Of a stretch of 64,000 nt of DNA, positions 1-64,000 are shown piece after piece. This DNA comes from Acerihabitans arboris. GTDB lineage: Bacteria; Pseudomonadota; Gammaproteobacteria; Enterobacterales; Enterobacteriaceae. Location: positions 62,001-126,000 of the forward strand of contig NZ_WUBS01000018.1 in NCBI RefSeq assembly GCF_010131535.1. Direction: 5' to 3'. Every line of letters starts with the position of its first letter. Position 1 is the stretch's first letter. Position numbers and translations under genes: made by a program. A model generated the notes under the pieces. It had not been told where the DNA came from. It saw only the letters and a list, made by a program, of their open reading frames with translations, and searched no databases.

Positions 1-1
1 T

Positions 2-661
2 ACCGCGCTGATAGGGCCGTCCGGCTGCGGCAAGTCGACCCTGCTGCGCTGTTTTAACCGTATGAACGACCTGACCGATGATTGCCGTATCGACGGGGCG
101 GTGCGCCTGTCGGGCCAGGACGTGAACGCATCCGGCCAGGACGTGGTCGCGCTCAGGCGGCGGGTGGGCATGGTGTTCCAGCGTCCCAATCCCTTTCCGA
201 AATCCATCTACGATAACGTGGTGTATGGCCTGCGCCTGCTGGGCATTCGCGACCGGCGGGTGCTGGACGACGCGGCCGAACAGGCGCTGCGCGCGGCGGC
301 GTTATGGCATGAGGTGAAAGATCGCCTGAAGGACAATGCGTTCCGCCTGTCCAACGGCCAGCAGCAGCGGCTGGTGATTGCCAGGGCGATAGCCATCGAG
401 CCGGAGGTGTTGCTGCTGGATGAGCCGACGTCGGCGCTTGATCCCATTACCACGCTGACCATTGAGGAACTGATGATTTCGCTGAAAGCCCATTTCACCC
501 TGGTGCTGGTGACCCACAATATGCAGCAGGCCGCGCGGGTGTCGGACTATACCGCCTTTATCCATCAGGGCCGGCTGGTGGAATATGCCGCCACCGATCG
601 GTTGTTTACCTCGCCCGCGCAGCGCAAGACCGAAGAATATATCACCGGCCGGCTGCGCTGA
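2..661 (+). CDS. pstB: Phosphate ABC transporter ATPase, PstB-like, 5' end cut off
   Basis: The reading frame is open from base 2 and runs to TGA at 659-661, so the N-terminus lies outside the window. It begins inside the Walker A loop (GPSGCGKST). It then shows a Q-loop region VFQRPNPFP, a signature LSNGQQQRL, Walker [13 protein letters not shown] and the H-loop VTHN. The [11 protein letters not shown] and TGRLR-type C-terminal stretches are typical of PstB, which energises high-affinity phosphate import at the inner membrane. The second Gly of the signature is Asn here (LSNGQ instead of LSGGQ). E. coli has its pst operon elsewhere, so this is probably a second pst system next to purN, as in some other Enterobacterales (from memory). 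It converges on purN with a 3-nt gap. Confidence 0.85.
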
Positions 662-664
662 CCC

Positions 665-1299
665 TCAGTCGGCGGCGTAGCCCGCGGGCGGCAAAGGAGC
701 GCCGTCCAGCCAGGCGGCGCCGTCGCGCAGCTCCAGCCGGCCGTCCAGCAGCCAGCTTATCACCAGCGGATAAATATCATGTTCCTGGGTCTTGATCCTG
801 GCGACCAGGTTGGCTTCGTCGTCGCCGGCGAATACCGGTACCTTCGCCTGCAGGACCACCGGGCCGCCGTCCAGCTGTTCCGTGACAAAATGCACCGAGG
901 TGCCGTGCTCCCGATCGCCGTTGGCCAAGGCCTGGCGATGGGTATGCAGGCCCGGATACAACGGCAGCAGGGACGGGTGGATATTCAGCATGCGTCCGGC
1001 GTAATGGCCGACGAATTCCGGCGACAGGATACGCATATAACCGGCCAGGATCACCGCGTCCGGCCGATAGCGGTCGATGGCCTGGCATAACGCCCGGTCG
1101 AAGGACGCGCGGTCGGCGAAGCCGGCCGGCGGCAGCGCGTGGGCCGGCAGGTCGGCCTGGGCTGCGCGTCTCAGCCCGAACGCGTCGGCCCGGTTGCTGA
1201 ATACCGCCGCAACCCGCGCCGCTATTCTTCCCTGCCGGCAGGCATCGATAACCGCCTGAAGATTGCTGCCCTCGCCCGAGATCAGCACCACCAGCTTTT

Positions 1300-1303
<4 letters not shown>
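665..1303 (-). CDS. purN: Phosphoribosylglycinamide formyltransferase 1
   Basis: Third step of de novo purine synthesis: formyl transfer from 10-formyl-THF to GAR. The 212-residue length is normal for PurN. The N-terminal nucleotide-binding part opens [13 protein letters not shown]. The catalytic Asn-His segment [12 protein letters not shown] and the downstream Asp in the QLDGGPV stretch are both present. The start codon ATG (1301-1303) overlaps the purM stop by 4 nt (ATGA), so the two are translationally coupled in a purMN operon under the PurR-type operator upstream of purM. Confidence 0.97.
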
Positions 1304-2340
<1,037 letters not shown>

Positions 2341-2403
2341 TGCAAGATCCCCACGGAGATGGTATGTTGGCTTGTGTTCTGGCGCTGGCAATTCTAACAG
2401 CGT

Positions 2404-2419
2404 GGGCAATCGTTTGCGA
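2404..2419. promoter_or_regulatory. PurR-type operator upstream of purM
   Basis: The 16 bases match the PurR palindrome ACGCAAACGTTTGCGT at 12 positions, with the core CAA-CGTTTGCG intact. The site lies 64 bp upstream of the purM start, consistent with purine repression of purMN. Matching was done by eye. Confidence 0.75.
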
Positions 2420-2521
2420 GTGGTGTTGTCAAACGGCCCGGCTTTAGTCGTCTAGACTCTATTTCGATAAACCCTTGATCCGGATCAGCTAATTTCATAT
2501 GGCGCGTCAAAAAAAAGGGGT

Positions 2522-2541
2522 TATAATCTCGCGATTTTTTT
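2522..2541 (+). promoter_or_regulatory. upp promoter -10 and UTP-sensitive start region
   Basis: A perfect TATAAT at 2522-2527 is followed, at start-site distance, by GA and seven T (2533-2541). In E. coli upp the same GATTTTTTT arrangement gives UTP-sensitive choice between a G start and an A start, the A start leading to reiterative U addition. The conserved layout suggests the same control here. No good -35 was seen. Confidence 0.7.
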
Positions 2542-2572
2542 GCGCGATTAATGCTACTTGGGGAGAATAATG

Positions 2573-3199
2573 ATGAAGATCGTTGAGGTAAAGCACCCGC
2601 TTGTTAAACATAAGTTAGGTTTAATGCGCGAAAATGATATCAGCACCAAGCGTTTTCGTGAATTAGCTTCAGAAGTGGGGAGTTTACTGACCTATGTAGC
2701 CACCGCCGACCTTGAAACCGAAAAAGTCACCATCGAAGGCTGGTGCGGTCCGGTGGAAATTGAACAGATCAAGGGCAAAAAAATAACCGTGGTGCCTATC
2801 CTGCGCGCGGGCCTGGGCATGATGGACGGGGTATTGGAAAACGTGCCCAGCGCGCGTATCAGCGTGGTCGGCATGTACCGCGATGAAACCACCCTTGAGC
2901 CGGTGCCCTATTTCCAGAAGCTGGCGTCCAGCATCGATGAACGCATGGCGCTGGTGGTGGACCCGATGCTGGCCACCGGCGGCTCGATGATCGCCACCAT
3001 TGATTTGCTGAAAAAGGCCGGCTGCAAAAGCATTAAGATCCTGGTACTGGTGGCGGCGCCCGAAGGCATCGCCGCACTGGAAAAGGCCCATCCCGATGTC
3101 GAGCTGTACACCGCCGCCATCGATAAGGGGCTCAACGAGCATGGCTATATCATGCCGGGCCTCGGCGATGCGGGCGATAAGCTATTTGGCACCAAGTAA
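2573..3199 (+). CDS. upp: Uracil phosphoribosyltransferase
   Basis: Makes UMP from uracil and PRPP in pyrimidine salvage. The 208-residue protein starts [20 protein letters not shown] as in E. coli and carries the PRPP-binding loop [11 protein letters not shown] near residue 130 and the uracil-binding C-terminus [16 protein letters not shown]. The start is ATG 2573, chosen by homology and a GGGGAGA ribosome site at 2560-2566; ATG 2570 would add one Met. It is followed by a terminator-like hairpin and then uraA, so read-through or partial attenuation would set the ratio of enzyme to permease. Confidence 0.97.
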
Positions 3200-3203
3200 A
3201 ATC

Positions 3204-3231
3204 AAGCCGGCCGGCAGGCCGGCTTTTTTTT
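3204..3231 (+). terminator. Rho-independent terminator/attenuator between upp and uraA
   Basis: Stem GCCGGCC (3206-3212), loop GGCA, stem GGCCGGC (3217-3223), then eight T (3224-3231). It sits between two genes expected to share a transcript. Confidence 0.85.
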
Positions 3232-3256
3232 GATTCATTTTTTAAGGAATATCCAC

Positions 3257-4555
3257 ATGACCCGTCGCGCCATTGGTGTTGATGAACGCCCGCCGTTACT
3301 GCAAACCATTCCGCTCAGTTTCCAACATTTGTTCGCCATGTTCGGCGCCACCGTGCTGGTGCCGATTTTATTTAAAATCAACCCGGCCACGGTCCTGCTG
3401 TTCAACGGTATCGGCACGCTGCTGTACCTGTTTATCTGCAAAGGCAAGATCCCGGCCTACCTCGGGTCCAGCTTCGCCTTTATTTCCCCGGTGCTGTTAT
3501 TGCTGCCGATGGGCTATGAAGCGGCGCTGGGCGGCTTTATCGCCTGCGGCGCGCTGTTTTGCCTGGTGGCGCTGATTGTGAAGGTCGCCGGCATCGGCTG
3601 GATTGACGTGGTGTTCCCGCCCGCCGCCATGGGGGCCATCGTCTCGGTCATCGGGCTGGAGCTGGCCGGGGTCGCGGCCAATATGGCGGGGCTGCTGCCG
3701 ACGGAGGGCGCGCCGGTGGCCGGTTCCACCATCATCATTTCCCTGGTGACCCTGGGCGTTACCGTGCTGGGATCGGTGCTGTTTCGCGGCTTCCTGGCCA
3801 TTATCCCGATCCTGATCGGCGTGCTGGCGGGTTATGCGCTGGCCTGCGCGATGGGCGTGGTCGATTTGTCCCCGGTCGCCGCCGCCCATTGGTTTGCGCT
3901 GCCGACGTTCTATACCCCGCGCTTCGAGTGGGTCGCCATCCTGACCATCCTGCCGGCGGCGCTGGTGGTGATTGCCGAACATGTCGGCCATCTGGTGGTG
4001 ACGGCCAATATCGTCAAAAGGGACCTGCTGCGCGACCCCGGCCTGCATCGCTCGCTGTTCGCCAACGGCTTTTCCACCATGCTGTCCGGGTTTTTCGGCT
4101 CCACTCCCAACACCACCTACGGCGAGAATATCGGCGTAATGGCCATCACCAAGGTCTACAGTACCTGGGTTATCGGCGGCGCGGCCATCCTGGCCATCCT
4201 GCTCTCCTGCGTCGGCAAGCTGGCGGCGGCCATCCAGGCGGTGCCGGTGCCGGTTATGGGCGGCGTTTCCCTGCTGCTGTACGGGGTGATTGCCGCCTCG
4301 GGCATCCGGGTGCTGATTGAATCGAAAGTGGATTACAATAAACCGCAAAACCTGATCTTGACCTCGGTTATCCTGATCATCGGCGTCAGCGGCGCGAAAA
4401 TCCACCTGGGCGCCGCCGAACTGAAGGGCATGGCGCTGGCCACCGTGGTCGGCATCGGCCTGAGCCTGCTGTTCCGGGTCATTACCCTGGTGCGCGGCGA
4501 AGAGGTGGTTATCGAACCGATCGAGACCCCGGCCCCTGAACCTGGCGATAAATAG
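3257..4555 (+). CDS. uraA: Uracil:proton symporter UraA
   Basis: Inner-membrane nucleobase transporter (NCS2/NAT family) supplying uracil to Upp. The 432-residue protein begins [20 protein letters not shown] as in E. coli and is hydrophobic throughout, consistent with 14 membrane segments. The conserved NAT segments around [17 protein letters not shown] (about residue 285) and [10 protein letters not shown] (about 240), which hold the substrate-binding Glu residues, are intact. The start ATG 3257 has AAGGA 8 nt upstream; an upstream ATG at 3230 would sit inside the terminator. hda follows 89 nt later on the same strand. Confidence 0.96.
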
Positions 4556-4566
4556 CGACCTGCGCC

Positions 4567-4590
4567 CGGCGGCGAACCAATACGCCGCCG
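4567..4590. other. Perfect 8-bp hairpin between uraA and hda
   Basis: CGGCGGCG (4567-4574), an 8-nt loop, and CGCCGCCG (4583-4590). No T-run follows on either strand, so it is not a typical terminator. It might stabilise the uraA mRNA end. Confidence 0.4.
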
Positions 4591-4644
4591 TGGCGATTCT
4601 ATGATAAACTAGGCCGGTACCCGCCCGTATGCATAGAGGTTTTT

Positions 4645-5346
4645 CTGAACACGCCGGCACAGCTTTCATTACCGCTATACCTCCCCGACGATGAAACCTT
4701 CGCCAGTTTTTATCCGGGCGAAAACAGGTCGTTGCTGGCGGCGCTGCATAGCATGCTGGCGCAGGAACACGGCAGTTACCTCTACTTCTGGTCACGCAAG
4801 GGCGGCGGGCGCAGCCATTTAATGCACGCCGCCTGCGCCGAGCTTTCCCATCGCGGGGAGGCGGTGGGGTATGTGCCGCTGGATAAGCGCACCTGGTTCG
4901 TGCCGGAGGTGATGGACGGCATGGAGCAACTGGCGCTGGTGACCATCGACAACATCGAGTGCATCGTCGGTGACGAACCCTGGGAAATGGCCATCTTTAA
5001 CCTGTACAACCGTATCCAGGAGACGGGCCGTACCCGGCTTATCATCAGCGGCAACTGCCCGCCGCGCCAGCTGAACCTGAATTTGCCCGATCTGGCCTCG
5101 CGCCTGGACTGGGGGCAGATTTACCGCCTGCAGGCCCTCTCCGACGAGGAAAAAGGGGCCGCATTGCAGCTGCGTGCCCGGTTGCGGGGTTTTGAACTGC
5201 CGGAAGACGTCAGCCGCTTTTTGCTTAAACGGCTGGAACGGGATATGCGCACCCTGTCGTTAACGCTCGACCAGCTTGACCACGCCTCCATCCGCGCGCA
5301 GCGCAAACTGACCATCCCGTTTGTAAAAGATATCCTCAACCTGTAA
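4645..5346 (+). CDS. hda: DnaA regulatory inactivator Hda, CTG start
   Basis: Hda binds the DNA-loaded beta clamp and stimulates ATP hydrolysis by DnaA, preventing re-initiation. The 233-residue product reads (L/M)[18 protein letters not shown] at the N-terminus. QLSLPL is the clamp-binding motif, and it is only included if translation starts at CTG 4645-4647, which has AGAGG 5 nt upstream. The first ATG in frame (4732) would remove it. E. coli hda is also known to start at CUG. The AAA+ body has a degenerate Walker A ([11 protein letters not shown]) and the Arg-finger region follows later. The gene converges on bepA with one base between stops. Confidence 0.95.
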
Positions 5347-5347
5347 T

Positions 5348-6823
5348 TCAGGTTTTTTGGTACGGCTTAAAGCGTTTTTGCAGCTGGCGCAACTGGTCGA
5401 TACGCGCATCGTAACGGGCCTGCTGCAGGCTGCCCAGCTTAACCAGTGAACTGGCGTTGCTTAACGCCCGCACCGCCTGGTCCAGCTCGCCGTTAAGCGC
5501 CAGGCTTTCGGCGCGCGCCGCCAGCTCCTGATCGCGCAGTCCCTGGCCGGCGCTGGCCTGCGCCAGCAGATCCCAGCCGTTGGTATCGTCGGGGTGATTG
5601 AAGGTGTAGCGATTGAGCAGGCGGCCGGCGTCGGCAAAACGTTTGCCTTCCACATAGGCGTTCGCCAGGTTGAGCAGCAGCACCGGATTGGCGTTATTAT
5701 CCTGTGGCCCGACCAACGCCTCCAGGCGGGTAATGGCCCGGGGCGCCTGCTGCTGCGCCAGATCGATATCGGTCATCAAATCCACGAACCATACGTTGGC
5801 CGGCTGTTTGCCAAGCAGGGGTTGCAGGGTCCGGCGGGCGTCGTCGTATTTTTTAGCCTGGTAGAACAGGATCGCCTGGCCGTACTGGGCGGCAATCTGC
5901 TGGCGCGCGTTGCCTTTTTTCCAACCGGCGATCAGGTCGTCGTCCAGCACGATGGCGCCCGAACCGTACATCCCGAGAATACGCGCCTTGGCCAGGTAAA
6001 AATCTTGCGATGAGTCCAGCACCAGATGTTTCATTTGATTCGCCCGGTTGCGGGCGTCCGACAAACGGCTCATCGGCAGGGGATGGGTGAGCAGCATTTC
6101 CGGCGGCGTGGTGGTGTAGCGCACCCGATCGGACAGCCGCTGCAGGAAGTCAGGCATGGCCTGGGGATCAAAACCGGAACGTTGCAATACCTGCAGGCCG
6201 ATGCGATCCGCTTCCTGCTCGTTGGCCTGGGTGAAGCTTATCATGCCTTGCTGGCTGCCGGCGATGGTGCCGCTCAGGCCCGCCATGCCCATTTGCGGAT
6301 TAGCCATGGTCAATAATATCGATCCCAGCACGCCGGCCCAGGTCAGCGGGGCGTTGCGCTTTTGATCTTCCATTGCCCGCGCCAGGTGGCGCTGGGTGAC
6401 GTGGGAGAGTTCATGAGCCAGCACCGAGGCCAGTTCGCTCTCGTTCTCGGTGTAATGGAACAGGGCGGAATGCAGCACTACGTTGCCGCCAAAAAAGGCG
6501 AAGGCGTTCAGCTCGTCGCTGTGGATCAGGAAAAAATGAAACGGGGTGCGCACCGAGTTGGCGTGCGCCACCAGGATGCCGCCCAAATGATTAATGTAGG
6601 TATTGAGCAGGGGATCGTTGATCAGGGGCGCGCCGCCCCGCATCTGGCGGACATAAAAATCCCCCATCTGCATTTCCTGGTCGATGCTGAGCGTGCTGCC
6701 GGCGGTGGTGCCCATATCCGGCAGCTGATCCTGCAGATCGTCGGCAAGCACCGGCTGCCCCGCGCCCGCGATCAGGGCGGCCAGCATGCCGGCGACAAGA
6801 CTTTTTTTCATCCATGCGGACAT
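5348..6823 (-). CDS. bepA: Beta-barrel assembly-enhancing protease BepA
   Basis: Periplasmic M48 metalloprotease and chaperone that helps LptD maturation and BAM function. The 491-residue product (E. coli 487) has a signal peptide ending at ...QPVLADD, the zinc motif HELSH at about residues 137-141, a third-ligand segment NEQEADRIG near 201-209, and a C-terminal TPR-rich half (from about 310) ending [22 protein letters not shown] as in E. coli. I start it at ATG 6821-6823 ([10 protein letters not shown]); ATG 6813-6815 is an alternative. The open frame continues upstream but is unconserved. The partner gene yfgD, adjacent in E. coli, is absent. Confidence 0.95.
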
Positions 6824-6924
6824 AAACCATCCAACCTTTACCCGGGAGATATTCCTTGGACAGCCAAGGCCGCCAAGCGTTCTCACCCTGTGGCGCCCGC
6901 CCGGTGGCCGGGCAGTCGACCCGA

Positions 6925-7392
6925 TCATGCTCCCTGGAGGTAAGCCAGCACGATATCGTGGTGATTGCTGGTCTTGAAGTCGTCGAACACCTTCTCGATC
7001 TTGCCGTCCAGGCCCACCAGGAAACTGATGCGATGGATACCGTCGTAGGTTTTGCCCATGAAGGATTTTTCGCCCCATACGCCAAACTCCTCGGCCACCT
7101 GGTGATCGGCATCGGATAACAGCGTGAAATTCAGCAGTTCCTTTTCCGCGAAGCGCGACAGCTTTTCCGGCTGGTCGGTACTGATACCCAGCACTTCCAC
7201 CCCCGCCTTTTTCAGCTCGTCCATATTGTCGCGCAGCCCGCATGCCTGCACGGTGCAGCCGGGCGTCATGGCTTTGGGATAAAAGTAGACCAATACTTTT
7301 TGTCCCTGGAAGTCGGTCAGACTGACCTGTTCACCGTCCTGATCGGGCAAGCTAAATTTCGGTGCGGTATCACCGGCTTTCAGTGGCATCAT
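6925..7392 (-). CDS. bcp: Thioredoxin-dependent thiol peroxidase Bcp
   Basis: Atypical 2-Cys peroxiredoxin reducing H2O2 and organic hydroperoxides in the cytoplasm. The 155-residue protein carries peroxidatic Cys46 and the second Cys51 in [14 protein letters not shown], and ends [14 protein letters not shown]. Its ATG (7390-7392) shares one base with the gcvR stop, so gcvR-bcp is a tightly coupled pair, as in E. coli. Confidence 0.96.
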
Positions 7393-7982
7393 TAAATTAC
7401 TCCATCTTTCTCTTGATTCTGTGGATGATTCACAATGCTAATACTGCCTTGCGCTTTCAGTTCTGTACAGAGTTGATGAAACGTATCTTCGATCTGCTCC
7501 ACCGGCCAACCGGCGGGACCGTGCGCGGTAATCTGGATATTCAGGCGCGGTGGATTATCGCCCAGCGCCGGCTGGGTCTTGGAGGCCAGCTCGGCGATGT
7601 TCATTTCCTGGCTGTCGAACAGGTCGGTAAAACGCTCGATTAAGTGCGGCGAGTCCTGCACATCGACTTTAACCCACAGGGTGTTCGGCGTCGCCTGCTG
7701 TTCATTGGCGTTGGTGCGTTTCATGACAATCAGCAAATCCAGTTCGGCGCCTTTCAGCGGCAGGGTGGATTCGATCAGGGTAATGGCGTTCCAACTGCCC
7801 GACAACAGCATTATCAGCGTAAACTCTTCACCCAGCATGGCAAGACGGCTATCTTCAATATTACATCCGCAGCTGCTGACGTGGCGGGTGATGGTATTGA
7901 CGATACCGGGACGGTCGGTACCCAGCGCAGTGATGACCAGATAGTGTTGTTGTGACTGTGGCAAAATGGTGCTTCCTGTCAT
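7392..7982 (-). CDS. gcvR: Glycine cleavage system transcriptional repressor GcvR
   Basis: Two ACT domains, about residues 10-90 (HYLVITALGTDRPGIVNTIT) and 100-180 (WVKVDVQDSPHLIERFTDLF). In E. coli GcvR binds GcvA and, without glycine, turns it into a repressor of gcvTHP. The length of 196 residues and the C-terminal QEKDGVI match the family. The N-terminus (MTGSTILPQS) is a few residues longer than in E. coli. It is divergent from dapA across a 128-bp spacer and overlaps bcp by one base. Confidence 0.94.
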   Translation of the reverse strand: MTGSTILPQSQQHYLVITALGTDRPGIVNTITRHVSSCGCNIEDSRLAMLGEEFTLIMLLSGSWNAITLIESTLPLKGAELDLLIVMKRTNANEQQATPNTLWVKVDVQDSPHLIERFTDLFDSQEMNIAELASKTQPALGDNPPRLNIQITAHGPAGWPVEQIEDTFHQLCTELKAQGSISIVNHPQNQEKDGVI

Positions 7983-8110
7983 GGCTGATGTGATTTACAT
8001 GGTAACCCTAAAAAAAACCTGCTGCCAAGGGCTTACATGGCCGATGTTTGCTTGCTTTTGGATAGGTGACAAAAGTACCATGAATAACCTGTTTGTGGAG
8101 GGGATGGTCA

Positions 8111-9001
8111 ATGTTCACGGGAAGCTTTACTGGAAGCATAGTTGCGCTGGTTACACCAATGGATGACAAGGGTGCCGTCGATTGGGTAAGTCTGAAAAAA
8201 TTAATCGATTATCATGTGGCCAGCGGGACTACGGCTATCGTGTCCGTCGGGACGACCGGAGAGTCGGCCACGCTCAGCCATGACGAACATGGCGAAGTGG
8301 TCATGCGCACCCTGGAGCTAAGCGACGGGCGGATCCCGGTTATCGCCGGCACCGGCGCCAATTCAACCGCCGAGGCGGTCAGCCTGACGCAGCGGTTTAA
8401 CAACAGCGGCGTGGCGGGATGCCTGACGGTGACGCCTTATTACAATAAACCGACCCAGGAAGGCCTGTTTCAGCACTTCAAGGCGATTGCCGAACACACC
8501 GATCTGCCGCAAATCCTGTATAATGTGCCGGCGCGCACCGGCTGCGATATGCTGCCGCCGACCATTGCGCGCCTGTCAAAAATCAAAAATATCGTGGCTG
8601 TTAAGGAAGCGACGGGGAACTTAAACCGCGTCAGCCAGATCCAAGAGCTGGTTGATGATGACTTTATCCTGCTGAGCGGCGACGATTCGACGGGTCTGGA
8701 CTTCATGCAACTGGGCGGTAAAGGCGTGATTTCCGTCACGGCCAACATCGCCGCGAGGGAAATGGCGGAGCTTTGCGCACTGGCGCTACAGGGCAACTTT
8801 GCCGAAGCGCGTCGCCTGAACCAGCGCCTGATGCCGCTGCATCAGAAATTATTTATCGAATCCAACCCAATTCCCGTTAAATGGGCCTGTAAAGCATTGG
8901 GATTAATGGCAACCGATACGTTACGTTTGCCGATGACGCCGCTGACCGAGAATGATAGCCGTGTTGTTGAGCAAGCTTTAACGGATGCCGGTTTGCTATA
9001 A
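8111..9001 (+). CDS. dapA: 4-hydroxy-tetrahydrodipicolinate synthase
   Basis: Condenses pyruvate with aspartate semialdehyde, the first committed step to lysine and meso-DAP. This is a 296-residue TIM barrel. Schiff-base Lys165 (VAVKEATG), Tyr137 (TPYYNKP) and Arg142 (VPARTG) correspond to E. coli 161, 133 and 138. The constant +4 offset comes from a duplicated FTGS at the N-terminus ([12 protein letters not shown]), encoded by a tandem 12-bp repeat. The start ATG 8111 has GGAGGGG upstream. bamC follows after 18 nt and is probably co-transcribed. Confidence 0.96.
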
Positions 9002-9019
9002 CTCTGTTAGGGAGAATTG

Positions 9020-10069
9020 ATGGCTTATTTATTGCAAAAGTCGATGGTGGCAAAAGTGGTGGGCGTGTCGGTGTTCATGCTGCTTGCGGCCTGTTCCAGC
9101 GATCAACGCTACAAACGTCAGGTAAACGGTAATGAAGAGTACCTGAAAGCGCCGGGGCTTAGTTCCCTCAACAGTCCATCAGGGATGATCCTGCCGGTGC
9201 AGACCGGGGATTACGAGATTCCCGTCGCGACCTCAAAGGGAAGCGTGGGCAAGGGACTGGATATTCGTCCCCCGGCGCAGCCTTTGGCTTTGCTTGACGG
9301 TTCCCGTTCGCAATATGCGGGCGATACCGCGGTCATCCAGCTTGAAAACAGCGCGCAGAACCGTGATCTCTGGTCCAAGGTGGTCGCGGTCGTGCAAAGC
9401 AAGGGTTACACCATCGCCTCCCGCCAGGACGGGGGCCAGACGCTGAACACCGATTGGGTGCAGTGGACCCGGGCCGACGAGGACCTGCAATATCGCGGTC
9501 GCTATCAGGTCAGCCTGCGCACCGAGGGTTACCAAACCTCGCTGATGGTAAAATCCCTGGGCCTGGAGCAGCAGGGTAATGCGGTTACCGCGCCGGCTAT
9601 CGTACAGCGTTATACCGTATCGATGCTGAACAGCGTGGCGCAGGGGATTGAACAGCTTAACAGCGACCAGGCAAGTAAAACCGCCGCGGGCCAGACGGCG
9701 GACCTGAGCGTTATCAGCGGCGCCGACGAGTCCGGGCTGCCGCTGCTGGTGGTACGTTCCCCGTATGCCGTGGTATGGCAACACCTGCCGGCGGCGCTTG
9801 AGAAAATCAGGATGAAGGTCAAGGATACCAGCCGTCCGCTGGGCACCCTTTCCGTCACCTACGATGCGCCGGGCAGCGGCACCTGGGACGACCTTGGCGT
9901 CAAGGATCCCGATCTGATCAACGGCGACTACAAGCTGCAGGTTGGCGATCTCGGCAACCGCAGTACCCTGCAGTTTACCGATCCGAAGGGCCATACCCTC
10001 ACCCAGGCGCAAAACGACGCGCTGGTGGCGGTATTCCAGGCGGCGTTCAGCCAGACGTCGAGCAAGTAA
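9020..10069 (+). CDS. bamC: Outer-membrane assembly lipoprotein BamC
   Basis: Accessory lipoprotein of the BAM complex. The 349-residue protein has a lipoprotein signal ending in the lipobox LLAAC (Cys25), the extended N-terminal unstructured segment with PPAQPLAL, and two helix-grip domains. The end reads KGHTLTQAQNDALVAVFQAAF, as in E. coli. The start is ATG 9020 with GGGAGA at 9010-9015; the preceding in-frame TTG is not needed. The gene lies between dapA and a terminator, as in E. coli (dapA-bamC). Confidence 0.95.
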   Translation: MAYLLQKSMVAKVVGVSVFMLLAACSSDQRYKRQVNGNEEYLKAPGLSSLNSPSGMILPVQTGDYEIPVATSKGSVGKGLDIRPPAQPLALLDGSRSQYAGDTAVIQLENSAQNRDLWSKVVAVVQSKGYTIASRQDGGQTLNTDWVQWTRADEDLQYRGRYQVSLRTEGYQTSLMVKSLGLEQQGNAVTAPAIVQRYTVSMLNSVAQGIEQLNSDQASKTAAGQTADLSVISGADESGLPLLVVRSPYAVVWQHLPAALEKIRMKVKDTSRPLGTLSVTYDAPGSGTWDDLGVKDPDLINGDYKLQVGDLGNRSTLQFTDPKGHTLTQAQNDALVAVFQAAFSQTSSK

Positions 10070-10076
10070 TGAAACC

Positions 10077-10107
10077 AAAAAAGGGGCTTTGGCCCCTTTT
10101 TATTTTT
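10077..10107 (+). terminator. Rho-independent terminator after bamC
   Basis: A-run, stem GGGGC (10083-10087), loop TTTG, stem GCCCC (10092-10096), then five T and a further T-rich stretch. The flanking A/T runs extend the pairing to about 10 bp. Confidence 0.88.
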
Positions 10108-10140
10108 AGTTAAGCGTTATCTGCCACTGGAGTAAAAAAG

Positions 10141-10854
10141 ATGCAAAAGCTAGCTGAGTTGTATCGCGGAAAGGCGAAAACGGTCTACACCACCGAAGAC
10201 CCGGATTTGCTGATCCTGGAGTTCCGCAACGATACGTCAGCATTGGACGGCCAGCGAATCGAGCAGTTCGAGCGCAAGGGCATGGTCAACAATAAATTCA
10301 ATTATTTTATCATGACCAAACTCGCCGAAGCCGGCATCCCGACGCAAATCGTCCGCCTGCTTTCCGATACCGAGATACTGGTCAAAAAACTCGCCATGGT
10401 GCCGGTAGAGTGCGTCGTGCGCAACCGCGCCGCAGGCTCCCTGGTAAAACGCCTGGGCGTAGAGGAAGGACTGGTCCTGAACCCGCCGTTGTTTGATATG
10501 TTCTTAAAGAACGACGCCAGACACGACCCGATGATCAACGAATCTTACTGCGCCACCTTCGGCTGGGCCAGCCAACCGCATCTGGCGCGCATGAAAGAGC
10601 TGACCTACCTGGCCAATGACGTGCTGGGCAAGATTTTCGACGACGCCGGCCTGATCCTGGTGGATTTCAAACTCGAGTTCGGCCTGTTCAACGGCGAAGT
10701 GGTGCTGGGCGACGAGTTCTCGCCGGACGGCAGCCGTCTGTGGGATAAAGCCACGCTCAATAAAATGGATAAAGACCGTTTCCGCCAGAGCCTGGGCGGG
10801 GTTATCGAAGCCTACGAGGAAGTTGCCCACCGTATCGGCGTAAAACTGGACTAA
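10141..10854 (+). CDS. purC: SAICAR synthetase PurC
   Basis: Joins aspartate to CAIR in purine synthesis. The 237-residue protein is collinear with E. coli Pur[11 protein letters not shown] at the start, the ATP and CAIR segments [18 protein letters not shown] (about 83-100) and [10 protein letters not shown] (about 175), and [12 protein letters not shown]. The ribosome site is CTGGAG 8-13 nt upstream of ATG 10141. Unlike purM, the 70-bp spacer from bamC shows no clear PurR box. Confidence 0.97.
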
Positions 10855-10898
10855 CCACGCAATCGTTTACCTGGCGCCGCCGCGTTCGCCGGGTCGAC

Positions 10899-10925
10899 GG
10901 CGCGGCATGCAAAAAATGCCGCGCC
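10899..10925. other. Perfect 10-bp hairpin between purC and ypfJ
   Basis: GGCGCGGCAT (10899-10908), a 7-nt A-rich loop, and ATGCCGCGCC (10916-10925). No T-run follows on either strand, so it looks like a palindromic extragenic element or weak terminator. Confidence 0.5.
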
Positions 10926-11035
10926 GCGCACGTCATACCAGGCCGGTTTACCGCTAGACCACGTCGGGTTACGCCGTTGGCAGCGGCTTTTTGTGCTATC
11001 CTCCACGATATAACCGAACAGCGGTGGGTAAGCAT

Positions 11036-11884
11036 ATGCGTTGGCAAGGACGTCGCGAAAGCGATAATGTTGAAGACAGGCGTAATTCCGCTTCCGGCGG
11101 CGGTATGCGCATCCCCTTGCGCGGCAAGACCGGGGTAGTGATATTTATTGTGGTGATCGTGGCCGGCTATTACGGCATTGATTTGACGCCGCTTTTCAAC
11201 GGTGGGCAGTCGGTGCAGCAGTCGTCGCCACAGCGCGTTAGCCCCAATGGCGACGAGGCCGCCAAATTCACCTCGGTTATCCTGGCGACCACCGAGGACA
11301 CCTGGAAAGAGATTTTCCAGCGCACCGGCAACACCTACGCCCCGCCGAAGCTGGTCATGTATCGCGGCGCCATGCAAACGGGCTGCGGCACCGGGCAGTC
11401 GGTGATGGGGCCTTTTTATTGTCCCGCCGATCGCTCGGTCTATATCGATCTGTCGTTTTATGATGAATTGAAAAATAAACTCGGGGCCGGCGGCGATTTT
11501 GCGCAGGGATACGTTATTGCCCATGAGGTAGGGCATCACGTCCAGAATCTCCTGGGCACCGAGCGCAAGGTCAGGCAAATGCAGCAGGGCGCGACGCAAC
11601 AACAGGTCAACCAGCTTTCGGTTAAAATGGAGCTGCAGGCGGATTGTTATGCCGGCGTCTGGGGCAATGCCATGCAAAAACAGCAGATTCTCGAACCGGG
11701 CGATCTGCAGGAGGCGCTGGACGCGGCCACGGCGATTGGCGACGATCGTTTGCAGCAGCGCGGCCAGGGCAGGGTGGTGCCGGACAGTTTTACCCATGGC
11801 ACCTCGCAGCAGCGCTATACCTGGTTTAAACGCGGTTTTGACACCGGCGATATGAATCAATGCGATACCTTTGCCGGTCGCTAA
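11036..11884 (+). CDS. ypfJ: Neutral zinc metallopeptidase YpfJ
   Basis: Membrane-anchored putative zinc protease of the YpfJ family (282 residues; E. coli about 287). The N-terminus [16 protein letters not shown] is strongly conserved, followed by one membrane segment ([16 protein letters not shown], about residues 34-50). The periplasmic domain carries the HEVGHH zinc motif near residue 162 and a downstream [11 protein letters not shown] segment expected to hold the third ligand. The physiological substrate is unknown. The start at ATG 11036 is set by homology; upstream in-frame codons are unconserved. Confidence 0.93.
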
Positions 11885-11906
11885 TGGACTCAGCAGGAAC
11901 TTAACG

Positions 11907-12359
11907 ATGACATTTCTGGATCCTACGCTGCTGATATTGCTGGCGCTGGCGGCGCTCGGCATTATCAGCCATAACAACACCGTTACGGTGGCGATCCTGG
12001 TTTTACTGATTATCCGCATTACTCCCCTCAGCCATTTTTTCCCCTGGGTGGAAAAGCAGGGGCTGACCCTCGGCATCATTATCCTCACCATCGGCGTCAT
12101 GGCGCCGATTGCCAGCGGCACCATTTCCGCCGGCAGCGTGATGCACTCCTTCCTGCACTGGAAATCCCTGCTGGCTATCCTGATAGGCGTCGCGGTTTCC
12201 TGGCTGGGCGGGCGAGGCGTGTCGCTGATGTCCCACCAGCCGTCGGTGGTGGCCGGACTGCTGGTGGGCACGGTGATGGGCGTGGCGTTATTTCGCGGCG
12301 TGCCGGTCGGACCGCTGATCGCCGCCGGCATCTTGTCGCTGCTGGTCGGCAAAACCTGA
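11907..12359 (+). CDS. UPF0756/DUF441 inner-membrane protein (YeaL-like)
   Basis: A 150-residue, very hydrophobic protein with about four or five membrane segments ([79 protein letters not shown]). This is the pattern of the UPF0756 family, whose E. coli member is YeaL; function unknown. The ATG at 11907 has AGGA 9 nt upstream. It is wedged between ypfJ and tmcA, which are neighbours in E. coli, with a 1-nt gap to tmcA, so it is probably co-transcribed. Confidence 0.85.
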
Positions 12360-12360
12360 T

Positions 12361-14442
12361 ATGACCGGGGCATTGCCTGCGGCGCTTGACCTGCTGGACG
12401 GGGCCACGGCCGGCATGCGGCGGGCCGGCGTGCGGCGTTTGCTGGTATTGAGCGGCGACGCCGGCTGGAGCCTCGCGCAGGCGCGGACGCTGCGCGGCCG
12501 GCTGCCCGGGGACTGGCTCTGGGTCGGGGCGCCGCAGGAGGGATGGCCGCGGGGCTGCACTCCCGCCGCGCTCAGGACGCTGTTGGGGCGGGAATTCAGG
12601 CACGCGGTGTTCGACGGGCGGCAGGGTCTGGCGGTGGACGCGCTGGCGGCCCTGGCCGGCACCCTGATGGCCGGCAGCTGGCTGGTGCTGTTGGTGCCCC
12701 CATGGTCGTCCTGGCCGGCGCGGCCCGACGCCGATTCCCTGCGCTGGAGCGAGCGTCCCGCGCCTATCCCCACGCCCCATTTCATTACGTATTTCCGGCA
12801 AACCCTGCTGGCGGACCCCGACGTGATGGTGTTGCGCCAGCTTGGGGACGATAGGGTTACGCCGGCGGCGGCGCTACCCGACTGGCGGCCGCCGCCGGCG
12901 GGCCCCACCGGTGAACAGCGGGTGTTGCTGTCCCGGCTGCTGGCGGCCGACACCGGCATCTTTGTCCTGACCGCGCCGCGCGGGCGCGGCAAATCGACCC
13001 TGGCCGGCATGCTCGCGGCCCGGGCGGAAGGCGGCTGCTGGGCGACGGCCCCGGCCAAAGCCACGGCGGCGGTGCTGGAACATTATGCCGATGGCCGCGC
13101 GCGCTTTTTTGCCCCCGACGCCTTACTGGATTATTGCCGCCATCATCCGGCGGCCGGCTGGCTGCTGGTGGATGAAGCCGCCGCCATTCCAATGCCCCTG
13201 CTGCGCTCGCTGCTGGGCTATTTTCCCCGGGTCCTGCTGACCACCACCGTGCAGGGCTACGAAGGCACCGGCCGCGGTTTCCTGCTTAAGTTCTGCGCGT
13301 CGCTGGCGCACTGGCGGCATCTTACCCTGGAACATCCCTTGCGCTGGGCAAAAAATGACCCGCTGGAGCGTTGGCTGGGCGCGGCGCTGTTGTTCGGGGA
13401 GCCGGCGGAAGCGCAGGCGGCGGCGCGCAACGAAACGCCGGTGCTGCTCCCGCTTACGCAGGCGCACTGGCAATCACATCCCGTTGATTTACAACAGTTT
13501 TACCTGCTGCTGGCCGCCGCTCATTACCGTACCACGCCGCTGGATTTACGCCGGTTAATGGATGCCCCCGGCCAGCATTTTATTGCCGCCCGGTCGGGCG
13601 ACCGTTTACTGGGCGCGCTCTGGGCGGTGGATGAAGGCGGCCTGCCGGCGCAACTGGCCCATGAGGTCTGGGCGGGGCGGCGACGCCCGGCGGGCAATCT
13701 GGTCGCCCAGTCCCTGGCGGCCCACGGCGGACTGTGGATGGCGCCCCGTTTGCGCTCGCGCCGCGTCAGCCGCGTCGCGGTGGTCGCCGGCGGCCGCCGC
13801 CGGGGGTGGGGCCGGGAATTGGTGGCGCAGGCGGTGGCGCGGGCGGCGGGGCTGGATTTTGTGTCGGTCAGCTTTGGGCTGACCGATGAGCTGTGGGCGT
13901 TCTGGCGGGCGGCGGGGTTTCAACTGGTGCATATCGGCACGCATCTGGAAGCCAGCAGCGGGTGCTACAGCGCCATGGCGCTGTATCCGCTAAGTCCCGC
14001 CGGGCATCGGCTGGCGGCGCGGGGAAGGGCGCTCTTTGCCCGCGATAAAGCGGCCCATGCCGACGTTGCCGGTATTAACATTGCCGATGACCGACTGGAT
14101 GATAACGACTGGCGCAACCTGGCCGGGTTCGCTTTTGCCAAGCGTCCGCCGGAGGCCTGTCTTACGTCGCTCAACCGGCTGCTGCGCCGGTCGGGCCTGC
14201 CGCTGACGGCGCTGCGGCTATGGCTGGAGCAACGGCGCGGCGTGGGCGATATCGTCGGGCAAACGGGAGTAAGCGGTAAAAAGGCGCTGGTTGCGCGCTG
14301 GCGGGAGGAAACCGCGCATGCCCTGGGGAACATCAATACGGATATGTGCCGGCGCTGGCGGGACTGGAGCGCGCCCGGCGGCTATGATAATCCGATAAGC
14401 GGTGACGCCGGCCCTATGCCAGGCGATAAGGATAAGCGGTGA
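12361..14442 (+). CDS. tmcA: tRNA(Met) cytidine acetyltransferase TmcA
   Basis: Makes N4-acetylcytidine at the wobble base of elongator tRNA-Met, using acetyl-CoA and ATP. The 693-residue protein has an N-terminal DUF1726-like domain (to about 180), an RNA-helicase-like ATPase with Walker A APRGRGKSTLAG (about 203-214) and LLVDEAAAIP as Walker B. A GNAT domain follows (about 390-530, SRVAVVAGGRRRGWGRELV), then a tRNA-binding tail. The last codons run into a 36-37-bp tandem repeat (14394-14466), so the C-terminus (ISGDAGPMPGDKDKR) looks recently extended. Confidence 0.93.
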   Translation: MTGALPAALDLLDGATAGMRRAGVRRLLVLSGDAGWSLAQARTLRGRLPGDWLWVGAPQEGWPRGCTPAALRTLLGREFRHAVFDGRQGLAVDALAALAGTLMAGSWLVLLVPPWSSWPARPDADSLRWSERPAPIPTPHFITYFRQTLLADPDVMVLRQLGDDRVTPAAALPDWRPPPAGPTGEQRVLLSRLLAADTGIFVLTAPRGRGKSTLAGMLAARAEGGCWATAPAKATAAVLEHYADGRARFFAPDALLDYCRHHPAAGWLLVDEAAAIPMPLLRSLLGYFPRVLLTTTVQGYEGTGRGFLLKFCASLAHWRHLTLEHPLRWAKNDPLERWLGAALLFGEPAEAQAAARNETPVLLPLTQAHWQSHPVDLQQFYLLLAAAHYRTTPLDLRRLMDAPGQHFIAARSGDRLLGALWAVDEGGLPAQLAHEVWAGRRRPAGNLVAQSLAAHGGLWMAPRLRSRRVSRVAVVAGGRRRGWGRELVAQAVARAAGLDFVSVSFGLTDELWAFWRAAGFQLVHIGTHLEASSGCYSAMALYPLSPAGHRLAARGRALFARDKAAHADVAGINIADDRLDDNDWRNLAGFAFAKRPPEACLTSLNRLLRRSGLPLTALRLWLEQRRGVGDIVGQTGVSGKKALVARWREETAHALGNINTDMCRRWRDWSAPGGYDNPISGDAGPMPGDKDKR

Positions 14443-14466
14443 CGCCGGCCATGCGCCAGGCGGCGA
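14394..14466. repeat. Tandem repeat of 36-37 bp across the tmcA stop
   Basis: Unit 1 (14394-14430) and unit 2 (14431-14466) both start GATAAGCGGTGACGCCGGCC and continue with a near-identical GCCAGGCG. The tmcA stop codon lies in unit 2. In unit 1 the same TGA is out of frame, so the ORF reads through it. Confidence 0.85.
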
Positions 14467-14572
14467 GGGTAAGGGATGCTATGCCGGCGCCTTCCACGCC
14501 TCGGTCACGGGTAGGGCAAAGATAAGGCCCGGCGCGTTGCCGCGCGGCGGGTCCCGCCGTTATCGCCGGTCG

Positions 14573-14761
14573 TTACGGCTTCTTTTTCGGCCAGTCGTCG
14601 TCGTCGTCCCATTTGGCGTTGTTGTCGCGATGCGGCGGCAGCTCGGGTTTGTCTTTCAGATAGCGTTTAACATCCACGCGGCGCAGTTCTTTAACGCCGC
14701 TTATCAGCATGCCCGCCAAAACAATTAAAATGATCCACCAGTAATCAGCCAGCCAATGCAT
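14573..14761 (-). CDS. ypfN: UPF0370 small membrane protein YpfN
   Basis: A 62-residue protein with one N-terminal membrane segment ([18 protein letters not shown]) and a charged tail ending [20 protein letters not shown], matching E. coli YpfN. Function unknown. The start at ATG 14759-14761 fits the family N-terminus (MHWLA versus MDWLA), with AGGAG 8 nt upstream. It is the last gene of a dapE-M15-ypfN unit, 4 nt after the peptidase stop. Confidence 0.9.
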
Positions 14762-14765
14762 ATCC

Positions 14766-15440
14766 TTACTCCTTATCCACATTTCCAATATAACGGCGAA
14801 AAATGGCGGGTAATCGAGGAGTTAACCAGGATGCCCCCGCCACGTCGCGATCTTTCCATGATGCCAGCAGCAGGTCCGGCGTCAGCAGGCGCTCGGCGAC
14901 CTGCGCCAACGGACGGTAGCTCAGGTGCCATGGCTCCGCGGCGACCCCGCCGCGATCGTGGGCGTAAGGGCGGTAAAAACCGTATTCCGCCATCCGCACC
15001 CCCAGCCAGTCGGCCAGGGGAGCAAGATAACCGCCCGGCAGATATTCCCAGGGCTCGAGTTGCAGCGACGTCCCGGCGGGTAACAAATCCGGATCGTACA
15101 CATCCAGGTCGCTGCCCCAATGATGGCGGCTCGCCCCCGGCAACGCCGACCAGCGCAAAATAGCGTGGCAACGCTCGCCCACCGCCAGGCTTTGGCTGTC
15201 CAGCGGCCGGCTATGGTTATCTAATAATGGCCGCTCGCCGCGGAACTTGCCATTCCAGATAGCCAACTGCCGGTCAAAATCACGAAAACTGCTGGCCGGC
15301 AGCAGGTTAAAACCCGACTGCCGCGCGGCCCGCTGCAGTTGCTGGAAGGCGTTTATCGCCTCGGGCTGCAGGCGGTGGGCGCCGCAGAGCGGCGCCAGGT
15401 GCCGGTCGGTTTGGCCGGTCAGCATCGCCGGCGTCATCAT
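14766..15440 (-). CDS. M15-family D-Ala-D-Ala carboxypeptidase-like protein
   Basis: A 224-residue protein of the VanY/M15B type. The zinc motif [10 protein letters not shown] lies near residues 104-113 and a second cluster [11 protein letters not shown] near 182-192, giving the expected His, Asp, catalytic Glu and His. It would trim or recycle peptidoglycan peptides. No signal peptide is evident, so a cytosolic role or non-standard export is open. The start is taken as ATG 15438-15440, overlapping the dapE stop by 4 nt (ATGA); ATG 15435-15437 is the next choice. E. coli lacks this gene between dapE and ypfN. Confidence 0.82.
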
Positions 15441-16564
15441 AGGACCAGTTGCTCCATGATGCGCTGATACATCCGGCTTAGCAATTGCAGGTCGGCGGCG
15501 CTGACGCATTCATTGACTTTATGGATGGTGGCGTTCACCGGCCCAAGCTCCACCACCTGCGCGCCCATGCGGGCAATGAAACGCCCGTCCGAGGTGCCGC
15601 CGGTGGTTTCCAGCCGCGGCGTCAGATCCTGGTAATGCCTGACCGCGTTGGTGACCGCGTCGACCAGTTCCCCGGGCGGGGTGATAAACGGCCGCCCCGA
15701 TAGCCACCAGTCGATATGATAACGCAGGCCGTGGCGCGCCATCATGGCCTCCACCCGGGATCTGATCCCGGCCTCGGTCAGTTCGGTGCTGAAGCGAAAG
15801 TTGAACTGCACCACCAATTCGCCCGGGATCACGTTGTTACTGCCGGTGCCGGCGTGGATATTGGCGATTTGCATGGTGGTGGGCGGGAAAAAAGCATTAC
15901 CTTCGTCCCAGGTGGTCGCCACCAGTTCGTTCAGCGCCGCCATGGCGCGATGCACCGGATTATCCGCCAGATGGGGATAGGCCACATGGCCCTGGGTACC
16001 GTGCACGGTAAGCGTCGCGGTGAGCGATCCGCGCCGGCCGTTTTTGACGATATCGCCGACGCGCAGGTGGCTCGACGGTTCCCCGACTAGGCAATAATCC
16101 AGCCGTTCATTGCGCGCCATCAACGTCTCCACCACCTTTATCGTGCCATCGGCGCCGGTGGCTTCCTCATCCGAGGTGATAAGGAAGGCCAGCCGCCCCT
16201 GATGGTGGGGGTGCTGGGCGACAAAACGCTCGGCGGCCACGATCATGGCGGCCAGCGAGCCTTTCATATCGGCGGCGCCGCGACCGTACAGCATGCCGTC
16301 GCGCAGGGCCGGCTCGAACGGCGGATTGCTCCAGCTGCCGGCATTGCCCTCCGGCACCACGTCGGTATGCCCGGCAAAGGCCAGGGTCTTGCCCTCGCCG
16401 CGCCAGGCCCAGAAATTCAGGGTGGCGCCAAAGTTCATCGGCTCGATGGTAAAACCGATGGCCCGCAGCCGGGCAATCATCAGCGCCTGGCAGCCTGAGT
16501 CGTCGGGACTCAGGGACGGGCGTTTAATTAACTGCTGCGTCAGCTCCAGTACCGGACAAGACAT
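15437..16564 (-). CDS. dapE: Succinyl-diaminopimelate desuccinylase
   Basis: Di-zinc M20 hydrolase that releases LL-DAP in lysine/peptidoglycan synthesis. The 375-residue protein shows His66 and Asp68 in AGHTDVV, bridging Asp99 in [10 protein letters not shown] and the general-base Glu pair in [10 protein letters not shown] (about 131-140). The C-terminal His is in [10 protein letters not shown]. The gene follows yffB with one base between them and overlaps the M15 peptidase by 4 nt. Confidence 0.96.
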
Positions 16565-16565
16565 G

Positions 16566-16943
16566 TCAGGACTCCTCGTGGATAAAGTGTTGGTAGCCTG
16601 CGGCGTCGAAACCCACCAAAAGCCGGCCGTCCGCGGCCTGCAATACCGGTCGTTTGATGATAGCCGGCTGGTTTACCATCAGCGCCAGCGCGCCCTCGGC
16701 CCCGTCCGCCGCCCGGCGTTCCCCGTCGCTGAGTTTGCGCCAGGTGGTGCCGCGGGTGTTAAGCAGCGTTTGCCAGCCCACCCCGTCGGTGAAACGCCTG
16801 AGCAATGCGTCGTCAACGCCGTCGGCGCGGTAGTCATGGAACCGGTAATTAACCTGCCGCTCGTCGAGCCAGCGGCGGGCCTTTTTTATCGTATCGCAGT
16901 TTTTGATACCATAGAGCGTAAATCCAACCTCTGGGTCATGCAT
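16566..16943 (-). CDS. yffB: ArsC/Spx-family protein YffB
   Basis: A thioredoxin-fold protein of the arsenate-reductase family. The 125-residue sequence reads [21 protein letters not shown] with the conserved N-terminal Cys, then [11 protein letters not shown] and [12 protein letters not shown], and IIKRPVL near the C-terminus. This is the YffB subgroup, whose exact role is unresolved. The start ATG at 16941-16943 gives [12 protein letters not shown], a few residues longer than E. coli, and lacks a strong ribosome site, so the exact start is uncertain. Confidence 0.88.
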
Positions 16944-17693
16944 GGCGAAGCGTTACCTGTAAAAATGCGTCGTTAGGTCAATAATGCGGGAAAACGGCCG
17001 GTGGATCCAGACGATGGCACAATCATTGATATTCGCCGTCATTGGATGGCGCGCCTGTACCGTCCCGCCGTCATGGCGCCATGCCTTAGCATATGACGCC
17101 GGTAATTAATCCCGGGCACGGGTAAATTACCCGGCTTGCAATAAATCGTTTTGCCCAGGGTTAACGTTTTCCTATCGGCGCCTGCGGCCCTTTTTATTAA
17201 AGCAGGAACGATGCAATAGTGGCATTAAATAGTCCATGCGGGTTTTCATAAACAGCAATATCCGTTATTTATGCAATATATTGTCTGCGCTTAAGGTAAA
17301 TATCGGTTTTTTTTCATGTTACGGATTCAGCGCGGGTAAACTATAAAAAATCCTTATGACCCGCGGCTGGTGCAAATGCACAGTATTGTTTGTCCATATG
17401 CGCTAACTTCAAGGTGATATATTAAAAAAAATAATAAAATCAATAGTGATTTTAACTATGCAGCATATTGCGAACATTGAAGCATTTTTTTTACATTTTG
17501 TTCTAAACATTAACCATCAAGAGAAATGTGGTCATGATTAGCATGAAATAATGCATCAAATTAGGGCAATAACGCCGATGTGTTAATATAATATGTGATC
17601 TCCCCGGGCAATTAACTTTAATTCATCGTTCGGCCTCTTTTATTCGGGAAAAAGACTTTGTATAATCGCCGCACAAGAAAAGAGAGGCAGGGT
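16944..17693. other. 750-bp non-coding gap, AT-rich in its right half
   Basis: No ORF with protein-like character was found on either strand. The left 250 bp resemble the GC-rich host sequence; from about 17200 the base use turns AT-rich. The region holds an imperfect inverted repeat CGCGGGT...ACCCGCG (17331-17337 / 17359-17365) and, at its right edge, the ypfM promoter (TATAAT at 17661-17666). A small RNA is possible but no terminator-bounded unit was identified. Confidence 0.6.
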
Positions 17694-17753
17694 ATGATAG
17701 ATACAGAGTTGGTAAACTGGAAAGATTTCATCGAAGCAATGCTGCGTAAGTAG
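17694..17753 (+). CDS. ypfM: 19-residue small protein YpfM
   Basis: The frame reads MIDTELVNWKDFIEAMLRK, which differs from the E. coli small protein YpfM (MIERELGNWKDFIEVMLRK, from memory) at only a few positions. It lies, as in E. coli, between yffB and acrD on the strand opposite to both. An AGAGAGG ribosome site precedes ATG 17694 at good spacing, and TATAAT lies at 17661-17666. Function unknown; the sequence suggests a short amphipathic helix. Confidence 0.9.
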   Translation: MIDTELVNWKDFIEAMLRK

Positions 17754-17823
17754 TGACGGTCTTAAACAAGGCATCAATATTTTTAGCCATTGACTATCTT
17801 GGGATCCACCCCATCGAATAAAC

Positions 17824-17857
17824 GGCCACCCCTCATCAAGGTGGCCTTTGTCATTTT
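17824..17857 (+). terminator. Probable terminator downstream of ypfM
   Basis: Stem GGCCACC (17824-17830), a 9-nt loop, stem GGTGGCC (17840-17846), then a broken T-run. It partly overlaps the 3' end of acrD on the other strand. Confidence 0.65.
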
Positions 17858-17861
17858 AGCG

Positions 17862-20800
17862 TTAGGGTTTTGCATGGCCGTCGCCGGACGGCGCATCAAT
17901 GCCGTCCGGCAACAGCTGGATATTCGCGTCCGGATGATCTTTGGACGGGAAGCGGCGGCGGATCAGCACAAAAAACAGCGGAATAAAAAAGACAGCCAGT
18001 AACGTGGCCGATATCATGCCGCCGATAACGCCGGTGCCGACCGCATGCTGGCTGGCCGAACCCGCCCCCCGGCTGATGGCCATCGGCAGCACGCCGAAGA
18101 TAAACGCCAGCGAGGTCATCAGGATCGGCCTTAAACGCATGCGCGAGGCGTGCAGCGTGGCCTCTATCACCCCCTGGCCACGCTGGTTCAGCTCATTGGC
18201 AAACTCGACGATCAGGATGGCGTTTTTCGCCGACAGGCCGATAACCGTCAGCAGGCCGACCTGGAAATAGACGTCGTTTTCCAGCCCGCGCGCCCAGGTG
18301 CCCAGCAGGGCGCCGACCACCCCCAGCGGCACCACCAGCATAACGGAAAAGGGAATCGACCAGCTTTCATAGAGCGCCGCCAGGCTTAAAAACACCACCA
18401 GCAGCGAGACGGCATACAGCGCCGGCGCCTGGGAACCCGATAACCGTTCCTGGTACGACATGGCGGTCCATTCCAGTCCCATGCCGTTAGGCAGTCCCGC
18501 CACCAGCTTCTCCATCAGGTCCATTGCCGTGCCGTTGCTTACCCCGGCCGCCGCTTCACCGACAATTTCCACCGACGGGACGCCGTTATAGCGCTCCAGC
18601 CGCGGGGAGCCGTATTCCCAATGCGAAGTGGCAAACGCGGAGAAGGGCACCATGCCGCCGCCGCTGTTACGCACATACCAGCGGTAGACGTCGTCGGGCA
18701 GCATGCGGTATTTGGCCGCCGCCTGAACATAGACCCGCTTGACGCGGCCGCGGTCGATAAAGTCGTTGACATAGTTGGAACCCCAGGCGGTTTGCAGCGT
18801 ATCGTTGATATCGTCGACGGATACGCCCAGCGCCTGCGCCTTGCGCTGATCGATATCGATCTGCAGCTGCGGGCTGTCGTCCAGGCCGTTGTGCCGCACG
18901 CGCGCGAGCATCGGCGAGTCGGCCGCCTGCGACAGCAGCTGGTCGCGCGCTTTCATCAGCACGGCGTGGCCCTGGCCCGCCTTATCCTCCAGCATCATAT
19001 CGAAACCGGCGGCGTTGCCCAGTCCGGAAATGGCCGGCGGGTTGTTGGCCAGCACCCGCGCCTCGGTGATCCGGCCGAACTCCCTGGTGGCGCGCGCGAT
19101 AATGGCCGATGCGCTACGATCGGCGCTGGCGCGGTCATCCCAATTCTTCAGCCGGATAAACATCCTGGCGACGTTTTGTCCGTTGCCGCCGGGGCCGGCG
19201 CCGATGGTGGAAAAGACCGACAGCACGTTATCCTGTTCGTGGGTCAGGAAGTACTGTTCCACCTTGGCGACCACCTTCAGCGTCTGTTCTTGGGTTGCGT
19301 TGGTGGGAAGCGTCACCTGGCCCATAAACACCCCGCGATCCTCCTCGGGTAAAAACGAGGTGGGCAGGTGCAAAAATAACAACGCCATGCCGGCCAGCAG
19401 GAGTCCGTACAACAGCAGCCAGCGGGTGGTGCGCGCTAATATGCGGGTGACTCCGCGCTCGTAACGCGCCGCGTTTTTGTCAAAGCAGCGGTTAAACCAG
19501 CCGAAAAAGCCGCGCCGCGCATGCTGGTGATTGGCGGGCAATGGTTTAAGCAGGGTGGCGCACAGCGCCGGGGTCAAAATCATGGCCACCAGCACCGAGA
19601 GCACCATCGCGGCGACGATGGTCACCGAAAACTGACGGTAGATGGCGCCGGTGGTGCCGCCAAAAAACGCCATCGGCACAAACACCGCCGACAGCACCAG
19701 CGCGATGCCCACCAGCGCGCCCTGGATCTGGCCCATGGACTTACGCGTGGCGTCGCGCGGCGACAGGCCTTCGGTACTCATGACGCGCTCGACGTTTTCC
19801 ACCACCACGATGGCGTCGTCCACCAGCAGGCCGATCGCCAGCACCATGGCGAACATGGTCAGGGTGTTGATACTGAAACCGCTGGCGGACAGCACCGCAA
19901 AGGTGCCGAGCAGCACCACCGGCACGGCGATGGTCGGGATCAGGGTGGCGCGGAAATTCTGCAGGAACAGATACATTACCAGGAACACCAGTACGATGGC
20001 TTCCAGCAGGGTTTTCACCACATCCTCGATGGAGGCGGTGACAAACGGCGCGGTTTCATAGGCTATTTCGGCTTTCAGCCCGTGGGGGAAAAAGGGCGCC
20101 AGCTCCGCCAGCTTTTGCTTTACCAGCCGGTTGGTATCCAGCTCATTGGCCCCCGAGGCCAGCTTGATGCCGATGCCCGCCGCGGCCATACCGTTATAGC
20201 GGGTCAGGTAATCGTAGCTTTCCGAACCCAGCTCGACGGTCGCCAGCTGGCCGAGCGTCACCGCCGAGCCGTCGGTGTTAACCTTCAGCGTAATGGCGCG
20301 AAACTGCTCCGGCGTCTGGAGCTGCGACTGGGCGTTAATGGTGGCGTTAAGCGCCTGCCCGCTCACCGCCGGCGTGCCGCCGAGCTGGCCGACCGCCACC
20401 TGGCTGTTTTGCGCCTCGATGGCCGTGACCACGTCGGCGGTGGTTAACTGATAATTGACCAGGGCATCCGGATTAAGCCAGATGCGCATCGAATATTGCG
20501 AACCGTAGGCGTCGATGCTGCCGACCCCGCTGACCCGGCTGAGCGGCTCCTGCAGGTTGCTGACCATATAATCCGCGATATCGGATTTATCCATCGAACC
20601 GTCGGTCGACACAAACGCCACCATCATCAGGTTGCTGTCGCCGGTCTTGGTCACGGTCACGCCCTGGCTCTGCACCGCCTGCGGCAATCTTTTCATCGCC
20701 ACCTGCAGCTGGTTCTGCACTTCCTGCATCGCTTCGTTGGGATCGGTGCCCGCCTCGAACGTCAGGGTGGTGGTGGCCTGGCCGGTATTGCTGCTTTGCG

Positions 20801-21038
20801 AGGCCATATACAGCAGGTTATCCAGACCGGTCATGTTCTGTTCGATAATCTGGGTAACGGCGTTTTCCACGGTCTTGGCGGAAGCGCCGGGATATTTGGA
20901 GGTAATACGCACCGTGGGCGGCGTTAATTTGGGATACTGCTCGATAGGAAGCGTAAATATTGCCATGGTGCCGGTCAAGGCAACGATAATTGCCAATACC
21001 CAGGCGAAAATCGGGCGATCGATAAAAAAGTTAGCCAT
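17862..21038 (-). CDS. acrD: RND multidrug/aminoglycoside efflux pump AcrD
   Basis: Inner-membrane proton-driven trimeric pump of the AcrB/AcrD family, working with AcrA and TolC. The 1058-residue protein starts [16 protein letters not shown] and follows E. coli AcrD closely. It includes the proton-relay Asp pair in [18 protein letters not shown] (about 400-417), the large periplasmic loops, and [14 protein letters not shown] near the C-terminus. Position next to ypfM supports AcrD rather than AcrB. After the usual end (RRRFP) there is an extra tail encoded across a REP-like palindrome. No membrane-fusion gene is adjacent, as for E. coli acrD. Confidence 0.93.
17883..17910. repeat. REP-like palindrome inside the acrD 3' end
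   Basis: GCCGGACGGC (17883-17892), an 8-nt loop, and GCCGTCCGGC (17901-17910): a perfect 10-bp stem that resembles the head of enterobacterial REP elements. It encodes part of the [13 protein letters not shown] tail of AcrD. Confidence 0.7.
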
Positions 21039-21355
21039 TCAATAAAACCCCGGGCGAGTGTCCTGTCATGATTCGGCGATATTTACGCTGTTACGCGCCG
21101 CCATGGTACTTTACGCGTAGGGACGGAAGAAAACGTGGAGAAAAAAAGGAGATCGTGTAAAGAAGTACTAGCGTAGTTGTATAGCCGCCCCCCTGACCGC
21201 CGATCCGGGTTGATTTCGCCCCCGTGCAATACGCCGTTCCCCGCGGCGCTTGCCTAAGCTTAGCCGTTTTTGCCCGGAATCGTTCTCGCCCCGGCGCCGG
21301 TTTGCGTTATGATCGCCATCACACTTTGGTCTCCCGGCGGATTATAGAGGGCATT

Positions 21356-21934
21356 ATGTCGTTCATGATTAAAATCATCGAGAATAAGTTGTTATCGGAT
21401 CATTGGTTTGTCCTGCGTAAATTTTTATTCGATCTGCCCAGGAAAGACGGCACGACGGTACGCCAGATGCGCGAGGTGTACGACCGGGGCAACGGCGCCA
21501 CCATCCTGCTGTACAACAGCGCCAAAAACACCCTGGTGCTGATACGCCAGTTCCGCATGCCCACCTACCTCAACGGCAACCCCACCGGCATGCTGCTGGA
21601 AACCTGCGCCGGCCTGCTGGACGATGACTCACCGGAAGAGTGCATCCGGCGCGAGGCCGTCGAGGAAACCGGCTATGCGGTGGGGGAAGTTCAAAAGCTC
21701 TTTTCTGCCTATATGTCGCCCGGCGGCGTCACCGAAATCGTGCATTTTTTTGCCGCCGAGTACAACGACTCGCTGCGCGACAATAACGGCGGCGGTATCG
21801 AGGATGAGGATATCGAGGTGCTGGAGCTCCCGTTTGCCGAGGCGCTGGCCATGGTAGGGGACGGCCGTATCCAGGACGGCAAGACCATCATGCTGCTGCA
21901 GCATGCGCAAATCCGGGGCTGGCTGAAGGCGTAA
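21356..21934 (+). CDS. nudK: Nudix hydrolase NudK (GDP-mannose pyrophosphatase)
   Basis: Hydrolyses GDP-mannose to GMP and mannose-1-phosphate in the E. coli enzyme. The 192-residue protein has the Nudix box [20 protein letters not shown] (about residues 84-103) and the conserved family segments [27 protein letters not shown] and [16 protein letters not shown]. The start ATG 21356 has AGAGGG upstream; the frame is open further upstream but unconserved. The 317-bp spacer to acrD (21039-21355) holds no gene; E. coli has narQ and aegA between these genes. Confidence 0.94.
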
Positions 21935-21993
21935 TCGACCTTTTGGGGCATCGGAAGGGCCAGGCGTAGCTGTAACGACTCACCGCAATAAGG

Positions 21994-22013
21994 TACTGGA
22001 TAAATACACAGTT
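21994..22013. promoter_or_regulatory. LexA (SOS) box upstream of antirepressor gene
   Basis: The 20 bases match the LexA consensus TACTGTATATATATACAGTA at 16 positions, with core CTGG-N8-ACAG. A possible -35 (TGGATA) lies inside the box and a possible -10 TATATT at 22020-22025, so LexA binding would block this promoter. The antirepressor ATG is 150 bp downstream. Confidence 0.7.
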
Positions 22014-22163
22014 ATGCTGTATATTTATTACACTATCGACAGGCCGGTATGTTCCCATGCGGGATCTCCGGTCCGGTAGCGAACCGTAATGGGCACTGTT
22101 TGGTATTTCGGTGATGTACCTGTGCTGCCTGTTTGCCGTACTGATAGCCAAGTGGGGGAAGCT

Positions 22164-22871
22164 ATGATGATATCCGCAGCGGGTTTTGACACCCTTCATC
22201 AACCGGTCTCGATGAGCAGCCGTGAACTGGCCGGGCTAACCGACATCTCCCACGGTGAAGTCAAGCGCCTGATCAAAAGCCTGGAGACCTCCCGGCGCCT
22301 GAGCCAGCCTCTGCGCGCCACGGATTATCAACGACAGGACCAGACCTTCCAGGAATACCGGCTTAACAAGCGCGACTCGCTGACGGCCATCGCGCGGCTG
22401 TCGCCGGCCTTCACCCCGGCGGTGCTCGATCGCTGGCATGAGCTGGAAATGCGCCACGACCTGCCGGATTTTACCAATCCGGCGGTGGCGGCGCGCGCCT
22501 GGGCGCAGGAATACGAGCGTCGCCAGGCGTTGGAAAACCGCATCGCCCTTATCGCGCCAAAAGCGGATTTTTTCGATCGCTACGTGGTGGTCGACGAAGC
22601 CATGGGGTTTCGCCGGGTGTGCAAATTACTGCAAGCGAAAGAAGCGGATTTTCGCCAGTTCCTGCTGGAGCGCCAGATTATGTACCGCCTGTCCGGCGTG
22701 CTCACTCCCCATCAGCAGCACCTGGAGGCCGGGCGGTTTGAACTGCACCGGGGCACCAGCGAAAGCCGCCACGCCTTTTCCCAGGCCAGGTTCACGGCTA
22801 AGGGCGTAAAATGGGTCGCCGGTTTATGGGCCGCCCATACCGCCCGGGAACATAAGGGCGCCGTGGCCTGA
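22164..22871 (+). CDS. Phage-type antirepressor (Rha-like N-terminus, KilAC C-terminus)
   Basis: A 235-residue protein with two recognisable parts. Residues about 18-95 resemble the Rha family (SSRELAGLTDISHGEVKRLI, then the F-EYRLNKRDSL strand). Residues about 115-228 resemble the KilAC/ANT antirepressor domain (ENRIALIAPKADFFDRYVVV, FRRVCKLLQAKEADFRQFL, ARFTAKGVKWVAGLW). Such proteins bind and inactivate prophage repressors. There is no other phage gene nearby, so this is an orphan or relic. The start ATG 22164 has GGGGGAAG upstream; ATG 22167 is also possible. A LexA-like box upstream suggests SOS induction. Confidence 0.85.
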   Translation: MMISAAGFDTLHQPVSMSSRELAGLTDISHGEVKRLIKSLETSRRLSQPLRATDYQRQDQTFQEYRLNKRDSLTAIARLSPAFTPAVLDRWHELEMRHDLPDFTNPAVAARAWAQEYERRQALENRIALIAPKADFFDRYVVVDEAMGFRRVCKLLQAKEADFRQFLLERQIMYRLSGVLTPHQQHLEAGRFELHRGTSESRHAFSQARFTAKGVKWVAGLWAAHTAREHKGAVA

Positions 22872-22893
22872 CCGCCGGCCTGTCGTCCTCAGG

Positions 22894-22928
22894 CATAAAA
22901 AAACCGGTCAGCTTATGCTGGCCGGTTT
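22894..22928 (-). terminator. Terminator of the talA-tktB operon
   Basis: Read on the minus strand: stem AAACCGGCCAGC, loop ATAA, stem GCTGACCGGTTT (one G:T pair), then a run of T at 22900-22894. It lies about 90 nt beyond the tktB stop. Confidence 0.88.
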
Positions 22929-23015
22929 GGTAAAGCAGGTTCCAGGTTGAACCCGGTATGTTAAAGGGAGCGCGCCCCATGGCGCGCCAGGCCCGCCAAT
23001 ACCGGGCTTTACCGG

Positions 23016-25010
23016 CTACTTCAGCAAGCCGCGCGCTTTTTCCAGCACGTTCTCGACGGTAAAACCAAACTCTTTAAACAGCTCTTCGGCCGGGGCCGAT
23101 TCACCAAAGGTGGTCATGCCGACAATCGCGCCGTTCAGGCCCACATACTTATACCAGTAATCGGCAATGCCGGCCTCAATGGCCAGGCGCGCCTGCACGC
23201 CATGCGGCAATACCGCTTCCCGATACGCCTCATCCTGCTTATCAAACACGTCGGTGGACGGCAGCGACACTACCCGCACCTTACGGCCTTCGCCGCTCAG
23301 TTTTTCCCACGCGGCCACCGCCAGCTCCACTTCCGAGCCGGTGGCGATAATAATCAGCTCCGGCGTGCCGTCGCTGTCTTTCAGGATATAGCCGCCACGG
23401 GCAATATCGGCCAGCTGCTGCGCGCTGCGCGTCTGCTGCGCCAGGTTCTGGCGCGACAGGATAAGCGCGGTGGGGCCGTCATGGCGTTCAATCGCCTGCT
23501 GCCAAGCCACGGCGGTTTCCACCTGGTCGCAGGGCCGCCAGTTGCTCATGTTCGGCGTCAGCCGCAGGCTGGCCAGCTGTTCCACCGGCTGATGGGTCGG
23601 GCCGTCCTCGCCCAGGCCGATGGAGTCATGGGTATACACCATGATCTGCCGCGCCTTCATCAGCGCGGCCATACGCACCGCGTTACGCGCGTATTCCACG
23701 AACATCAGGAAGGTGGCGGTATAGGGCACAAAACCACCGTGGTGGGCGATACCGTTGCCAATGGCGGTCATGCCGAACTCGCGCACGCCGTAGTGGATAT
23801 AGTTGCCTGACGTGTCGTCGGCGAGGGACACCGATTTCGACCAGATAGTCAGGTTGCTCGGCGCCAGGTCGGCGGAGCCGCCCAGCAGTTCCGGCAGCAG
23901 CGGGCCAAAAGCCTCCAGGGCGTTCTGCGAGGCCTTGCGGCTGGCGATACTGGCCGGAGCGGCCTGCAGCTTTTCAATATATGCCTGGCTCTGCGCCTGC
24001 CAGCCGGCGGGAAGTTTACCTTCGGTGCGGCGTTTGAATTCCGCCGCCAGCGCCGGGAAGGCCTGTTCATAGGCGGCGAACTTATCATGCCAGGCGGACT
24101 CTTTCGCCGCGCCGGCTTTTTTGGCATCCCAACCCTCATAAACGTCCTGCGGGATTACAAACGCCGGCTCGTTCCAGCCGATGTGCTTGCGGGTGGCGGC
24201 CACTTCGTCGGCGCCCAGCGCCGCGCCGTGCGCGCCATGGGTACCGGCTTTATTCGGCGAACCGAAGGCGATCACCGTCTTGCACATCAGCAGCGACGGC
24301 TTATCGGTCACCGCGCGCGCTTCTTCAATCGCCGCTTTCACCGCATCGCTGTCGTGGCCGTCAACCCCGCGCACCACGTGCCAGCCGTAGGCCTCAAAGC
24401 GCTTGGCGGTATCGTCGGTGAACCAGCCTTCCACATGTCCGTCGATGGAGATGCCGTTGTCGTCGTAGAACGCCATCAGCTTGCCGAGCTTCATGGTGCC
24501 GGCAAGCGACGATACCTCGTGGGAAATGCCTTCCATCATGCAGCCGTCGCCTAAAAAGACGTAGGTATGATGATCGACGATTTCATGGCCGGGCCGGTTG
24601 AACTGCGCCGCCAGGGTGCGTTCGGCGATGGCGATGCCCACCGCGTTGGCGATGCCCTGGCCCAATGGGCCGGTGGTGGTTTCCACGCCGTCGGTATAAC
24701 CGTATTCAGGGTGGCCCGGGGTCTTGGAATGCAACTGGCGGAAGTTCTTCAGCTCCTCGATCGGCAGGTTGTAGCCGGTCAGGTGCAGCAGGCTGTAGAG
24801 CAGCATCGAGCCGTGGCCGTTGGAGAGGATAAACCGATCGCGATCCATCCATTTCGGGTTGGACGGATTATGGTTCATATAATCGCGCCACAACACTTCG
24901 GCGATATCCGCCATGCCCATCGGGGCGCCGGGATGGCCGGAATTGGCTTTTTGCACCGCATCCATGCTCAGGGCGCGGATGGCATTGGCAAGCACTTTAC
25001 GAGTGGTCAT
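23016..25010 (-). CDS. tktB: Transketolase (TktB position)
   Basis: Thiamine-diphosphate enzyme of the non-oxidative pentose phosphate pathway. The 664-residue protein starts [20 protein letters not shown]. It shows the substrate His segments ([15 protein letters not shown]), the ThDP/Mg motif [18 protein letters not shown] to YDDNGIS (about 154-190), and the pyrimidine-region segment [18 protein letters not shown] call tktB from its place next to talA and nudK. If the genome has no second transketolase, the tktA/tktB label is arbitrary. ATG 25008-25010 has GGAG 7 nt upstream. It is 15 nt behind talA. Confidence 0.93.
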
Positions 25011-25025
25011 TGAATGCTCCAAAAA

Positions 25026-25976
25026 TTACAGTTTGGCCGAGAGAAGATCTTCCAGGCTCTGCTGGTCCACCGCAAACTGACGAATGCCTTCGGCCAGTTT
25101 ATCAACGGCCATCGGATCCTGGTTGTGTTCCCAACGGAATTCGGGTTCGGACAACGGGGCGGGCTGGTGAAAACCTTCGGTGGAAGGAGAGAGCTTACGC
25201 TCCAGGGGTTCTTCGCTGTTGTGCAGTTCCTCCAGCAGAGCCGGGGAAATGGTCAGGCGATCGCACCCCGCCAACGCCAGGATCTGTTCGGTCTTGCGGA
25301 AGCTGGCGCCCATGATCACCGTCTGGTAGCGATGTTCTTTATAATAATCATAGATGGCGCGAACCGACTTCACGCCCGGATCCTGTTCCACGTCATACGG
25401 GTTCATCGGCTTACGCTGGTTATACCAGTCATAGATGCGGCCGACGAACGGGGAGATGAGGTAAACGCCGGCTTCGGCGCAGGCGCGGGCCTGGGCAAAG
25501 GAGAACAGCAGCGTCAGGTTGCAGTTGATGCCTTCGCGTTCCAGCTCTTCCGCCGCCTTGATGCCTTCCCAGGTGGACGCCAGCTTGATCAGGATACGGG
25601 ATTTATCGATACCCTGCTCCTGGTAAAGGCCGACCAGCTTACGCGCCTTGGCGACACACATACCGCGATCGAACGACAGACGGGCGTCCACTTCAGTGGA
25701 GACGCGGCCCGGGACGCTTTTCAGGATTTCTACCCCGATATTCACCGCCAGCTTATCGCTGGCATTGATGATTTGCGTTTCGCGGGTGCCGCCCTGCCTG
25801 CGCGCATAGGCCAGCGCGTCTTCAAACAGCGGCTGGTAGGCGGTCAGGCTGGCGGCTTTGAGGATCAACGACGGATTGGTGGTGGCATCCTGCGGGGTGT
25901 AATGACGAATCGATTCGATGTCGCCGCTGTCGGCCACGACGGTGGTGAACTGTTTTAGCGCTTCTAACTGATTCAT
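25026..25976 (-). CDS. talA: Transaldolase A
   Basis: Transfers a dihydroxyacetone unit in the pentose phosphate pathway through a Schiff base on Lys131 ([11 protein letters not shown]). The 316-residue protein starts [20 protein letters not shown], as in E. coli transaldolases. It is the first gene of a talA-tktB operon, with GGAG at the ribosome site and a plausible extended -10 (TGTATTAT) about 40 nt upstream. The maeB gene that borders talA in E. coli is missing. Confidence 0.93.
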
Positions 25977-26504
25977 TTCTCAACTCCATGAAGAAAATAA
26001 TACATCTGATCTAAGTAACCGTTAACCTAAGGATAACACTGCCTCAATAAGACGCAGAATGAAATGCGCTTTTTCTGATTATTATAATGGACAAAATCGA
26101 TTAGGACTCGCGGTTTGTTGCCGCCAAGGGAAAGGCGGCGCCGTGTTCCCGCCATGGCGGCGGGACCTGGACCCGCGCTTACGGCCCCGGTCACCGCCGG
26201 CATAGGCGATAAGGCGGCGGGGAGCGGGTAAGCGGGTATGCCGGAAAGAGGAATAAACAGCATGCCGGCCGCTTATCCCAGGGCCTTTGCTGTTTTTAAA
26301 TCGTGCCTGCTAAAAAACACGATTGCCCCGGCGGCGATAATTTAATAAAAATAAATGAAGATGTTTAAATAAAATAGGCTGTCGGTTTTACCATTGGTTA
26401 TTAAGCGTTAAATAACCTGTTTTTAGAAAAACGGTATGGCGGCGTTATTGTCAACATAATATGTCATCGATAAGCGAAATAAATAACAGAAACCGGGAGT
26501 TAAT
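25977..26504. other. 528-bp spacer between talA and the orphan beta-rich gene
   Basis: The left part holds the talA leader and promoter. The middle (26101-26300) is GC-rich with a repeat element (26195-26244). An inverted repeat AAACAGC / GCTGTTT plus T-run (26255-26261, 26289-26297) could terminate transcription on the plus strand. The right part (26330-26500) is AT-rich and leads to a good GGGAG ribosome site for the next gene. No coding sequence was seen. Confidence 0.6.
26195..26244. repeat. Intergenic repeat related to the sequence after tmcA
   Basis: The segment has CCGGCATA (26197-26204) and TATGCCGG (26237-26244) as ends around AGGCGGCG-GGG-GGGTAAG. The same ordered blocks (CGCCGGC, AGGCGGCGAGGGTAAGG, TATGCCGG) occur at 14443-14486, so this looks like one family of small palindromic extragenic repeats. 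Confidence 0.55.
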
Positions 26505-27536
26505 ATGCTAAGCCCCAACCAAATCATGCTTACCCCCCTACCGCCAGCCTTTTTGCCGCAGCTGTATTTTAACGTAATAACCCTGGATAGCATAAACAGG
26601 GTAGGCGGCGTCCAGATACAGATAAGAAATTATTATCCGGCTGCAGCAGGGGATCATATTTGGGTGTATTGGAATGGTGAGGTGGTGTATGAAGACTTTT
26701 TAAACGATCCTTTTACCGATCTGCCGTTAAATTTTTTGCTCCCTGCGGAAAGGGTGAGCCTCGGCGCTTTTAGCGTATATTATGTCTTGCGTACCCTTAC
26801 CGGAAATCAGAATTCTTCCGAAGTGTTATTTGGCACTATATCGGTGGAAGCCCCGCCTCCGGGAGTCTCATTAAACATGATTTTGACCACCGGCGCCGCC
26901 TATACCGATTTCAGCCAGCTACAGGTCAATCCGCTTAACCGAGGCGTTATTTACGGGCCGCCAAATAGGGTACTTTCTGTAAACGTACAATATCCCGGCG
27001 TCATAGTGGAGTCGGGCGCGCAGAATGCCAGCTTGACGTTAAATCAAAACGGCGAGGGTAATTTCGGGCTTTATTCTCTTGAGCCGGGGCCGGTCTCTGT
27101 CCTGGCGCTTACCACCTCGGTGCCGAGTTACAATGTGGGGGGAACGACGTTATTCGAATCCTATAGGCCGGGTAACGGCGCGTTCAGCTTAATCAACGCC
27201 ACTACCGGCGCTCCCGCCAACGGCAGGACGGTGAATTCGATCTATCTGCAGACCGCGCGGCTGTCGCCCATTACCGGAAATCCCATTACCTATGTACAGA
27301 TATGGTCACCGTCGAATACCGTCAGGAGGCCAGGCGTGCCCGGTGGCACGTCGAACGCGACCTTAAACAGCGATAATTCCGTCACTATTGATTTATTCAA
27401 TTCTGTTGCCGAGTCGGCGGATATCTACCTTAGCCTGCCGGAGGACGGCGGCGCGCAAGAGAGGGTGATACTCGATTTTGTACCCAATCCCAGCGCGAAC
27501 TTTTTCTCAGGAGGATATTTGCCGTGGCTGGGTTAA
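26505..27536 (+). CDS. Unrecognised beta-rich protein, possible Ig-like domains
   Basis: A 343-residue protein that I cannot assign to a named family. It lacks a signal peptide, membrane segment or Cys residues. Residues about 15-115 (VGGVQIQIRNYYPAAAGDHI, then VYWNGEVVYED and FSVYYVLRTLTGNQNSSEV) have the look of the single-domain Ig-like repeats found in large Pseudomonas and Burkholderia surface proteins. Two further strand-rich blocks follow (about 120-205 and 210-320), rich in Asn, Gly, Ser and Thr. Base use is visibly less GC-rich than its neighbours, suggesting transfer. The start is ATG 26505 with GGGAG at 26494-26498. It stands alone between talA and yaiI. Confidence 0.6.
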   Translation: MLSPNQIMLTPLPPAFLPQLYFNVITLDSINRVGGVQIQIRNYYPAAAGDHIWVYWNGEVVYEDFLNDPFTDLPLNFLLPAERVSLGAFSVYYVLRTLTGNQNSSEVLFGTISVEAPPPGVSLNMILTTGAAYTDFSQLQVNPLNRGVIYGPPNRVLSVNVQYPGVIVESGAQNASLTLNQNGEGNFGLYSLEPGPVSVLALTTSVPSYNVGGTTLFESYRPGNGAFSLINATTGAPANGRTVNSIYLQTARLSPITGNPITYVQIWSPSNTVRRPGVPGGTSNATLNSDNSVTIDLFNSVAESADIYLSLPEDGGAQERVILDFVPNPSANFFSGGYLPWLG

Positions 27537-27587
27537 ATAATGACGCCGGGAAAAGGCGTCCGGCGACAGCGGCTGGATATATGTGTT

Positions 27588-28027
27588 CTACCCTGCCAGC
27601 CACTTATCCAGCTCGCGGGCGAACTCCTGGCGTTCGCGCTGGCTGAGCGGCGGCGGCCCGCCGGTCTGCACGCCGCTGGCGCGCAGGGTGTCCAGGAAAT
27701 CGCGCATGGTCAGCCGCTCGCGGATGGTTGCCGGGCTATAAAGTTCGCCGCGGGGATTGAGGGCCATCGCGCCTTTTTCCAGCACTTCGGCCGCCAGCGG
27801 GATATCGGCGGTGATCACCAGATCGCCCGGCCCGACGCGGCGGACAATTTCGTTATCCGCCACGTCAAAACCGGCGCCGACGCGCAGGGTGCGGATAAAG
27901 GGCGAGGGCGGCACCGCCAGCGTCTGGTTGGCCACCAGCGTCACCATCACCGACAAACGCTGGGCGGCGCGGAATAAAATTTCCTTGATAACCTTGGGGC
28001 AGGCATCGGCATCAACCCAAATCGCCA

Positions 28028-28028
<1 letters not shown>
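27588..28028 (-). CDS. yaiI: UPF0178 family protein YaiI
   Basis: A 146-residue protein of the YaiI/YqxD family with the signature DADACPK near the N-terminus, then [19 protein letters not shown] and [11 protein letters not shown], resembling a PIN-like fold; function unknown. The ATG (28026-28028) shares one base with the hemF stop (TGATG), so the two are translationally coupled. In E. coli yaiI is not next to hemF, so this pairing is local to the lineage. Confidence 0.88.
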
Positions 28029-29026
<998 letters not shown>

Positions 29027-29061
29027 TTACCGACGGCCCGTGACCAACCGGCGCGGAATTC

Positions 29062-29937
29062 TCAGCGGCCCGGGGCGGCGCCCGCATGGCGCTCATGGGC
29101 GTCGAAATAGGCAAAGAAATCCACGATGCCGCTGCTGATGGCCAACGCAATTTGATCCTGGAACTTCGCCGTTTCCAGCAACTGCTCTTCCTGGTGATTG
29201 GTAATAAAAGAGGTTTCCACCAATACCGACGGGATGGAGGCGGATTTCAGCACCGCGAACGCCGCCTGCTCGGTATGCTGGCTGTGCAGCTGATGCACCG
29301 GCCGGATATGGTTGAGCAGGTGACGGCCCAGCGTCAGGCTGTTTTTTATCGTATCGGTCTGCACTAAATCAAACAATACCTGCTGCAGGTAGTTATCCTG
29401 TTGGCGGTATTTACCTCCCGCCACGTCGTCGGCGGCATTTTCCTTTTGCGAAAGATACCCGGCCATGGCGCTGCTGGCGCCGCGATTAGACAGGGCAAAC
29501 ACCGACGCGCCGGCGGCGCTGGGGCTGGTGAAGCCGTCGGCATGGATGGATACAAATAAATCCGCCTGGTGCTCATGGGCCAGCTCCACCCGCCGGTACA
29601 GGGGAATAAACTCATCCTGCTCGCGGGTCAGCCGGGTCTGGATATGGCTGTACTGCGCCAGGTTAGCCCGCACTTTGTTGGCGATGGCCAGCACCACGTG
29701 CTTTTCCTTGGCGCCCTGGTGGCCAATGGCGCCGGGATCGATGCCGCCATGGCCCGGATCGATCATGACGCAATGCGCTCCGCCCCGAGGCCGCGCCGCG
29801 CCCTGGCTAGCCGGAATCAGCGCGCCGGCGGCAAAACCCGCGCGACCGGTCAGCGATGCCAGCGCCAGGCACGACAGCAGCATCTGGCGGCGGGTTTGCA
29901 TTATATTCAGGGGCGCGGCGCGCTTAACTTTTTTCAT
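29062..29937 (-). CDS. amiA: N-acetylmuramoyl-L-alanine amidase AmiA
   Basis: Tat-exported zinc amidase that splits septal peptidoglycan. The 291-residue product has a twin-Arg signal (QTRRQMLLSCLALASL). The amidase_3 domain carries the zinc residues in VMIDPGHGGIDPGA, the Glu in TRLTREQDEFIPLYRRVELA, the His in VSIHADG, and the catalytic Glu in VLVETSFITN. The AmiA-type blocking helix is conserved in the KYRQQDNYLQQVLFDLVQ region. The start is uncertain: ATG 29935-29937 gives an AmiA-like length, ATG 29941-29943 is two codons upstream, and neither has a strong ribosome site. Confidence 0.93.
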   Translation of the reverse strand: MKKVKRAAPLNIMQTRRQMLLSCLALASLTGRAGFAAGALIPASQGAARPRGGAHCVMIDPGHGGIDPGAIGHQGAKEKHVVLAIANKVRANLAQYSHIQTRLTREQDEFIPLYRRVELAHEHQADLFVSIHADGFTSPSAAGASVFALSNRGASSAMAGYLSQKENAADDVAGGKYRQQDNYLQQVLFDLVQTDTIKNSLTLGRHLLNHIRPVHQLHSQHTEQAAFAVLKSASIPSVLVETSFITNHQEEQLLETAKFQDQIALAISSGIVDFFAYFDAHERHAGAAPGR

Positions 29938-30183
29938 GACCATGGCGAGAACAGACCGTTTGTTTAAGGGGTGGCGGCAAATGTTAGGGTATAACATAGT
30001 CTGCGCCGGCAATCGATCGCGGAACTATGTCCATCTATTACCTGCCGAACGTGCTGAAATCCCCCGGTTATAGCCTTAATCGCAGGAAATATCCTTCCCG
30101 GCCACGATGTTATTTGCCTTGGGGGCAAATAACGCGATAATCAGGCCATAAGGTTTATTTGCTTGAGATTACGGTGGTCAGCT

Positions 30184-30609
30184 ATGGAAATCCGTGTATT
30201 TCGTCAAGACGATTTTGAAGAAGTCATCATGCTGTGGGAACGCTGCGATTTGCTGCGTCCCTGGAACGATCCGGAGATGGACATCGAGCGCAAAATGCAC
30301 TGCGGAGCCGACCTGTTTATGGTGGCCGAGGTGGCGGGCGCCGTGGTCGGCTCGATCATGGGCGGCTACGACGGGCATCGCGGCTCGGCCTACTACCTCG
30401 GCGTGCATCCGGATTATCGCGGCCGGGGAATCGCCAACGCGCTGATAAGCCGCCTGGAGAAGAAGCTTATCGCGCGCGGCTGTCCGAAGATCCAGCTGAT
30501 GGTGCGCGAGGATAACGAGGCGGTGATCGGCATGTATGAAAAGCTGGATTATGAACCGGTGGACAGCGTCAGCCTGGGCAAGCGGTTGATTGAAGACCAG
30601 GAGTACTGA
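30184..30609 (+). CDS. ypeA: GNAT-family acetyltransferase YpeA
   Basis: A 141-residue GNAT acetyltransferase, closely matching E. coli YpeA ([33 protein letters not shown]). The acetyl-CoA loop is in [15 protein letters not shown] (about 79-93). The substrate is unknown. ATG 30184 is fixed by homology. It is divergent from amiA and converges on the BOF-domain gene. Confidence 0.93.
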
Positions 30610-30646
30610 GGCCGGCCGGTGAACCCGCCGGCCCGGCTGGGCTGGC

Positions 30647-31039
30647 TTATTGTTTCAGGAGATGTTCGACGTCAACGTTGATGTCGTGGCGATCTTTATC
30701 CAGTTTACCGCTGATGACCACCAAATCCTTGGGGGAAACATCCTGTCCGTTCCATTTATCATGACCGATTTCAACCTCGATATTGCCGGTATGGTCACGG
30801 AACATATATTTATCGCCGCCGATCTTTTTCTCGATATTTCCCTGCAGGGTGACCCAGGCATGGTCTTTCATTCCCTTGGCCTGCTCGACGGTGACCTGCT
30901 TGGCATCGCTTGAGCCCTTGAAGCCGCTTTGCTGCTTGTCCGGCGGAGGCGGCGTCTCGTCGCCGTGGAAACCGCCCGGTTGGGCCAGCGCGGGCAAGCT
31001 GCATAACACGATAAGCGCGGCGATGGTTATCTTTTTCAT
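30647..31039 (-). CDS. Periplasmic BOF-domain stress protein (YgiW/YdeI-like)
   Basis: A 130-residue protein with a signal peptide (MKKITIAALIVLCSLPALA, cleavage before QPGGF) and one bacterial OB-fold domain (about 45-130: VTVEQAKGMKDHAWVTLQGN, IEKKIGGDKYMFRDHTGNIE, then a tail ending INVDVEHLL). YgiW and YdeI relatives bind cationic ligands and are induced by peroxide or envelope stress; the exact orthologue is not clear. Start ATG 31037-31039 has AGGAG 8 nt upstream. The open frame extends upstream without conservation. Confidence 0.88.
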   Translation of the reverse strand: MKKITIAALIVLCSLPALAQPGGFHGDETPPPPDKQQSGFKGSSDAKQVTVEQAKGMKDHAWVTLQGNIEKKIGGDKYMFRDHTGNIEVEIGHDKWNGQDVSPKDLVVISGKLDKDRHDINVDVEHLLKQ

Positions 31040-31296
31040 CAATTGCTCTCCTTTTAAATCGGCGCGGGTTGCCGCGAACGGCAGCGCGGGCAGGGTAACA
31101 TCCTGATATTTCATTGCTACAATGAAAAGATAAGCATGGCACATAGGGCATGATTTGCGAATCCGGCGCCCGCGGAGGGCCGGTAAATCAGACATTAACG
31201 CGCCGCTTGGCGCGTAGACCCAAAATAATGGCACTTTCCGGCGCTTGCGGTATCCAATACCCCAGTCGATAGCCGGATTTCTTTTAAGGAGTTTAC

Positions 31297-31881
31297 ATGA
31301 AGCAGCTGCGCCCGTTGATTATCGGGCTTCCCATTCTGTTGGCGGGCTGTTCGACCTTGTCCAATTTCTCCTGGTCCAGCCTGTCGCCGTTGAGCTGGTT
31401 CAGCGGCGACACCACCGTCGGCGACGGCGGCGTCGGTAATATTTCCGCCGCCACGCCGCTTGAGCATGAGGCGCTGGATAAGGCGCTGGACGGTAAATAC
31501 CGCCTGCGCGGCGGTATGGAAACGCGCAACGGCGGCATCGTGGCCTTTTACCAGGCGTTGAAGGACGATCGGGTGGAAATGACCATCTATGGCCCGCAGG
31601 CCGGCAAGGTGAACCGCGTGGACGTCACGGATAAGTCCGTCGCCAGCGCCTGGGGCGTAAAAATCGGCACGCCCTTCGAGAGCCTGTATGGCAAGGCCTT
31701 TGGCGCCTGCGCGCGCGGGGAGGGCGACGATCGGGTGGTGTGCGCCGCGCCGCAAAGCGGCCATGTCAGCTACGTTTTTTCGGGCGCCTGGCATGGCCCG
31801 GACGAGCTGATGCCCTCCGACGACACGCTGAAAACCTGGCAGGTCAGCAAGATAGTCTGGCACGCCGACGCCTCGCGTTAA
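31297..31881 (+). CDS. yfeY: RpoE-regulated lipoprotein YfeY
   Basis: A 194-residue lipoprotein with lipobox LLAGC (Cys18) followed by STLSNFSWSSLSPLSWF, nearly identical to the E. coli YfeY N-terminus. The C-terminal half (VKIGTPFESLYGKAFGAC, then LMPSDDTLKTWQVSKIVW) also matches. Function unknown, proposed envelope role. A ribosome site AAGGAG lies before ATG 31297. In E. coli it likewise lies near ypeA and upstream of the cys cluster. Confidence 0.88.
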   Translation: MKQLRPLIIGLPILLAGCSTLSNFSWSSLSPLSWFSGDTTVGDGGVGNISAATPLEHEALDKALDGKYRLRGGMETRNGGIVAFYQALKDDRVEMTIYGPQAGKVNRVDVTDKSVASAWGVKIGTPFESLYGKAFGACARGEGDDRVVCAAPQSGHVSYVFSGAWHGPDELMPSDDTLKTWQVSKIVWHADASR

Positions 31882-32163
31882 TCAAGGTATAAGACGCTGT
31901 ACCACAAGCGTGTCGGCCGCAAGGATACCGGCGCGCTATATTTTATTCTTCCCGCCCTTCTACCTGCTACCAGCCCGTTTTAAACGCTTCCAAAGACACT
32001 TTCGGCGCGGTTTCCCCTGCTTTAACGCACCTTTGGCGTGCTTATAGCTTTTCATGCTCTCAAAGCAGAAAAAGGTATAAAAAACCGTTACAGGTTATAG
32101 CCCTGTTATAAATAAACTGTATCACCATAAGGCAGGTTTTATAACGAATAAAAAAGGTAAAGC

Positions 32164-33186
32164 ATGATTCGATCGCTGATTCCAAGCCGTGCAGTGAAAG
32201 GTTGCATCGCGGCGGTATTGCTGGCTTGCGGTCCTGCGTACTCGACTGAATTGCTCAACAGCTCCTACGATGTGTCGCGCGAGCTGTTCGTCGCCCTGAA
32301 TCCGGTTTTTGAACAACAGTGGCAAACGGGACACCCCGGCGACAAGCTGACCGTCAAGCAATCCCATGCCGGTTCGTCCAAACAAGCGCTGGCGATTTTG
32401 CAGGGCCTGAAGGCGGACGTGGTGACCTACAACCAGGTGACCGATGTGCAGATCCTGCACGACCGCGGCGACCTGATCCCGAAGGACTGGCAAAGCCGGC
32501 TGCCGAACAACAGTTCTCCGTTCTATTCCACCATGGCGTTCGTGGTGCGCAAGGGCAATCCAAAAAATATCCATGGCTGGAACGACCTGGTGCGCGACGA
32601 CGTGAAGCTGGTGTTCCCCAACCCGAAAACCTCCGGCAACGGCCGCTACACCTATTTGGGCGCCTGGGGCGCCGCCAGCCTGGCGGACGGCGGCAATGAC
32701 GCCGAGACCCGCGCCTGGATGCGGAAATTCATCGCCAATGTCGAGGTATTCGATACCGGCGGCCGCGGCGCCACCACCACCTTTGCCGAACGGGGCCAGG
32801 GCGACGTGCTGATTTCCTTTGAGTCGGAAGCGAACAATATCCGCAACCAGTACGGCGCCGATAAATATGAGGTTATCGTGCCGCCGGTCAATATCCTGGC
32901 GGAGTTCCCGGTCGCGTGGGTGGATAAAAACGTCGAGAAAAACGGCACCCTGGCGGCGGCGAAAGCTTACCTGAACTACCTCTACAGCCCTGCGGCGCAG
33001 CAGATTATCGCCAACTTTTATTACCGGGTTAACAACGACGCCATCATGACGGCGGCAAAAGATAAATTCCCGGCGATCAAACTGTTCCGGGTTGAAGATC
33101 AGTTCGGCGGCTGGCCGCAGGCCATGGCCGCGCATTTCAACAACGGCGGCGAGCTGGATAAATTAATCGCGGCGGGACATCAATGA
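32164..33186 (+). CDS. cysP: Thiosulfate-binding periplasmic protein CysP
   Basis: Receptor of the sulfate/thiosulfate ABC importer. The 340-residue protein has a signal peptide ending near [19 protein letters not shown] and the SBP family segments [27 protein letters not shown] and [17 protein letters not shown] (anion-binding loops). It is the first gene of cysPTWA, with AAAGGTAAAGC before ATG. The 282-bp AT-rich leader (31882-32163) should carry the CysB sites but I could not point to one. A TATAAAT at about 32106-32112 is the best -10 candidate. The stop overlaps cysT. Confidence 0.95.
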
Positions 33187-34019
33187 TGTTGGCCCTGCAA
33201 AGCAAACGCGTATTGCCCGGGTTCGGCTTAAGCCTGGGCAGTAGCCTGCTGTTTGTCTGCCTGATTTTACTGTTGCCGCTCAGCGCGCTGGTGATGCAGC
33301 TGGCGCAGATGAGCTGGCAGCAGTACTGGGCGGTGATCGCCAGCCCGCAGCTGCTGGCGGCCTATAGGGTCACCCTGCTGTCGGCCGGCGTCGCCTCGCT
33401 GTTTAACGCCGCCTTCGGCATGCTGATGGCCTGGATCCTGACGCGCTATGATTTTCCCGGCCGCCGGCTGCTGGATGGATTGATGGATTTGCCCTTTGCC
33501 CTGCCCACGGCGGTGGCGGGCCTGACCCTGGCGACGCTGTTTTCCACCACCGGCTTCTACGGCGCCTGGCTGGCGCAGTTCGGCATCAAGGTGTCCTATA
33601 CCTGGCTGGGCATTACCGTGGCGATGGCCTTTACCAGCATTCCGTTCGTGGTGCGCACGGTCCAGCCGGTGCTTGAGGAACTGGGGCCGGAATATGAGGA
33701 AGCGGCGCAGACCCTGGGCGCCAGCCGCTGGCAGTCATTCCGCCGGGTGGTCTTGCCGGAGGTGGCGCCGGCGCTGCTGGCCGGCACCGCGCTATCCTTT
33801 ACCCGCAGCCTGGGCGAGTTTGGCGCGGTGATTTTTATCGCCGGCAATATCGCCTGGAAAACCGAGGTGACCTCGCTGATGATCTTTATCCGTCTGCAGG
33901 AATTTGATTATCCCGCCGCCAGCGCCATCGCCTCGGTGATCCTGGCGGCGTCGCTGCTGCTGCTGTTCGCCATTAACGTCTTGCAATCGCGCTTCGGCAG
34001 GCGCCTGGGAGGTCACTGA
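33183..34019 (+). CDS. cysT: Sulfate/thiosulfate ABC permease CysT (CysU)
   Basis: Inner-membrane permease with six predicted membrane segments and the EAA-type coupling loop [21 protein letters not shown] region (about residues 172-190). The [19 protein letters not shown] start and the C-terminal [11 protein letters not shown] match E. coli CysU. The ATG (33183-33185) overlaps the cysP stop; a second ATG follows immediately. The stop overlaps the cysW start by one base. Confidence 0.95.
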
Positions 34020-34888
34020 TGGCTGATATCCCGGCGTTTAACGGTGCCGAGCGCGTGCGCACCGACTGGGTAAAATGGCTGTTGATCGGCGCGGGAATGG
34101 TGATTTCACTGCTGTTCCTGGTGATCCCGATGGGCTATATCTTTGTTACCGCGCTGGCGGAAGGCCTGGCGCCGGTATGGCGCAACCTGAACGATTCGGA
34201 CATGTTGCACGCCATCTGGCTGACGGTGCTGGTGGCGCTGATCGCCGTGCCGGTCAACGTGGTGTTCGGCACCCTGATGGCCTGGCTGGTAACCCGTTTT
34301 AACTTCCGCGGCCGGCAACTGCTGCTGACGCTGATGGATGTGCCGTTCGCCGTCTCGCCGGTGGTGGCCGGCCTGCTGTACCTGCTGTTCTATGGCTCCA
34401 ACGGCCCGCTGGCCGGCTGGCTGGACGCGCACAATGTCCAGCTGATGTTTTCCTGGCCGGGCATGGTGCTGGTCACGGTATTCGTCACCTGTCCGTTCGT
34501 GGTGCGCGAACTGGTGCCGGCGATGCTGAGCCAGGGCAGCGAGGAGGATGAGGCGGCGATACTGCTCGGCGCCTCGGGCTGGCAGATGTTCCGCCGGGTG
34601 ACGCTGCCCAATATCCGCTGGGCGCTGCTGTACGGCGTTATCCTTACCAACGCGCGCACCATCGGGGAATTTGGCGCGGTGTCGGTGGTGTCCGGCTCGA
34701 TTCGCGGCGAGACCTATACCTTGCCGCTGCAAGTTGAATTATTGCATCAGGATTACAACACCGTGGGGGCCTTTACCGCCGCCGCGCTGCTGACGCTGAT
34801 GGCTATCGTTACTTTATTCCTGAAGAGCGGTCTGCAGTGGCGCCTGGCGCGCCAGCAGGCGCATCTTCGGCAGGGGGAGCCGTTATGA
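34019..34888 (+). CDS. cysW: Sulfate/thiosulfate ABC permease CysW
   Basis: Second permease subunit, 289 residues, with six membrane segments and the coupling loop [20 protein letters not shown] near residue 180. It is homologous to CysT in the C-terminal half ([19 protein letters not shown]). The start ATG shares one base with the cysT stop and the stop overlaps cysA by 4 nt, so cysPTWA is one translationally coupled operon. Confidence 0.95.
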
Positions 34889-35976
34889 GCATCGAAATCG
34901 ACCAGATCAGTAAATATTTCGACAGCACCAAGGTGCTGAACAACATCTCCCTTGATATTCCCACCGGCGAGATGGTGGCGCTGCTGGGCCCGTCTGGCTC
35001 CGGCAAAACCACCCTGCTGCGCATTATCGCCGGTCTTGAACACCATAACAGCGGGCATCTGCGTTTTAACGGCCAGGATGTCAGCCAGCGCCACGCCCGC
35101 GATCGCCACGTCGGCTTCGTGTTCCAACATTATGCGCTGTTCCGCCATATGACCGTAGCCGACAATATCGCCTTTGGCCTGACGGTGCTGCCCAGGCGCG
35201 CGCGTCCCGGCGGCGGCGCCATCAAACAAAAGGTGGCGCAGCTGCTGGAGATGGTACAACTCGGCCACCTGGCCAACCGTTATCCGTCCCAACTGTCCGG
35301 CGGGCAGAAACAACGGGTGGCGCTGGCGCGCGCTCTGGCGGTGGAACCTGAGATCCTGCTGCTGGACGAGCCGTTCGGCGCGCTGGACGCCCAGGTGCGC
35401 AAGGAGCTGCGCCGCTGGCTGCGCCAACTGCATGAGGAGCTGAAGTTTACCAGCGTCTTCGTTACCCATGACCAGGAAGAAGCCATGGAAGTGGCCGACC
35501 GGGTAGTGGTGATGAGCCAGGGCAATATCGAGCAGGTGGGCACGCCGCAGGACGTCTGGCGCGAACCGGCCAGCCGTTTTGTGCTGGAGTTCATGGGCGA
35601 GGTCAACCGGCTGGATGGTGAAATACGCGGGTCGCAGCTGTTTATCGGCCAGTACCATTGGCCGCTGTACTACGCGCCGATCCACCAGGGCAAGGTGGAT
35701 CTGTTCCTGCGCCCGTGGGAAATGGAAATCGCCGGCCAGGCCAGCGAGCGTTGCCCGCTGCCGGTGCAGGTGATCGATATCAGCCCGCGCGGTCACTACT
35801 GGCAACTGCTGGTGCAGCCGGCCGGCTGGCACCAGGACCCCCTGAGCGTGGTCCTGTCGGGGGCAAGCGCGACCCCGCCCCAGCGCGGCGAGCGCTATTA
35901 CCTGGGCGCGCAGAACGCCCGGCTGTATGTGGGCGATAAGGCGTTGCAACCCGTTGCTTTCGCCGAAAGCGCTTGA
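34885..35976 (+). CDS. cysA: Sulfate/thiosulfate ABC ATPase CysA
   Basis: Energising subunit of the importer, 363 residues. Walker [10 protein letters not shown] (about 35-43), signature [15 protein letters not shown] (about 137-151), Walker [14 protein letters not shown]-loop [13 protein letters not shown], and a C-terminal TOBE-type regulatory domain (from about 240). The start [12 protein letters not shown] at ATG 34885 is set by homology and by the GGGGGAG ribosome site; it overlaps the cysW stop (ATGA). A hairpin terminator follows. Confidence 0.95.
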
Positions 35977-36004
35977 TAAGTTCTTTACCACCCCACCTCT
36001 CGCA

Positions 36005-36037
36005 ACAGGCGGCCCGGCGGCCGCCTGTTTTATTATT
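36005..36037 (+). terminator. Rho-independent terminator between cysA and cysM
   Basis: Perfect 10-bp stem ACAGGCGGCC (36005-36014) / GGCCGCCTGT (36019-36028), loop CGGC, then TTTATTATT. It may reduce rather than abolish transcription into cysM, which begins 12 nt later. Confidence 0.85.
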
Positions 36038-36048
36038 GGAATAACGAC

Positions 36049-36936
36049 GTGACCACCCTTGAGCAGTGCATAGGCAATACCCCGCTGGTAACCTTAAGCC
36101 GCATGGGCGCCCGGACCGGCAGCGATATCCGCGTCAAGCTGGAAGGCAATAACCCGGCCGGCTCGGTGAAGGATCGCGCCGCGCTGGCCATGGTGCGTCA
36201 GGCGGAGCTGCGCGGCGAGATCGCCCCCGGCGACCGCCTTATCGAGGCCACCAGCGGCAATACCGGCATTGCGCTGGCGATGATCGCCGCCATGAAAGGC
36301 TATCGGCTGAGGCTGCTGATGCCGGACAATATGAGCATGGAACGACAGGCGGCGATGCGCGCCTACGGCGCGGAGCTGGTGCTGGTCGGCGGGGACGAGG
36401 GGATGGAAGGGGCGCGCGACCGGGCGCTGGCCATGGAACGGGCCGGCGAGGGCAAGGTGCTGGATCAGTTTAATAATCCCGATAATCCCTATGCCCACTT
36501 TACCACCACCGGCCCGGAAATCTGGCGGCAAACCGCGGGCAATATCACCCACTTTGTATCGGCCATGGGCACCACCGGCACTATTACCGGCGTCGGAGAG
36601 TACCTGAAGAGCCAGCGCGACAGCGTGCAAATCGTCGGCCTGCAGCCGGAGGAGGGCAGCGCCATCCCCGGCATCCGCCGCTGGCCGCAGGCGTATCTGC
36701 CGGGTATTTTTCGCCCTGAGCTGGTTGATGTGATCATGGATATCAGCCAGCGGGAAGCCGAGGATACCATGCGCCGACTGGCGCGCGAGGAGGGGATCTT
36801 TTGCGGCGTCAGCTCGGGCGGCGCGGTGGCCGGCGCGCTGCGTATCGCCCGTGGGGCGCCCGGCAGCCTGGTGGTGGCTATTATCTGCGATCGCGGCGAC
36901 CGCTACCTCTCCACCGGCGTGTTTGATCCCGCCTGA
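36049..36936 (+). CDS. cysM: Cysteine synthase B, GTG start
   Basis: O-acetylserine sulfhydrylase B, which can use thiosulfate to form S-sulfocysteine, fitting its place after the thiosulfate importer. It is a 295-residue fold-type II PLP enzyme with Schiff-base Lys41 (NNPAGSVKDRAA), the substrate loop [12 protein letters not shown] and the phosphate loop MGTTGTITG. Translation starts at GTG 36049 (VTTLEQCIGNTPLV), with TTGGAAT upstream. The C-terminus stops at STGVFDPA, several residues shorter than E. coli CysM. Confidence 0.94.
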   Translation: MTTLEQCIGNTPLVTLSRMGARTGSDIRVKLEGNNPAGSVKDRAALAMVRQAELRGEIAPGDRLIEATSGNTGIALAMIAAMKGYRLRLLMPDNMSMERQAAMRAYGAELVLVGGDEGMEGARDRALAMERAGEGKVLDQFNNPDNPYAHFTTTGPEIWRQTAGNITHFVSAMGTTGTITGVGEYLKSQRDSVQIVGLQPEEGSAIPGIRRWPQAYLPGIFRPELVDVIMDISQREAEDTMRRLAREEGIFCGVSSGGAVAGALRIARGAPGSLVVAIICDRGDRYLSTGVFDPA

Positions 36937-37046
36937 ACGACTTGAGGAATTAGCGGTCTCCATAGGGGGATAATTCGCCTGTACGGCGCGGTTTTATGCC
37001 ATGCTTAGGCCTGATGAAGAGAGTCGCTGCTGTTATGGAGAAAAAC

Positions 37047-37727
37047 ATGAAGATTTTACTGGTTGATGATGATCAGGAACTGGGCAAGATGCTCAGCGAA
37101 TACCTGACCGCCGAAGGCTTTGCCACGTCGCTGGTCCTGACGGGGAAAGAAGGCGTCATCGGCGCGCTGTCAGGCGATTATACCGCCATGGTATTGGATA
37201 TCATGCTGCCGGATATGAGCGGCACCGACGTGCTGCGCCAGGTGCGTAAAAGCAGCCGCATCCCGATTATCATGCTGACCGCCAAGGGTGATAATATCGA
37301 CCGGGTGATCGGGCTGGAAATGGGCGCCGACGACTATATGCCCAAACCCTGTTATCCGCGCGAGCTGGTGGCGCGGCTGCGCGCGGTGCTCAGGCGCTTT
37401 GACGAGCTGCGCGATGAGCCGGTGGAGGCGGGGGCGGTACGTTATGGCGAATTGACCCTCAACCCGGCCACCCGATCCAGCCAGTGGCAGGGGGTCTCCT
37501 TCGACCTGACCGCGTCGGAGTTTAATTTACTGGAACTGCTGATGCGTACGCCGGATCGCGTGGTGTCCAAGGACGACCTGTCGGAAAAGGGGTTAGGGCG
37601 CCGTCGCGAAGCCTACGATCGCAGTGTCGATGTGCATATCAGCAATATCCGCCAGAAATTATCCGTCTTGCCCGGCAGCAACCTGAGTATTGAAACCGTA
37701 CGCAGTATTGGTTACCGGATTCGTTGA
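37047..37727 (+). CDS. OmpR-family response regulator
   Basis: A 226-residue regulator: receiver domain with acidic D7-D9, phospho-Asp51 (VLDIMLPDMSG), Thr78 and Lys100 (YMPKP), then a winged-helix DNA-binding domain (about 125-226) ending SIETVRSIGYRIR. It is CpxR-like in overall character but is not the cpx locus by context. Start ATG 37047 has GGAG 6 nt upstream; ATG 37035 is in frame but follows no better site. The stop shares one base with the kinase start. Target genes are unknown. Confidence 0.88.
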   Translation: MKILLVDDDQELGKMLSEYLTAEGFATSLVLTGKEGVIGALSGDYTAMVLDIMLPDMSGTDVLRQVRKSSRIPIIMLTAKGDNIDRVIGLEMGADDYMPKPCYPRELVARLRAVLRRFDELRDEPVEAGAVRYGELTLNPATRSSQWQGVSFDLTASEFNLLELLMRTPDRVVSKDDLSEKGLGRRREAYDRSVDVHISNIRQKLSVLPGSNLSIETVRSIGYRIR

Positions 37728-39043
37728 TGGCCAACCGCGGTCGTTTATTCTGGAAGATCCTGCTGGGATTCTGGCTGATTTTCCTGCTGATTACCCAACT
37801 GCTCTGGGTCGTGTTTTCCCTGTACGGCAGCCATCATGAACCGCCCGAGGATAATATCGCCCGCCGTATCGCCGACGTGCAGCTAAGCTCGGCCGCGTCC
37901 ATCCTGGCCAGCGGCGGGATGCCGGCGCTGGATTCGCTGCGCGCCGGCTGGTCGCCCGCCGATCGGCGGTTCTTCACCCTCCTCCCGGATGACGCCGGAT
38001 CGGCCGCCGGCGCGGCCATGGAGTTCGGACCGCCCGACGTTATCAGCCGGCGGGTTACCGCCGCCGACGGGCGGCGCTATCTGCTCAGATACGACCTGTA
38101 TGGACTGCGCCATGAATACCAGCATGGACGGCGCAGCAGCATCTTGCATATGCCCAGCCCCATGTTCTGGCTGGGGTTGACGGGGGGACTGCTGTTCAGC
38201 ATGCTGCTGGCCTGGAACCTGACCCGGCCGATGCTGATGCTCAGGCGGGCGTTTGAGCGGGTATCCCGGGGCGATCTGAGCGTGCGCCTGCTGCCGGCCA
38301 TGCGCCGCCGCCACGACGAGATAACCGACGTGGCCAAGGATTTCGACGCCATGGCCGAACGGTTGCAGGTGCTGGTCAGCGACCGCGAGGCGCTGCTGCA
38401 TGATGTGTCCCACGAGCTGCGCTCGCCGCTGGCGCGCCTGCAGCTGGCCATTGGGCTGGCGCACCAGAACCCGCAAAACGTCTACGCGTCGCTCGATCGC
38501 ATCGAGCACGAGGCGGGCAGGCTGGACCGGATGATTGGCGAACTGCTGGCGCTGACCCGCGCCGAGCACCAGGGGTCGCCGGGAGAAGATTATTTCGACC
38601 TGTACGGCCTGGTGGAGGCGGTGGTCAACGACGCGCGCTACGAGGCGCAGGTGCCCGGGGTGCAGATTGTGCTCAGCGCCAGCCAGCCGGAGGATTATAC
38701 TGTTAAAGGCAATGCGGAAATGATGCGGCGCGCGGTGGAAAATATCGTACGTAACGCAGTGCGTTTCTCTACCCATGGACAGCGCGTTAGCGTAAACCTG
38801 GCACGGGTGGACACGCAGCTGGATATTACCGTTGCCGACCAGGGCCCCGGCGTGGAGGAAAGCAAGCTCTCAAGCATTTTTGATCCCTTCGTGCGGGTGA
38901 ATTCGCCGCTAAACGGCAAGGGCTACGGCCTGGGACTGGCCATTGCCCGCAAGGCGGTAGTGGCCCATGACGGGCAGGTGGACGCGCACAACGGCGCCGC
39001 CGGCGGCCTGGTAATCCATATCCGCATTCCCCATTGGGGATAG
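37727..39043 (+). CDS. Membrane sensor histidine kinase, partner of the regulator
   Basis: A 438-residue kinase with two membrane segments (about 9-32 and 147-165) around a periplasmic domain of about 110 residues. Then follow HAMP (about 166-218), the H-box with phospho-acceptor His229 (LHDVSHELRSPLARLQ), N-box (MMRRAVENIVRNAVRFS), G1 (ADQGPGVEE), F-box (FDPFVRV) and G2 (GYGLGLAIARK). The organisation is that of CpxA/RstB-like kinases; the periplasmic sequence gives no clue to the signal. E. coli has pdxK and other genes at this place instead. Confidence 0.88.
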   Translation: MANRGRLFWKILLGFWLIFLLITQLLWVVFSLYGSHHEPPEDNIARRIADVQLSSAASILASGGMPALDSLRAGWSPADRRFFTLLPDDAGSAAGAAMEFGPPDVISRRVTAADGRRYLLRYDLYGLRHEYQHGRRSSILHMPSPMFWLGLTGGLLFSMLLAWNLTRPMLMLRRAFERVSRGDLSVRLLPAMRRRHDEITDVAKDFDAMAERLQVLVSDREALLHDVSHELRSPLARLQLAIGLAHQNPQNVYASLDRIEHEAGRLDRMIGELLALTRAEHQGSPGEDYFDLYGLVEAVVNDARYEAQVPGVQIVLSASQPEDYTVKGNAEMMRRAVENIVRNAVRFSTHGQRVSVNLARVDTQLDITVADQGPGVEESKLSSIFDPFVRVNSPLNGKGYGLGLAIARKAVVAHDGQVDAHNGAAGGLVIHIRIPHWG

Positions 39044-39103
39044 GCGCCCATCTGTTTGCCCACCATACCCTTGCAACATTCCGAGTTCGTTGTCATAAAG
39101 TAG

Positions 39104-39129
39104 AAACGGCACCTCAAGGGGTGCCGTTT
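39104..39129 (-). terminator. Terminator of ptsHI-crr
   Basis: Perfect 10-bp stem AAACGGCACC / GGTGCCGTTT (39104-39113, 39120-39129) with a 6-nt loop. On the minus strand it is followed by TTTCTACTTT. It may also act on the convergent kinase transcript. Confidence 0.7.
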
Positions 39130-39132
39130 GCG

Positions 39133-39152
39133 CCGGACGCCATGGCGTCCGG
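39133..39152. repeat. Perfect 20-bp palindrome downstream of crr
   Basis: CCGGACGCCA followed directly by its reverse complement TGGCGTCCGG. It lies between the terminator and the crr stop and shares its CCGGACG arm with the REP-like palindrome in acrD. Confidence 0.8.
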
Positions 39153-39174
39153 GCTGGGATTGGTTTGCCTGGTA

Positions 39175-39684
39175 TTATTTCTTTATACGAATAATGGGAG
39201 TTTCACCTACAACGACACTGCCGGTCAGTTTAATCAGTTCCTTGATTTCATCCATGTTTGAAATCACAACCGGAGTCAATGTGGATTTCGCTTTCTCTTC
39301 CAGTAACGGCAGATCAAACTCAATGACCACATCGCCTTTTTTAACGCGCTGACCTTCCTGTGCGATACGCTTGAAACCTTCGCCCTTCAGCTCGACGGTG
39401 TCGATGCCAAAATGGACAAAAAGCTCAATTCCGCTGTCGGATTCGATAGAGAAAGCATGGTTGGTTTCAAAGATTTTCCCAATTGTGCCGTCTACCGGTG
39501 CCACCATCTTGTTGCCGCTGGGTTTAATTGCGATGCCATCGCCCACGATTTTTTCGGCGAAAACGACATCAGGTACATCTTCAATGTTAACAATTTCACC
39601 TGAAAGGGGTGCAACAATTTCTATGCTTCCCATGTCTTTCTTATCATCGGAAACCAGAGATTTCAGTTTATCGAACAAACCCAT
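39175..39684 (-). CDS. crr: PTS glucose-specific EIIA component
   Basis: Cytoplasmic IIA-Glc, which passes phosphate from HPr to IICB-Glc and regulates adenylate cyclase and inducer exclusion. The 169-residue protein starts [17 protein letters not shown]. The active-site His is residue 91 counting Met ([10 protein letters not shown]) with His76 nearby (ETNHAFSI), equal to His90 and His75 of the mature E. coli protein. It is the last gene of ptsHI-crr, with AGGAG before the ATG. Confidence 0.98.
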
Positions 39685-39725
39685 GATCTTCTCCTAAGCA
39701 TTTATATCGGGTCAGCGTCGTGAAA

Positions 39726-41453
39726 TCAGCAGAGCGTTTTTTCTTCAATGAATTTGTTGATCAGATTCATCAGCTCTTCCGCGGTCGGTTGAGCTAAAGC
39801 TTCCTCTGCTAACGCCTTTGCATCGCCAAAATTTGTATTACGAATAATTTTCTTGATGCGCGGGATAGAGATAGCACTCATGCTGAATTCATCCAGTCCC
39901 ATCCCTAATAACAGTAGTGTAGCACGTTCATCACCTGCCAGCTCGCCACACATACCAGTCCATTTACCTTCCGCGTGAGATGCGTCAATAACCTGCTTAA
40001 TAAGCGTCAGCACAGCCGGAGCCATGGGGTTATAGAGATGCGAAATTAACTCGTTACCGCGATCCACCGCAAGAGTATACTGAGTTAAGTCGTTTGTCCC
40101 AATACTAAAGAAATCAACTTCTTTTGCCAGATGATGGGCAATGGTCGCGGCGGCGGGAGTTTCCACCATCACGCCCACTTCAATGGATTCGTCGAACGAT
40201 TTGCCTTCCTCGCGCAGCTGCGTCTTCAGCAGCTCCAGCTCGCCTTTCAGCTCGCGCACTTCCTCGACCGAAATGATCATCGGATACATGATGCGCAGCT
40301 TGCCGAAGGAGGACGCCCGCAGGATGGCGCGCAGCTGCGCGTGCAGCATTTCCTTGCGGTCGAGGCCGATGCGGATGGCGCGCCAGCCCAGGAATGGATT
40401 GTCTTCCTTGGGCAGGTTCATGTACGGCAAATCTTTATCGCCGCCGATGTCCATGGTGCGCACGATAATGGAACCGGTGCTCAGGGATTCCGCCACCGCC
40501 TTGTACGCCTGGAACTGTTCTTCCTCGGTCGGCAGCGAGTCGCGATCCATAAACAGGAACTCGGTGCGATACAGGCCCACGCCTTCGGCGCCGTTACGCT
40601 CGGCGCCGGCGACGTCGCGCACCGTGCCGATGTTGGCGCACACTTCCACCTGATGGCCGTCAAGGGTAATGGCCGGCAGGTCCTTGAGCTTGGCCAGTTC
40701 GGTTTTTTCCAGCACGTACTGGCTATGCAGCGCCTTGAGTTCTTCGATTTGTTCCGGCGTCGGATTAACGTACACCTGGTTATTGACGGCATCGAGAATC
40801 AGATAATCGCCATTAACCACGTTTTTGGTCACGTTGCCGGTGCCCACGATGGCCGGCAGCTCCAGGGAGCGGGCCATGATGGAGGTATGCGAGGTGCGGC
40901 CGCCCAGATCGGTGACAAAACCCAGCACCTTGTCAAGATTGAGCTGCGCGGTCTCTGAAGGGGTTAAATCGGTAGCCACCAGCACCACTTCATCGGCGAT
41001 GGCGCTTAAATCGATAATCGGCATGCCGAGGATATTCCTCAGCAGCCGCTTGCCGATATCGCGCACGTCGGTGGCGCGCTCTTTCAGATATTCGTCGTCA
41101 AGCTCTTCCAGCGCCTTGGCCTGGGTCTCGATAACGCTGTAAACGGCGGCGTCAGCCGTGGCCAGGTCTTCTTTGATAAGGGCTATGATATCCTGCTCAA
41201 GCTCTTCGTCTTCCAATAACATGATATGGCCTTCGAAGATTGCTTCCTTTTCTTCACCGAAGGTTTCGCCAGCTTTGGTCTTGATCGCTTCCAGCTGCGC
41301 GGATGCTTTGGTTCGTCCAGCCAGAAAACGCTCGGTTTCCTGCTCAACCTGGTTGGCAGAGATCTTTTTCCGGTTGATGACAATATCATCTTCCTTTAGT
41401 AAGAGCGCCTTACCAAAGGCGATACCCGGTGATGCTAAAATGCCTGAAATCAT
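39726..41453 (-). CDS. ptsI: PTS enzyme I
   Basis: PEP-protein phosphotransferase, first enzyme of the sugar PTS. The 575-residue protein has the phospho-accepting His189 ([11 protein letters not shown]), the PEP-binding Arg segments ([21 protein letters not shown]) and the C-terminal [19 protein letters not shown] with the Mg ligand region and the active-site Cys in GMCGELAGD. It lies 53 nt after ptsH and 41 nt before crr. Confidence 0.98.
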
Positions 41454-41506
41454 AACCCTACCCTTCTTACTCGTGACTCGCGTTGACTTAAAATAACGGG
41501 CCTGGA

Positions 41507-41764
41507 TTACTCAAGCTCTGCCATCAGTTTAACCAGATGTTCCACAGCTTTCTGCTCATCTTCGCCTTCGGCGATGATAGCGACCACGGTGCCCTGGGTC
41601 AGGCCCAGCGTTTGCAGTTTAAACAGGCTCTTGGCGCTGGCGCTCTTGCCGTTCGAGCTTACGGTGATATCGGAGACGAAGCCTTTGGCTTCCTTGACAA
41701 ACTGAGCGGCAGGACGGGTATGGAGACCGTTAGGTGCGGTAATCGTAACTTCTTGCTGGAACAT
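41507..41764 (-). CDS. ptsH: PTS phosphocarrier HPr
   Basis: An 85-residue phosphocarrier with His15 (NGLHTRPAA) and Ser46 (SAKSLFKL) at the usual sites. First gene of ptsHI-crr, with GTTGGGGAAAC before ATG. A 417-bp AT-rich spacer separates it from cysK. Confidence 0.98.
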
Positions 41765-42118
41765 TATGTTTCCCCAACTTATTAGATGATATCAGTGTTG
41801 TGGGGCTAAAGTTTAGCTTAAAACATGGACTTTAGCCTATATGGTTAGTGCCTGAGTATGTGACAAAGACAAAGATGTATGCGAGCAGAAAACGGTATAA
41901 AAGCATTTCTGGCTAAATCTTCTGAAGGCTTTGTTATGCCGTGACGCCGTTTACCATTATGCCGCTTTTCAGCGAAAATCCATAGGTCGTTAATCGATTC
42001 AGCTAGCAGAACAATTAATAGCCTGATTAATTTCATACATCGAAATAATTGTCTGCTTAAATACAAGACAGAGCCAACAAAATCAATTACGCAGGGGGCA
42101 AAAATTTGATCTACTCCA
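41765..42118. other. AT-rich ptsH upstream region
   Basis: Non-coding leader and promoter region of ptsHI-crr. It contains a dyad at 41804-41837 and only half-sites resembling CRP boxes (TCACA on the minus strand near 41865). No convincing protein-coding frame was seen. Confidence 0.55.
41804..41837. promoter_or_regulatory. Dyad symmetry in the ptsH promoter/leader
   Basis: GGCTAAAGT (41804-41812) and ACTTTAGCC (41829-41837) form a perfect 9-bp inverted repeat. The left arm is itself part of the 13-bp palindrome GCTAAAGTTTAGC (41805-41817). It lies 40-73 bp upstream of the ptsH ATG and could be an operator or leader hairpin. The binding factor is unknown. Confidence 0.5.
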
Positions 42119-42148
42119 CAAAAAAGCACCCGTAAGGGTGCTTTTTTA
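42119..42148 (-). terminator. Terminator of cysK
   Basis: Stem AGCACCC / GGGTGCT (42125-42131, 42136-42142) with loop GTAA, flanked by A- and T-runs on both sides, so it can work in both directions. It lies about 35 nt beyond the cysK stop. Confidence 0.85.
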
Positions 42149-42181
42149 GCGTTAAGCGCACATAAGCGACGATGGATGATT

Positions 42182-43150
42182 TTATTGCTGCAGCTCTTTT
42201 TCGGTAAACACGTCGGCAAACAGCGCGGTGCTGAGATAACGTTCGCCGGAAGAGGGCAGCACTACCACGATGGTCTTGTCGGCGAAAGCCGGATCTTCCT
42301 GCAGCTTGAGCGCGGCGGCAACCGCGGCGCCGGAGGAGATGCCGGCGAGGATGCCTTCTTCCTCCATCAAACGGCGGGCGGTGCTGATGGCTTCGTCATT
42401 GGTGATTTTCACCACGCGGTCGATCAGGCTCAAATCGAGGTTTTCCGGGATAAAACCGGCGCCGATGCCCTGGATCTTATGACCGCCCGGCTTGATTTCC
42501 TCACCGGCCAGCGCCTGGCTGATTACCGGCGAGTCGGTAGGTTCAACGGCCACGGAAATGACCGCTTTGCCCTTGGTATTTTTCAGATAACGGCTAACCC
42601 CTGTCAGGGTGCCGCCGGTGCCGACGCCGGCAATAAACACGTCGACGTCGCCGTCGGTGTCTTCCCAGATTTCCGGACCGGTGGTTTGTTCATGAATGGC
42701 CGGGTTGGCGGGATTACTGAACTGTTGCAGCATCAGGTAACGCTTGGGATCGGTGGCGACGATCTCCTCCGCCTTGGCGATGGCGCCCTTCATGCCTTTC
42801 GGCCCCTCGGTCAGCACCAGGCTGGCGCCCAATGCCTTGAGCAGTTTACGGCGTTCGGTGCTCATGGTTTCAGGCATGGTCAGGGTAAGTTTATACCCGC
42901 GCGCCGCGGCGACATACGCCAGGGCGATACCGGTGTTGCCGCTGGTGGGTTCAACCAGCTCAACGCCTTCTTTCAGCACGCCGCGTTTTTCCGCGTCCCA
43001 AATCATATTTGCGCCGATACGACATTTCACGCTGAAGCTCGGGTTACGGGATTCAACTTTAGCCAAAATACGGCCGTTACCGATACGATTTAAGCGTACA
43101 AGCGGCGTATGGCCGATGGTGTAAGAATTGTCTTCGTAAATATTGCTCAT
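42182..43150 (-). CDS. cysK: Cysteine synthase A
   Basis: Main O-acetylserine sulfhydrylase. The 322-residue protein starts [20 protein letters not shown], with PLP-binding Lys42 ([11 protein letters not shown]), substrate loop [15 protein letters not shown] and phosphate loop [14 protein letters not shown] 43148-43150 has AAGGA 7 nt upstream; the frame is open further upstream without conservation. A candidate -10 TATACT lies on the minus strand near 43234. The divergent neighbour in the E. coli order, cysZ, is here upstream on the same strand. Confidence 0.97.
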
Positions 43151-43307
43151 GGCCAGTCCTTTACTGTAAGTGCAAATTAGGGGAATGATAACCAAAGCAT
43201 ACCCTTTCGCATGGCTGACGGAAGTGAAAGAATAGTATATCGATATGTTATTAAGACATAAGTTTTAAGAACGCATGCCCATGCCGGCGGCCGGCACCAA
43301 GGGCGGC

Positions 43308-43359
43308 CGGCTTACCGTCCCGCCGGGCGGGCAACCTTGCCCCGCGGGGCGGTAAGCCG
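43308..43359. repeat. Large GC-rich palindromic element after cysZ
   Basis: CGGCTTACCG (43308-43317) pairs perfectly with CGGTAAGCCG (43350-43359). Inside lie two smaller palindromes, CCCGCCGGGCGGG and CCCCGCGGGG. The element directly abuts the cysZ stop codon. It may stabilise mRNA or terminate cysZ transcription, but it lacks a T-run. Confidence 0.75.
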
Positions 43360-44124
43360 TCACCGTACCGGTAGCGATGCCGCAAAATCGTCGCGGTAGC
43401 GGTCGACCCACATCGCCGTGGCACCGCATACCGCCACCGGCATAATCACCAGGTTGAGCAACGGAATGACCGTGCAGACATACACCAGGGCGCCGAACTG
43501 CATATTTTGGGTCTTATGGCGCGCCAATGCGCGGCGCATGGTCACAAAAGGGACTTTATGGTTGTCGAAAGGATAATCGCTGTACTGGATGGCCATCATC
43601 CAGGCGCCGAATAAAAACCACAGCACCGGCGCCACCGTCTGGCCGAAGGCCGGTATCAGGTGCAGCAGCAGCAGCGCCAGCGCCCGCGGCAGGTAATACG
43701 CTAGCTTAAGCCACTCGCGGTGCAGGATGCGCGGCGTATCCTTCACCATGCCCATGACCCCGCCGTCGGGCGGGATATGGCCGGTCAGCTTCGCCTCCAG
43801 CTGTTCCGCCAGCAGGCCGCTGAACGGCGCGGCTATCCAGTTGGCGATAGTGCTGAAGAAATAGCTGAAAACCAGCAGCACCGCCAGTACGCACAGCGGC
43901 CATAGCAGATAGCCCAGCCATTGCAGCCAGCCGGGTATGTGTTCCAACAGCGCGGGGATCCAGATATTCAGGCGCGAATAGAGCCACCAGAACGCGCCGC
44001 CGAGCAGCACGATGTTCATCAACAGCGGCAGTACAACGTAGCGTTTGATGCCGGGAAGCATCATTAAATGCCAGCCACGGACAAAATAATGGAAACCGCT
44101 GCGGGATTTTGTGTCGTTATGCAT
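43360..44124 (-). CDS. cysZ: Sulfate transporter CysZ
   Basis: Inner-membrane sulfate permease, 254 residues. Conserved stretches include [53 protein letters not shown] and [19 protein letters not shown]; several membrane segments are evident. ATG 44122-44124 is set by the family length; the frame continues upstream unconserved. It lies upstream of cysK on the same strand with a 209-bp spacer. zipA is divergent. Confidence 0.93.
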
Positions 44125-44352
44125 TTTTCCAGGCCATTTTTTATACGGATAAAAAGGGAAGCTAGCGCATCGGGCGCCCCGGTTTTCTGTCGTTTTAGCA
44201 CTTTTGGTTGAAAAAACAGCAAAAAACTGTGCAGATGCTATCTTTATTGTCAGAAAGTACCGTGCGGACTTGCACTTGTCTACGCAGGCAAATAGAGTTA
44301 AGAGAGTAAATGTTTGCCGCCGTGGCAATGAATTAGAACAACTGAGATGGCA

Positions 44353-45384
44353 ATGATGCAGGATTTGCGTCTGATATTAATCGTTGTTGGTGCGATCGCT
44401 ATCATAGCGTTGCTATTACACGGCCTGTGGACCAGCCGTAAAGAACGCTCATCGGTTTTCCGCGATCGCCCGGTTAAACGACTGAAACAAGACCGTCAGG
44501 ATCAGGACGAGCCTCCGCTGGAAGAGCGCGATGAAGGCGTGGGCGAAGTCCGGGTAACGAAGGTTCGTACCGAAGAGCCTGCTTTTGGGCGCTATGACAC
44601 GCATGAGCACGAACAGGACACCCGTACCCAGGGCGGTCATGCGCATGGCGCGCGTTCGCAGCGGCAAGCGCCGCAGACGGGCGGATCGCCCGTGCGCGAA
44701 CGCAATAACTTTGATCCCCTGCTCGATGATGATGATGATGTCGATGTCGGCAACGAGCCGGACGACGAGGCGCCAGCTGCGGCGCCGCGGCCGAAAACCT
44801 CATTTTTCAAAAAGCGACAGCAGGCGGTGCTGCCCGATGAGCCGTACGCGTCCTCCCCACGTCCGCCGGCCCCTGAGGAGCAAACATCCCAGGGGTCGCA
44901 CGCTCACGACGCCGTGCAGGATGCCTCCGCCCCGGCGACGGCCGAGCCGGTCAAGCGCAAGGAAACCGTGCTGGTGCTGCACGTCGCGGCCCATAACGGC
45001 ACCGTGATTGGCGGCGAGGAACTGCTGCAAAGCGTATTGCAGGCCGGCTTCCAGTTTGGGGAAATGAACATCTTCCATCGTCACCTGAGCCCGGCGGGCA
45101 GCGGCCCGGTGCTGTTCAGCCTGGCGAATATGGTCAAACCGGGATCTTTCGATCCCGAAGAGATGGGAGCCTTCACCACGCCGGGCGTCTCCATGTTTAT
45201 GATGGTGCCTTCTTACGGTGACGCGCACCAGAACTTCAAACTTATGCTGCAGTCAGCGCAGCGCATTGCGGACGATTGCGGCGGCGTGGTGCTTGACGAC
45301 GAGCGCCGGATGCTGACGCCCCAGAAGCTGGATATCTACAAGGCGCGCATTCGCGACGTGCTTGATGTCAACGCCAGCGCCTGA
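44353..45384 (+). CDS. zipA: Cell division protein ZipA
   Basis: Essential inner-membrane anchor of FtsZ. The 343-residue protein begins [20 protein letters not shown] (N-terminal membrane anchor), then has a charged Pro/Gln/Asp-rich linker (about 35-205) and the C-terminal FtsZ-binding domain (about 208-340: [20 protein letters not shown], then a tail with [13 protein letters not shown]). I use ATG 44353 by homology; ATG 44347 and 44356 are in frame. The stop is followed by a strong terminator and ligA, as in E. coli. Confidence 0.94.
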
Positions 45385-45415
45385 CGCTTGACGGCTGTTG
45401 TGCCTGAACCCTTCG

Positions 45416-45438
45416 CCCCCCGCCTGCGGGGGGTTTTT
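45416..45438 (+). terminator. Rho-independent terminator between zipA and ligA
   Basis: C6-G-C (45416-45423) pairs with G-C-G6 (45426-45433), followed by five T (45434-45438). The ligA ATG is 16 nt further. Confidence 0.85.
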
Positions 45439-45450
45439 CGCTGATGGTGA

Positions 45451-47478
<2,028 letters not shown>

Positions 47479-47510
47479 GGTTAATCCTGCCTGGCTAAGA
47501 GGGATAGATA

Positions 47511-47723
47511 ATGGAAAAAGAAGATCTGGTGGCCATTGCCAATACCGAAATGCCGTTTGGCAAATACCAGGGCCGGCGGCTAATCGATCTGCCCGAACCT
47601 TACCTGCTCTGGTTTGCCCGTAAGGGCGAGTTTCCCCAGGGCCGGCTGGGGGAACTGATGTCGATTACGCTCGCCATCAAAATCGAAGGCCTGGAAGGCT
47701 TGATCACGCCGCTGAAGCGGTAA
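47511..47723 (+). CDS. ypeB: DUF3820 family protein YpeB
   Basis: A 70-residue protein with the family core MPFGKYQGRRLIDLPEPYL and LLWFARKGEFP, matching E. coli YpeB; this short fold is also found attached to exonuclease-like proteins. Function unknown. It is 32 nt after ligA and converges on the ABC importer operon with a 10-nt gap. It marks the end of the syntenic housekeeping region. Confidence 0.9.
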   Translation: MEKEDLVAIANTEMPFGKYQGRRLIDLPEPYLLWFARKGEFPQGRLGELMSITLAIKIEGLEGLITPLKR

Positions 47724-47733
47724 TAATCCCCGC

Positions 47734-48666
47734 TCAGCGCGCTCCCCTTACATAGGCCGTCCCCAGCGCGTCGGGCAAGCTGGCGCGGCGGCCGAAAATA
47801 ATCAGCACCAACATCACCGCCATAAACGGCAGCATCTGGATCACATCGGTGGGCACGTCCACCCCCAGCACCTGCAGCGCGGTGGTCAGGGATAGGCACG
47901 CGCCGAACAACAACGCCCCGCCCAGCACCCACAGCGGTTTGCCGCGCGCCAGCATCGCCAGCACGATGCCGATAAAGCCGTTGCCCTGGGTCATAAAGGG
48001 CACAAAGATACCGGCGCCGACCTGCGACATAAAGGCGCCGCCCAGGCCCGCCATTGCGCCGGTGACCAGCACCGCCAGGGTGCGGGTCCACAGGACGTTT
48101 ACCCCGGCGGCGTCAAGGGCGGCGGGCTTGTCGCCGGCGGCCTGCAGATAAAGCCCGAGGTTGGTATGGCGGTAGACGGCGGCGAATAGCGCCACGCAGG
48201 CCACCGCCAGATAGACCACCGGCGGCTGGTTGAACAGCACGCGGCCGATAAACGGGATATGGGATAGCAGCGGCAGCGCCAGGGTATCGATGCCGCCCAG
48301 GCGGGGATAGGTGCGGCTGAACTGCAGGTAGTGCAGCAGGGCGGTGGCTCCCTCGGCGCCGAGGGTCAGGGCGATGCCGATAACAATCTGGTTGAGGCGC
48401 AGCCATACGCACAGGCCGGCCATCAGCATGGCGATAATGACGCCCCCGGCGGCGCCGGCCAACAGCCCCAGGCTCATGGACTGGCTTTGCCAGGCGATAT
48501 AAAAGCCCAGGTAGGCGCCGGTCAGCATCATGCCTTCCAGGCCGATATTCAACACCCCGGCCTTTTCCGACAGCTGTTCGCCCAGGCCGGTTAACAGTAA
48601 AGGCACCCCGGCGACAATCGCCCCCAGCAGCAGGGAGGTCAGAAAACCTTGCGTCAGCAGATCCAT
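47734..48666 (-). CDS. BMP-type ABC importer permease 2
   Basis: A 310-residue inner-membrane permease of the branched-chain/ribose-like superfamily (GEQLSEKAGVLNIGLEGMML, then GINLW-type helices, GFIGIVLAMLARGKPLWVLG). It pairs with the adjacent permease, two-NBD ATPase and BMP lipoprotein-like receptor. Relatives import purine nucleosides (PnrA/YufNOPQ type), but others take other small molecules. The start is taken at ATG 48664-48666 with AAGGGG 6 nt upstream; ATG 48667-48669 is adjacent. Confidence 0.85.
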   Translation of the reverse strand: MDLLTQGFLTSLLLGAIVAGVPLLLTGLGEQLSEKAGVLNIGLEGMMLTGAYLGFYIAWQSQSMSLGLLAGAAGGVIIAMLMAGLCVWLRLNQIVIGIALTLGAEGATALLHYLQFSRTYPRLGGIDTLALPLLSHIPFIGRVLFNQPPVVYLAVACVALFAAVYRHTNLGLYLQAAGDKPAALDAAGVNVLWTRTLAVLVTGAMAGLGGAFMSQVGAGIFVPFMTQGNGFIGIVLAMLARGKPLWVLGGALLFGACLSLTTALQVLGVDVPTDVIQMLPFMAVMLVLIIFGRRASLPDALGTAYVRGAR

Positions 48667-48676
48667 CATTTTCCCC

Positions 48677-49768
48677 TTATTGAACACCCGCGCGGTCGCG
48701 TCGCCGCTGCTCCACCATTTCCGTCAGGCCGAGCACGATAAGCAGCACGGCCACCGTGACCAGCGTGAAATGGTTTGGCACGCCCATTCGCCTGGCCGCG
48801 CTTTCGCTGCCGATGGACAGCACCGAAAAAATAAACACAAAGGCGATGGCGGCGAAGCCGTTGAAGCGGGCCAGAAACACCAGCGGCACCACCAGCAGGC
48901 TATAGGCCGGGTTCCAGTCTGCTCGCACGTTGCCTTCGATGCCGATAACCTCCACCGCCCCGGCAAGACCCGCCAGCGCCGCGGACAGGGCGAATACCGC
49001 GATGGTCAGCGCCCCGACCGGCAGGCCGGCATGCAGCGCCGCGCGCGGATTGGCGCCCACGGTGCGCAGCCGCAGGCCGAAAGCGGTACGGGTCATCATC
49101 CAGTGCACCGCGATCACGGCAAACAGGCCGATCGGCAGCCCGCTGGAAATATGGGTGCCGAACAGCGACGGCAATCGCTGCTCATAGGGCAGGGTACGGG
49201 TTTCCGGCACCGTGGTGGCGGGATCGGCAAACACCAGCTTCACCAGCACGTTGGCCAGTGAAATACCTAAAAACGACATCATCATGGTGGTGATGATTTC
49301 GTTGATATGCTGCCAGGCCTTCAAGATGGCCGGCAGTATGGCCCACAGGCCGCCCGTTATCGTGCCGGCGGCCATCGCCGCCAATAGCGTCAGCCAGGAC
49401 GGCGCGCCCATATCGTTAAGCGGGGCCGCCACCGCCGAGGCGATCACCGCGCCCAGTAAAAACTGGCCGTCGCCGCCCAAATTCCACAGGCCGGCGCGAA
49501 ACGCCACCATCAGGCTGGCGGCGATTAACAGCAGCGGCCCCATGCGGGTCAGCGTCGCCTGCAGGCCCGAGGGGGTCATCAGGCCCTTTTGCAGGATAAA
49601 ACCATAGTACTCCAGCGGGTTGACGCCCATCGCCACCAGCAGCCCGCCGGTTATCACCAGGGCGATTGCCACCGGCCCCACGGATAGCCCGACGCGCGCC
49701 AGGGCGGATTTAAGCCGCGGCAGGGATAAAGGCCCGGGCGCCCGGGTATGACTGGATTGACTGCTCAT
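48677..49768 (-). CDS. BMP-type ABC importer permease 1
   Basis: A 363-residue permease with about ten membrane segments, the conserved FRAGLWNLGGDGQFLLGAV motif (about 88-106) and TVGANPRAALHAGLPVGAL coupling region (about 235-253). The ATG (49766-49768) overlaps the ATPase stop by 4 nt. Together with the other three genes it forms one operon running away from the 52.4-kb divergent promoter. Confidence 0.85.
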   Translation of the reverse strand: MSSQSSHTRAPGPLSLPRLKSALARVGLSVGPVAIALVITGGLLVAMGVNPLEYYGFILQKGLMTPSGLQATLTRMGPLLLIAASLMVAFRAGLWNLGGDGQFLLGAVIASAVAAPLNDMGAPSWLTLLAAMAAGTITGGLWAILPAILKAWQHINEIITTMMMSFLGISLANVLVKLVFADPATTVPETRTLPYEQRLPSLFGTHISSGLPIGLFAVIAVHWMMTRTAFGLRLRTVGANPRAALHAGLPVGALTIAVFALSAALAGLAGAVEVIGIEGNVRADWNPAYSLLVVPLVFLARFNGFAAIAFVFIFSVLSIGSESAARRMGVPNHFTLVTVAVLLIVLGLTEMVEQRRRDRAGVQ

Positions 49769-51327
49769 GGCATAGCTCCGCTCATCAGTTCACCGATTCG
49801 GCCACGGGCCGCCGGATTGTTGTCGACCATGCCGACAATCCGGCCCTGCGACATTACCGCGATCCGATCCGCCAGCTCCAGCAGTTCCTCCAGATCGGTG
49901 GATATCAGCAATACCGCCATGCCCGCTTCGGCCGACCGGCGTATCCGGCCGCGGATTGATTTAATATTCTGCACGTCTAGCCCATGGGTCGGTTTGGCAA
50001 AGATCACCGCCCTGGCCTGGCCGCCCAGCTCGCGCGCCAGCAACGCTTTCTGGATATTGCCGCCGGACAGCTTGCCCAGCGGCGTGTCGATTGCCGGCGT
50101 GCGAATATCGTATGCGCGGATCTGCTCCCGCGCATACCGCGCGATAGCGTCCGGCCGCACGATGCCGCGCCGCCAGAACGGCGCATCGCCTATCTGCTTC
50201 AGCAGCAGGTTAATCGATACCGGAAACGCGCCGACGGTGCCTTCCCCCAGCCGATCGTCGGTGACATAGCGCAGCCCGCGCCGGCGGCGCTGGCCGATGC
50301 TGCAATGTTCTATCGGCTCGCCCACGAGATAAATCCGGCCGCCGGCCAGGGGACGCTGCCCGGCCAGCGCCTCGGCCAGCTGCTTTTGCCCGTTGCCGTC
50401 GATGCCGGCGATGCCCACGATTTCGCCGGCGCAGATTTTAAGCTCGATGCCGGCGACCGGCACCAGCGGATCGTCCACCTCCAGCGCCAGCGCCTCCAGC
50501 ACCGGTTTACCGAGGCATTTCCGGGCAGGCGCGGCGGCGGGCAACGGCGCGGCATCGGCCGGTGAGGCAATATTGAACATCATCTCGACCACTTCATGGG
50601 TTGCCTGCCGGGTGGTGAGGGATTTAAGCCGTTCCGGCCCGATTTCGCCCACTTTGCGCCCGAGACGCAGCACCGAGACGCGATCGCCCCAGGCCAGCGC
50701 CTCGTTAAGCTTGTGGGTGATAAACACCACCGCCAGGCCCTGCGCCACCAGCCTGCGCATTAACTGTCCCAGCTCGTGGGCGTTATGGGGCGTCAGCATG
50801 GCGGTGGCTTCGTCAAGGATCAGCACCCGGCTGCCGCGCAGCAGGGTGCTGACGATTTCCGCCTGCTGCAGTTCGCCCAGCGACAGCGAGCCGGCCAGGG
50901 CAAACGGGTTTACCGTCACGCCGATATCCCGGGCGATGTCGCTGACCCGGCCGGCGTAATGACGGCGGGCGGGACGACGCCACCAGGGATCGCCGAGGGC
51001 GATATTATCCACTACGCTTAAGCCCGGCACCATCATGGCGTGCTGGAACACGGTGCCGATGCCCAAGGCGCGGGCGCGGCGGGGGGAGCCCAGCAACTCG
51101 ATCCGTCCGTCAACGGCGATATGGCCTTCGTCAGGCTGCTGCAGCCCGGCAAGCATGGCGACCAGGGTCGACTTGCCGGCGCCGTTTTCCCCGAGCAATA
51201 CATGAACCTCCCCGGCCCACAGCGCCAGGTCAACCTGGTTATTGGCGATAATGCCGGGATACCGCTTGGTGACCCGGCTGACGGTCACGATCGGGGAGGC
51301 CAATGAAGATAGGTCTTGGCTCATCAT
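49765..51327 (-). CDS. BMP-type ABC importer ATPase (two nucleotide-binding domains)
   Basis: A 520-residue fused ATPase. NBD1 has Walker A GENGAGKST (about 46-54), signature LSLGELQQAEI and Walker B VLILDEATAMLT. NBD2 has GIDGNGQKQLAEAL in place of Walker A, signature LSGGNIQKALLARE, and a degenerate Walker B (VIFAKPTHGLD). The asymmetry is usual in the ribose/nucleoside (CUT2-like, YufO) family. It acts with the two permeases and the receptor encoded either side. Confidence 0.88.
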   Translation of the reverse strand: MMSQDLSSLASPIVTVSRVTKRYPGIIANNQVDLALWAGEVHVLLGENGAGKSTLVAMLAGLQQPDEGHIAVDGRIELLGSPRRARALGIGTVFQHAMMVPGLSVVDNIALGDPWWRRPARRHYAGRVSDIARDIGVTVNPFALAGSLSLGELQQAEIVSTLLRGSRVLILDEATAMLTPHNAHELGQLMRRLVAQGLAVVFITHKLNEALAWGDRVSVLRLGRKVGEIGPERLKSLTTRQATHEVVEMMFNIASPADAAPLPAAAPARKCLGKPVLEALALEVDDPLVPVAGIELKICAGEIVGIAGIDGNGQKQLAEALAGQRPLAGGRIYLVGEPIEHCSIGQRRRRGLRYVTDDRLGEGTVGAFPVSINLLLKQIGDAPFWRRGIVRPDAIARYAREQIRAYDIRTPAIDTPLGKLSGGNIQKALLARELGGQARAVIFAKPTHGLDVQNIKSIRGRIRRSAEAGMAVLLISTDLEELLELADRIAVMSQGRIVGMVDNNPAARGRIGELMSGAMP

Positions 51328-51383
51328 TAACTCTTTAACATTAGCGGAGCGCGACGGGACGCACGCTCCTAATTTCCGTCCGG

Positions 51384-52415
51384 CTATTTGCCGCCGGCCG
51401 CCAGCAGAGTATGCAGCGATTTTGCGTCGTAGTCGGCCGGCACGGTGATTTTGCCGCTGATGATGTCGTCACGCACGACATTAACGCTTTTCCAGATGTC
51501 ATCCGGAATATGCGAGGTTTTCAGCAGGCTGATCGAGCCGTCGGCCAGCGAGGTTTTGTAGTTGTGCGAACCGAACTTATCCTGCTTCAGGTCTTCGATC
51601 ATGGCGGTGTAGACCGGCGTCAGGTTCCATAAGACGGAACTGAGCAAGTTCCCTTTGTCGATCGGGGACTTGTCGCCGATGACGTCGATAAAATAGACTT
51701 TGCCGCCGTCCGGCGCCGGCGTGGTTTCCACCGCCTGCAGCATGCCGAAGCTCGAGCCGTTGCCCTGGCCAAAGATAATATCCGCGCCGGCGGCGATAAC
51801 GGAGGCCGCCACGCGTTTACCGCCCGCGGCGTCGCTGTACGCCGCCGGGCCAATCACCGCATAGCGGATTTTGATATCGCCCCTGGCCGCCCGGGCGCCG
51901 CGGATAAAGGCCGAGGACTGCGCGTTCCAGGACGGCGGTTCGCCGGAAACCACGATGCCGATGGTGCCGCTGCGCGACATTTTTGCCGCCAGGGTGCCGG
52001 CCAGGTAGGCCCCTTCCTGGCCGCTTACCGTGTAATCGGCCACTTTACCGGCTTTTAACGAGGACGGGCTGTCGGTAATGGCCACCGGCACGTTGGCCTG
52101 GGCGCCGATTTCCGGTCCCGACTGGTTATAGCCGCTGGCATGGGCAATGATCAGCTGCGCCCCGTCTTCCGCCAGGTCGCGCAGCGTGGGGCGGATATCG
52201 CCATAGCCGAGGTTATCCGCCACCATGACCTTGACGCCTTCTTTGGCGCCGGCTTCCCTGGCGGCGTTGATGCCCTGTTGGTTCCAGCCGAAATCGGTGC
52301 CGGGTTCGGGGGTGACTATGGCTATTGCCTTGATATCAGCGGCATAGGCCGCTGAGCACAGCACCGACATTACCGACATCGCGGCGGCGTATTTTAACCA
52401 ACTTTTCACCATCAT
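51384..52415 (-). CDS. BMP-family periplasmic substrate-binding protein
   Basis: A 343-residue receptor with a signal peptide (cleavage near SAAYAADIKA) and the BMP/Med fold: VTPEPGTDFGWNQQGINAAR near the start, a LIIAHASGYNQ turn, and FGQGNGSSFGMLQAVE (about 225). The substrate cannot be read from sequence. Its operon is divergent from a unit containing a pyridoxamine-pyruvate aminotransferase homologue, so a vitamin B6-like or amine substrate deserves consideration besides nucleosides. Confidence 0.87.
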   Translation of the reverse strand: MMVKSWLKYAAAMSVMSVLCSAAYAADIKAIAIVTPEPGTDFGWNQQGINAAREAGAKEGVKVMVADNLGYGDIRPTLRDLAEDGAQLIIAHASGYNQSGPEIGAQANVPVAITDSPSSLKAGKVADYTVSGQEGAYLAGTLAAKMSRSGTIGIVVSGEPPSWNAQSSAFIRGARAARGDIKIRYAVIGPAAYSDAAGGKRVAASVIAAGADIIFGQGNGSSFGMLQAVETTPAPDGGKVYFIDVIGDKSPIDKGNLLSSVLWNLTPVYTAMIEDLKQDKFGSHNYKTSLADGSISLLKTSHIPDDIWKSVNVVRDDIISGKITVPADYDAKSLHTLLAAGGK

Positions 52416-52511
52416 GTTCTGTCCTCGGTAAATTTTATTGTTGACATTGCGGCTGATAAAATCTTTTCTGGTGCATTCCGATCGGGTGTGGCGCGTTAAC
52501 AGGGGCAGTAA

Positions 52512-52955
52512 ATGAAATCACGGGGGCTAGTATTGTCCTGTTTGTTTTTTTTCACCACCGCAATCTGCGCTGGGGAATCAACAAACTATCAACGCGGTAC
52601 GCATGGCCTAACCCCTTTTTCGGTGGTGGTAACAAACACCGGTCAGGTCCCTTTGGATTGTGAAGCGACCACCGCCCATTGGTACTCGGTCCCGCTGGGC
52701 GGCATCGCCCCCGGCGCAACCCTGTCCACCGGGCTATGGAAAAATGTCGGCGGCGGCGAGGTGGTTATCTTAAACAGTCAGCAGGATCGGATGCCGGTCC
52801 AGCGCCTCTGGTGCGGCGAGGAAGGCCGGTCCTGGCAGACCCGCCGCGAGGTTGCCCTGTCGACGCGCGGCGGGGAGAAGCCGTTATCCATCGCGCTCGA
52901 CTGCGCCGGCGGCGCGGGTCGGATCCTGTGCCGGCCGGCGCCTGGCGGTCTTTGA
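52512..52955 (+). CDS. Small secreted protein of unknown function
   Basis: A 147-residue protein with a clear signal peptide (MKSRGLVLSCLFFFTTAICA, then GES). The mature part is about 127 residues with four Cys that could form two disulfides (VPLDCEATTAHWYSVPLGGI, QRLWCGEEGRSW, ALDCAGGAGRILC). I do not recognise the family. It is divergent from the BMP receptor gene across 96 bp and heads a plus-strand unit with a decayed gene and the aminotransferase, so a periplasmic role linked to that uptake/catabolic unit is possible. Confidence 0.65.
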   Translation: MKSRGLVLSCLFFFTTAICAGESTNYQRGTHGLTPFSVVVTNTGQVPLDCEATTAHWYSVPLGGIAPGATLSTGLWKNVGGGEVVILNSQQDRMPVQRLWCGEEGRSWQTRREVALSTRGGEKPLSIALDCAGGAGRILCRPAPGGL

Positions 52956-52961
52956 CAACCC

Positions 52962-53320
52962 CATGATGATGCTGTTTTCACCCGAACAGGAGCAGATCCT
53001 GAAAGCCGATACCCGCATGCCGCTGGCGGTGGAACCGCCGAAATGCTGTTGCGCCTGCTGCCCGCCCGCGCCGATAAGCGGCGGGCGATGGCGGCCACCG
53101 CCTGTTTGCGGCGCGCGCCATGACAGTTACCTCGGCGGCCGGCACTGCGCGCGCGGGGAGTATCCGGTGCTGACCCAGCACGGCTATTCCGGCGTGGCGG
53201 GCAAAGGGGACCACTGGCCGGGCTGCTTTGTCGCCACCTGGCCGGACGAGTTTACTATCGGGAAAGCGTGCCCATGCCGTATTCTCCGCACCGCGCCGCT
53301 CCCCGGATCCAAGAGAGAGA
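52962..53320 (+). pseudogene. Decayed coding sequence between the secreted protein and the aminotransferase
   Basis: No intact gene fills this 365-bp gap, but stretches with strong GC3 bias look like broken protein: MLFSPEQEQILKADTRMPLA in one frame from 52965, EMLLRLLPARADKRRAMAAT in a shifted frame (ending in TGA at 53121), and RHCARGEYPVLTQHGYSG with GDHWPGCFVATWPDEF again in the first frame. This fits one gene disrupted by at least two frame changes. The family was not recognised. Confidence 0.4.
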
Positions 53321-54493
53321 ATGATGAAAAACGCAGGCAACGACCCTCTGTTTACCCTGACCACCGGCCCGGTGGACGCCTATCCGGCGGTATTGCGCGC
53401 GCTGTCGATGCCGGTCTGGTACGACTACGATCCGGCGTTCCTGGCCTGCTTTGAACGGGTCAGCAGGAAAGCGGCGGCCGCGATGCGGACCGAGTCCATC
53501 CCGCTGATTTTGCAGGGAGAACCGGTGCTGGCGCTGGAGGCGGCGGCGGCCTCGCTGATTGCCCGCCACGATGTGGTGCTGAACCTGGTGTCCGGGGTGT
53601 ATGGCGCGGGTTTCGGCGACTGGGCCGGGCGATACTGCGCCACGGTGCGGGAGTTGGCCGTCGCGTATAACGAGGCGCTGGATCCGGCGGTGGTTGACCG
53701 GGAATTACGGCGCCATCCGGAGATCGGCATCGTCTGCCTGTGCCACCACGACACGCCGTCCGGCACGTTGAATCCCGTCGATGAGATTGGTTGCGTTGTC
53801 AAACGCCACGGCAGGCTGTTTTTGGTTGACGCGGTGTCCTCGTTCGGCGGCATGGCGGTGACGCCGGACAGCTGCCGCGCCGATATCTTTATCACCGGTC
53901 CGAATAAATGCCTGGGATGCCCGCCGTCGTTAAGCCTGGTGGCCGTAAGCGAAGGGGGATGGCGCAAAATCAAGGCCAACCCCGATGCGCCGCGCGCCTC
54001 GGTGCTCAGCCTGCTGGACTGGGAACGGGCCTGGCTGGCCGACGAGCCGTTTCCTTATACCCCGTCGGTGGCGGAGATCAACGGCCTGGAGGCGGCGCTG
54101 GACGGCTATCTCGGCGAGGGTCCGGAGCAGGTCTGGGCGCGGCATGACCTGACCGCCAGGGCATTTCGCGCCGGACTGCGGGCGATGGGACTGTCGTTAT
54201 GGGCGGCGCGGGAATCCATCGCCTCGCCCACCGCCACCGCGATCCGCGTACCCGAAGGGGTCGACGAAGCGCAATGGCGCGCCCTGGCGCGGGAACATTA
54301 CGGCGTGATGTTTTCCTCCGGGCGCGGCGAGACGCTGGGCAAGGTGATGCGGGTCGGCCATATGGGGCCGACCGCCAGGCCGCTGTATGCCGTCGTTGCC
54401 CTGACGGCGCTGGGCGGGGCGCTTAACCGGCTGCGCGCCGGGCGGGTGGATGTGGGCACCGGCGTCAACGCCGCCATGGCGGTTATCGGCTGA
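53321..54493 (+). CDS. Pyridoxamine-pyruvate aminotransferase homologue
   Basis: A 390-residue class V (fold-type I) aminotransferase that closely follows, over its whole length, the pyridoxamine-pyruvate transaminase of Mesorhizobium loti as I remember it. Shared blocks include [66 protein letters not shown] and [13 protein letters not shown] Lys196 is in ITGPNKCLG, Asp170 in LVDAVSS. In M. loti the enzyme makes pyridoxal from pyridoxamine in vitamin B6 degradation; no other B6-degradation gene is visible here, so the substrate could differ. ATG 53321 follows AAGAGAGAGA; ATG 53324 is adjacent. The 3' end overlaps the convergent hydrolase by 11 nt. Confidence 0.85.
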
Positions 54494-55403
54494 GGGCGGT
54501 TTCCCCGGCGGCCAGATGCCGGGCGAGGAACGTCTCCACCACCCGCATGCAGGCGTCGCGTTCCTCGACGTGGGGCATATGGCTTGATTGCTCGAATATC
54601 ACCCATTCCGCCCCGGCGATTTGGTCTTTGAACGGTTGCACCACTTCCGGCGCCGCCTCGTCGAAGCGGCCGGAAATCAGCAGCGTCGGCGCCTGGATGC
54701 GCGCCAGCCGGTCGATAATGTTCCAGGATTTCAGGGTGCCGATAACATGGAATTCCGTTGGGCCGTTCATGGCATGGTATACCGTCGGGTCGGCGTCCAT
54801 CGCGTCGAAGGTGCGCCTGACCTCCGCCGGCCAGGGCGTAAGACGGCAGACGTGCCGCTGGTAAAAAACCCCGGTGGCCTGGCGGTAGGCGTCGCTGCCG
54901 ATGGTGCCCGCGGCCTCGTGCTTTAGCAAACAGCGTTGCACCGCGGGCGGCAGCTGCGCGCGCAGCCTGGCCGCCGCCTGTAGCCACAGTTCCATTGACG
55001 CCGGCGAATTGGCAATCACTATCGCCTTCAGGCCGGCGGGGCGCAGCACCGCGTGCTCAGCCGCCAGCATCCCGCCCCATGACTGCCCGAGCAGCGCGTA
55101 GTTGTCCTCGATGCCAAGGTGCGCCAGCAGGTTATCCAGCTCCGCCAGGAACAGCGACACCTGCCAGAACGCGGCGCCCTGTTCCGGCAGATGGGTGGAG
55201 CGCCCGTTGCCGAGCTGATCGTAATGGATTACCGCCCGGCCGCCCCGGGCGATATCGCGAAACGCGTCGACATAATCATGGGTGCAGCCCGGGCCGCCGT
55301 GGGCCACCACCAGCGGCGTCTTGCCGTTGTGGAGATCGCCGCAGACGCGGTACCAGGTTTGGTAGTGTTGAAACGGCGCATAGCCTTCGGTGATGCTGTA
55401 CAT
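54483..55403 (-). CDS. Proline iminopeptidase-type alpha/beta hydrolase
   Basis: A 306-residue cytoplasmic alpha/beta hydrolase of the prolyl aminopeptidase (S33) group. It has the oxyanion motif HGGPG (35-39), nucleophile Ser108 in GQSWGG, Asp248 in SGRFDEA and His275 in SSHMPHVEE, i.e. a full triad. Such pip genes are the classical neighbours and targets of plant-responsive LuxR solos. Here it is directly downstream of a LuxR solo on the same strand, with a lux-box-like dyad 60-79 bp upstream of its ATG. Its natural substrate could be a proline-terminated peptide or an amide signal. Confidence 0.87.
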
Positions 55404-55462
55404 GACGGTTTACCTGTCGGTTAAGGATAACCTAGGGTAAAACAGCGCGCCCGGCGGCGGAT

Positions 55463-55482
55463 AGCTAGAGAAAATGCTAGGT
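55463..55482. promoter_or_regulatory. lux-box-like dyad upstream of the iminopeptidase gene
   Basis: A 20-bp element of the form ANCTAG-N8-CTAGNT, which fits the NNCT-N12-AGNN pattern of LuxR-type boxes. On its minus strand it is identical at 17 of 20 positions to the element at 56417-56436. It lies between luxR and the hydrolase start. Confidence 0.7.
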
Positions 55483-55514
55483 ATTGCGCCGGCAACGCGA
55501 TTGACCGGCCGGGC

Positions 55515-56264
55515 TCAGCCGTCGAGCAAACGGTAATGCATCGCCCTTACCACCGCCTGCACGCGGTTGCTGGCTCCCAGCTTACGCGCCGCGGAATTCA
55601 GGTGCAGCGTCACCGTGGCAATCGAGCGCGACAGTTTGCGGGCAATTTCCTTGGCGGTCAGCCCTTCCGCGGACCAGCTCAGGCACTCCCGCTCGCGTTT
55701 GCTCAGGCGCACATACTGGCAGGTCAGCATCTGGCGGTCGAACAAGGGATAAATCCGTTCCTGGAAGGTATGGGCCAGCAGGCTTAACTCCGCCAGCGCA
55801 TGGGCAAGGTCGCGCTCACGGCCGCTGCCGCTGACGATGCCGGTTACGGTGACAAATCCGCCCTGGGGCAGGTGCAGCGGCACCGTGGCGCCGCAGGGCA
55901 TATTATTATCACGCATATAGTGTGTCACCGGCCGGTGTCTTTCACCAATAATGTCGCGCAGCGATGAGCTGTCCGGGCGCTGATATGACCAGACGAAGGG
56001 CGCGCAGCTCCCGAGGGCGTAGAGCTGGACCGGATCCACCTGGTAGTATCCGCTTTCACACCATAACCGCCGCATATCCTCCGGCACGTTGCTCATGCGC
56101 AGTATCGACGGGGTGATCAGTTCCCCCTCCAGCGAGCGCGGGACCGGCGTGTAATCATAAATCAACGCCTCCATGCCCAGCCGGGCGCCTTGCCGGAACA
56201 ATGATGAAAAGGCCTGGTCAAGGCCGTCGTCCGGCTGCGGGGTGGTATTCACGACCCTATTCAT
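55515..56264 (-). CDS. LuxR solo of the plant-responsive (OryR/PipR/XccR) type
   Basis: A 249-residue LuxR-family regulator: autoinducer-binding domain about 15-165, GerE helix-turn-helix about 185-245 (LSKRERECLSWSAEGLTAKE). Aligned to TraR, the conserved pocket residues are D77-P78 (=D70,P71), W92 (=W85) and G125 (=G113). W57 is replaced by Met64 and Y61 by Trp68 (segment EDMRRLWCESGYYQVDPV). The Met/Trp pair is the known hallmark of plant-associated LuxR solos, which respond to plant or ethanolamine-derived compounds rather than acyl-homoserine lactones. Start ATG 56262-56264 has GAGG 8 nt upstream. No luxI gene is in the window. Confidence 0.9.
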   Translation of the reverse strand: MNRVVNTTPQPDDGLDQAFSSLFRQGARLGMEALIYDYTPVPRSLEGELITPSILRMSNVPEDMRRLWCESGYYQVDPVQLYALGSCAPFVWSYQRPDSSSLRDIIGERHRPVTHYMRDNNMPCGATVPLHLPQGGFVTVTGIVSGSGRERDLAHALAELSLLAHTFQERIYPLFDRQMLTCQYVRLSKRERECLSWSAEGLTAKEIARKLSRSIATVTLHLNSAARKLGASNRVQAVVRAMHYRLLDG

Positions 56265-56416
56265 CAGGCTTACCTCGAAATAAAACGTCCGCGTCACCAG
56301 GGCATGGATCCTGCAAAGCCCTTCCTTTGTCGCAATCCGCAATCTTGAAAACAACACAGAGACAATCTGCAGGCATGCAATTTGGATGCCACGGGACGGC
56401 CATGCCCGGACAGCAA

Positions 56417-56436
56417 ACCTAGCATTTTTACTAACT
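56417..56436. promoter_or_regulatory. Second lux-box-like dyad, between luxR and the dpp-like operon
   Basis: A 20-bp element beginning ACCTAGCATTTT and ending CTAACT; it matches the reverse complement of 55463-55482 at 17 of 20 positions. It lies 152 bp upstream of the luxR start (minus strand) and 84 bp upstream of the first codon of the plus-strand unit, so it could serve either or both. Confidence 0.65.
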
Positions 56437-56520
56437 GTTCAGCACCGCGGCTTATGCGTAGCGTAAGGGCATGATCAGGGTGGCGAAGCACGGCCGCCGG
56501 CAAAGCACCGGGGGGGATGT

Positions 56521-56805
56521 ATGTGGAGTGAAATCAAGCCTGGCCGGCAACAGGATATCGAGGTCGACGGCTATCGGGCGGCGGCCTATGAGTTCGGCGC
56601 GGGCGACGAGGCGGCCTTGCACCATCCGGGTGCGGCAAAGCGCCTGAACCTGGAAAATACCGTGGCGGATATGCCTCACCCGATCCGGGAACTCCACCGC
56701 CCGCGCGCCGCGCCGGGACAGGAAGCCGTGGCGATGCCGCCGCGGCATGAAGCCATGGGCACCCTGGGGCATCCGGCCCGTCAGCGCAACAGCGGCAGGG
56801 GGTAA
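56521..56805 (+). pseudogene. Truncated proline-iminopeptidase remnant at the head of the dpp-like operon
   Basis: A 94-codon open frame. Only its first ~32 residues (MWSEIKPGRQQDIEVDGY, then RAAAYEFGAGDEAAL) look like a protein family: the N-terminus of proline iminopeptidases, which would continue into the HGGPG motif. Instead the sequence breaks off into unrelated, unconserved residues and lacks the whole catalytic domain. I read it as the start of a second pip gene joined to other DNA by deletion. It may still be translated and lead into the permease gene 5 nt later. Confidence 0.5.
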
Positions 56806-56810
56806 CGGCG

Positions 56811-57749
56811 ATGCACCGCTACCGATTTGTCCTGTTTCGTCCGTTACAACTGGTGCCGGTATTGCTGGGCATCAGCCTGATCACCTTTATGCTGGTGCGC
56901 GCCATCCCGGGCGATCCGGCCCGTATCCTGCTGGGCGTGCGCAGCACCCCGGCGGCGATTGCGCGCATTCGCGCCCAGTATGCGCTGGACCAGCCGCTGT
57001 GGGTGCAGTACGGCTATTTTCTCAATAACCTGCTGCACGGCGAGCTGGGGCGCTCCATCGTCTATCGCATCGATACCTTAAAGCTCATCATGACCCGGAT
57101 TGAACCCACGTTGTGCCTGGTGCTGGGCAGCGTGCTGCTGGCGCTGTTGCTGACCGTGCCGCTGGCCGCCGCCGCCGCCCGCCGCCGGGGACGCTTCGCC
57201 GATCGGGCCATCCGGCTGCTCTCCACCGCCGGGCTGGGTTTTCCGGCGTTCTGGCTCGGCATCATGATGATCTTATTGTTCAGCGTCACCCTGGGCTGGT
57301 TCCCGGTCTCCGGTTATGGCGATACCTGGGGCGAACGGCTGCATCATTTGGCGTTGCCCAGCCTGACGGTGGCGCTGGCGCTGTCGGCGGTGCTGACCCG
57401 CAACCTGCGCGCCAGCCTGCTGGCGGAACTGAAAGCGGATTACGTTACCGCCGCCCGGGCGCGCGGCCAGGAGGAGGGGCGGATTTTCTGGCGTCATGCC
57501 ATGCCCAACTCGCTGGTGCCGACGGTGAACCTGCTGGCGGTGAATATCGGCTGGCTTATCGGCAGCACGGTGGTGATTGAAAGCGTTTTTGCCATCCCCG
57601 GCATGGGACAGCTGCTGGTCAAGGCGATTTTCAGCCGTGATTACATGGTGGTGCAGGGGGTGGTGATGGTGTTTGCCCTGGCGACGGTGGCGGTGAACCT
57701 GCTGGCCGATCTGCTGACGGTAGCCTTGGACCCGAGGGTAAAACTATGA
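56811..57749 (+). CDS. Peptide/nickel-family ABC permease, DppB-like
   Basis: A 312-residue inner-membrane permease with six segments. It has the DppB/OppB N-terminus (LGISLITFMLVRAIPGDPA, then RAQYALDQPLWVQYGYFL) and the coupling loop AELKADYVTAARARGQEEGR (about 205-224). It is the first intact gene of a five-gene importer (B-C-D-F-A order) on the plus strand next to the LuxR solo. The stop overlaps the next start by 4 nt. Confidence 0.88.
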   Translation: MHRYRFVLFRPLQLVPVLLGISLITFMLVRAIPGDPARILLGVRSTPAAIARIRAQYALDQPLWVQYGYFLNNLLHGELGRSIVYRIDTLKLIMTRIEPTLCLVLGSVLLALLLTVPLAAAAARRRGRFADRAIRLLSTAGLGFPAFWLGIMMILLFSVTLGWFPVSGYGDTWGERLHHLALPSLTVALALSAVLTRNLRASLLAELKADYVTAARARGQEEGRIFWRHAMPNSLVPTVNLLAVNIGWLIGSTVVIESVFAIPGMGQLLVKAIFSRDYMVVQGVVMVFALATVAVNLLADLLTVALDPRVKL

Positions 57750-58591
57750 TGCCCGGCCACGCCGCAAGACGTTTTTCCATACGCTGGCTGCAGCGCCGCG
57801 CGGCGCTGCGCGCGGGCGTCATTATCCTGCTGATCGGGTTTTCGCTGGCGCTGCTGGCCCCTTGGCTGGCGCCCTTTGATCCGCTGTTCCAGGATGCGGA
57901 CGCGCGCCTGATGGCGCCTGGCCTGCCGCACGTGTTCGGTACCGACAACTTCGGCCGCGATATCTTGTCGAGGATTATCTGGGGCGCGCGCGTCGATTTG
58001 CAGATCTGCCTGCTGGGCGTGGTGTTTCCGTTTGCCATCGGCACCATCGTCGGGGCGTTGTCCGGTTATCTCGGCGGCCCGATCGATGCCTTTATCATGC
58101 GCTGCATCGACATTGTGCTGGCATTTCCATTTCTGGTGCTGATGCTGTCGATCATCGCCATTATCGGGCCGGGACTCGGCAGTTTTTATATCGCCATGGC
58201 GCTGGTGGGCTGGGTATCCTACGCCCGGCTGGTGCGCTCGCAGGTGCTGATCCTCAAGCACAGCGACTTTATGCTGGCGGCGCGCAGCCTGGGCTTTAGC
58301 CATGCGCGCATCCTGTTCGCCCATTTGCTGCCCAACGCCCTGACCGGCTCGATCGTATTTTCCATGTCGGACTGCGTGCTGGTGCTGCTCAACGGCGCGG
58401 CGGTGAGTTATCTCGGCCTGGGCGTGCAGCCGCCGGCGGCGGAATGGGGGGTGATGATCGCCGAAGGGCAGAGTTTTATCACCACCGCCTGGTGGATCAC
58501 CGCCTTTCCGGGCCTGGCCATCGTACTGCTGGCGATGGGGTTCAGCCTGCTGGCCGACGGCCTGGGCGATATGCTGGGGGAACGGCCATGA
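57746..58591 (+). CDS. Peptide/nickel-family ABC permease, DppC-like
   Basis: A 281-residue permease with the DppC/OppC features HVFGTDNFGRDILSRIIWGA (about 54-73) and coupling loop HSDFMLAARSLGFSHARILF (about 171-190). It overlaps the DppB-like gene by 4 nt and the DppD-like gene by 4 nt. Start ATG 57746. Confidence 0.88.
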   Translation: MMPGHAARRFSIRWLQRRAALRAGVIILLIGFSLALLAPWLAPFDPLFQDADARLMAPGLPHVFGTDNFGRDILSRIIWGARVDLQICLLGVVFPFAIGTIVGALSGYLGGPIDAFIMRCIDIVLAFPFLVLMLSIIAIIGPGLGSFYIAMALVGWVSYARLVRSQVLILKHSDFMLAARSLGFSHARILFAHLLPNALTGSIVFSMSDCVLVLLNGAAVSYLGLGVQPPAAEWGVMIAEGQSFITTAWWITAFPGLAIVLLAMGFSLLADGLGDMLGERP

Positions 58592-59583
58592 GCGCGCCGT
58601 TGCTGCGGGTCAACCACCTGGCCGTCGCCAACCGCCAGGGCACGGCGTTGGTGGATGATGTCTCCTTTACCCTGGCGGCGGGTGAAATGCTCGGCCTGGT
58701 CGGTGAAAGCGGTTCGGGCAAAACCGTCACCTGCCGGGCGCTGATGCGCCTGCTGCCCGGCGAGGGATTAACCCTGGCCGGCGGCGAGGCCTGGCTGGGC
58801 GGGACCGATATCATGACCCTTGACCAGCGGCAGATGACCCGGGTGCGCGGCCGCCAGCTGGGCATGATTTTCCAGAATCCCGCCAGCCATCTTAACCCGG
58901 TGATGACCATCGGCGGGCAAATAGCCGAAAGCCGTAGCGCCCATTTCGGCGCGGGACGGCGGGAGGCGCGGGCGGCGGCCGTCGCCCTGCTGCGCCAGGT
59001 GGGCATCCCCGATCCCGAACGGCGGGTGGGCCACTATCCGCATGAATTCTCCGGCGGCATGCGCCAGCGGGCGATGATCGCCGTGGCGCTGGCCTGCGAA
59101 CCCAAAGTCCTGATTGCCGACGAGCCGACCACCGCGCTGGACGTGACGGTGCAGGTACAGATCCTGCGATTGTTGATGAGCCTGCGCGACCGGCTTGGCC
59201 TGGCTATCATCATGATCACCCACGATCTGGGCGTGGTGGCGCAAACCTGCGACCGCATCGCGGTGATGTACGGCGGCCGGCTGTGTGAAATCGGCGATAA
59301 ACGCCAGATGCTGGCGCGGCCGCTGCATCCCTATACCCAGGGATTAATCGACTGCCAGCCGGTGAGCGAGGGCGGCAACGGCCGCTTAAAAACCATTCCG
59401 GGTCAGCCGCCGTCGGCGGATGGATTCCCGCCGGGCTGCCGGTTCCATCCCCGCTGCATGCGGGCCGGGGAGGCTTGTCCGTCGCGGCAGCCGCCGATGT
59501 TGCCCGCGCGGGACGATGCGGCGCACGGCGCGGCCTGTTTTTATCCTTTGCAATCGTTATCCCACCGGGAGGGGCAATGGTAA
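58588..59583 (+). CDS. Peptide/nickel-family ABC ATPase, DppD-like
   Basis: A 331-residue ATPase: Walker A GESGSGKTV (about 38-46), Q-loop IFQNPASHLNPVMTIG, signature FSGGMRQRAMIAVALA, Walker B VLIADEPTTALDVTVQ, H-loop THDLGVVAQ. The C-terminal oligopeptide-transporter domain (PLHPYTQGLIDC, PPGCRFHPRC) has the usual Cys residues. ATG 58588 is chosen because it gives the family start and overlaps the permease stop (ATGA). Confidence 0.9.
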   Translation: MSAPLLRVNHLAVANRQGTALVDDVSFTLAAGEMLGLVGESGSGKTVTCRALMRLLPGEGLTLAGGEAWLGGTDIMTLDQRQMTRVRGRQLGMIFQNPASHLNPVMTIGGQIAESRSAHFGAGRREARAAAVALLRQVGIPDPERRVGHYPHEFSGGMRQRAMIAVALACEPKVLIADEPTTALDVTVQVQILRLLMSLRDRLGLAIIMITHDLGVVAQTCDRIAVMYGGRLCEIGDKRQMLARPLHPYTQGLIDCQPVSEGGNGRLKTIPGQPPSADGFPPGCRFHPRCMRAGEACPSRQPPMLPARDDAAHGAACFYPLQSLSHREGQW

Positions 59584-60587
59584 ATAACGCTTGGCCGTTA
59601 CTTGAAGTCGATGAGCTGCGGGTCTCGTTCCCGCTGTCCGGCGGCAACCCCTTTAGTTGGAACCGGCCGCGGATCCAGGCGGTGAACGGCGTATCGCTGC
59701 GCATCCATCCCGGCGAAACCCTGGGGCTGGTGGGAGAATCCGGCAGCGGTAAAAGCACCCTCGGCCGCGCCATCCTGCAACTGGAAAAAAGCACCGGCGG
59801 CAGCGTGCGTTTTGACGGCCGCAACATCACCCACGGCCTGTCCAGCGATATCGCCCGCCTGCGCCAGCAAACGGCGATGATTTTCCAGGATCCGTTTTCA
59901 TCGCTCAATCCCCGCCAGACCATCGGCGCCGGTATCGCCGAAGTGCTGCGCGTGCACCATAAAGTCCCGCCGGCGGCGATAGCGGCCCGGGTCGCCGAAC
60001 TGTTGACCCTGGTGGGTTTGCAGCCCGCGCAGGCGGATAAGCGGCCGGGCGCCCTGAGCGGCGGGCAGTGCCAGCGGGCGGGTATCGCCCGCGCGCTGGC
60101 GCTGGAACCGCGCCTGATGGTGGCGGATGAATGCGTCGCCGCGCTGGATGTGTCCATCCAGGGACAGATTATCAATCTGCTGATGGACCTGCGCGAACGC
60201 ATGGGGCTGGCGATATTGTTTATCGCCCACGATCTGGCCATCGTCCGCCGCCTGTGCGATCGGGTCGCGGTGATGTACCTGGGACGCATTGTCGAGGAAG
60301 GTCCGGTGGAACAGGTGTTCCGTTTGCCGCGCCATCCTTATACCGCGGCGCTGGTGGCGGCCATTCCGGAAATCAATCCCGATCTGCCGCTGCCCGCCGA
60401 CCCGCTGGCCGGCGAACCGCCCAGCCCGATTGCCATACCGCCGGGGTGCGCCTTTCACCCCCGCTGCCGTTATGCCCGACCGTCTTGCCGTACCGGTTCC
60501 ACCCCTGATACCCGGCTTGTTGCCGACCATGCTTTTGCCTGTGTGCTGGACAGAAATACCGGCGAAGCCGACCTTCCTTTTGAATGA
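59577..60587 (+). CDS. Peptide/nickel-family ABC ATPase, DppF-like
   Basis: A 336-residue ATPase: Walker A GESGSGKST, Q-loop IFQDPFSSLNPRQTIG, signature LSGGQCQRAGIARALA, Walker B LMVADECVAALDVSIQ (ADEC where ADEP is usual), H-loop AHDLAIVRR, and the C-terminal PPGCAFHPRC motif. ATG 59577 sits behind GGGAGGGG and overlaps the DppD-like stop by 7 nt. Confidence 0.9.
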   Translation: MVNNAWPLLEVDELRVSFPLSGGNPFSWNRPRIQAVNGVSLRIHPGETLGLVGESGSGKSTLGRAILQLEKSTGGSVRFDGRNITHGLSSDIARLRQQTAMIFQDPFSSLNPRQTIGAGIAEVLRVHHKVPPAAIAARVAELLTLVGLQPAQADKRPGALSGGQCQRAGIARALALEPRLMVADECVAALDVSIQGQIINLLMDLRERMGLAILFIAHDLAIVRRLCDRVAVMYLGRIVEEGPVEQVFRLPRHPYTAALVAAIPEINPDLPLPADPLAGEPPSPIAIPPGCAFHPRCRYARPSCRTGSTPDTRLVADHAFACVLDRNTGEADLPFE

Positions 60588-60599
60588 GGTGTGTTAACT

Positions 60600-62114
60600 A
60601 TGAAGCGTAAGCATTTTAACGTTGTCGCCGCCGGAGCATTGCTCGCCATCAGCGCGGCCGGCCAGGTTGCCGATGCCGCCGGGGTATTAAGCATCGGCCG
60701 GCGCGAGGACAGCACCACCTTTGACCCGATCAGGTCGGCGCAAAACGCCGATAACTGGGTGTTCTCCAATGTGTTCGACGTATTGGTGCGGGTGGATAAA
60801 AACGGCACCCGGCTGGAGCCGGGACTGGCGGAAAGTTGGGAAATCTCGCCGGACGGCAAGGTGTACACCTTTAAGATACGCGACGCCAAATTCTCGGACG
60901 GACAGCCTGTGACCGCGCAGGATGCGGTGTTCAGCCTGTTGCGCATCCGCGATAACCAAGGTTCGTTATGGCGTGACTCCTATAGCGTTATCGACAAAGC
61001 CGAAGCGCCGGATCCCCATACCCTGGTGGTGACCCTGAAGACGCCGTCCGCGCCGTTCCTGTCGCAACTGGCCCTGCCGAATGTGTCGATACTGCCGGAG
61101 AAAGTGGTAAAAGCCATGGGCGAGGAAGCCTTTGCCGAAACACCGGTGGGTTCCGGCGCGTTCAGCGTCAAATCCTGGACCCGGGGCGAAAAGGTGGTAC
61201 TGGTGAAAAACCCCTATTTCTGGCAGGCGGGCCGCGTCAAGCTGGACGGCGTGGAGTGGCTGACGCTGCCCGACGACAATACCCGCATGCTGAAAGTGCA
61301 GGCCGGCGAGCTGGACGCCGCGCTGTCGGTGCCGTTCTCGCGCATCACCTCGTTGCAGCAGGATCCCAACCTGGAGGTGCATCTCGATCGCTCCACCCGC
61401 GAGGATCACCTGCTGATTAACCACGAGCACGGCGCGCTGGCCAAAGCGGAGGTGCGCCAGGCGCTGGACTTCGCCATCGATAAAAAGGCCATTGTCGATA
61501 CCGTGACCTTCGGTTTCGGCCATGTCGCCAACGCCTATATCCCCGAGGGCGCGCTGTTCCATTACGCGGACAACCTGCGGCGTCCGTACGATCCGGAAAA
61601 GGCCAGACGGATGCTGCAAGCGGCCGGCGCGGCCGATTTGAAGCTTAACTATGTGGTCAACGCCGGGGATGAGGTGGATGAGCAGATAGCCATATTGCTG
61701 CAACAGCAACTGGCCAAGGCCGGGGTCGGGGTCAACCTGCAAAAGGTCGACCCGAGCCAGAGCTGGGATATGCTGGTGGCGGGCGAGTATGATATTTCGG
61801 TCATGTACTGGACCAACGATATTCTCGACCCGGACCAGAAAACCACCTTTGTGCTGGGGCATGACGCCAATATGAACTACATGACCCGCTATCATAACGA
61901 CAAGGTCAAGGATTTGGTGGCCGCGGCGCGCGTGGAAATGAACGTCGGCAAACGGCAGCAGATGTATGTCGACCTGCAAAAAATGGCCAAGGCGGACGTG
62001 AACTGGGTCGATTTATACTATAGCCCGTATCGCAACGTCAGCCGCAAGAACATCAAGGATTTTTACCAGAATCCGTTGGGACGCTTCGCGCTGGAAGATA
62101 CCGACAAATTATAA
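60600..62114 (+). CDS. Periplasmic peptide-type substrate-binding protein, DppA-like
   Basis: A 504-residue SBP family 5 protein with a signal peptide (KHFNVVAAGALLAISAAG, cleavage near ADAAGVLS). It has the typical segments DPIRSAQNADNWVFSNVFD, LAESWEISPDGKVYTFKIRD and RPYDPEKARRMLQAAG. Members bind peptides, opines, nickel or amide signals. In the PipR-type systems the receptor of the adjacent importer is needed for response to the plant signal, so this protein may bind the LuxR ligand or its precursor. ATG 60600 has GAGG 10 nt upstream. Confidence 0.88.
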   Translation: MKRKHFNVVAAGALLAISAAGQVADAAGVLSIGRREDSTTFDPIRSAQNADNWVFSNVFDVLVRVDKNGTRLEPGLAESWEISPDGKVYTFKIRDAKFSDGQPVTAQDAVFSLLRIRDNQGSLWRDSYSVIDKAEAPDPHTLVVTLKTPSAPFLSQLALPNVSILPEKVVKAMGEEAFAETPVGSGAFSVKSWTRGEKVVLVKNPYFWQAGRVKLDGVEWLTLPDDNTRMLKVQAGELDAALSVPFSRITSLQQDPNLEVHLDRSTREDHLLINHEHGALAKAEVRQALDFAIDKKAIVDTVTFGFGHVANAYIPEGALFHYADNLRRPYDPEKARRMLQAAGAADLKLNYVVNAGDEVDEQIAILLQQQLAKAGVGVNLQKVDPSQSWDMLVAGEYDISVMYWTNDILDPDQKTTFVLGHDANMNYMTRYHNDKVKDLVAAARVEMNVGKRQQMYVDLQKMAKADVNWVDLYYSPYRNVSRKNIKDFYQNPLGRFALEDTDKL

Positions 62115-62338
62115 CACCCGGATCGCTTGGCCGGGCTGCGCAGGTCCGCAGGCCGGCCCGCGGCGTCGCCCAGGCGCTGGCGCTTTGCACCTGCAGGCGT
62201 CATGGCATGCTCAAACCCACTCTTTGTGCACCAAAAAGGGGCGCCCCGTTATTTTTAACGCCGCCAACGCAGTGCATTAACCGCCGGCGCGGCGCTTTTA
62301 TCAGCGCGACAGCCTCATTTAGCCGCCGCTCGCCGATG

Positions 62339-62354
62339 TGGTATGACCTTTGCA
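62339..62354 (+). promoter_or_regulatory. Candidate sigma-54 promoter of eat-eutB
   Basis: TGGTATGACCTTTGCA matches the -24/-12 consensus TGGCACG-N4-TTGCW with GG and GC exactly 10 nt apart and two mismatches. The predicted start lies about 24 nt upstream of the permease ATG. The 275-bp spacer (62115-62389) also contains the 10-bp direct repeat CTTTGCACCT (62183-62192 and 62348-62357). In Pseudomonas the eat-eutBC operon is known to need a sigma-54 activator. Confidence 0.6.
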
Positions 62355-62389
62355 CCTTTACAAATACTTACGCAGCATAGGACATCGTC

Positions 62390-63775
62390 ATGCAAAACAG
62401 TAAAGTGGCACCGGTTTTAAAACGCACTCTGGGGAGTTTCCATTTATGGGGGATTGCCGTCGGCCTGGTGATTTCCGGCGAATATTTCGGCTGGAGCTAC
62501 GGCTGGGCCCAGGCGGGCACGCTGGGGTTCCTGGTGACGGCGGTGGCGGTGGCGGCGATGTATTGTGCCTTTATCTTTAGCTTTACCGAGCTGACGACCT
62601 CCATCCCCCATGCGGGCGGCCCCTTTGCCTACGCCCATCGCGCCTTCGGTCCCACCGGCGGGTTTATTGCCGGTTTTGCCACCCTGGTGGAATTTGTCTT
62701 TGCCCCGCCGGCGATTGCCATGGCGATCGGCGCCTACCTGAACGTCCAGTTCCCGGCCGTTGAGCCGCGCTGGGTGGCCCTGGCCGCTTATCTGGTGTTC
62801 ATGACGCTGAATATCCTCGGCGTCGGCATCGCCGCCGCCTTCGAACTGCTGGTCACGCTGTTGGCGATATTTGAACTGCTGGTGTTTATGGGCGTGGTGG
62901 CGCCGGGCTTCGAGCTGGCAAACTTTACCCGCGGCGGCTGGGCCGGCGCGGAACACTTCAGCATCGGCGCGATTTCCGGCATTTTCGCCGCCATCCCCTT
63001 CGCCATCTGGTTTTTCCTGGCGATCGAAGGGGCGTCAATGGCGGCCGAAGAAGCCAAAGACCCGCAGCGCACCATTCCCCGCGCCTTTATCGGCGGCATC
63101 CTGACCTTAACGGTGCTGGCGTTGGGCGTCATGGTCTTTGCCGGCGGGGTAGGCGACTGGACCAAACTGGCCAATATCAACGATCCGCTGCCGCAGGCGA
63201 TGAAAATTATCGTCGGCGGCAACAGCGGCTGGCTGCATATGCTGGTCTGGCTGGGGCTGTTCGGGCTGATTGCGTCGTTCCACGGTATCATCATGGGTTA
63301 CTCGCGGCAGATTTTCGCCCTGGCGCGCGCCGGCTACCTGCCGAAACCGCTCTCCCGGGTTAACCGCCGGTTCCGCACGCCGCACCTGGCGATTATTGCC
63401 GGTGGAGTGGTGGGCGTCGCGGCGATTTTCTCCGACTCGCTGATCATTATCGGCGGGCAGCCGTTAACCGCCAATATCGTTACCATGTCGGTATTCGGCG
63501 CCATAGTCATGTATATTATCTCCATGGCGTCGCTGTTTAAGCTGCGTCGTCTGGAACCGAAACTGACCCGCCCGTTCCGCGCGCCGCTGTATCCGTTCGC
63601 CCCGGCGCTGGCGTTGGTGATGGCGGTGATTTGCCTGGTGGCGATGATTTATTATAACCAACTGCTGTTTATGATTTTCGCCGTGATGATGCTGTTGGGT
63701 TATGCCTACTACCGCCTGACGCGCTATGCGCGCGACGCGGCGGCGCACGATCCGCAGCTGACGTTATCGGAGTGA
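62390..63775 (+). CDS. eat: Ethanolamine permease (APC family)
   Basis: A 461-residue inner-membrane amine transporter with about 12 segments. The N-terminus (LGSFHLWGIAVGLVISGEYF, GWSYGWAQAGT) and FSFTELTTSIPHAGGPFAYA fit the Eat family of APC transporters found next to eutBC in Proteobacteria without a microcompartment. It imports ethanolamine for EutBC. It is 13 nt upstream of eutB, with GGAGGG between them, so the two form one operon behind the sigma-54-like site. Confidence 0.88.
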   Translation: MQNSKVAPVLKRTLGSFHLWGIAVGLVISGEYFGWSYGWAQAGTLGFLVTAVAVAAMYCAFIFSFTELTTSIPHAGGPFAYAHRAFGPTGGFIAGFATLVEFVFAPPAIAMAIGAYLNVQFPAVEPRWVALAAYLVFMTLNILGVGIAAAFELLVTLLAIFELLVFMGVVAPGFELANFTRGGWAGAEHFSIGAISGIFAAIPFAIWFFLAIEGASMAAEEAKDPQRTIPRAFIGGILTLTVLALGVMVFAGGVGDWTKLANINDPLPQAMKIIVGGNSGWLHMLVWLGLFGLIASFHGIIMGYSRQIFALARAGYLPKPLSRVNRRFRTPHLAIIAGGVVGVAAIFSDSLIIIGGQPLTANIVTMSVFGAIVMYIISMASLFKLRRLEPKLTRPFRAPLYPFAPALALVMAVICLVAMIYYNQLLFMIFAVMMLLGYAYYRLTRYARDAAAHDPQLTLSE

Positions 63776-63788
63776 TCCCGGAGGGTCG

Positions 63789-64000
63789 ATGTTTCAAGCC
63801 ACGCTGAGTCATCGCAGCTACCGCTTTGCCGATTTGCGAGAACTGATGGCCAAGGCATCGCCGGCGCGCTCCGGCGATTATCTGGCCGGGGTGGCCGCCG
63901 CCAGCGCCGAGGAGCGCATGGCGGCGCGCATAGCGCTGGCGGCGGCGCCGCTGCGGGTATTTTTGCAGCAGCAGCTTATCCCCTATGAAGAGGATGAGGT
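63789..64000 (+). CDS. eutB: Ethanolamine ammonia-lyase large subunit, N-terminus only
   Basis: The frame runs off the window after 70 codons. The visible part (YRFADLRELMAKASPARSGD, then YLAGVAAASAEERMAARIAL) matches the start of EutB, the adenosylcobalamin-dependent lyase that splits ethanolamine into acetaldehyde and ammonia. With eat directly upstream and no shell-protein gene in between, this is the short, non-microcompartment type of ethanolamine pathway. eutC is expected just outside the window. Confidence 0.9.
   Translation, partial: MFQATLSHRSYRFADLRELMAKASPARSGDYLAGVAAASAEERMAARIALAAAPLRVFLQQQLIPYEEDE

Follow-up and report, generated by a model that had tools for sequence, protein, structure and literature searches.

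The window (the whole 64,000-nucleotide stretch analysed) ends in a pip gene, a LuxR solo, a five-gene peptide-type ABC importer, eat and the start of eutB, all of which family models placed where the original prediction had them (Table 1). pip adjoins luxR, the arrangement expected of a plant-associated (PAB) LuxR-solo/Pip pair, and scanning of the neighbouring proteins with family models returned no member of the luxI family. Between luxR and aapB, where congeners G001 and G005 have aapA, lies a remnant of this second peptidase gene that had been overlooked in the prediction. It retains 94 codons, matching G001 aapA at 66% across 50 aa and at 72% across 61 aa, and has lost the nucleophile region along with at least the C-terminal third. 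With AapF of Pseudomonas GM79 the aapF product shares 69% identity, the match scoring 765 bits across 477 residues.

Table 1. Genes and control elements of the locus (window positions)
Feature	Position	Strand	Evidence or remark
pip, proline iminopeptidase-family hydrolase, 306 aa, open frame intact	54483..55403	-	TIGR01250, 262 bits; PDB 7a6g, 462 bits
LuxR-type box upstream of pip	55459..55482	-	matrix score 34.8
LuxR solo, OryR/PsrR/PipR (PAB) subfamily, 249 aa	55515..56264	-	PF03472 (Autoind_bind) and PF00196 (GerE)
LuxR-type box upstream of aap operon	56417..56440	+	matrix score 33.8
aapA remnant (second peptidase), internally deleted and truncated	56521..56805	+	two pieces against the G001 gene
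aapB-like ABC permease	56811..57749	+	PF00528 (BPD_transp_1); 94% to G001
aapC-like ABC permease	57746..58591	+	peptide/nickel permease models, scores under their cut-offs
aapD-like ATPase	58588..59583	+	PF00005 (ABC_tran) and PF08352 (oligo_HPY)
aapE-like ATPase	59577..60587	+	PF00005 (ABC_tran) and PF08352 (oligo_HPY)
aapF, periplasmic binding protein	60591..62114	+	SBP_bac_5; AapF of Pseudomonas GM79 (PDB 7kz8/7kz9)
TGCACC, possible NtrC half-site (weak)	62186..62191	+	equal offset in G001, G005 and G003; absent in G004 and G002
TGCACC, possible NtrC half-site (weak)	62227..62232	+	GCACC core in 7/7 aligned upstream regions
eat sigma-54 -24/-12 element, TGGTATGACCTTTGCA	62339..62354	+	consensus element
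eat, ethanolamine permease	62390..63775	+	TIGR00908, 643.6 bits (cut-off 381.75)
eutB, ethanolamine ammonia-lyase large subunit, cut by window end	63789..64000	+	PF06751, EutB N-terminus

The original prediction had only part of the ammonia-lyase in view, because eutB runs off the window end and eutC lies outside it. The contig past that end (L002) holds the complete eutB (9789-11162) and eutC (11343-12188), bearing out the predicted eat-eutBC block directly after the aap genes. All three genes run in one direction, and no microcompartment genes lie alongside among the downstream genes read from sequence. In gene order and in its sigma-54 promoter the block resembles the short eut locus of Klebsiella pneumoniae, P. 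aeruginosa and Acinetobacter, from all of which it differs by the Pip cassette directly upstream. As in K. pneumoniae, no regulator gene was found adjoining eat-eutBC, whereas eatR is described as adjoining the P. aeruginosa locus (PMC5821096); the K. pneumoniae locus is reported to be under NtrC-RpoN control (PMC11101070).

The two halves of the locus bear different control signals. Zero-mismatch sites of the LuxR-box pattern occur twice in the 5.64 Mb genome, before pip and before aapA-F, and none lies before eat; within one mismatch the pattern matched 4 times against 76 for its reversed control, so part of this rarity is that of CTAG. The pip box is recognisable in 6/6 aligned genomes. Upstream of eat the best matrix score was -2.4 (shuffle median -0.5), compared with 30-37 for the boxes, and no box was found there in the six genomes of the genus, nor before eat or eutB in the 38 carrier loci examined. 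The sigma-54 element of eat, whose score was reached by 13 of 1800 letter shuffles, sits at offset 50-51 in all six genus genomes, including G002, which has no cassette, and G003, which carries one elsewhere; it recurs in 4/4 other-genus loci having eat before eutB. Candidate NtrC sites before eat comprise TGCACC half-sites only, the one nearer to eat being complete at that offset in G000, G001 and G003. A terminator scan of the aapF-eat gap gave one weak stem against 0.9 expected by chance, and RNA folding was no better than that of shuffles, so that transcripts of the aap operon may run on into eat. We consider it likely that the locus consists of two separate modules side by side, a PAB LuxR-solo/Pip cassette and an eat-eutBC block with its own sigma-54 promoter.

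A public scan supplied 80 cassette loci, of which 78 had aapF and 75 of those extended at least 2 kb beyond it. Only one, L071 on a contig of congener G001, had eat, eutB or eutC near the cassette. The original prediction had named absence of co-conservation in related genomes among its refuting conditions; in this survey the blocks were not seen together beyond that single congeneric locus, and because the arrangement is not conserved we rejected adjacency as proof of coupling. Cassettes were also found on plasmids. In the near group, the cassette lies beside eat-eut in four of six cassette-bearing genomes and elsewhere in one congener (G003) and one decaying family member; it is absent at the site in congener G002, where flanks 88-90% identical to those of G005 enclose 210 bp instead of 8.3 kb. 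Two very short aapD-like matches in this gap, one of 16 residues (E 0.03) and one of 26 (E 0.06), were attributed to chance. In a tree of LuxR proteins, those from the four linked genomes group together as one clade (SH-aLRT 99), and the G003 protein falls inside a Klebsiella/Kosakonia/Mangrovibacter clade (100). Most likely, a single gain would have placed the cassette between the vitamin-B6 transport genes and eat in an ancestor shared by four of the six sampled genus genomes.

An ancestral cassette, cleanly lost from G002 and lost also from G003, which has another copy elsewhere, seems rather less plausible as the history of the site. The position common to the four linked genomes and the intact G002 flanks agree with it, but the G002 gap holds no clear remnants, the G003 LuxR belongs to a different clade, plasmid-borne copies occur, and none of the 80 scan loci has the linked block outside the genus. 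Such a history leaves the regulatory conclusion unchanged.

Among the closest described counterparts of the cassette is the PipR/PipA/AapA-F system of GM79. It shares the gene set and the divergent layout, in which pip and luxR face away from aapA and the ABC transporter genes (PMC4981722); pipA there is preceded by a LuxR-type site, and aapA by a potential one of small effect. In that strain PipR responds to, and AapF binds, the ethanolamine derivative HEHEAA (PMC7301841, PMC10134790). PAB LuxR proteins are marked by a change of TraR Y61 to W, and the OryR type also by W57 to M (PMC3909224). Here, these positions are M64 and W68, an OryR-type M/W pocket, in contrast to W/W in 49/49 Pseudomonas rows; Kosakonia rows have M/W. 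The LuxR solo is 61-90% identical to Enterobacterales matches and 50-57% to Pseudomonas matches. Of the features of a HEHEAA-responsive PipR, both the W/W pocket and the pair of peptidases PipA and AapA are wanting, aapA being a remnant. Also among these counterparts are the Kosakonia PsrR locus and its relatives in Klebsiella, Rahnella and Brenneria, which have a LuxR 69-79% identical with the M/W pocket, the importer, pip and similar boxes, but no eat/eut in the flanks examined; eat/eut is likewise missing from the flanks of all 49 Pseudomonas loci compared. The Kosakonia pip promoter is reported not to respond to ethanolamine, HEHEAA or rice root macerate, a null result for which the authors concede that the assay itself was perhaps not working (PMC7301841). 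The predicted HEHEAA-type system thus holds up as a Pip/PipR-type module with a close AapF homologue, which may bind HEHEAA to judge by its identity to the GM79 protein; HEHEAA as the ligand is doubtful, because the pocket is that of Kosakonia, whose promoter was unresponsive.

Transferred from the GM79 model (PMC4981722), the working of the cassette can be sketched as follows. The AapB-F importer would take up a small effector of plant origin, peptide-like or amide-like in nature; the LuxR solo, expected as a PAB member to respond to such a plant compound and not to AHLs, would sense it and activate pip and the aap operon via the two LuxR-type boxes; and Pip would damp the response by hydrolysing the effector or a related molecule. 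GM79 peptidase mutants show an exaggerated response, as would follow if these enzymes destroyed the signal (PMC4981722). Separately, eat-eutBC would have its own sigma-54 promoter and be controlled by nitrogen, probably through NtrC by analogy with Klebsiella.

At the genome level the two modules overlap more than expected for unrelated ones: eutB is present somewhere in the genome in 44 of the 45 cassette carriers searched, including 23/23 Enterobacterales carriers at 80-88% identity, and Salinicola, which has a cassette, gave no eutB match in the carrier genome search. The same eutB type occurs in 72/391 family genomes and 23/147 sampled family genera, and all 8 mapped carrier genera fall among those 23. 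The random-draw value is ~1e-7 for 147 genera, or 4e-6 if 95 genera are assumed to be free-living. We give the genome-level co-occurrence low weight because that eutB type is also seen in cassette-free genomes and genera do not count as independent. G006, a member of carrier genus g2, is without both the cassette-type LuxR and eutB. Conversely, eutB is present without the cassette in G002, eat-eutB without a cassette-type LuxR in G435 and G457, and eutB in additional members of carrier genera, so ancestry or lifestyle could explain the overlap. Samples of 369 genomes for the class and 394 for the order, with carrier thresholds of 1e-30 and 1e-50, contained at least one and at least two carriers, respectively, each count including the genome of the window; these are lower bounds, as only the best few candidates per genome were scored, and so few carriers could not sustain a separate contingency test. 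Among the carriers searched, Pip cassettes thus occur almost only in eutB genomes, a pattern that bears on the identity of the Pip effector and on Pip's action on it.

Pip is a prolyl-type peptidase, and the secondary amine of HEHEAA resembles that of proline, making cleavage of HEHEAA by Pip a putative chemistry. The modules might accordingly be coupled metabolically without shared regulation, the importer taking in an ethanolamine amide such as HEHEAA, Pip splitting it inside the cell and EutBC using the ethanolamine. This is compatible with most of the two-module view, the halves lying apart in most carriers and together in this genus, and we hold it improbable. The eutB overlap, the joint absence in G006, the likeness of AapF to a HEHEAA binder and the over-responding GM79 peptidase mutants (PMC4981722) speak for it; the genomes with eutB and no cassette or no such LuxR, the further eutB-bearing members of carrier genera, the Salinicola cassette and a LuxR pocket unlike that of PipR speak against. 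A wider proposal, in which Pip cassettes supply the intake side of a signal-to-nutrient pathway with dispersed parts, importer and Pip converting plant ethanolamine amides to ethanolamine for EutBC, is to us equally a long shot. If true, it would mean that cassettes are kept in genomes with a short eut locus, and that adjacency in this genus is a step towards one operon.

By comparison with the two-module reading, the single circuit of import, sensing and ethanolamine use first proposed, in which LuxR would also control eat-eutBC, is very improbable: eat directly adjoins aapB-F on the same strand with no convincing terminator before it, but its sigma-54 promoter is the same with or without the cassette, no LuxR box precedes it and the blocks are not co-conserved. 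LuxR control of eat was rejected on the promoter and box evidence, and shared control of the cassette and eut is unlikely given the box-free eut genes of the 38 carrier loci. An attractive idea is thereby tempered, the neighbouring genes bearing separate control signals. No description of a pip/LuxR solo beside eat-eutBC was found in the open-licence literature searched. A transporter does accompany the PAB LuxR solo and pip at the Xanthomonas OryR/XagR/XocR loci, which differ in having no linked ABC importer as far as they are described in PMC4981722: an amino acid transporter adjoins xocR and lies near oryR (PMC4399327), and the nearby transporter of the APC superfamily rises 12-fold when XagR is overexpressed (PMC4981722).

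The block is best read as a PAB LuxR/Pip cassette, consisting of pip, a LuxR solo gene, a remnant of aapA and the ABC importer genes aapB–F, beside a short eut locus (eat-eutB-eutC), joined in one lineage; each of the two is already of known kind. The genome measures 5.64 Mb, and the window covers 62001–126000 on its contig C10; pip, luxR, importer, eat and eutB are all present as originally noted. The closest solved relative of Pip is 7a6g, and that of the binding protein is AapF of Pseudomonas GM79, which binds the ethanolamine derivative HEHEAA (PDB 7kz8/7kz9; 765 bits over 477 aligned residues, 69% identity). Vitamin-B6 genes for a B6-type BMP binding protein (NF047927), an ATPase and permeases occupy the other side of the block, together with a pyridoxamine-pyruvate transaminase gene (NF046070) that ends at the pip 3' end and was not found at the corresponding place in the congeners G001, G002, G004 and G005. 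At the contig end, an open frame encodes repeats of ~40 residues with GKWP motifs, which we take to resemble SKWP-type repeat proteins of plant-associated bacteria.

Features of the block and its surroundings, in order
Feature	Strand	Position	Remark
vitamin-B6 and transaminase genes		51384-54493	
pip	minus		first gene of block
luxR	minus		second gene of block
aapA remnant	plus	56521-56805	
aapB	plus		
aapC	plus		
aapD	plus		
aapE	plus		
aapF	plus		
eat	plus		
eutB	plus		
eutC		past window end	named by reading sequence
phosphopantetheinyl-transferase-like gene		past window end	named by reading sequence
marR		past window end	named by reading sequence
outer-membrane factor		past window end	named by reading sequence
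emrA		past window end	named by reading sequence
emrB		past window end	named by reading sequence
GKWP repeats		L002 17969-18461	past window

The cassette–eat link is local. Across the near group (n = 7; six genomes of the genus plus G033, a family member), eutB is present in 7/7 (split in G033) and orthologues of aapF and LuxR in 6/7 each; aap adjoins eat in G000, G001, G004 and G005, with luxR and pip of G004 on a separate contig that ends in an aapA piece. In G003, aap and eat sit on separate contigs, each with its surroundings in view, and in G033 they are ~250 kb apart. B6-transport genes face eat in G002, the interval between them holding no clear cassette trace; the G002/G005 alignment runs to L035 3423 = L054 11394 and resumes at L035 11732 = L054 11604 (contig positions). 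A public scan of genome_contigs yielded 318 LuxR relatives, and among the best 80, aapF accompanies 78 and 75 extend at least 2 kb past it, with eat/eutB/eutC (>45% identity) beside the cassette only in L071, the G001 contig; L072, the G004 contig, ends before aap. The anticipated co-conservation of the two blocks was thus not borne out. A LuxR match was found in 153 plasmid records; in the five regions examined, from Rahnella, K. variicola, Rhizobium (two) and Aureimonas, the annotation shows no eut gene within 12 kb either side. Both cassette and eut locus are fragmented in G033 (L037, L058; completeness 49% at 5.1 Mb), which looks like a genome in decay.

In a quick IQ-TREE analysis of 52/85 LuxR rows, leaving out most further Pseudomonas rows and a G003 duplicate, the four linked genomes form one clade (SH-aLRT 99) and G003 falls inside a Klebsiella/Kosakonia/Mangrovibacter clade (support 100), so the genus probably gained cassettes at least twice, one of them now lying beside eat. 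The second peptidase gene, aapA, is lost or decaying in several near-group genomes. Between luxR and aapB, G001 and G005 carry an aapA of ~300 residues (36–37% to pip). The window copy is broken: two pieces remain (~residues 2–51 and 131–191 of the G001 frame), sharing one 94-codon frame and missing the nucleophile region. In G004, which looks decayed, fragments stand at the ends of two contigs; the G003 gap gave a single match (E-value 0.1), and that of G033 (~310 bases) could not hold the gene.

One circuit had been proposed, in which the cassette would import, cleave or sense an ethanolamine-derived plant signal and eat-eutBC would use the released ethanolamine. This is unsupported, as no LuxR box was found before eat, which has its own sigma-54 element, found also in cassette-free G002. 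A 24-base box upstream of pip is recognisable in six aligned genomes, and a sister box precedes aapA or aapB. Genome-wide, CTAGCANTTNNNCTAR has two zero-mismatch sites, the pip and aap boxes, and two further sites with one mismatch, neither at eat; allowing up to one mismatch, its reversed control is far commoner, with 33 and 43 matches, so box-like sequences are scarce across the genome in any case. With a matrix built from the boxes, scores were 34.8 and 33.8 at the two sites, 8.4 at the third-best place in 72 kb and −2.4 at the best place before eat. Among the best 80 of 318 relatives, four of them from genomes used to make the matrix, the pip-side box scored at least 12 in 75/80 loci and the aap-side box in 32/79, the latter count being low probably because Pseudomonas boxes differ.

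By its sequence, eat has a promoter of its own. In G000, G001, G002, G004 and G005 the sigma-54 element TGGTATGACCTTTGCA stands 50–51 bases upstream of the start of eat, with TGGTACGTCCTTTGCT corresponding in G003 and a similar element aligned in G033; the element's score was reached by 13/1800 letter shuffles. Eight genomes from other genera of the family yielded nine eat homologues: the four preceding eutB all carry such an element within 104 bases, and the five without eutB in their 1.5 kb flanks have none. TGCACC half-sites before eat are weak and compatible with NtrC. The K. pneumoniae short eut locus lacks a dedicated regulator gene and is under the control of NtrC with RpoN (PMC11101070); that of P. 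aeruginosa is controlled by EatR, which senses acetaldehyde, and RpoN (PMC5821096).

Two wholly separate modules are counted against by co-occurrence. Setting aside congeners, G033 and a further 31, we searched the genomes of 45/80 cassette loci (23 Enterobacterales, 20 Pseudomonas, Salinicola and one Rhizobiales isolate) and found eutB in 44, the sole miss being Salinicola. In the family sample, 118/391 genomes have some eutB and 72 (two partial) a high-identity one (≥79%), in 23/147 genera by the search table. The eight mapped carrier genera, seven by identical coordinates plus the window's own, all fall among these 23, with a random-draw value of 1e-7 (147 genera) to 4e-6 (95, the assumed number free-living) that is limited by non-independent genera and overlapping plant-associated lifestyles. 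Two genomes (G435, G457) have high-identity eutB and no window-type LuxR; G006, from a carrier genus, has neither. To see whether LuxR might control eut in carriers, the sequence ahead of eutB was taken for 20 of the 23 Enterobacterales and for 20 other carriers; 38 of these 40 stretches were usable, one of them with just 95 bases. None of the 38 had a LuxR box scoring at least 12 within 500 bases before eat (or eutB where no eat was found just upstream, 10/38); one stretch, that of L173, scored 14.0 ~1.8 kb before eat. A sigma-54 element scoring at least 10 occurred in 20/38, including every one of the 20 Enterobacterales but Hafnia, in which eat does not precede eutB; most Pseudomonas loci had no element reaching 10. 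Given the lack of LuxR boxes, if the association is functional, metabolism is a likelier basis for it than a common regulon.

At TraR positions 57/61 the window LuxR has M/W, as do 36 of 85 aligned rows (Enterobacterales, among them Kosakonia; Salinicola; and Rhizobiales isolates), whereas the other 49, the Pseudomonas rows, have W/W, like GM79 PipR, which responds to HEHEAA. The Kosakonia PsrR system shares the M/W pocket, and its PsrR-dependent pip promoter did not respond to HEHEAA, ethanolamine or rice root macerate, although the authors could not exclude assay failure (PMC7301841). The ligand of the window LuxR is therefore probably akin to HEHEAA, though it need not be HEHEAA itself.

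An entry named Martelella alba BGMRC 2031 (L085, NZ_SZPQ01000030.1), an alphaproteobacterial genus by name, appears to equal G003, which is placed in the window's genus; either its label or its assembly seems to be in error. Pip cassettes also occur on large plasmids of K. variicola (L067, NZ_CP103421.1) and Rahnella (L066, NZ_CP089920.1), a possible route for spread; the former is typed conjugative, with insertion sequences near the cassette.
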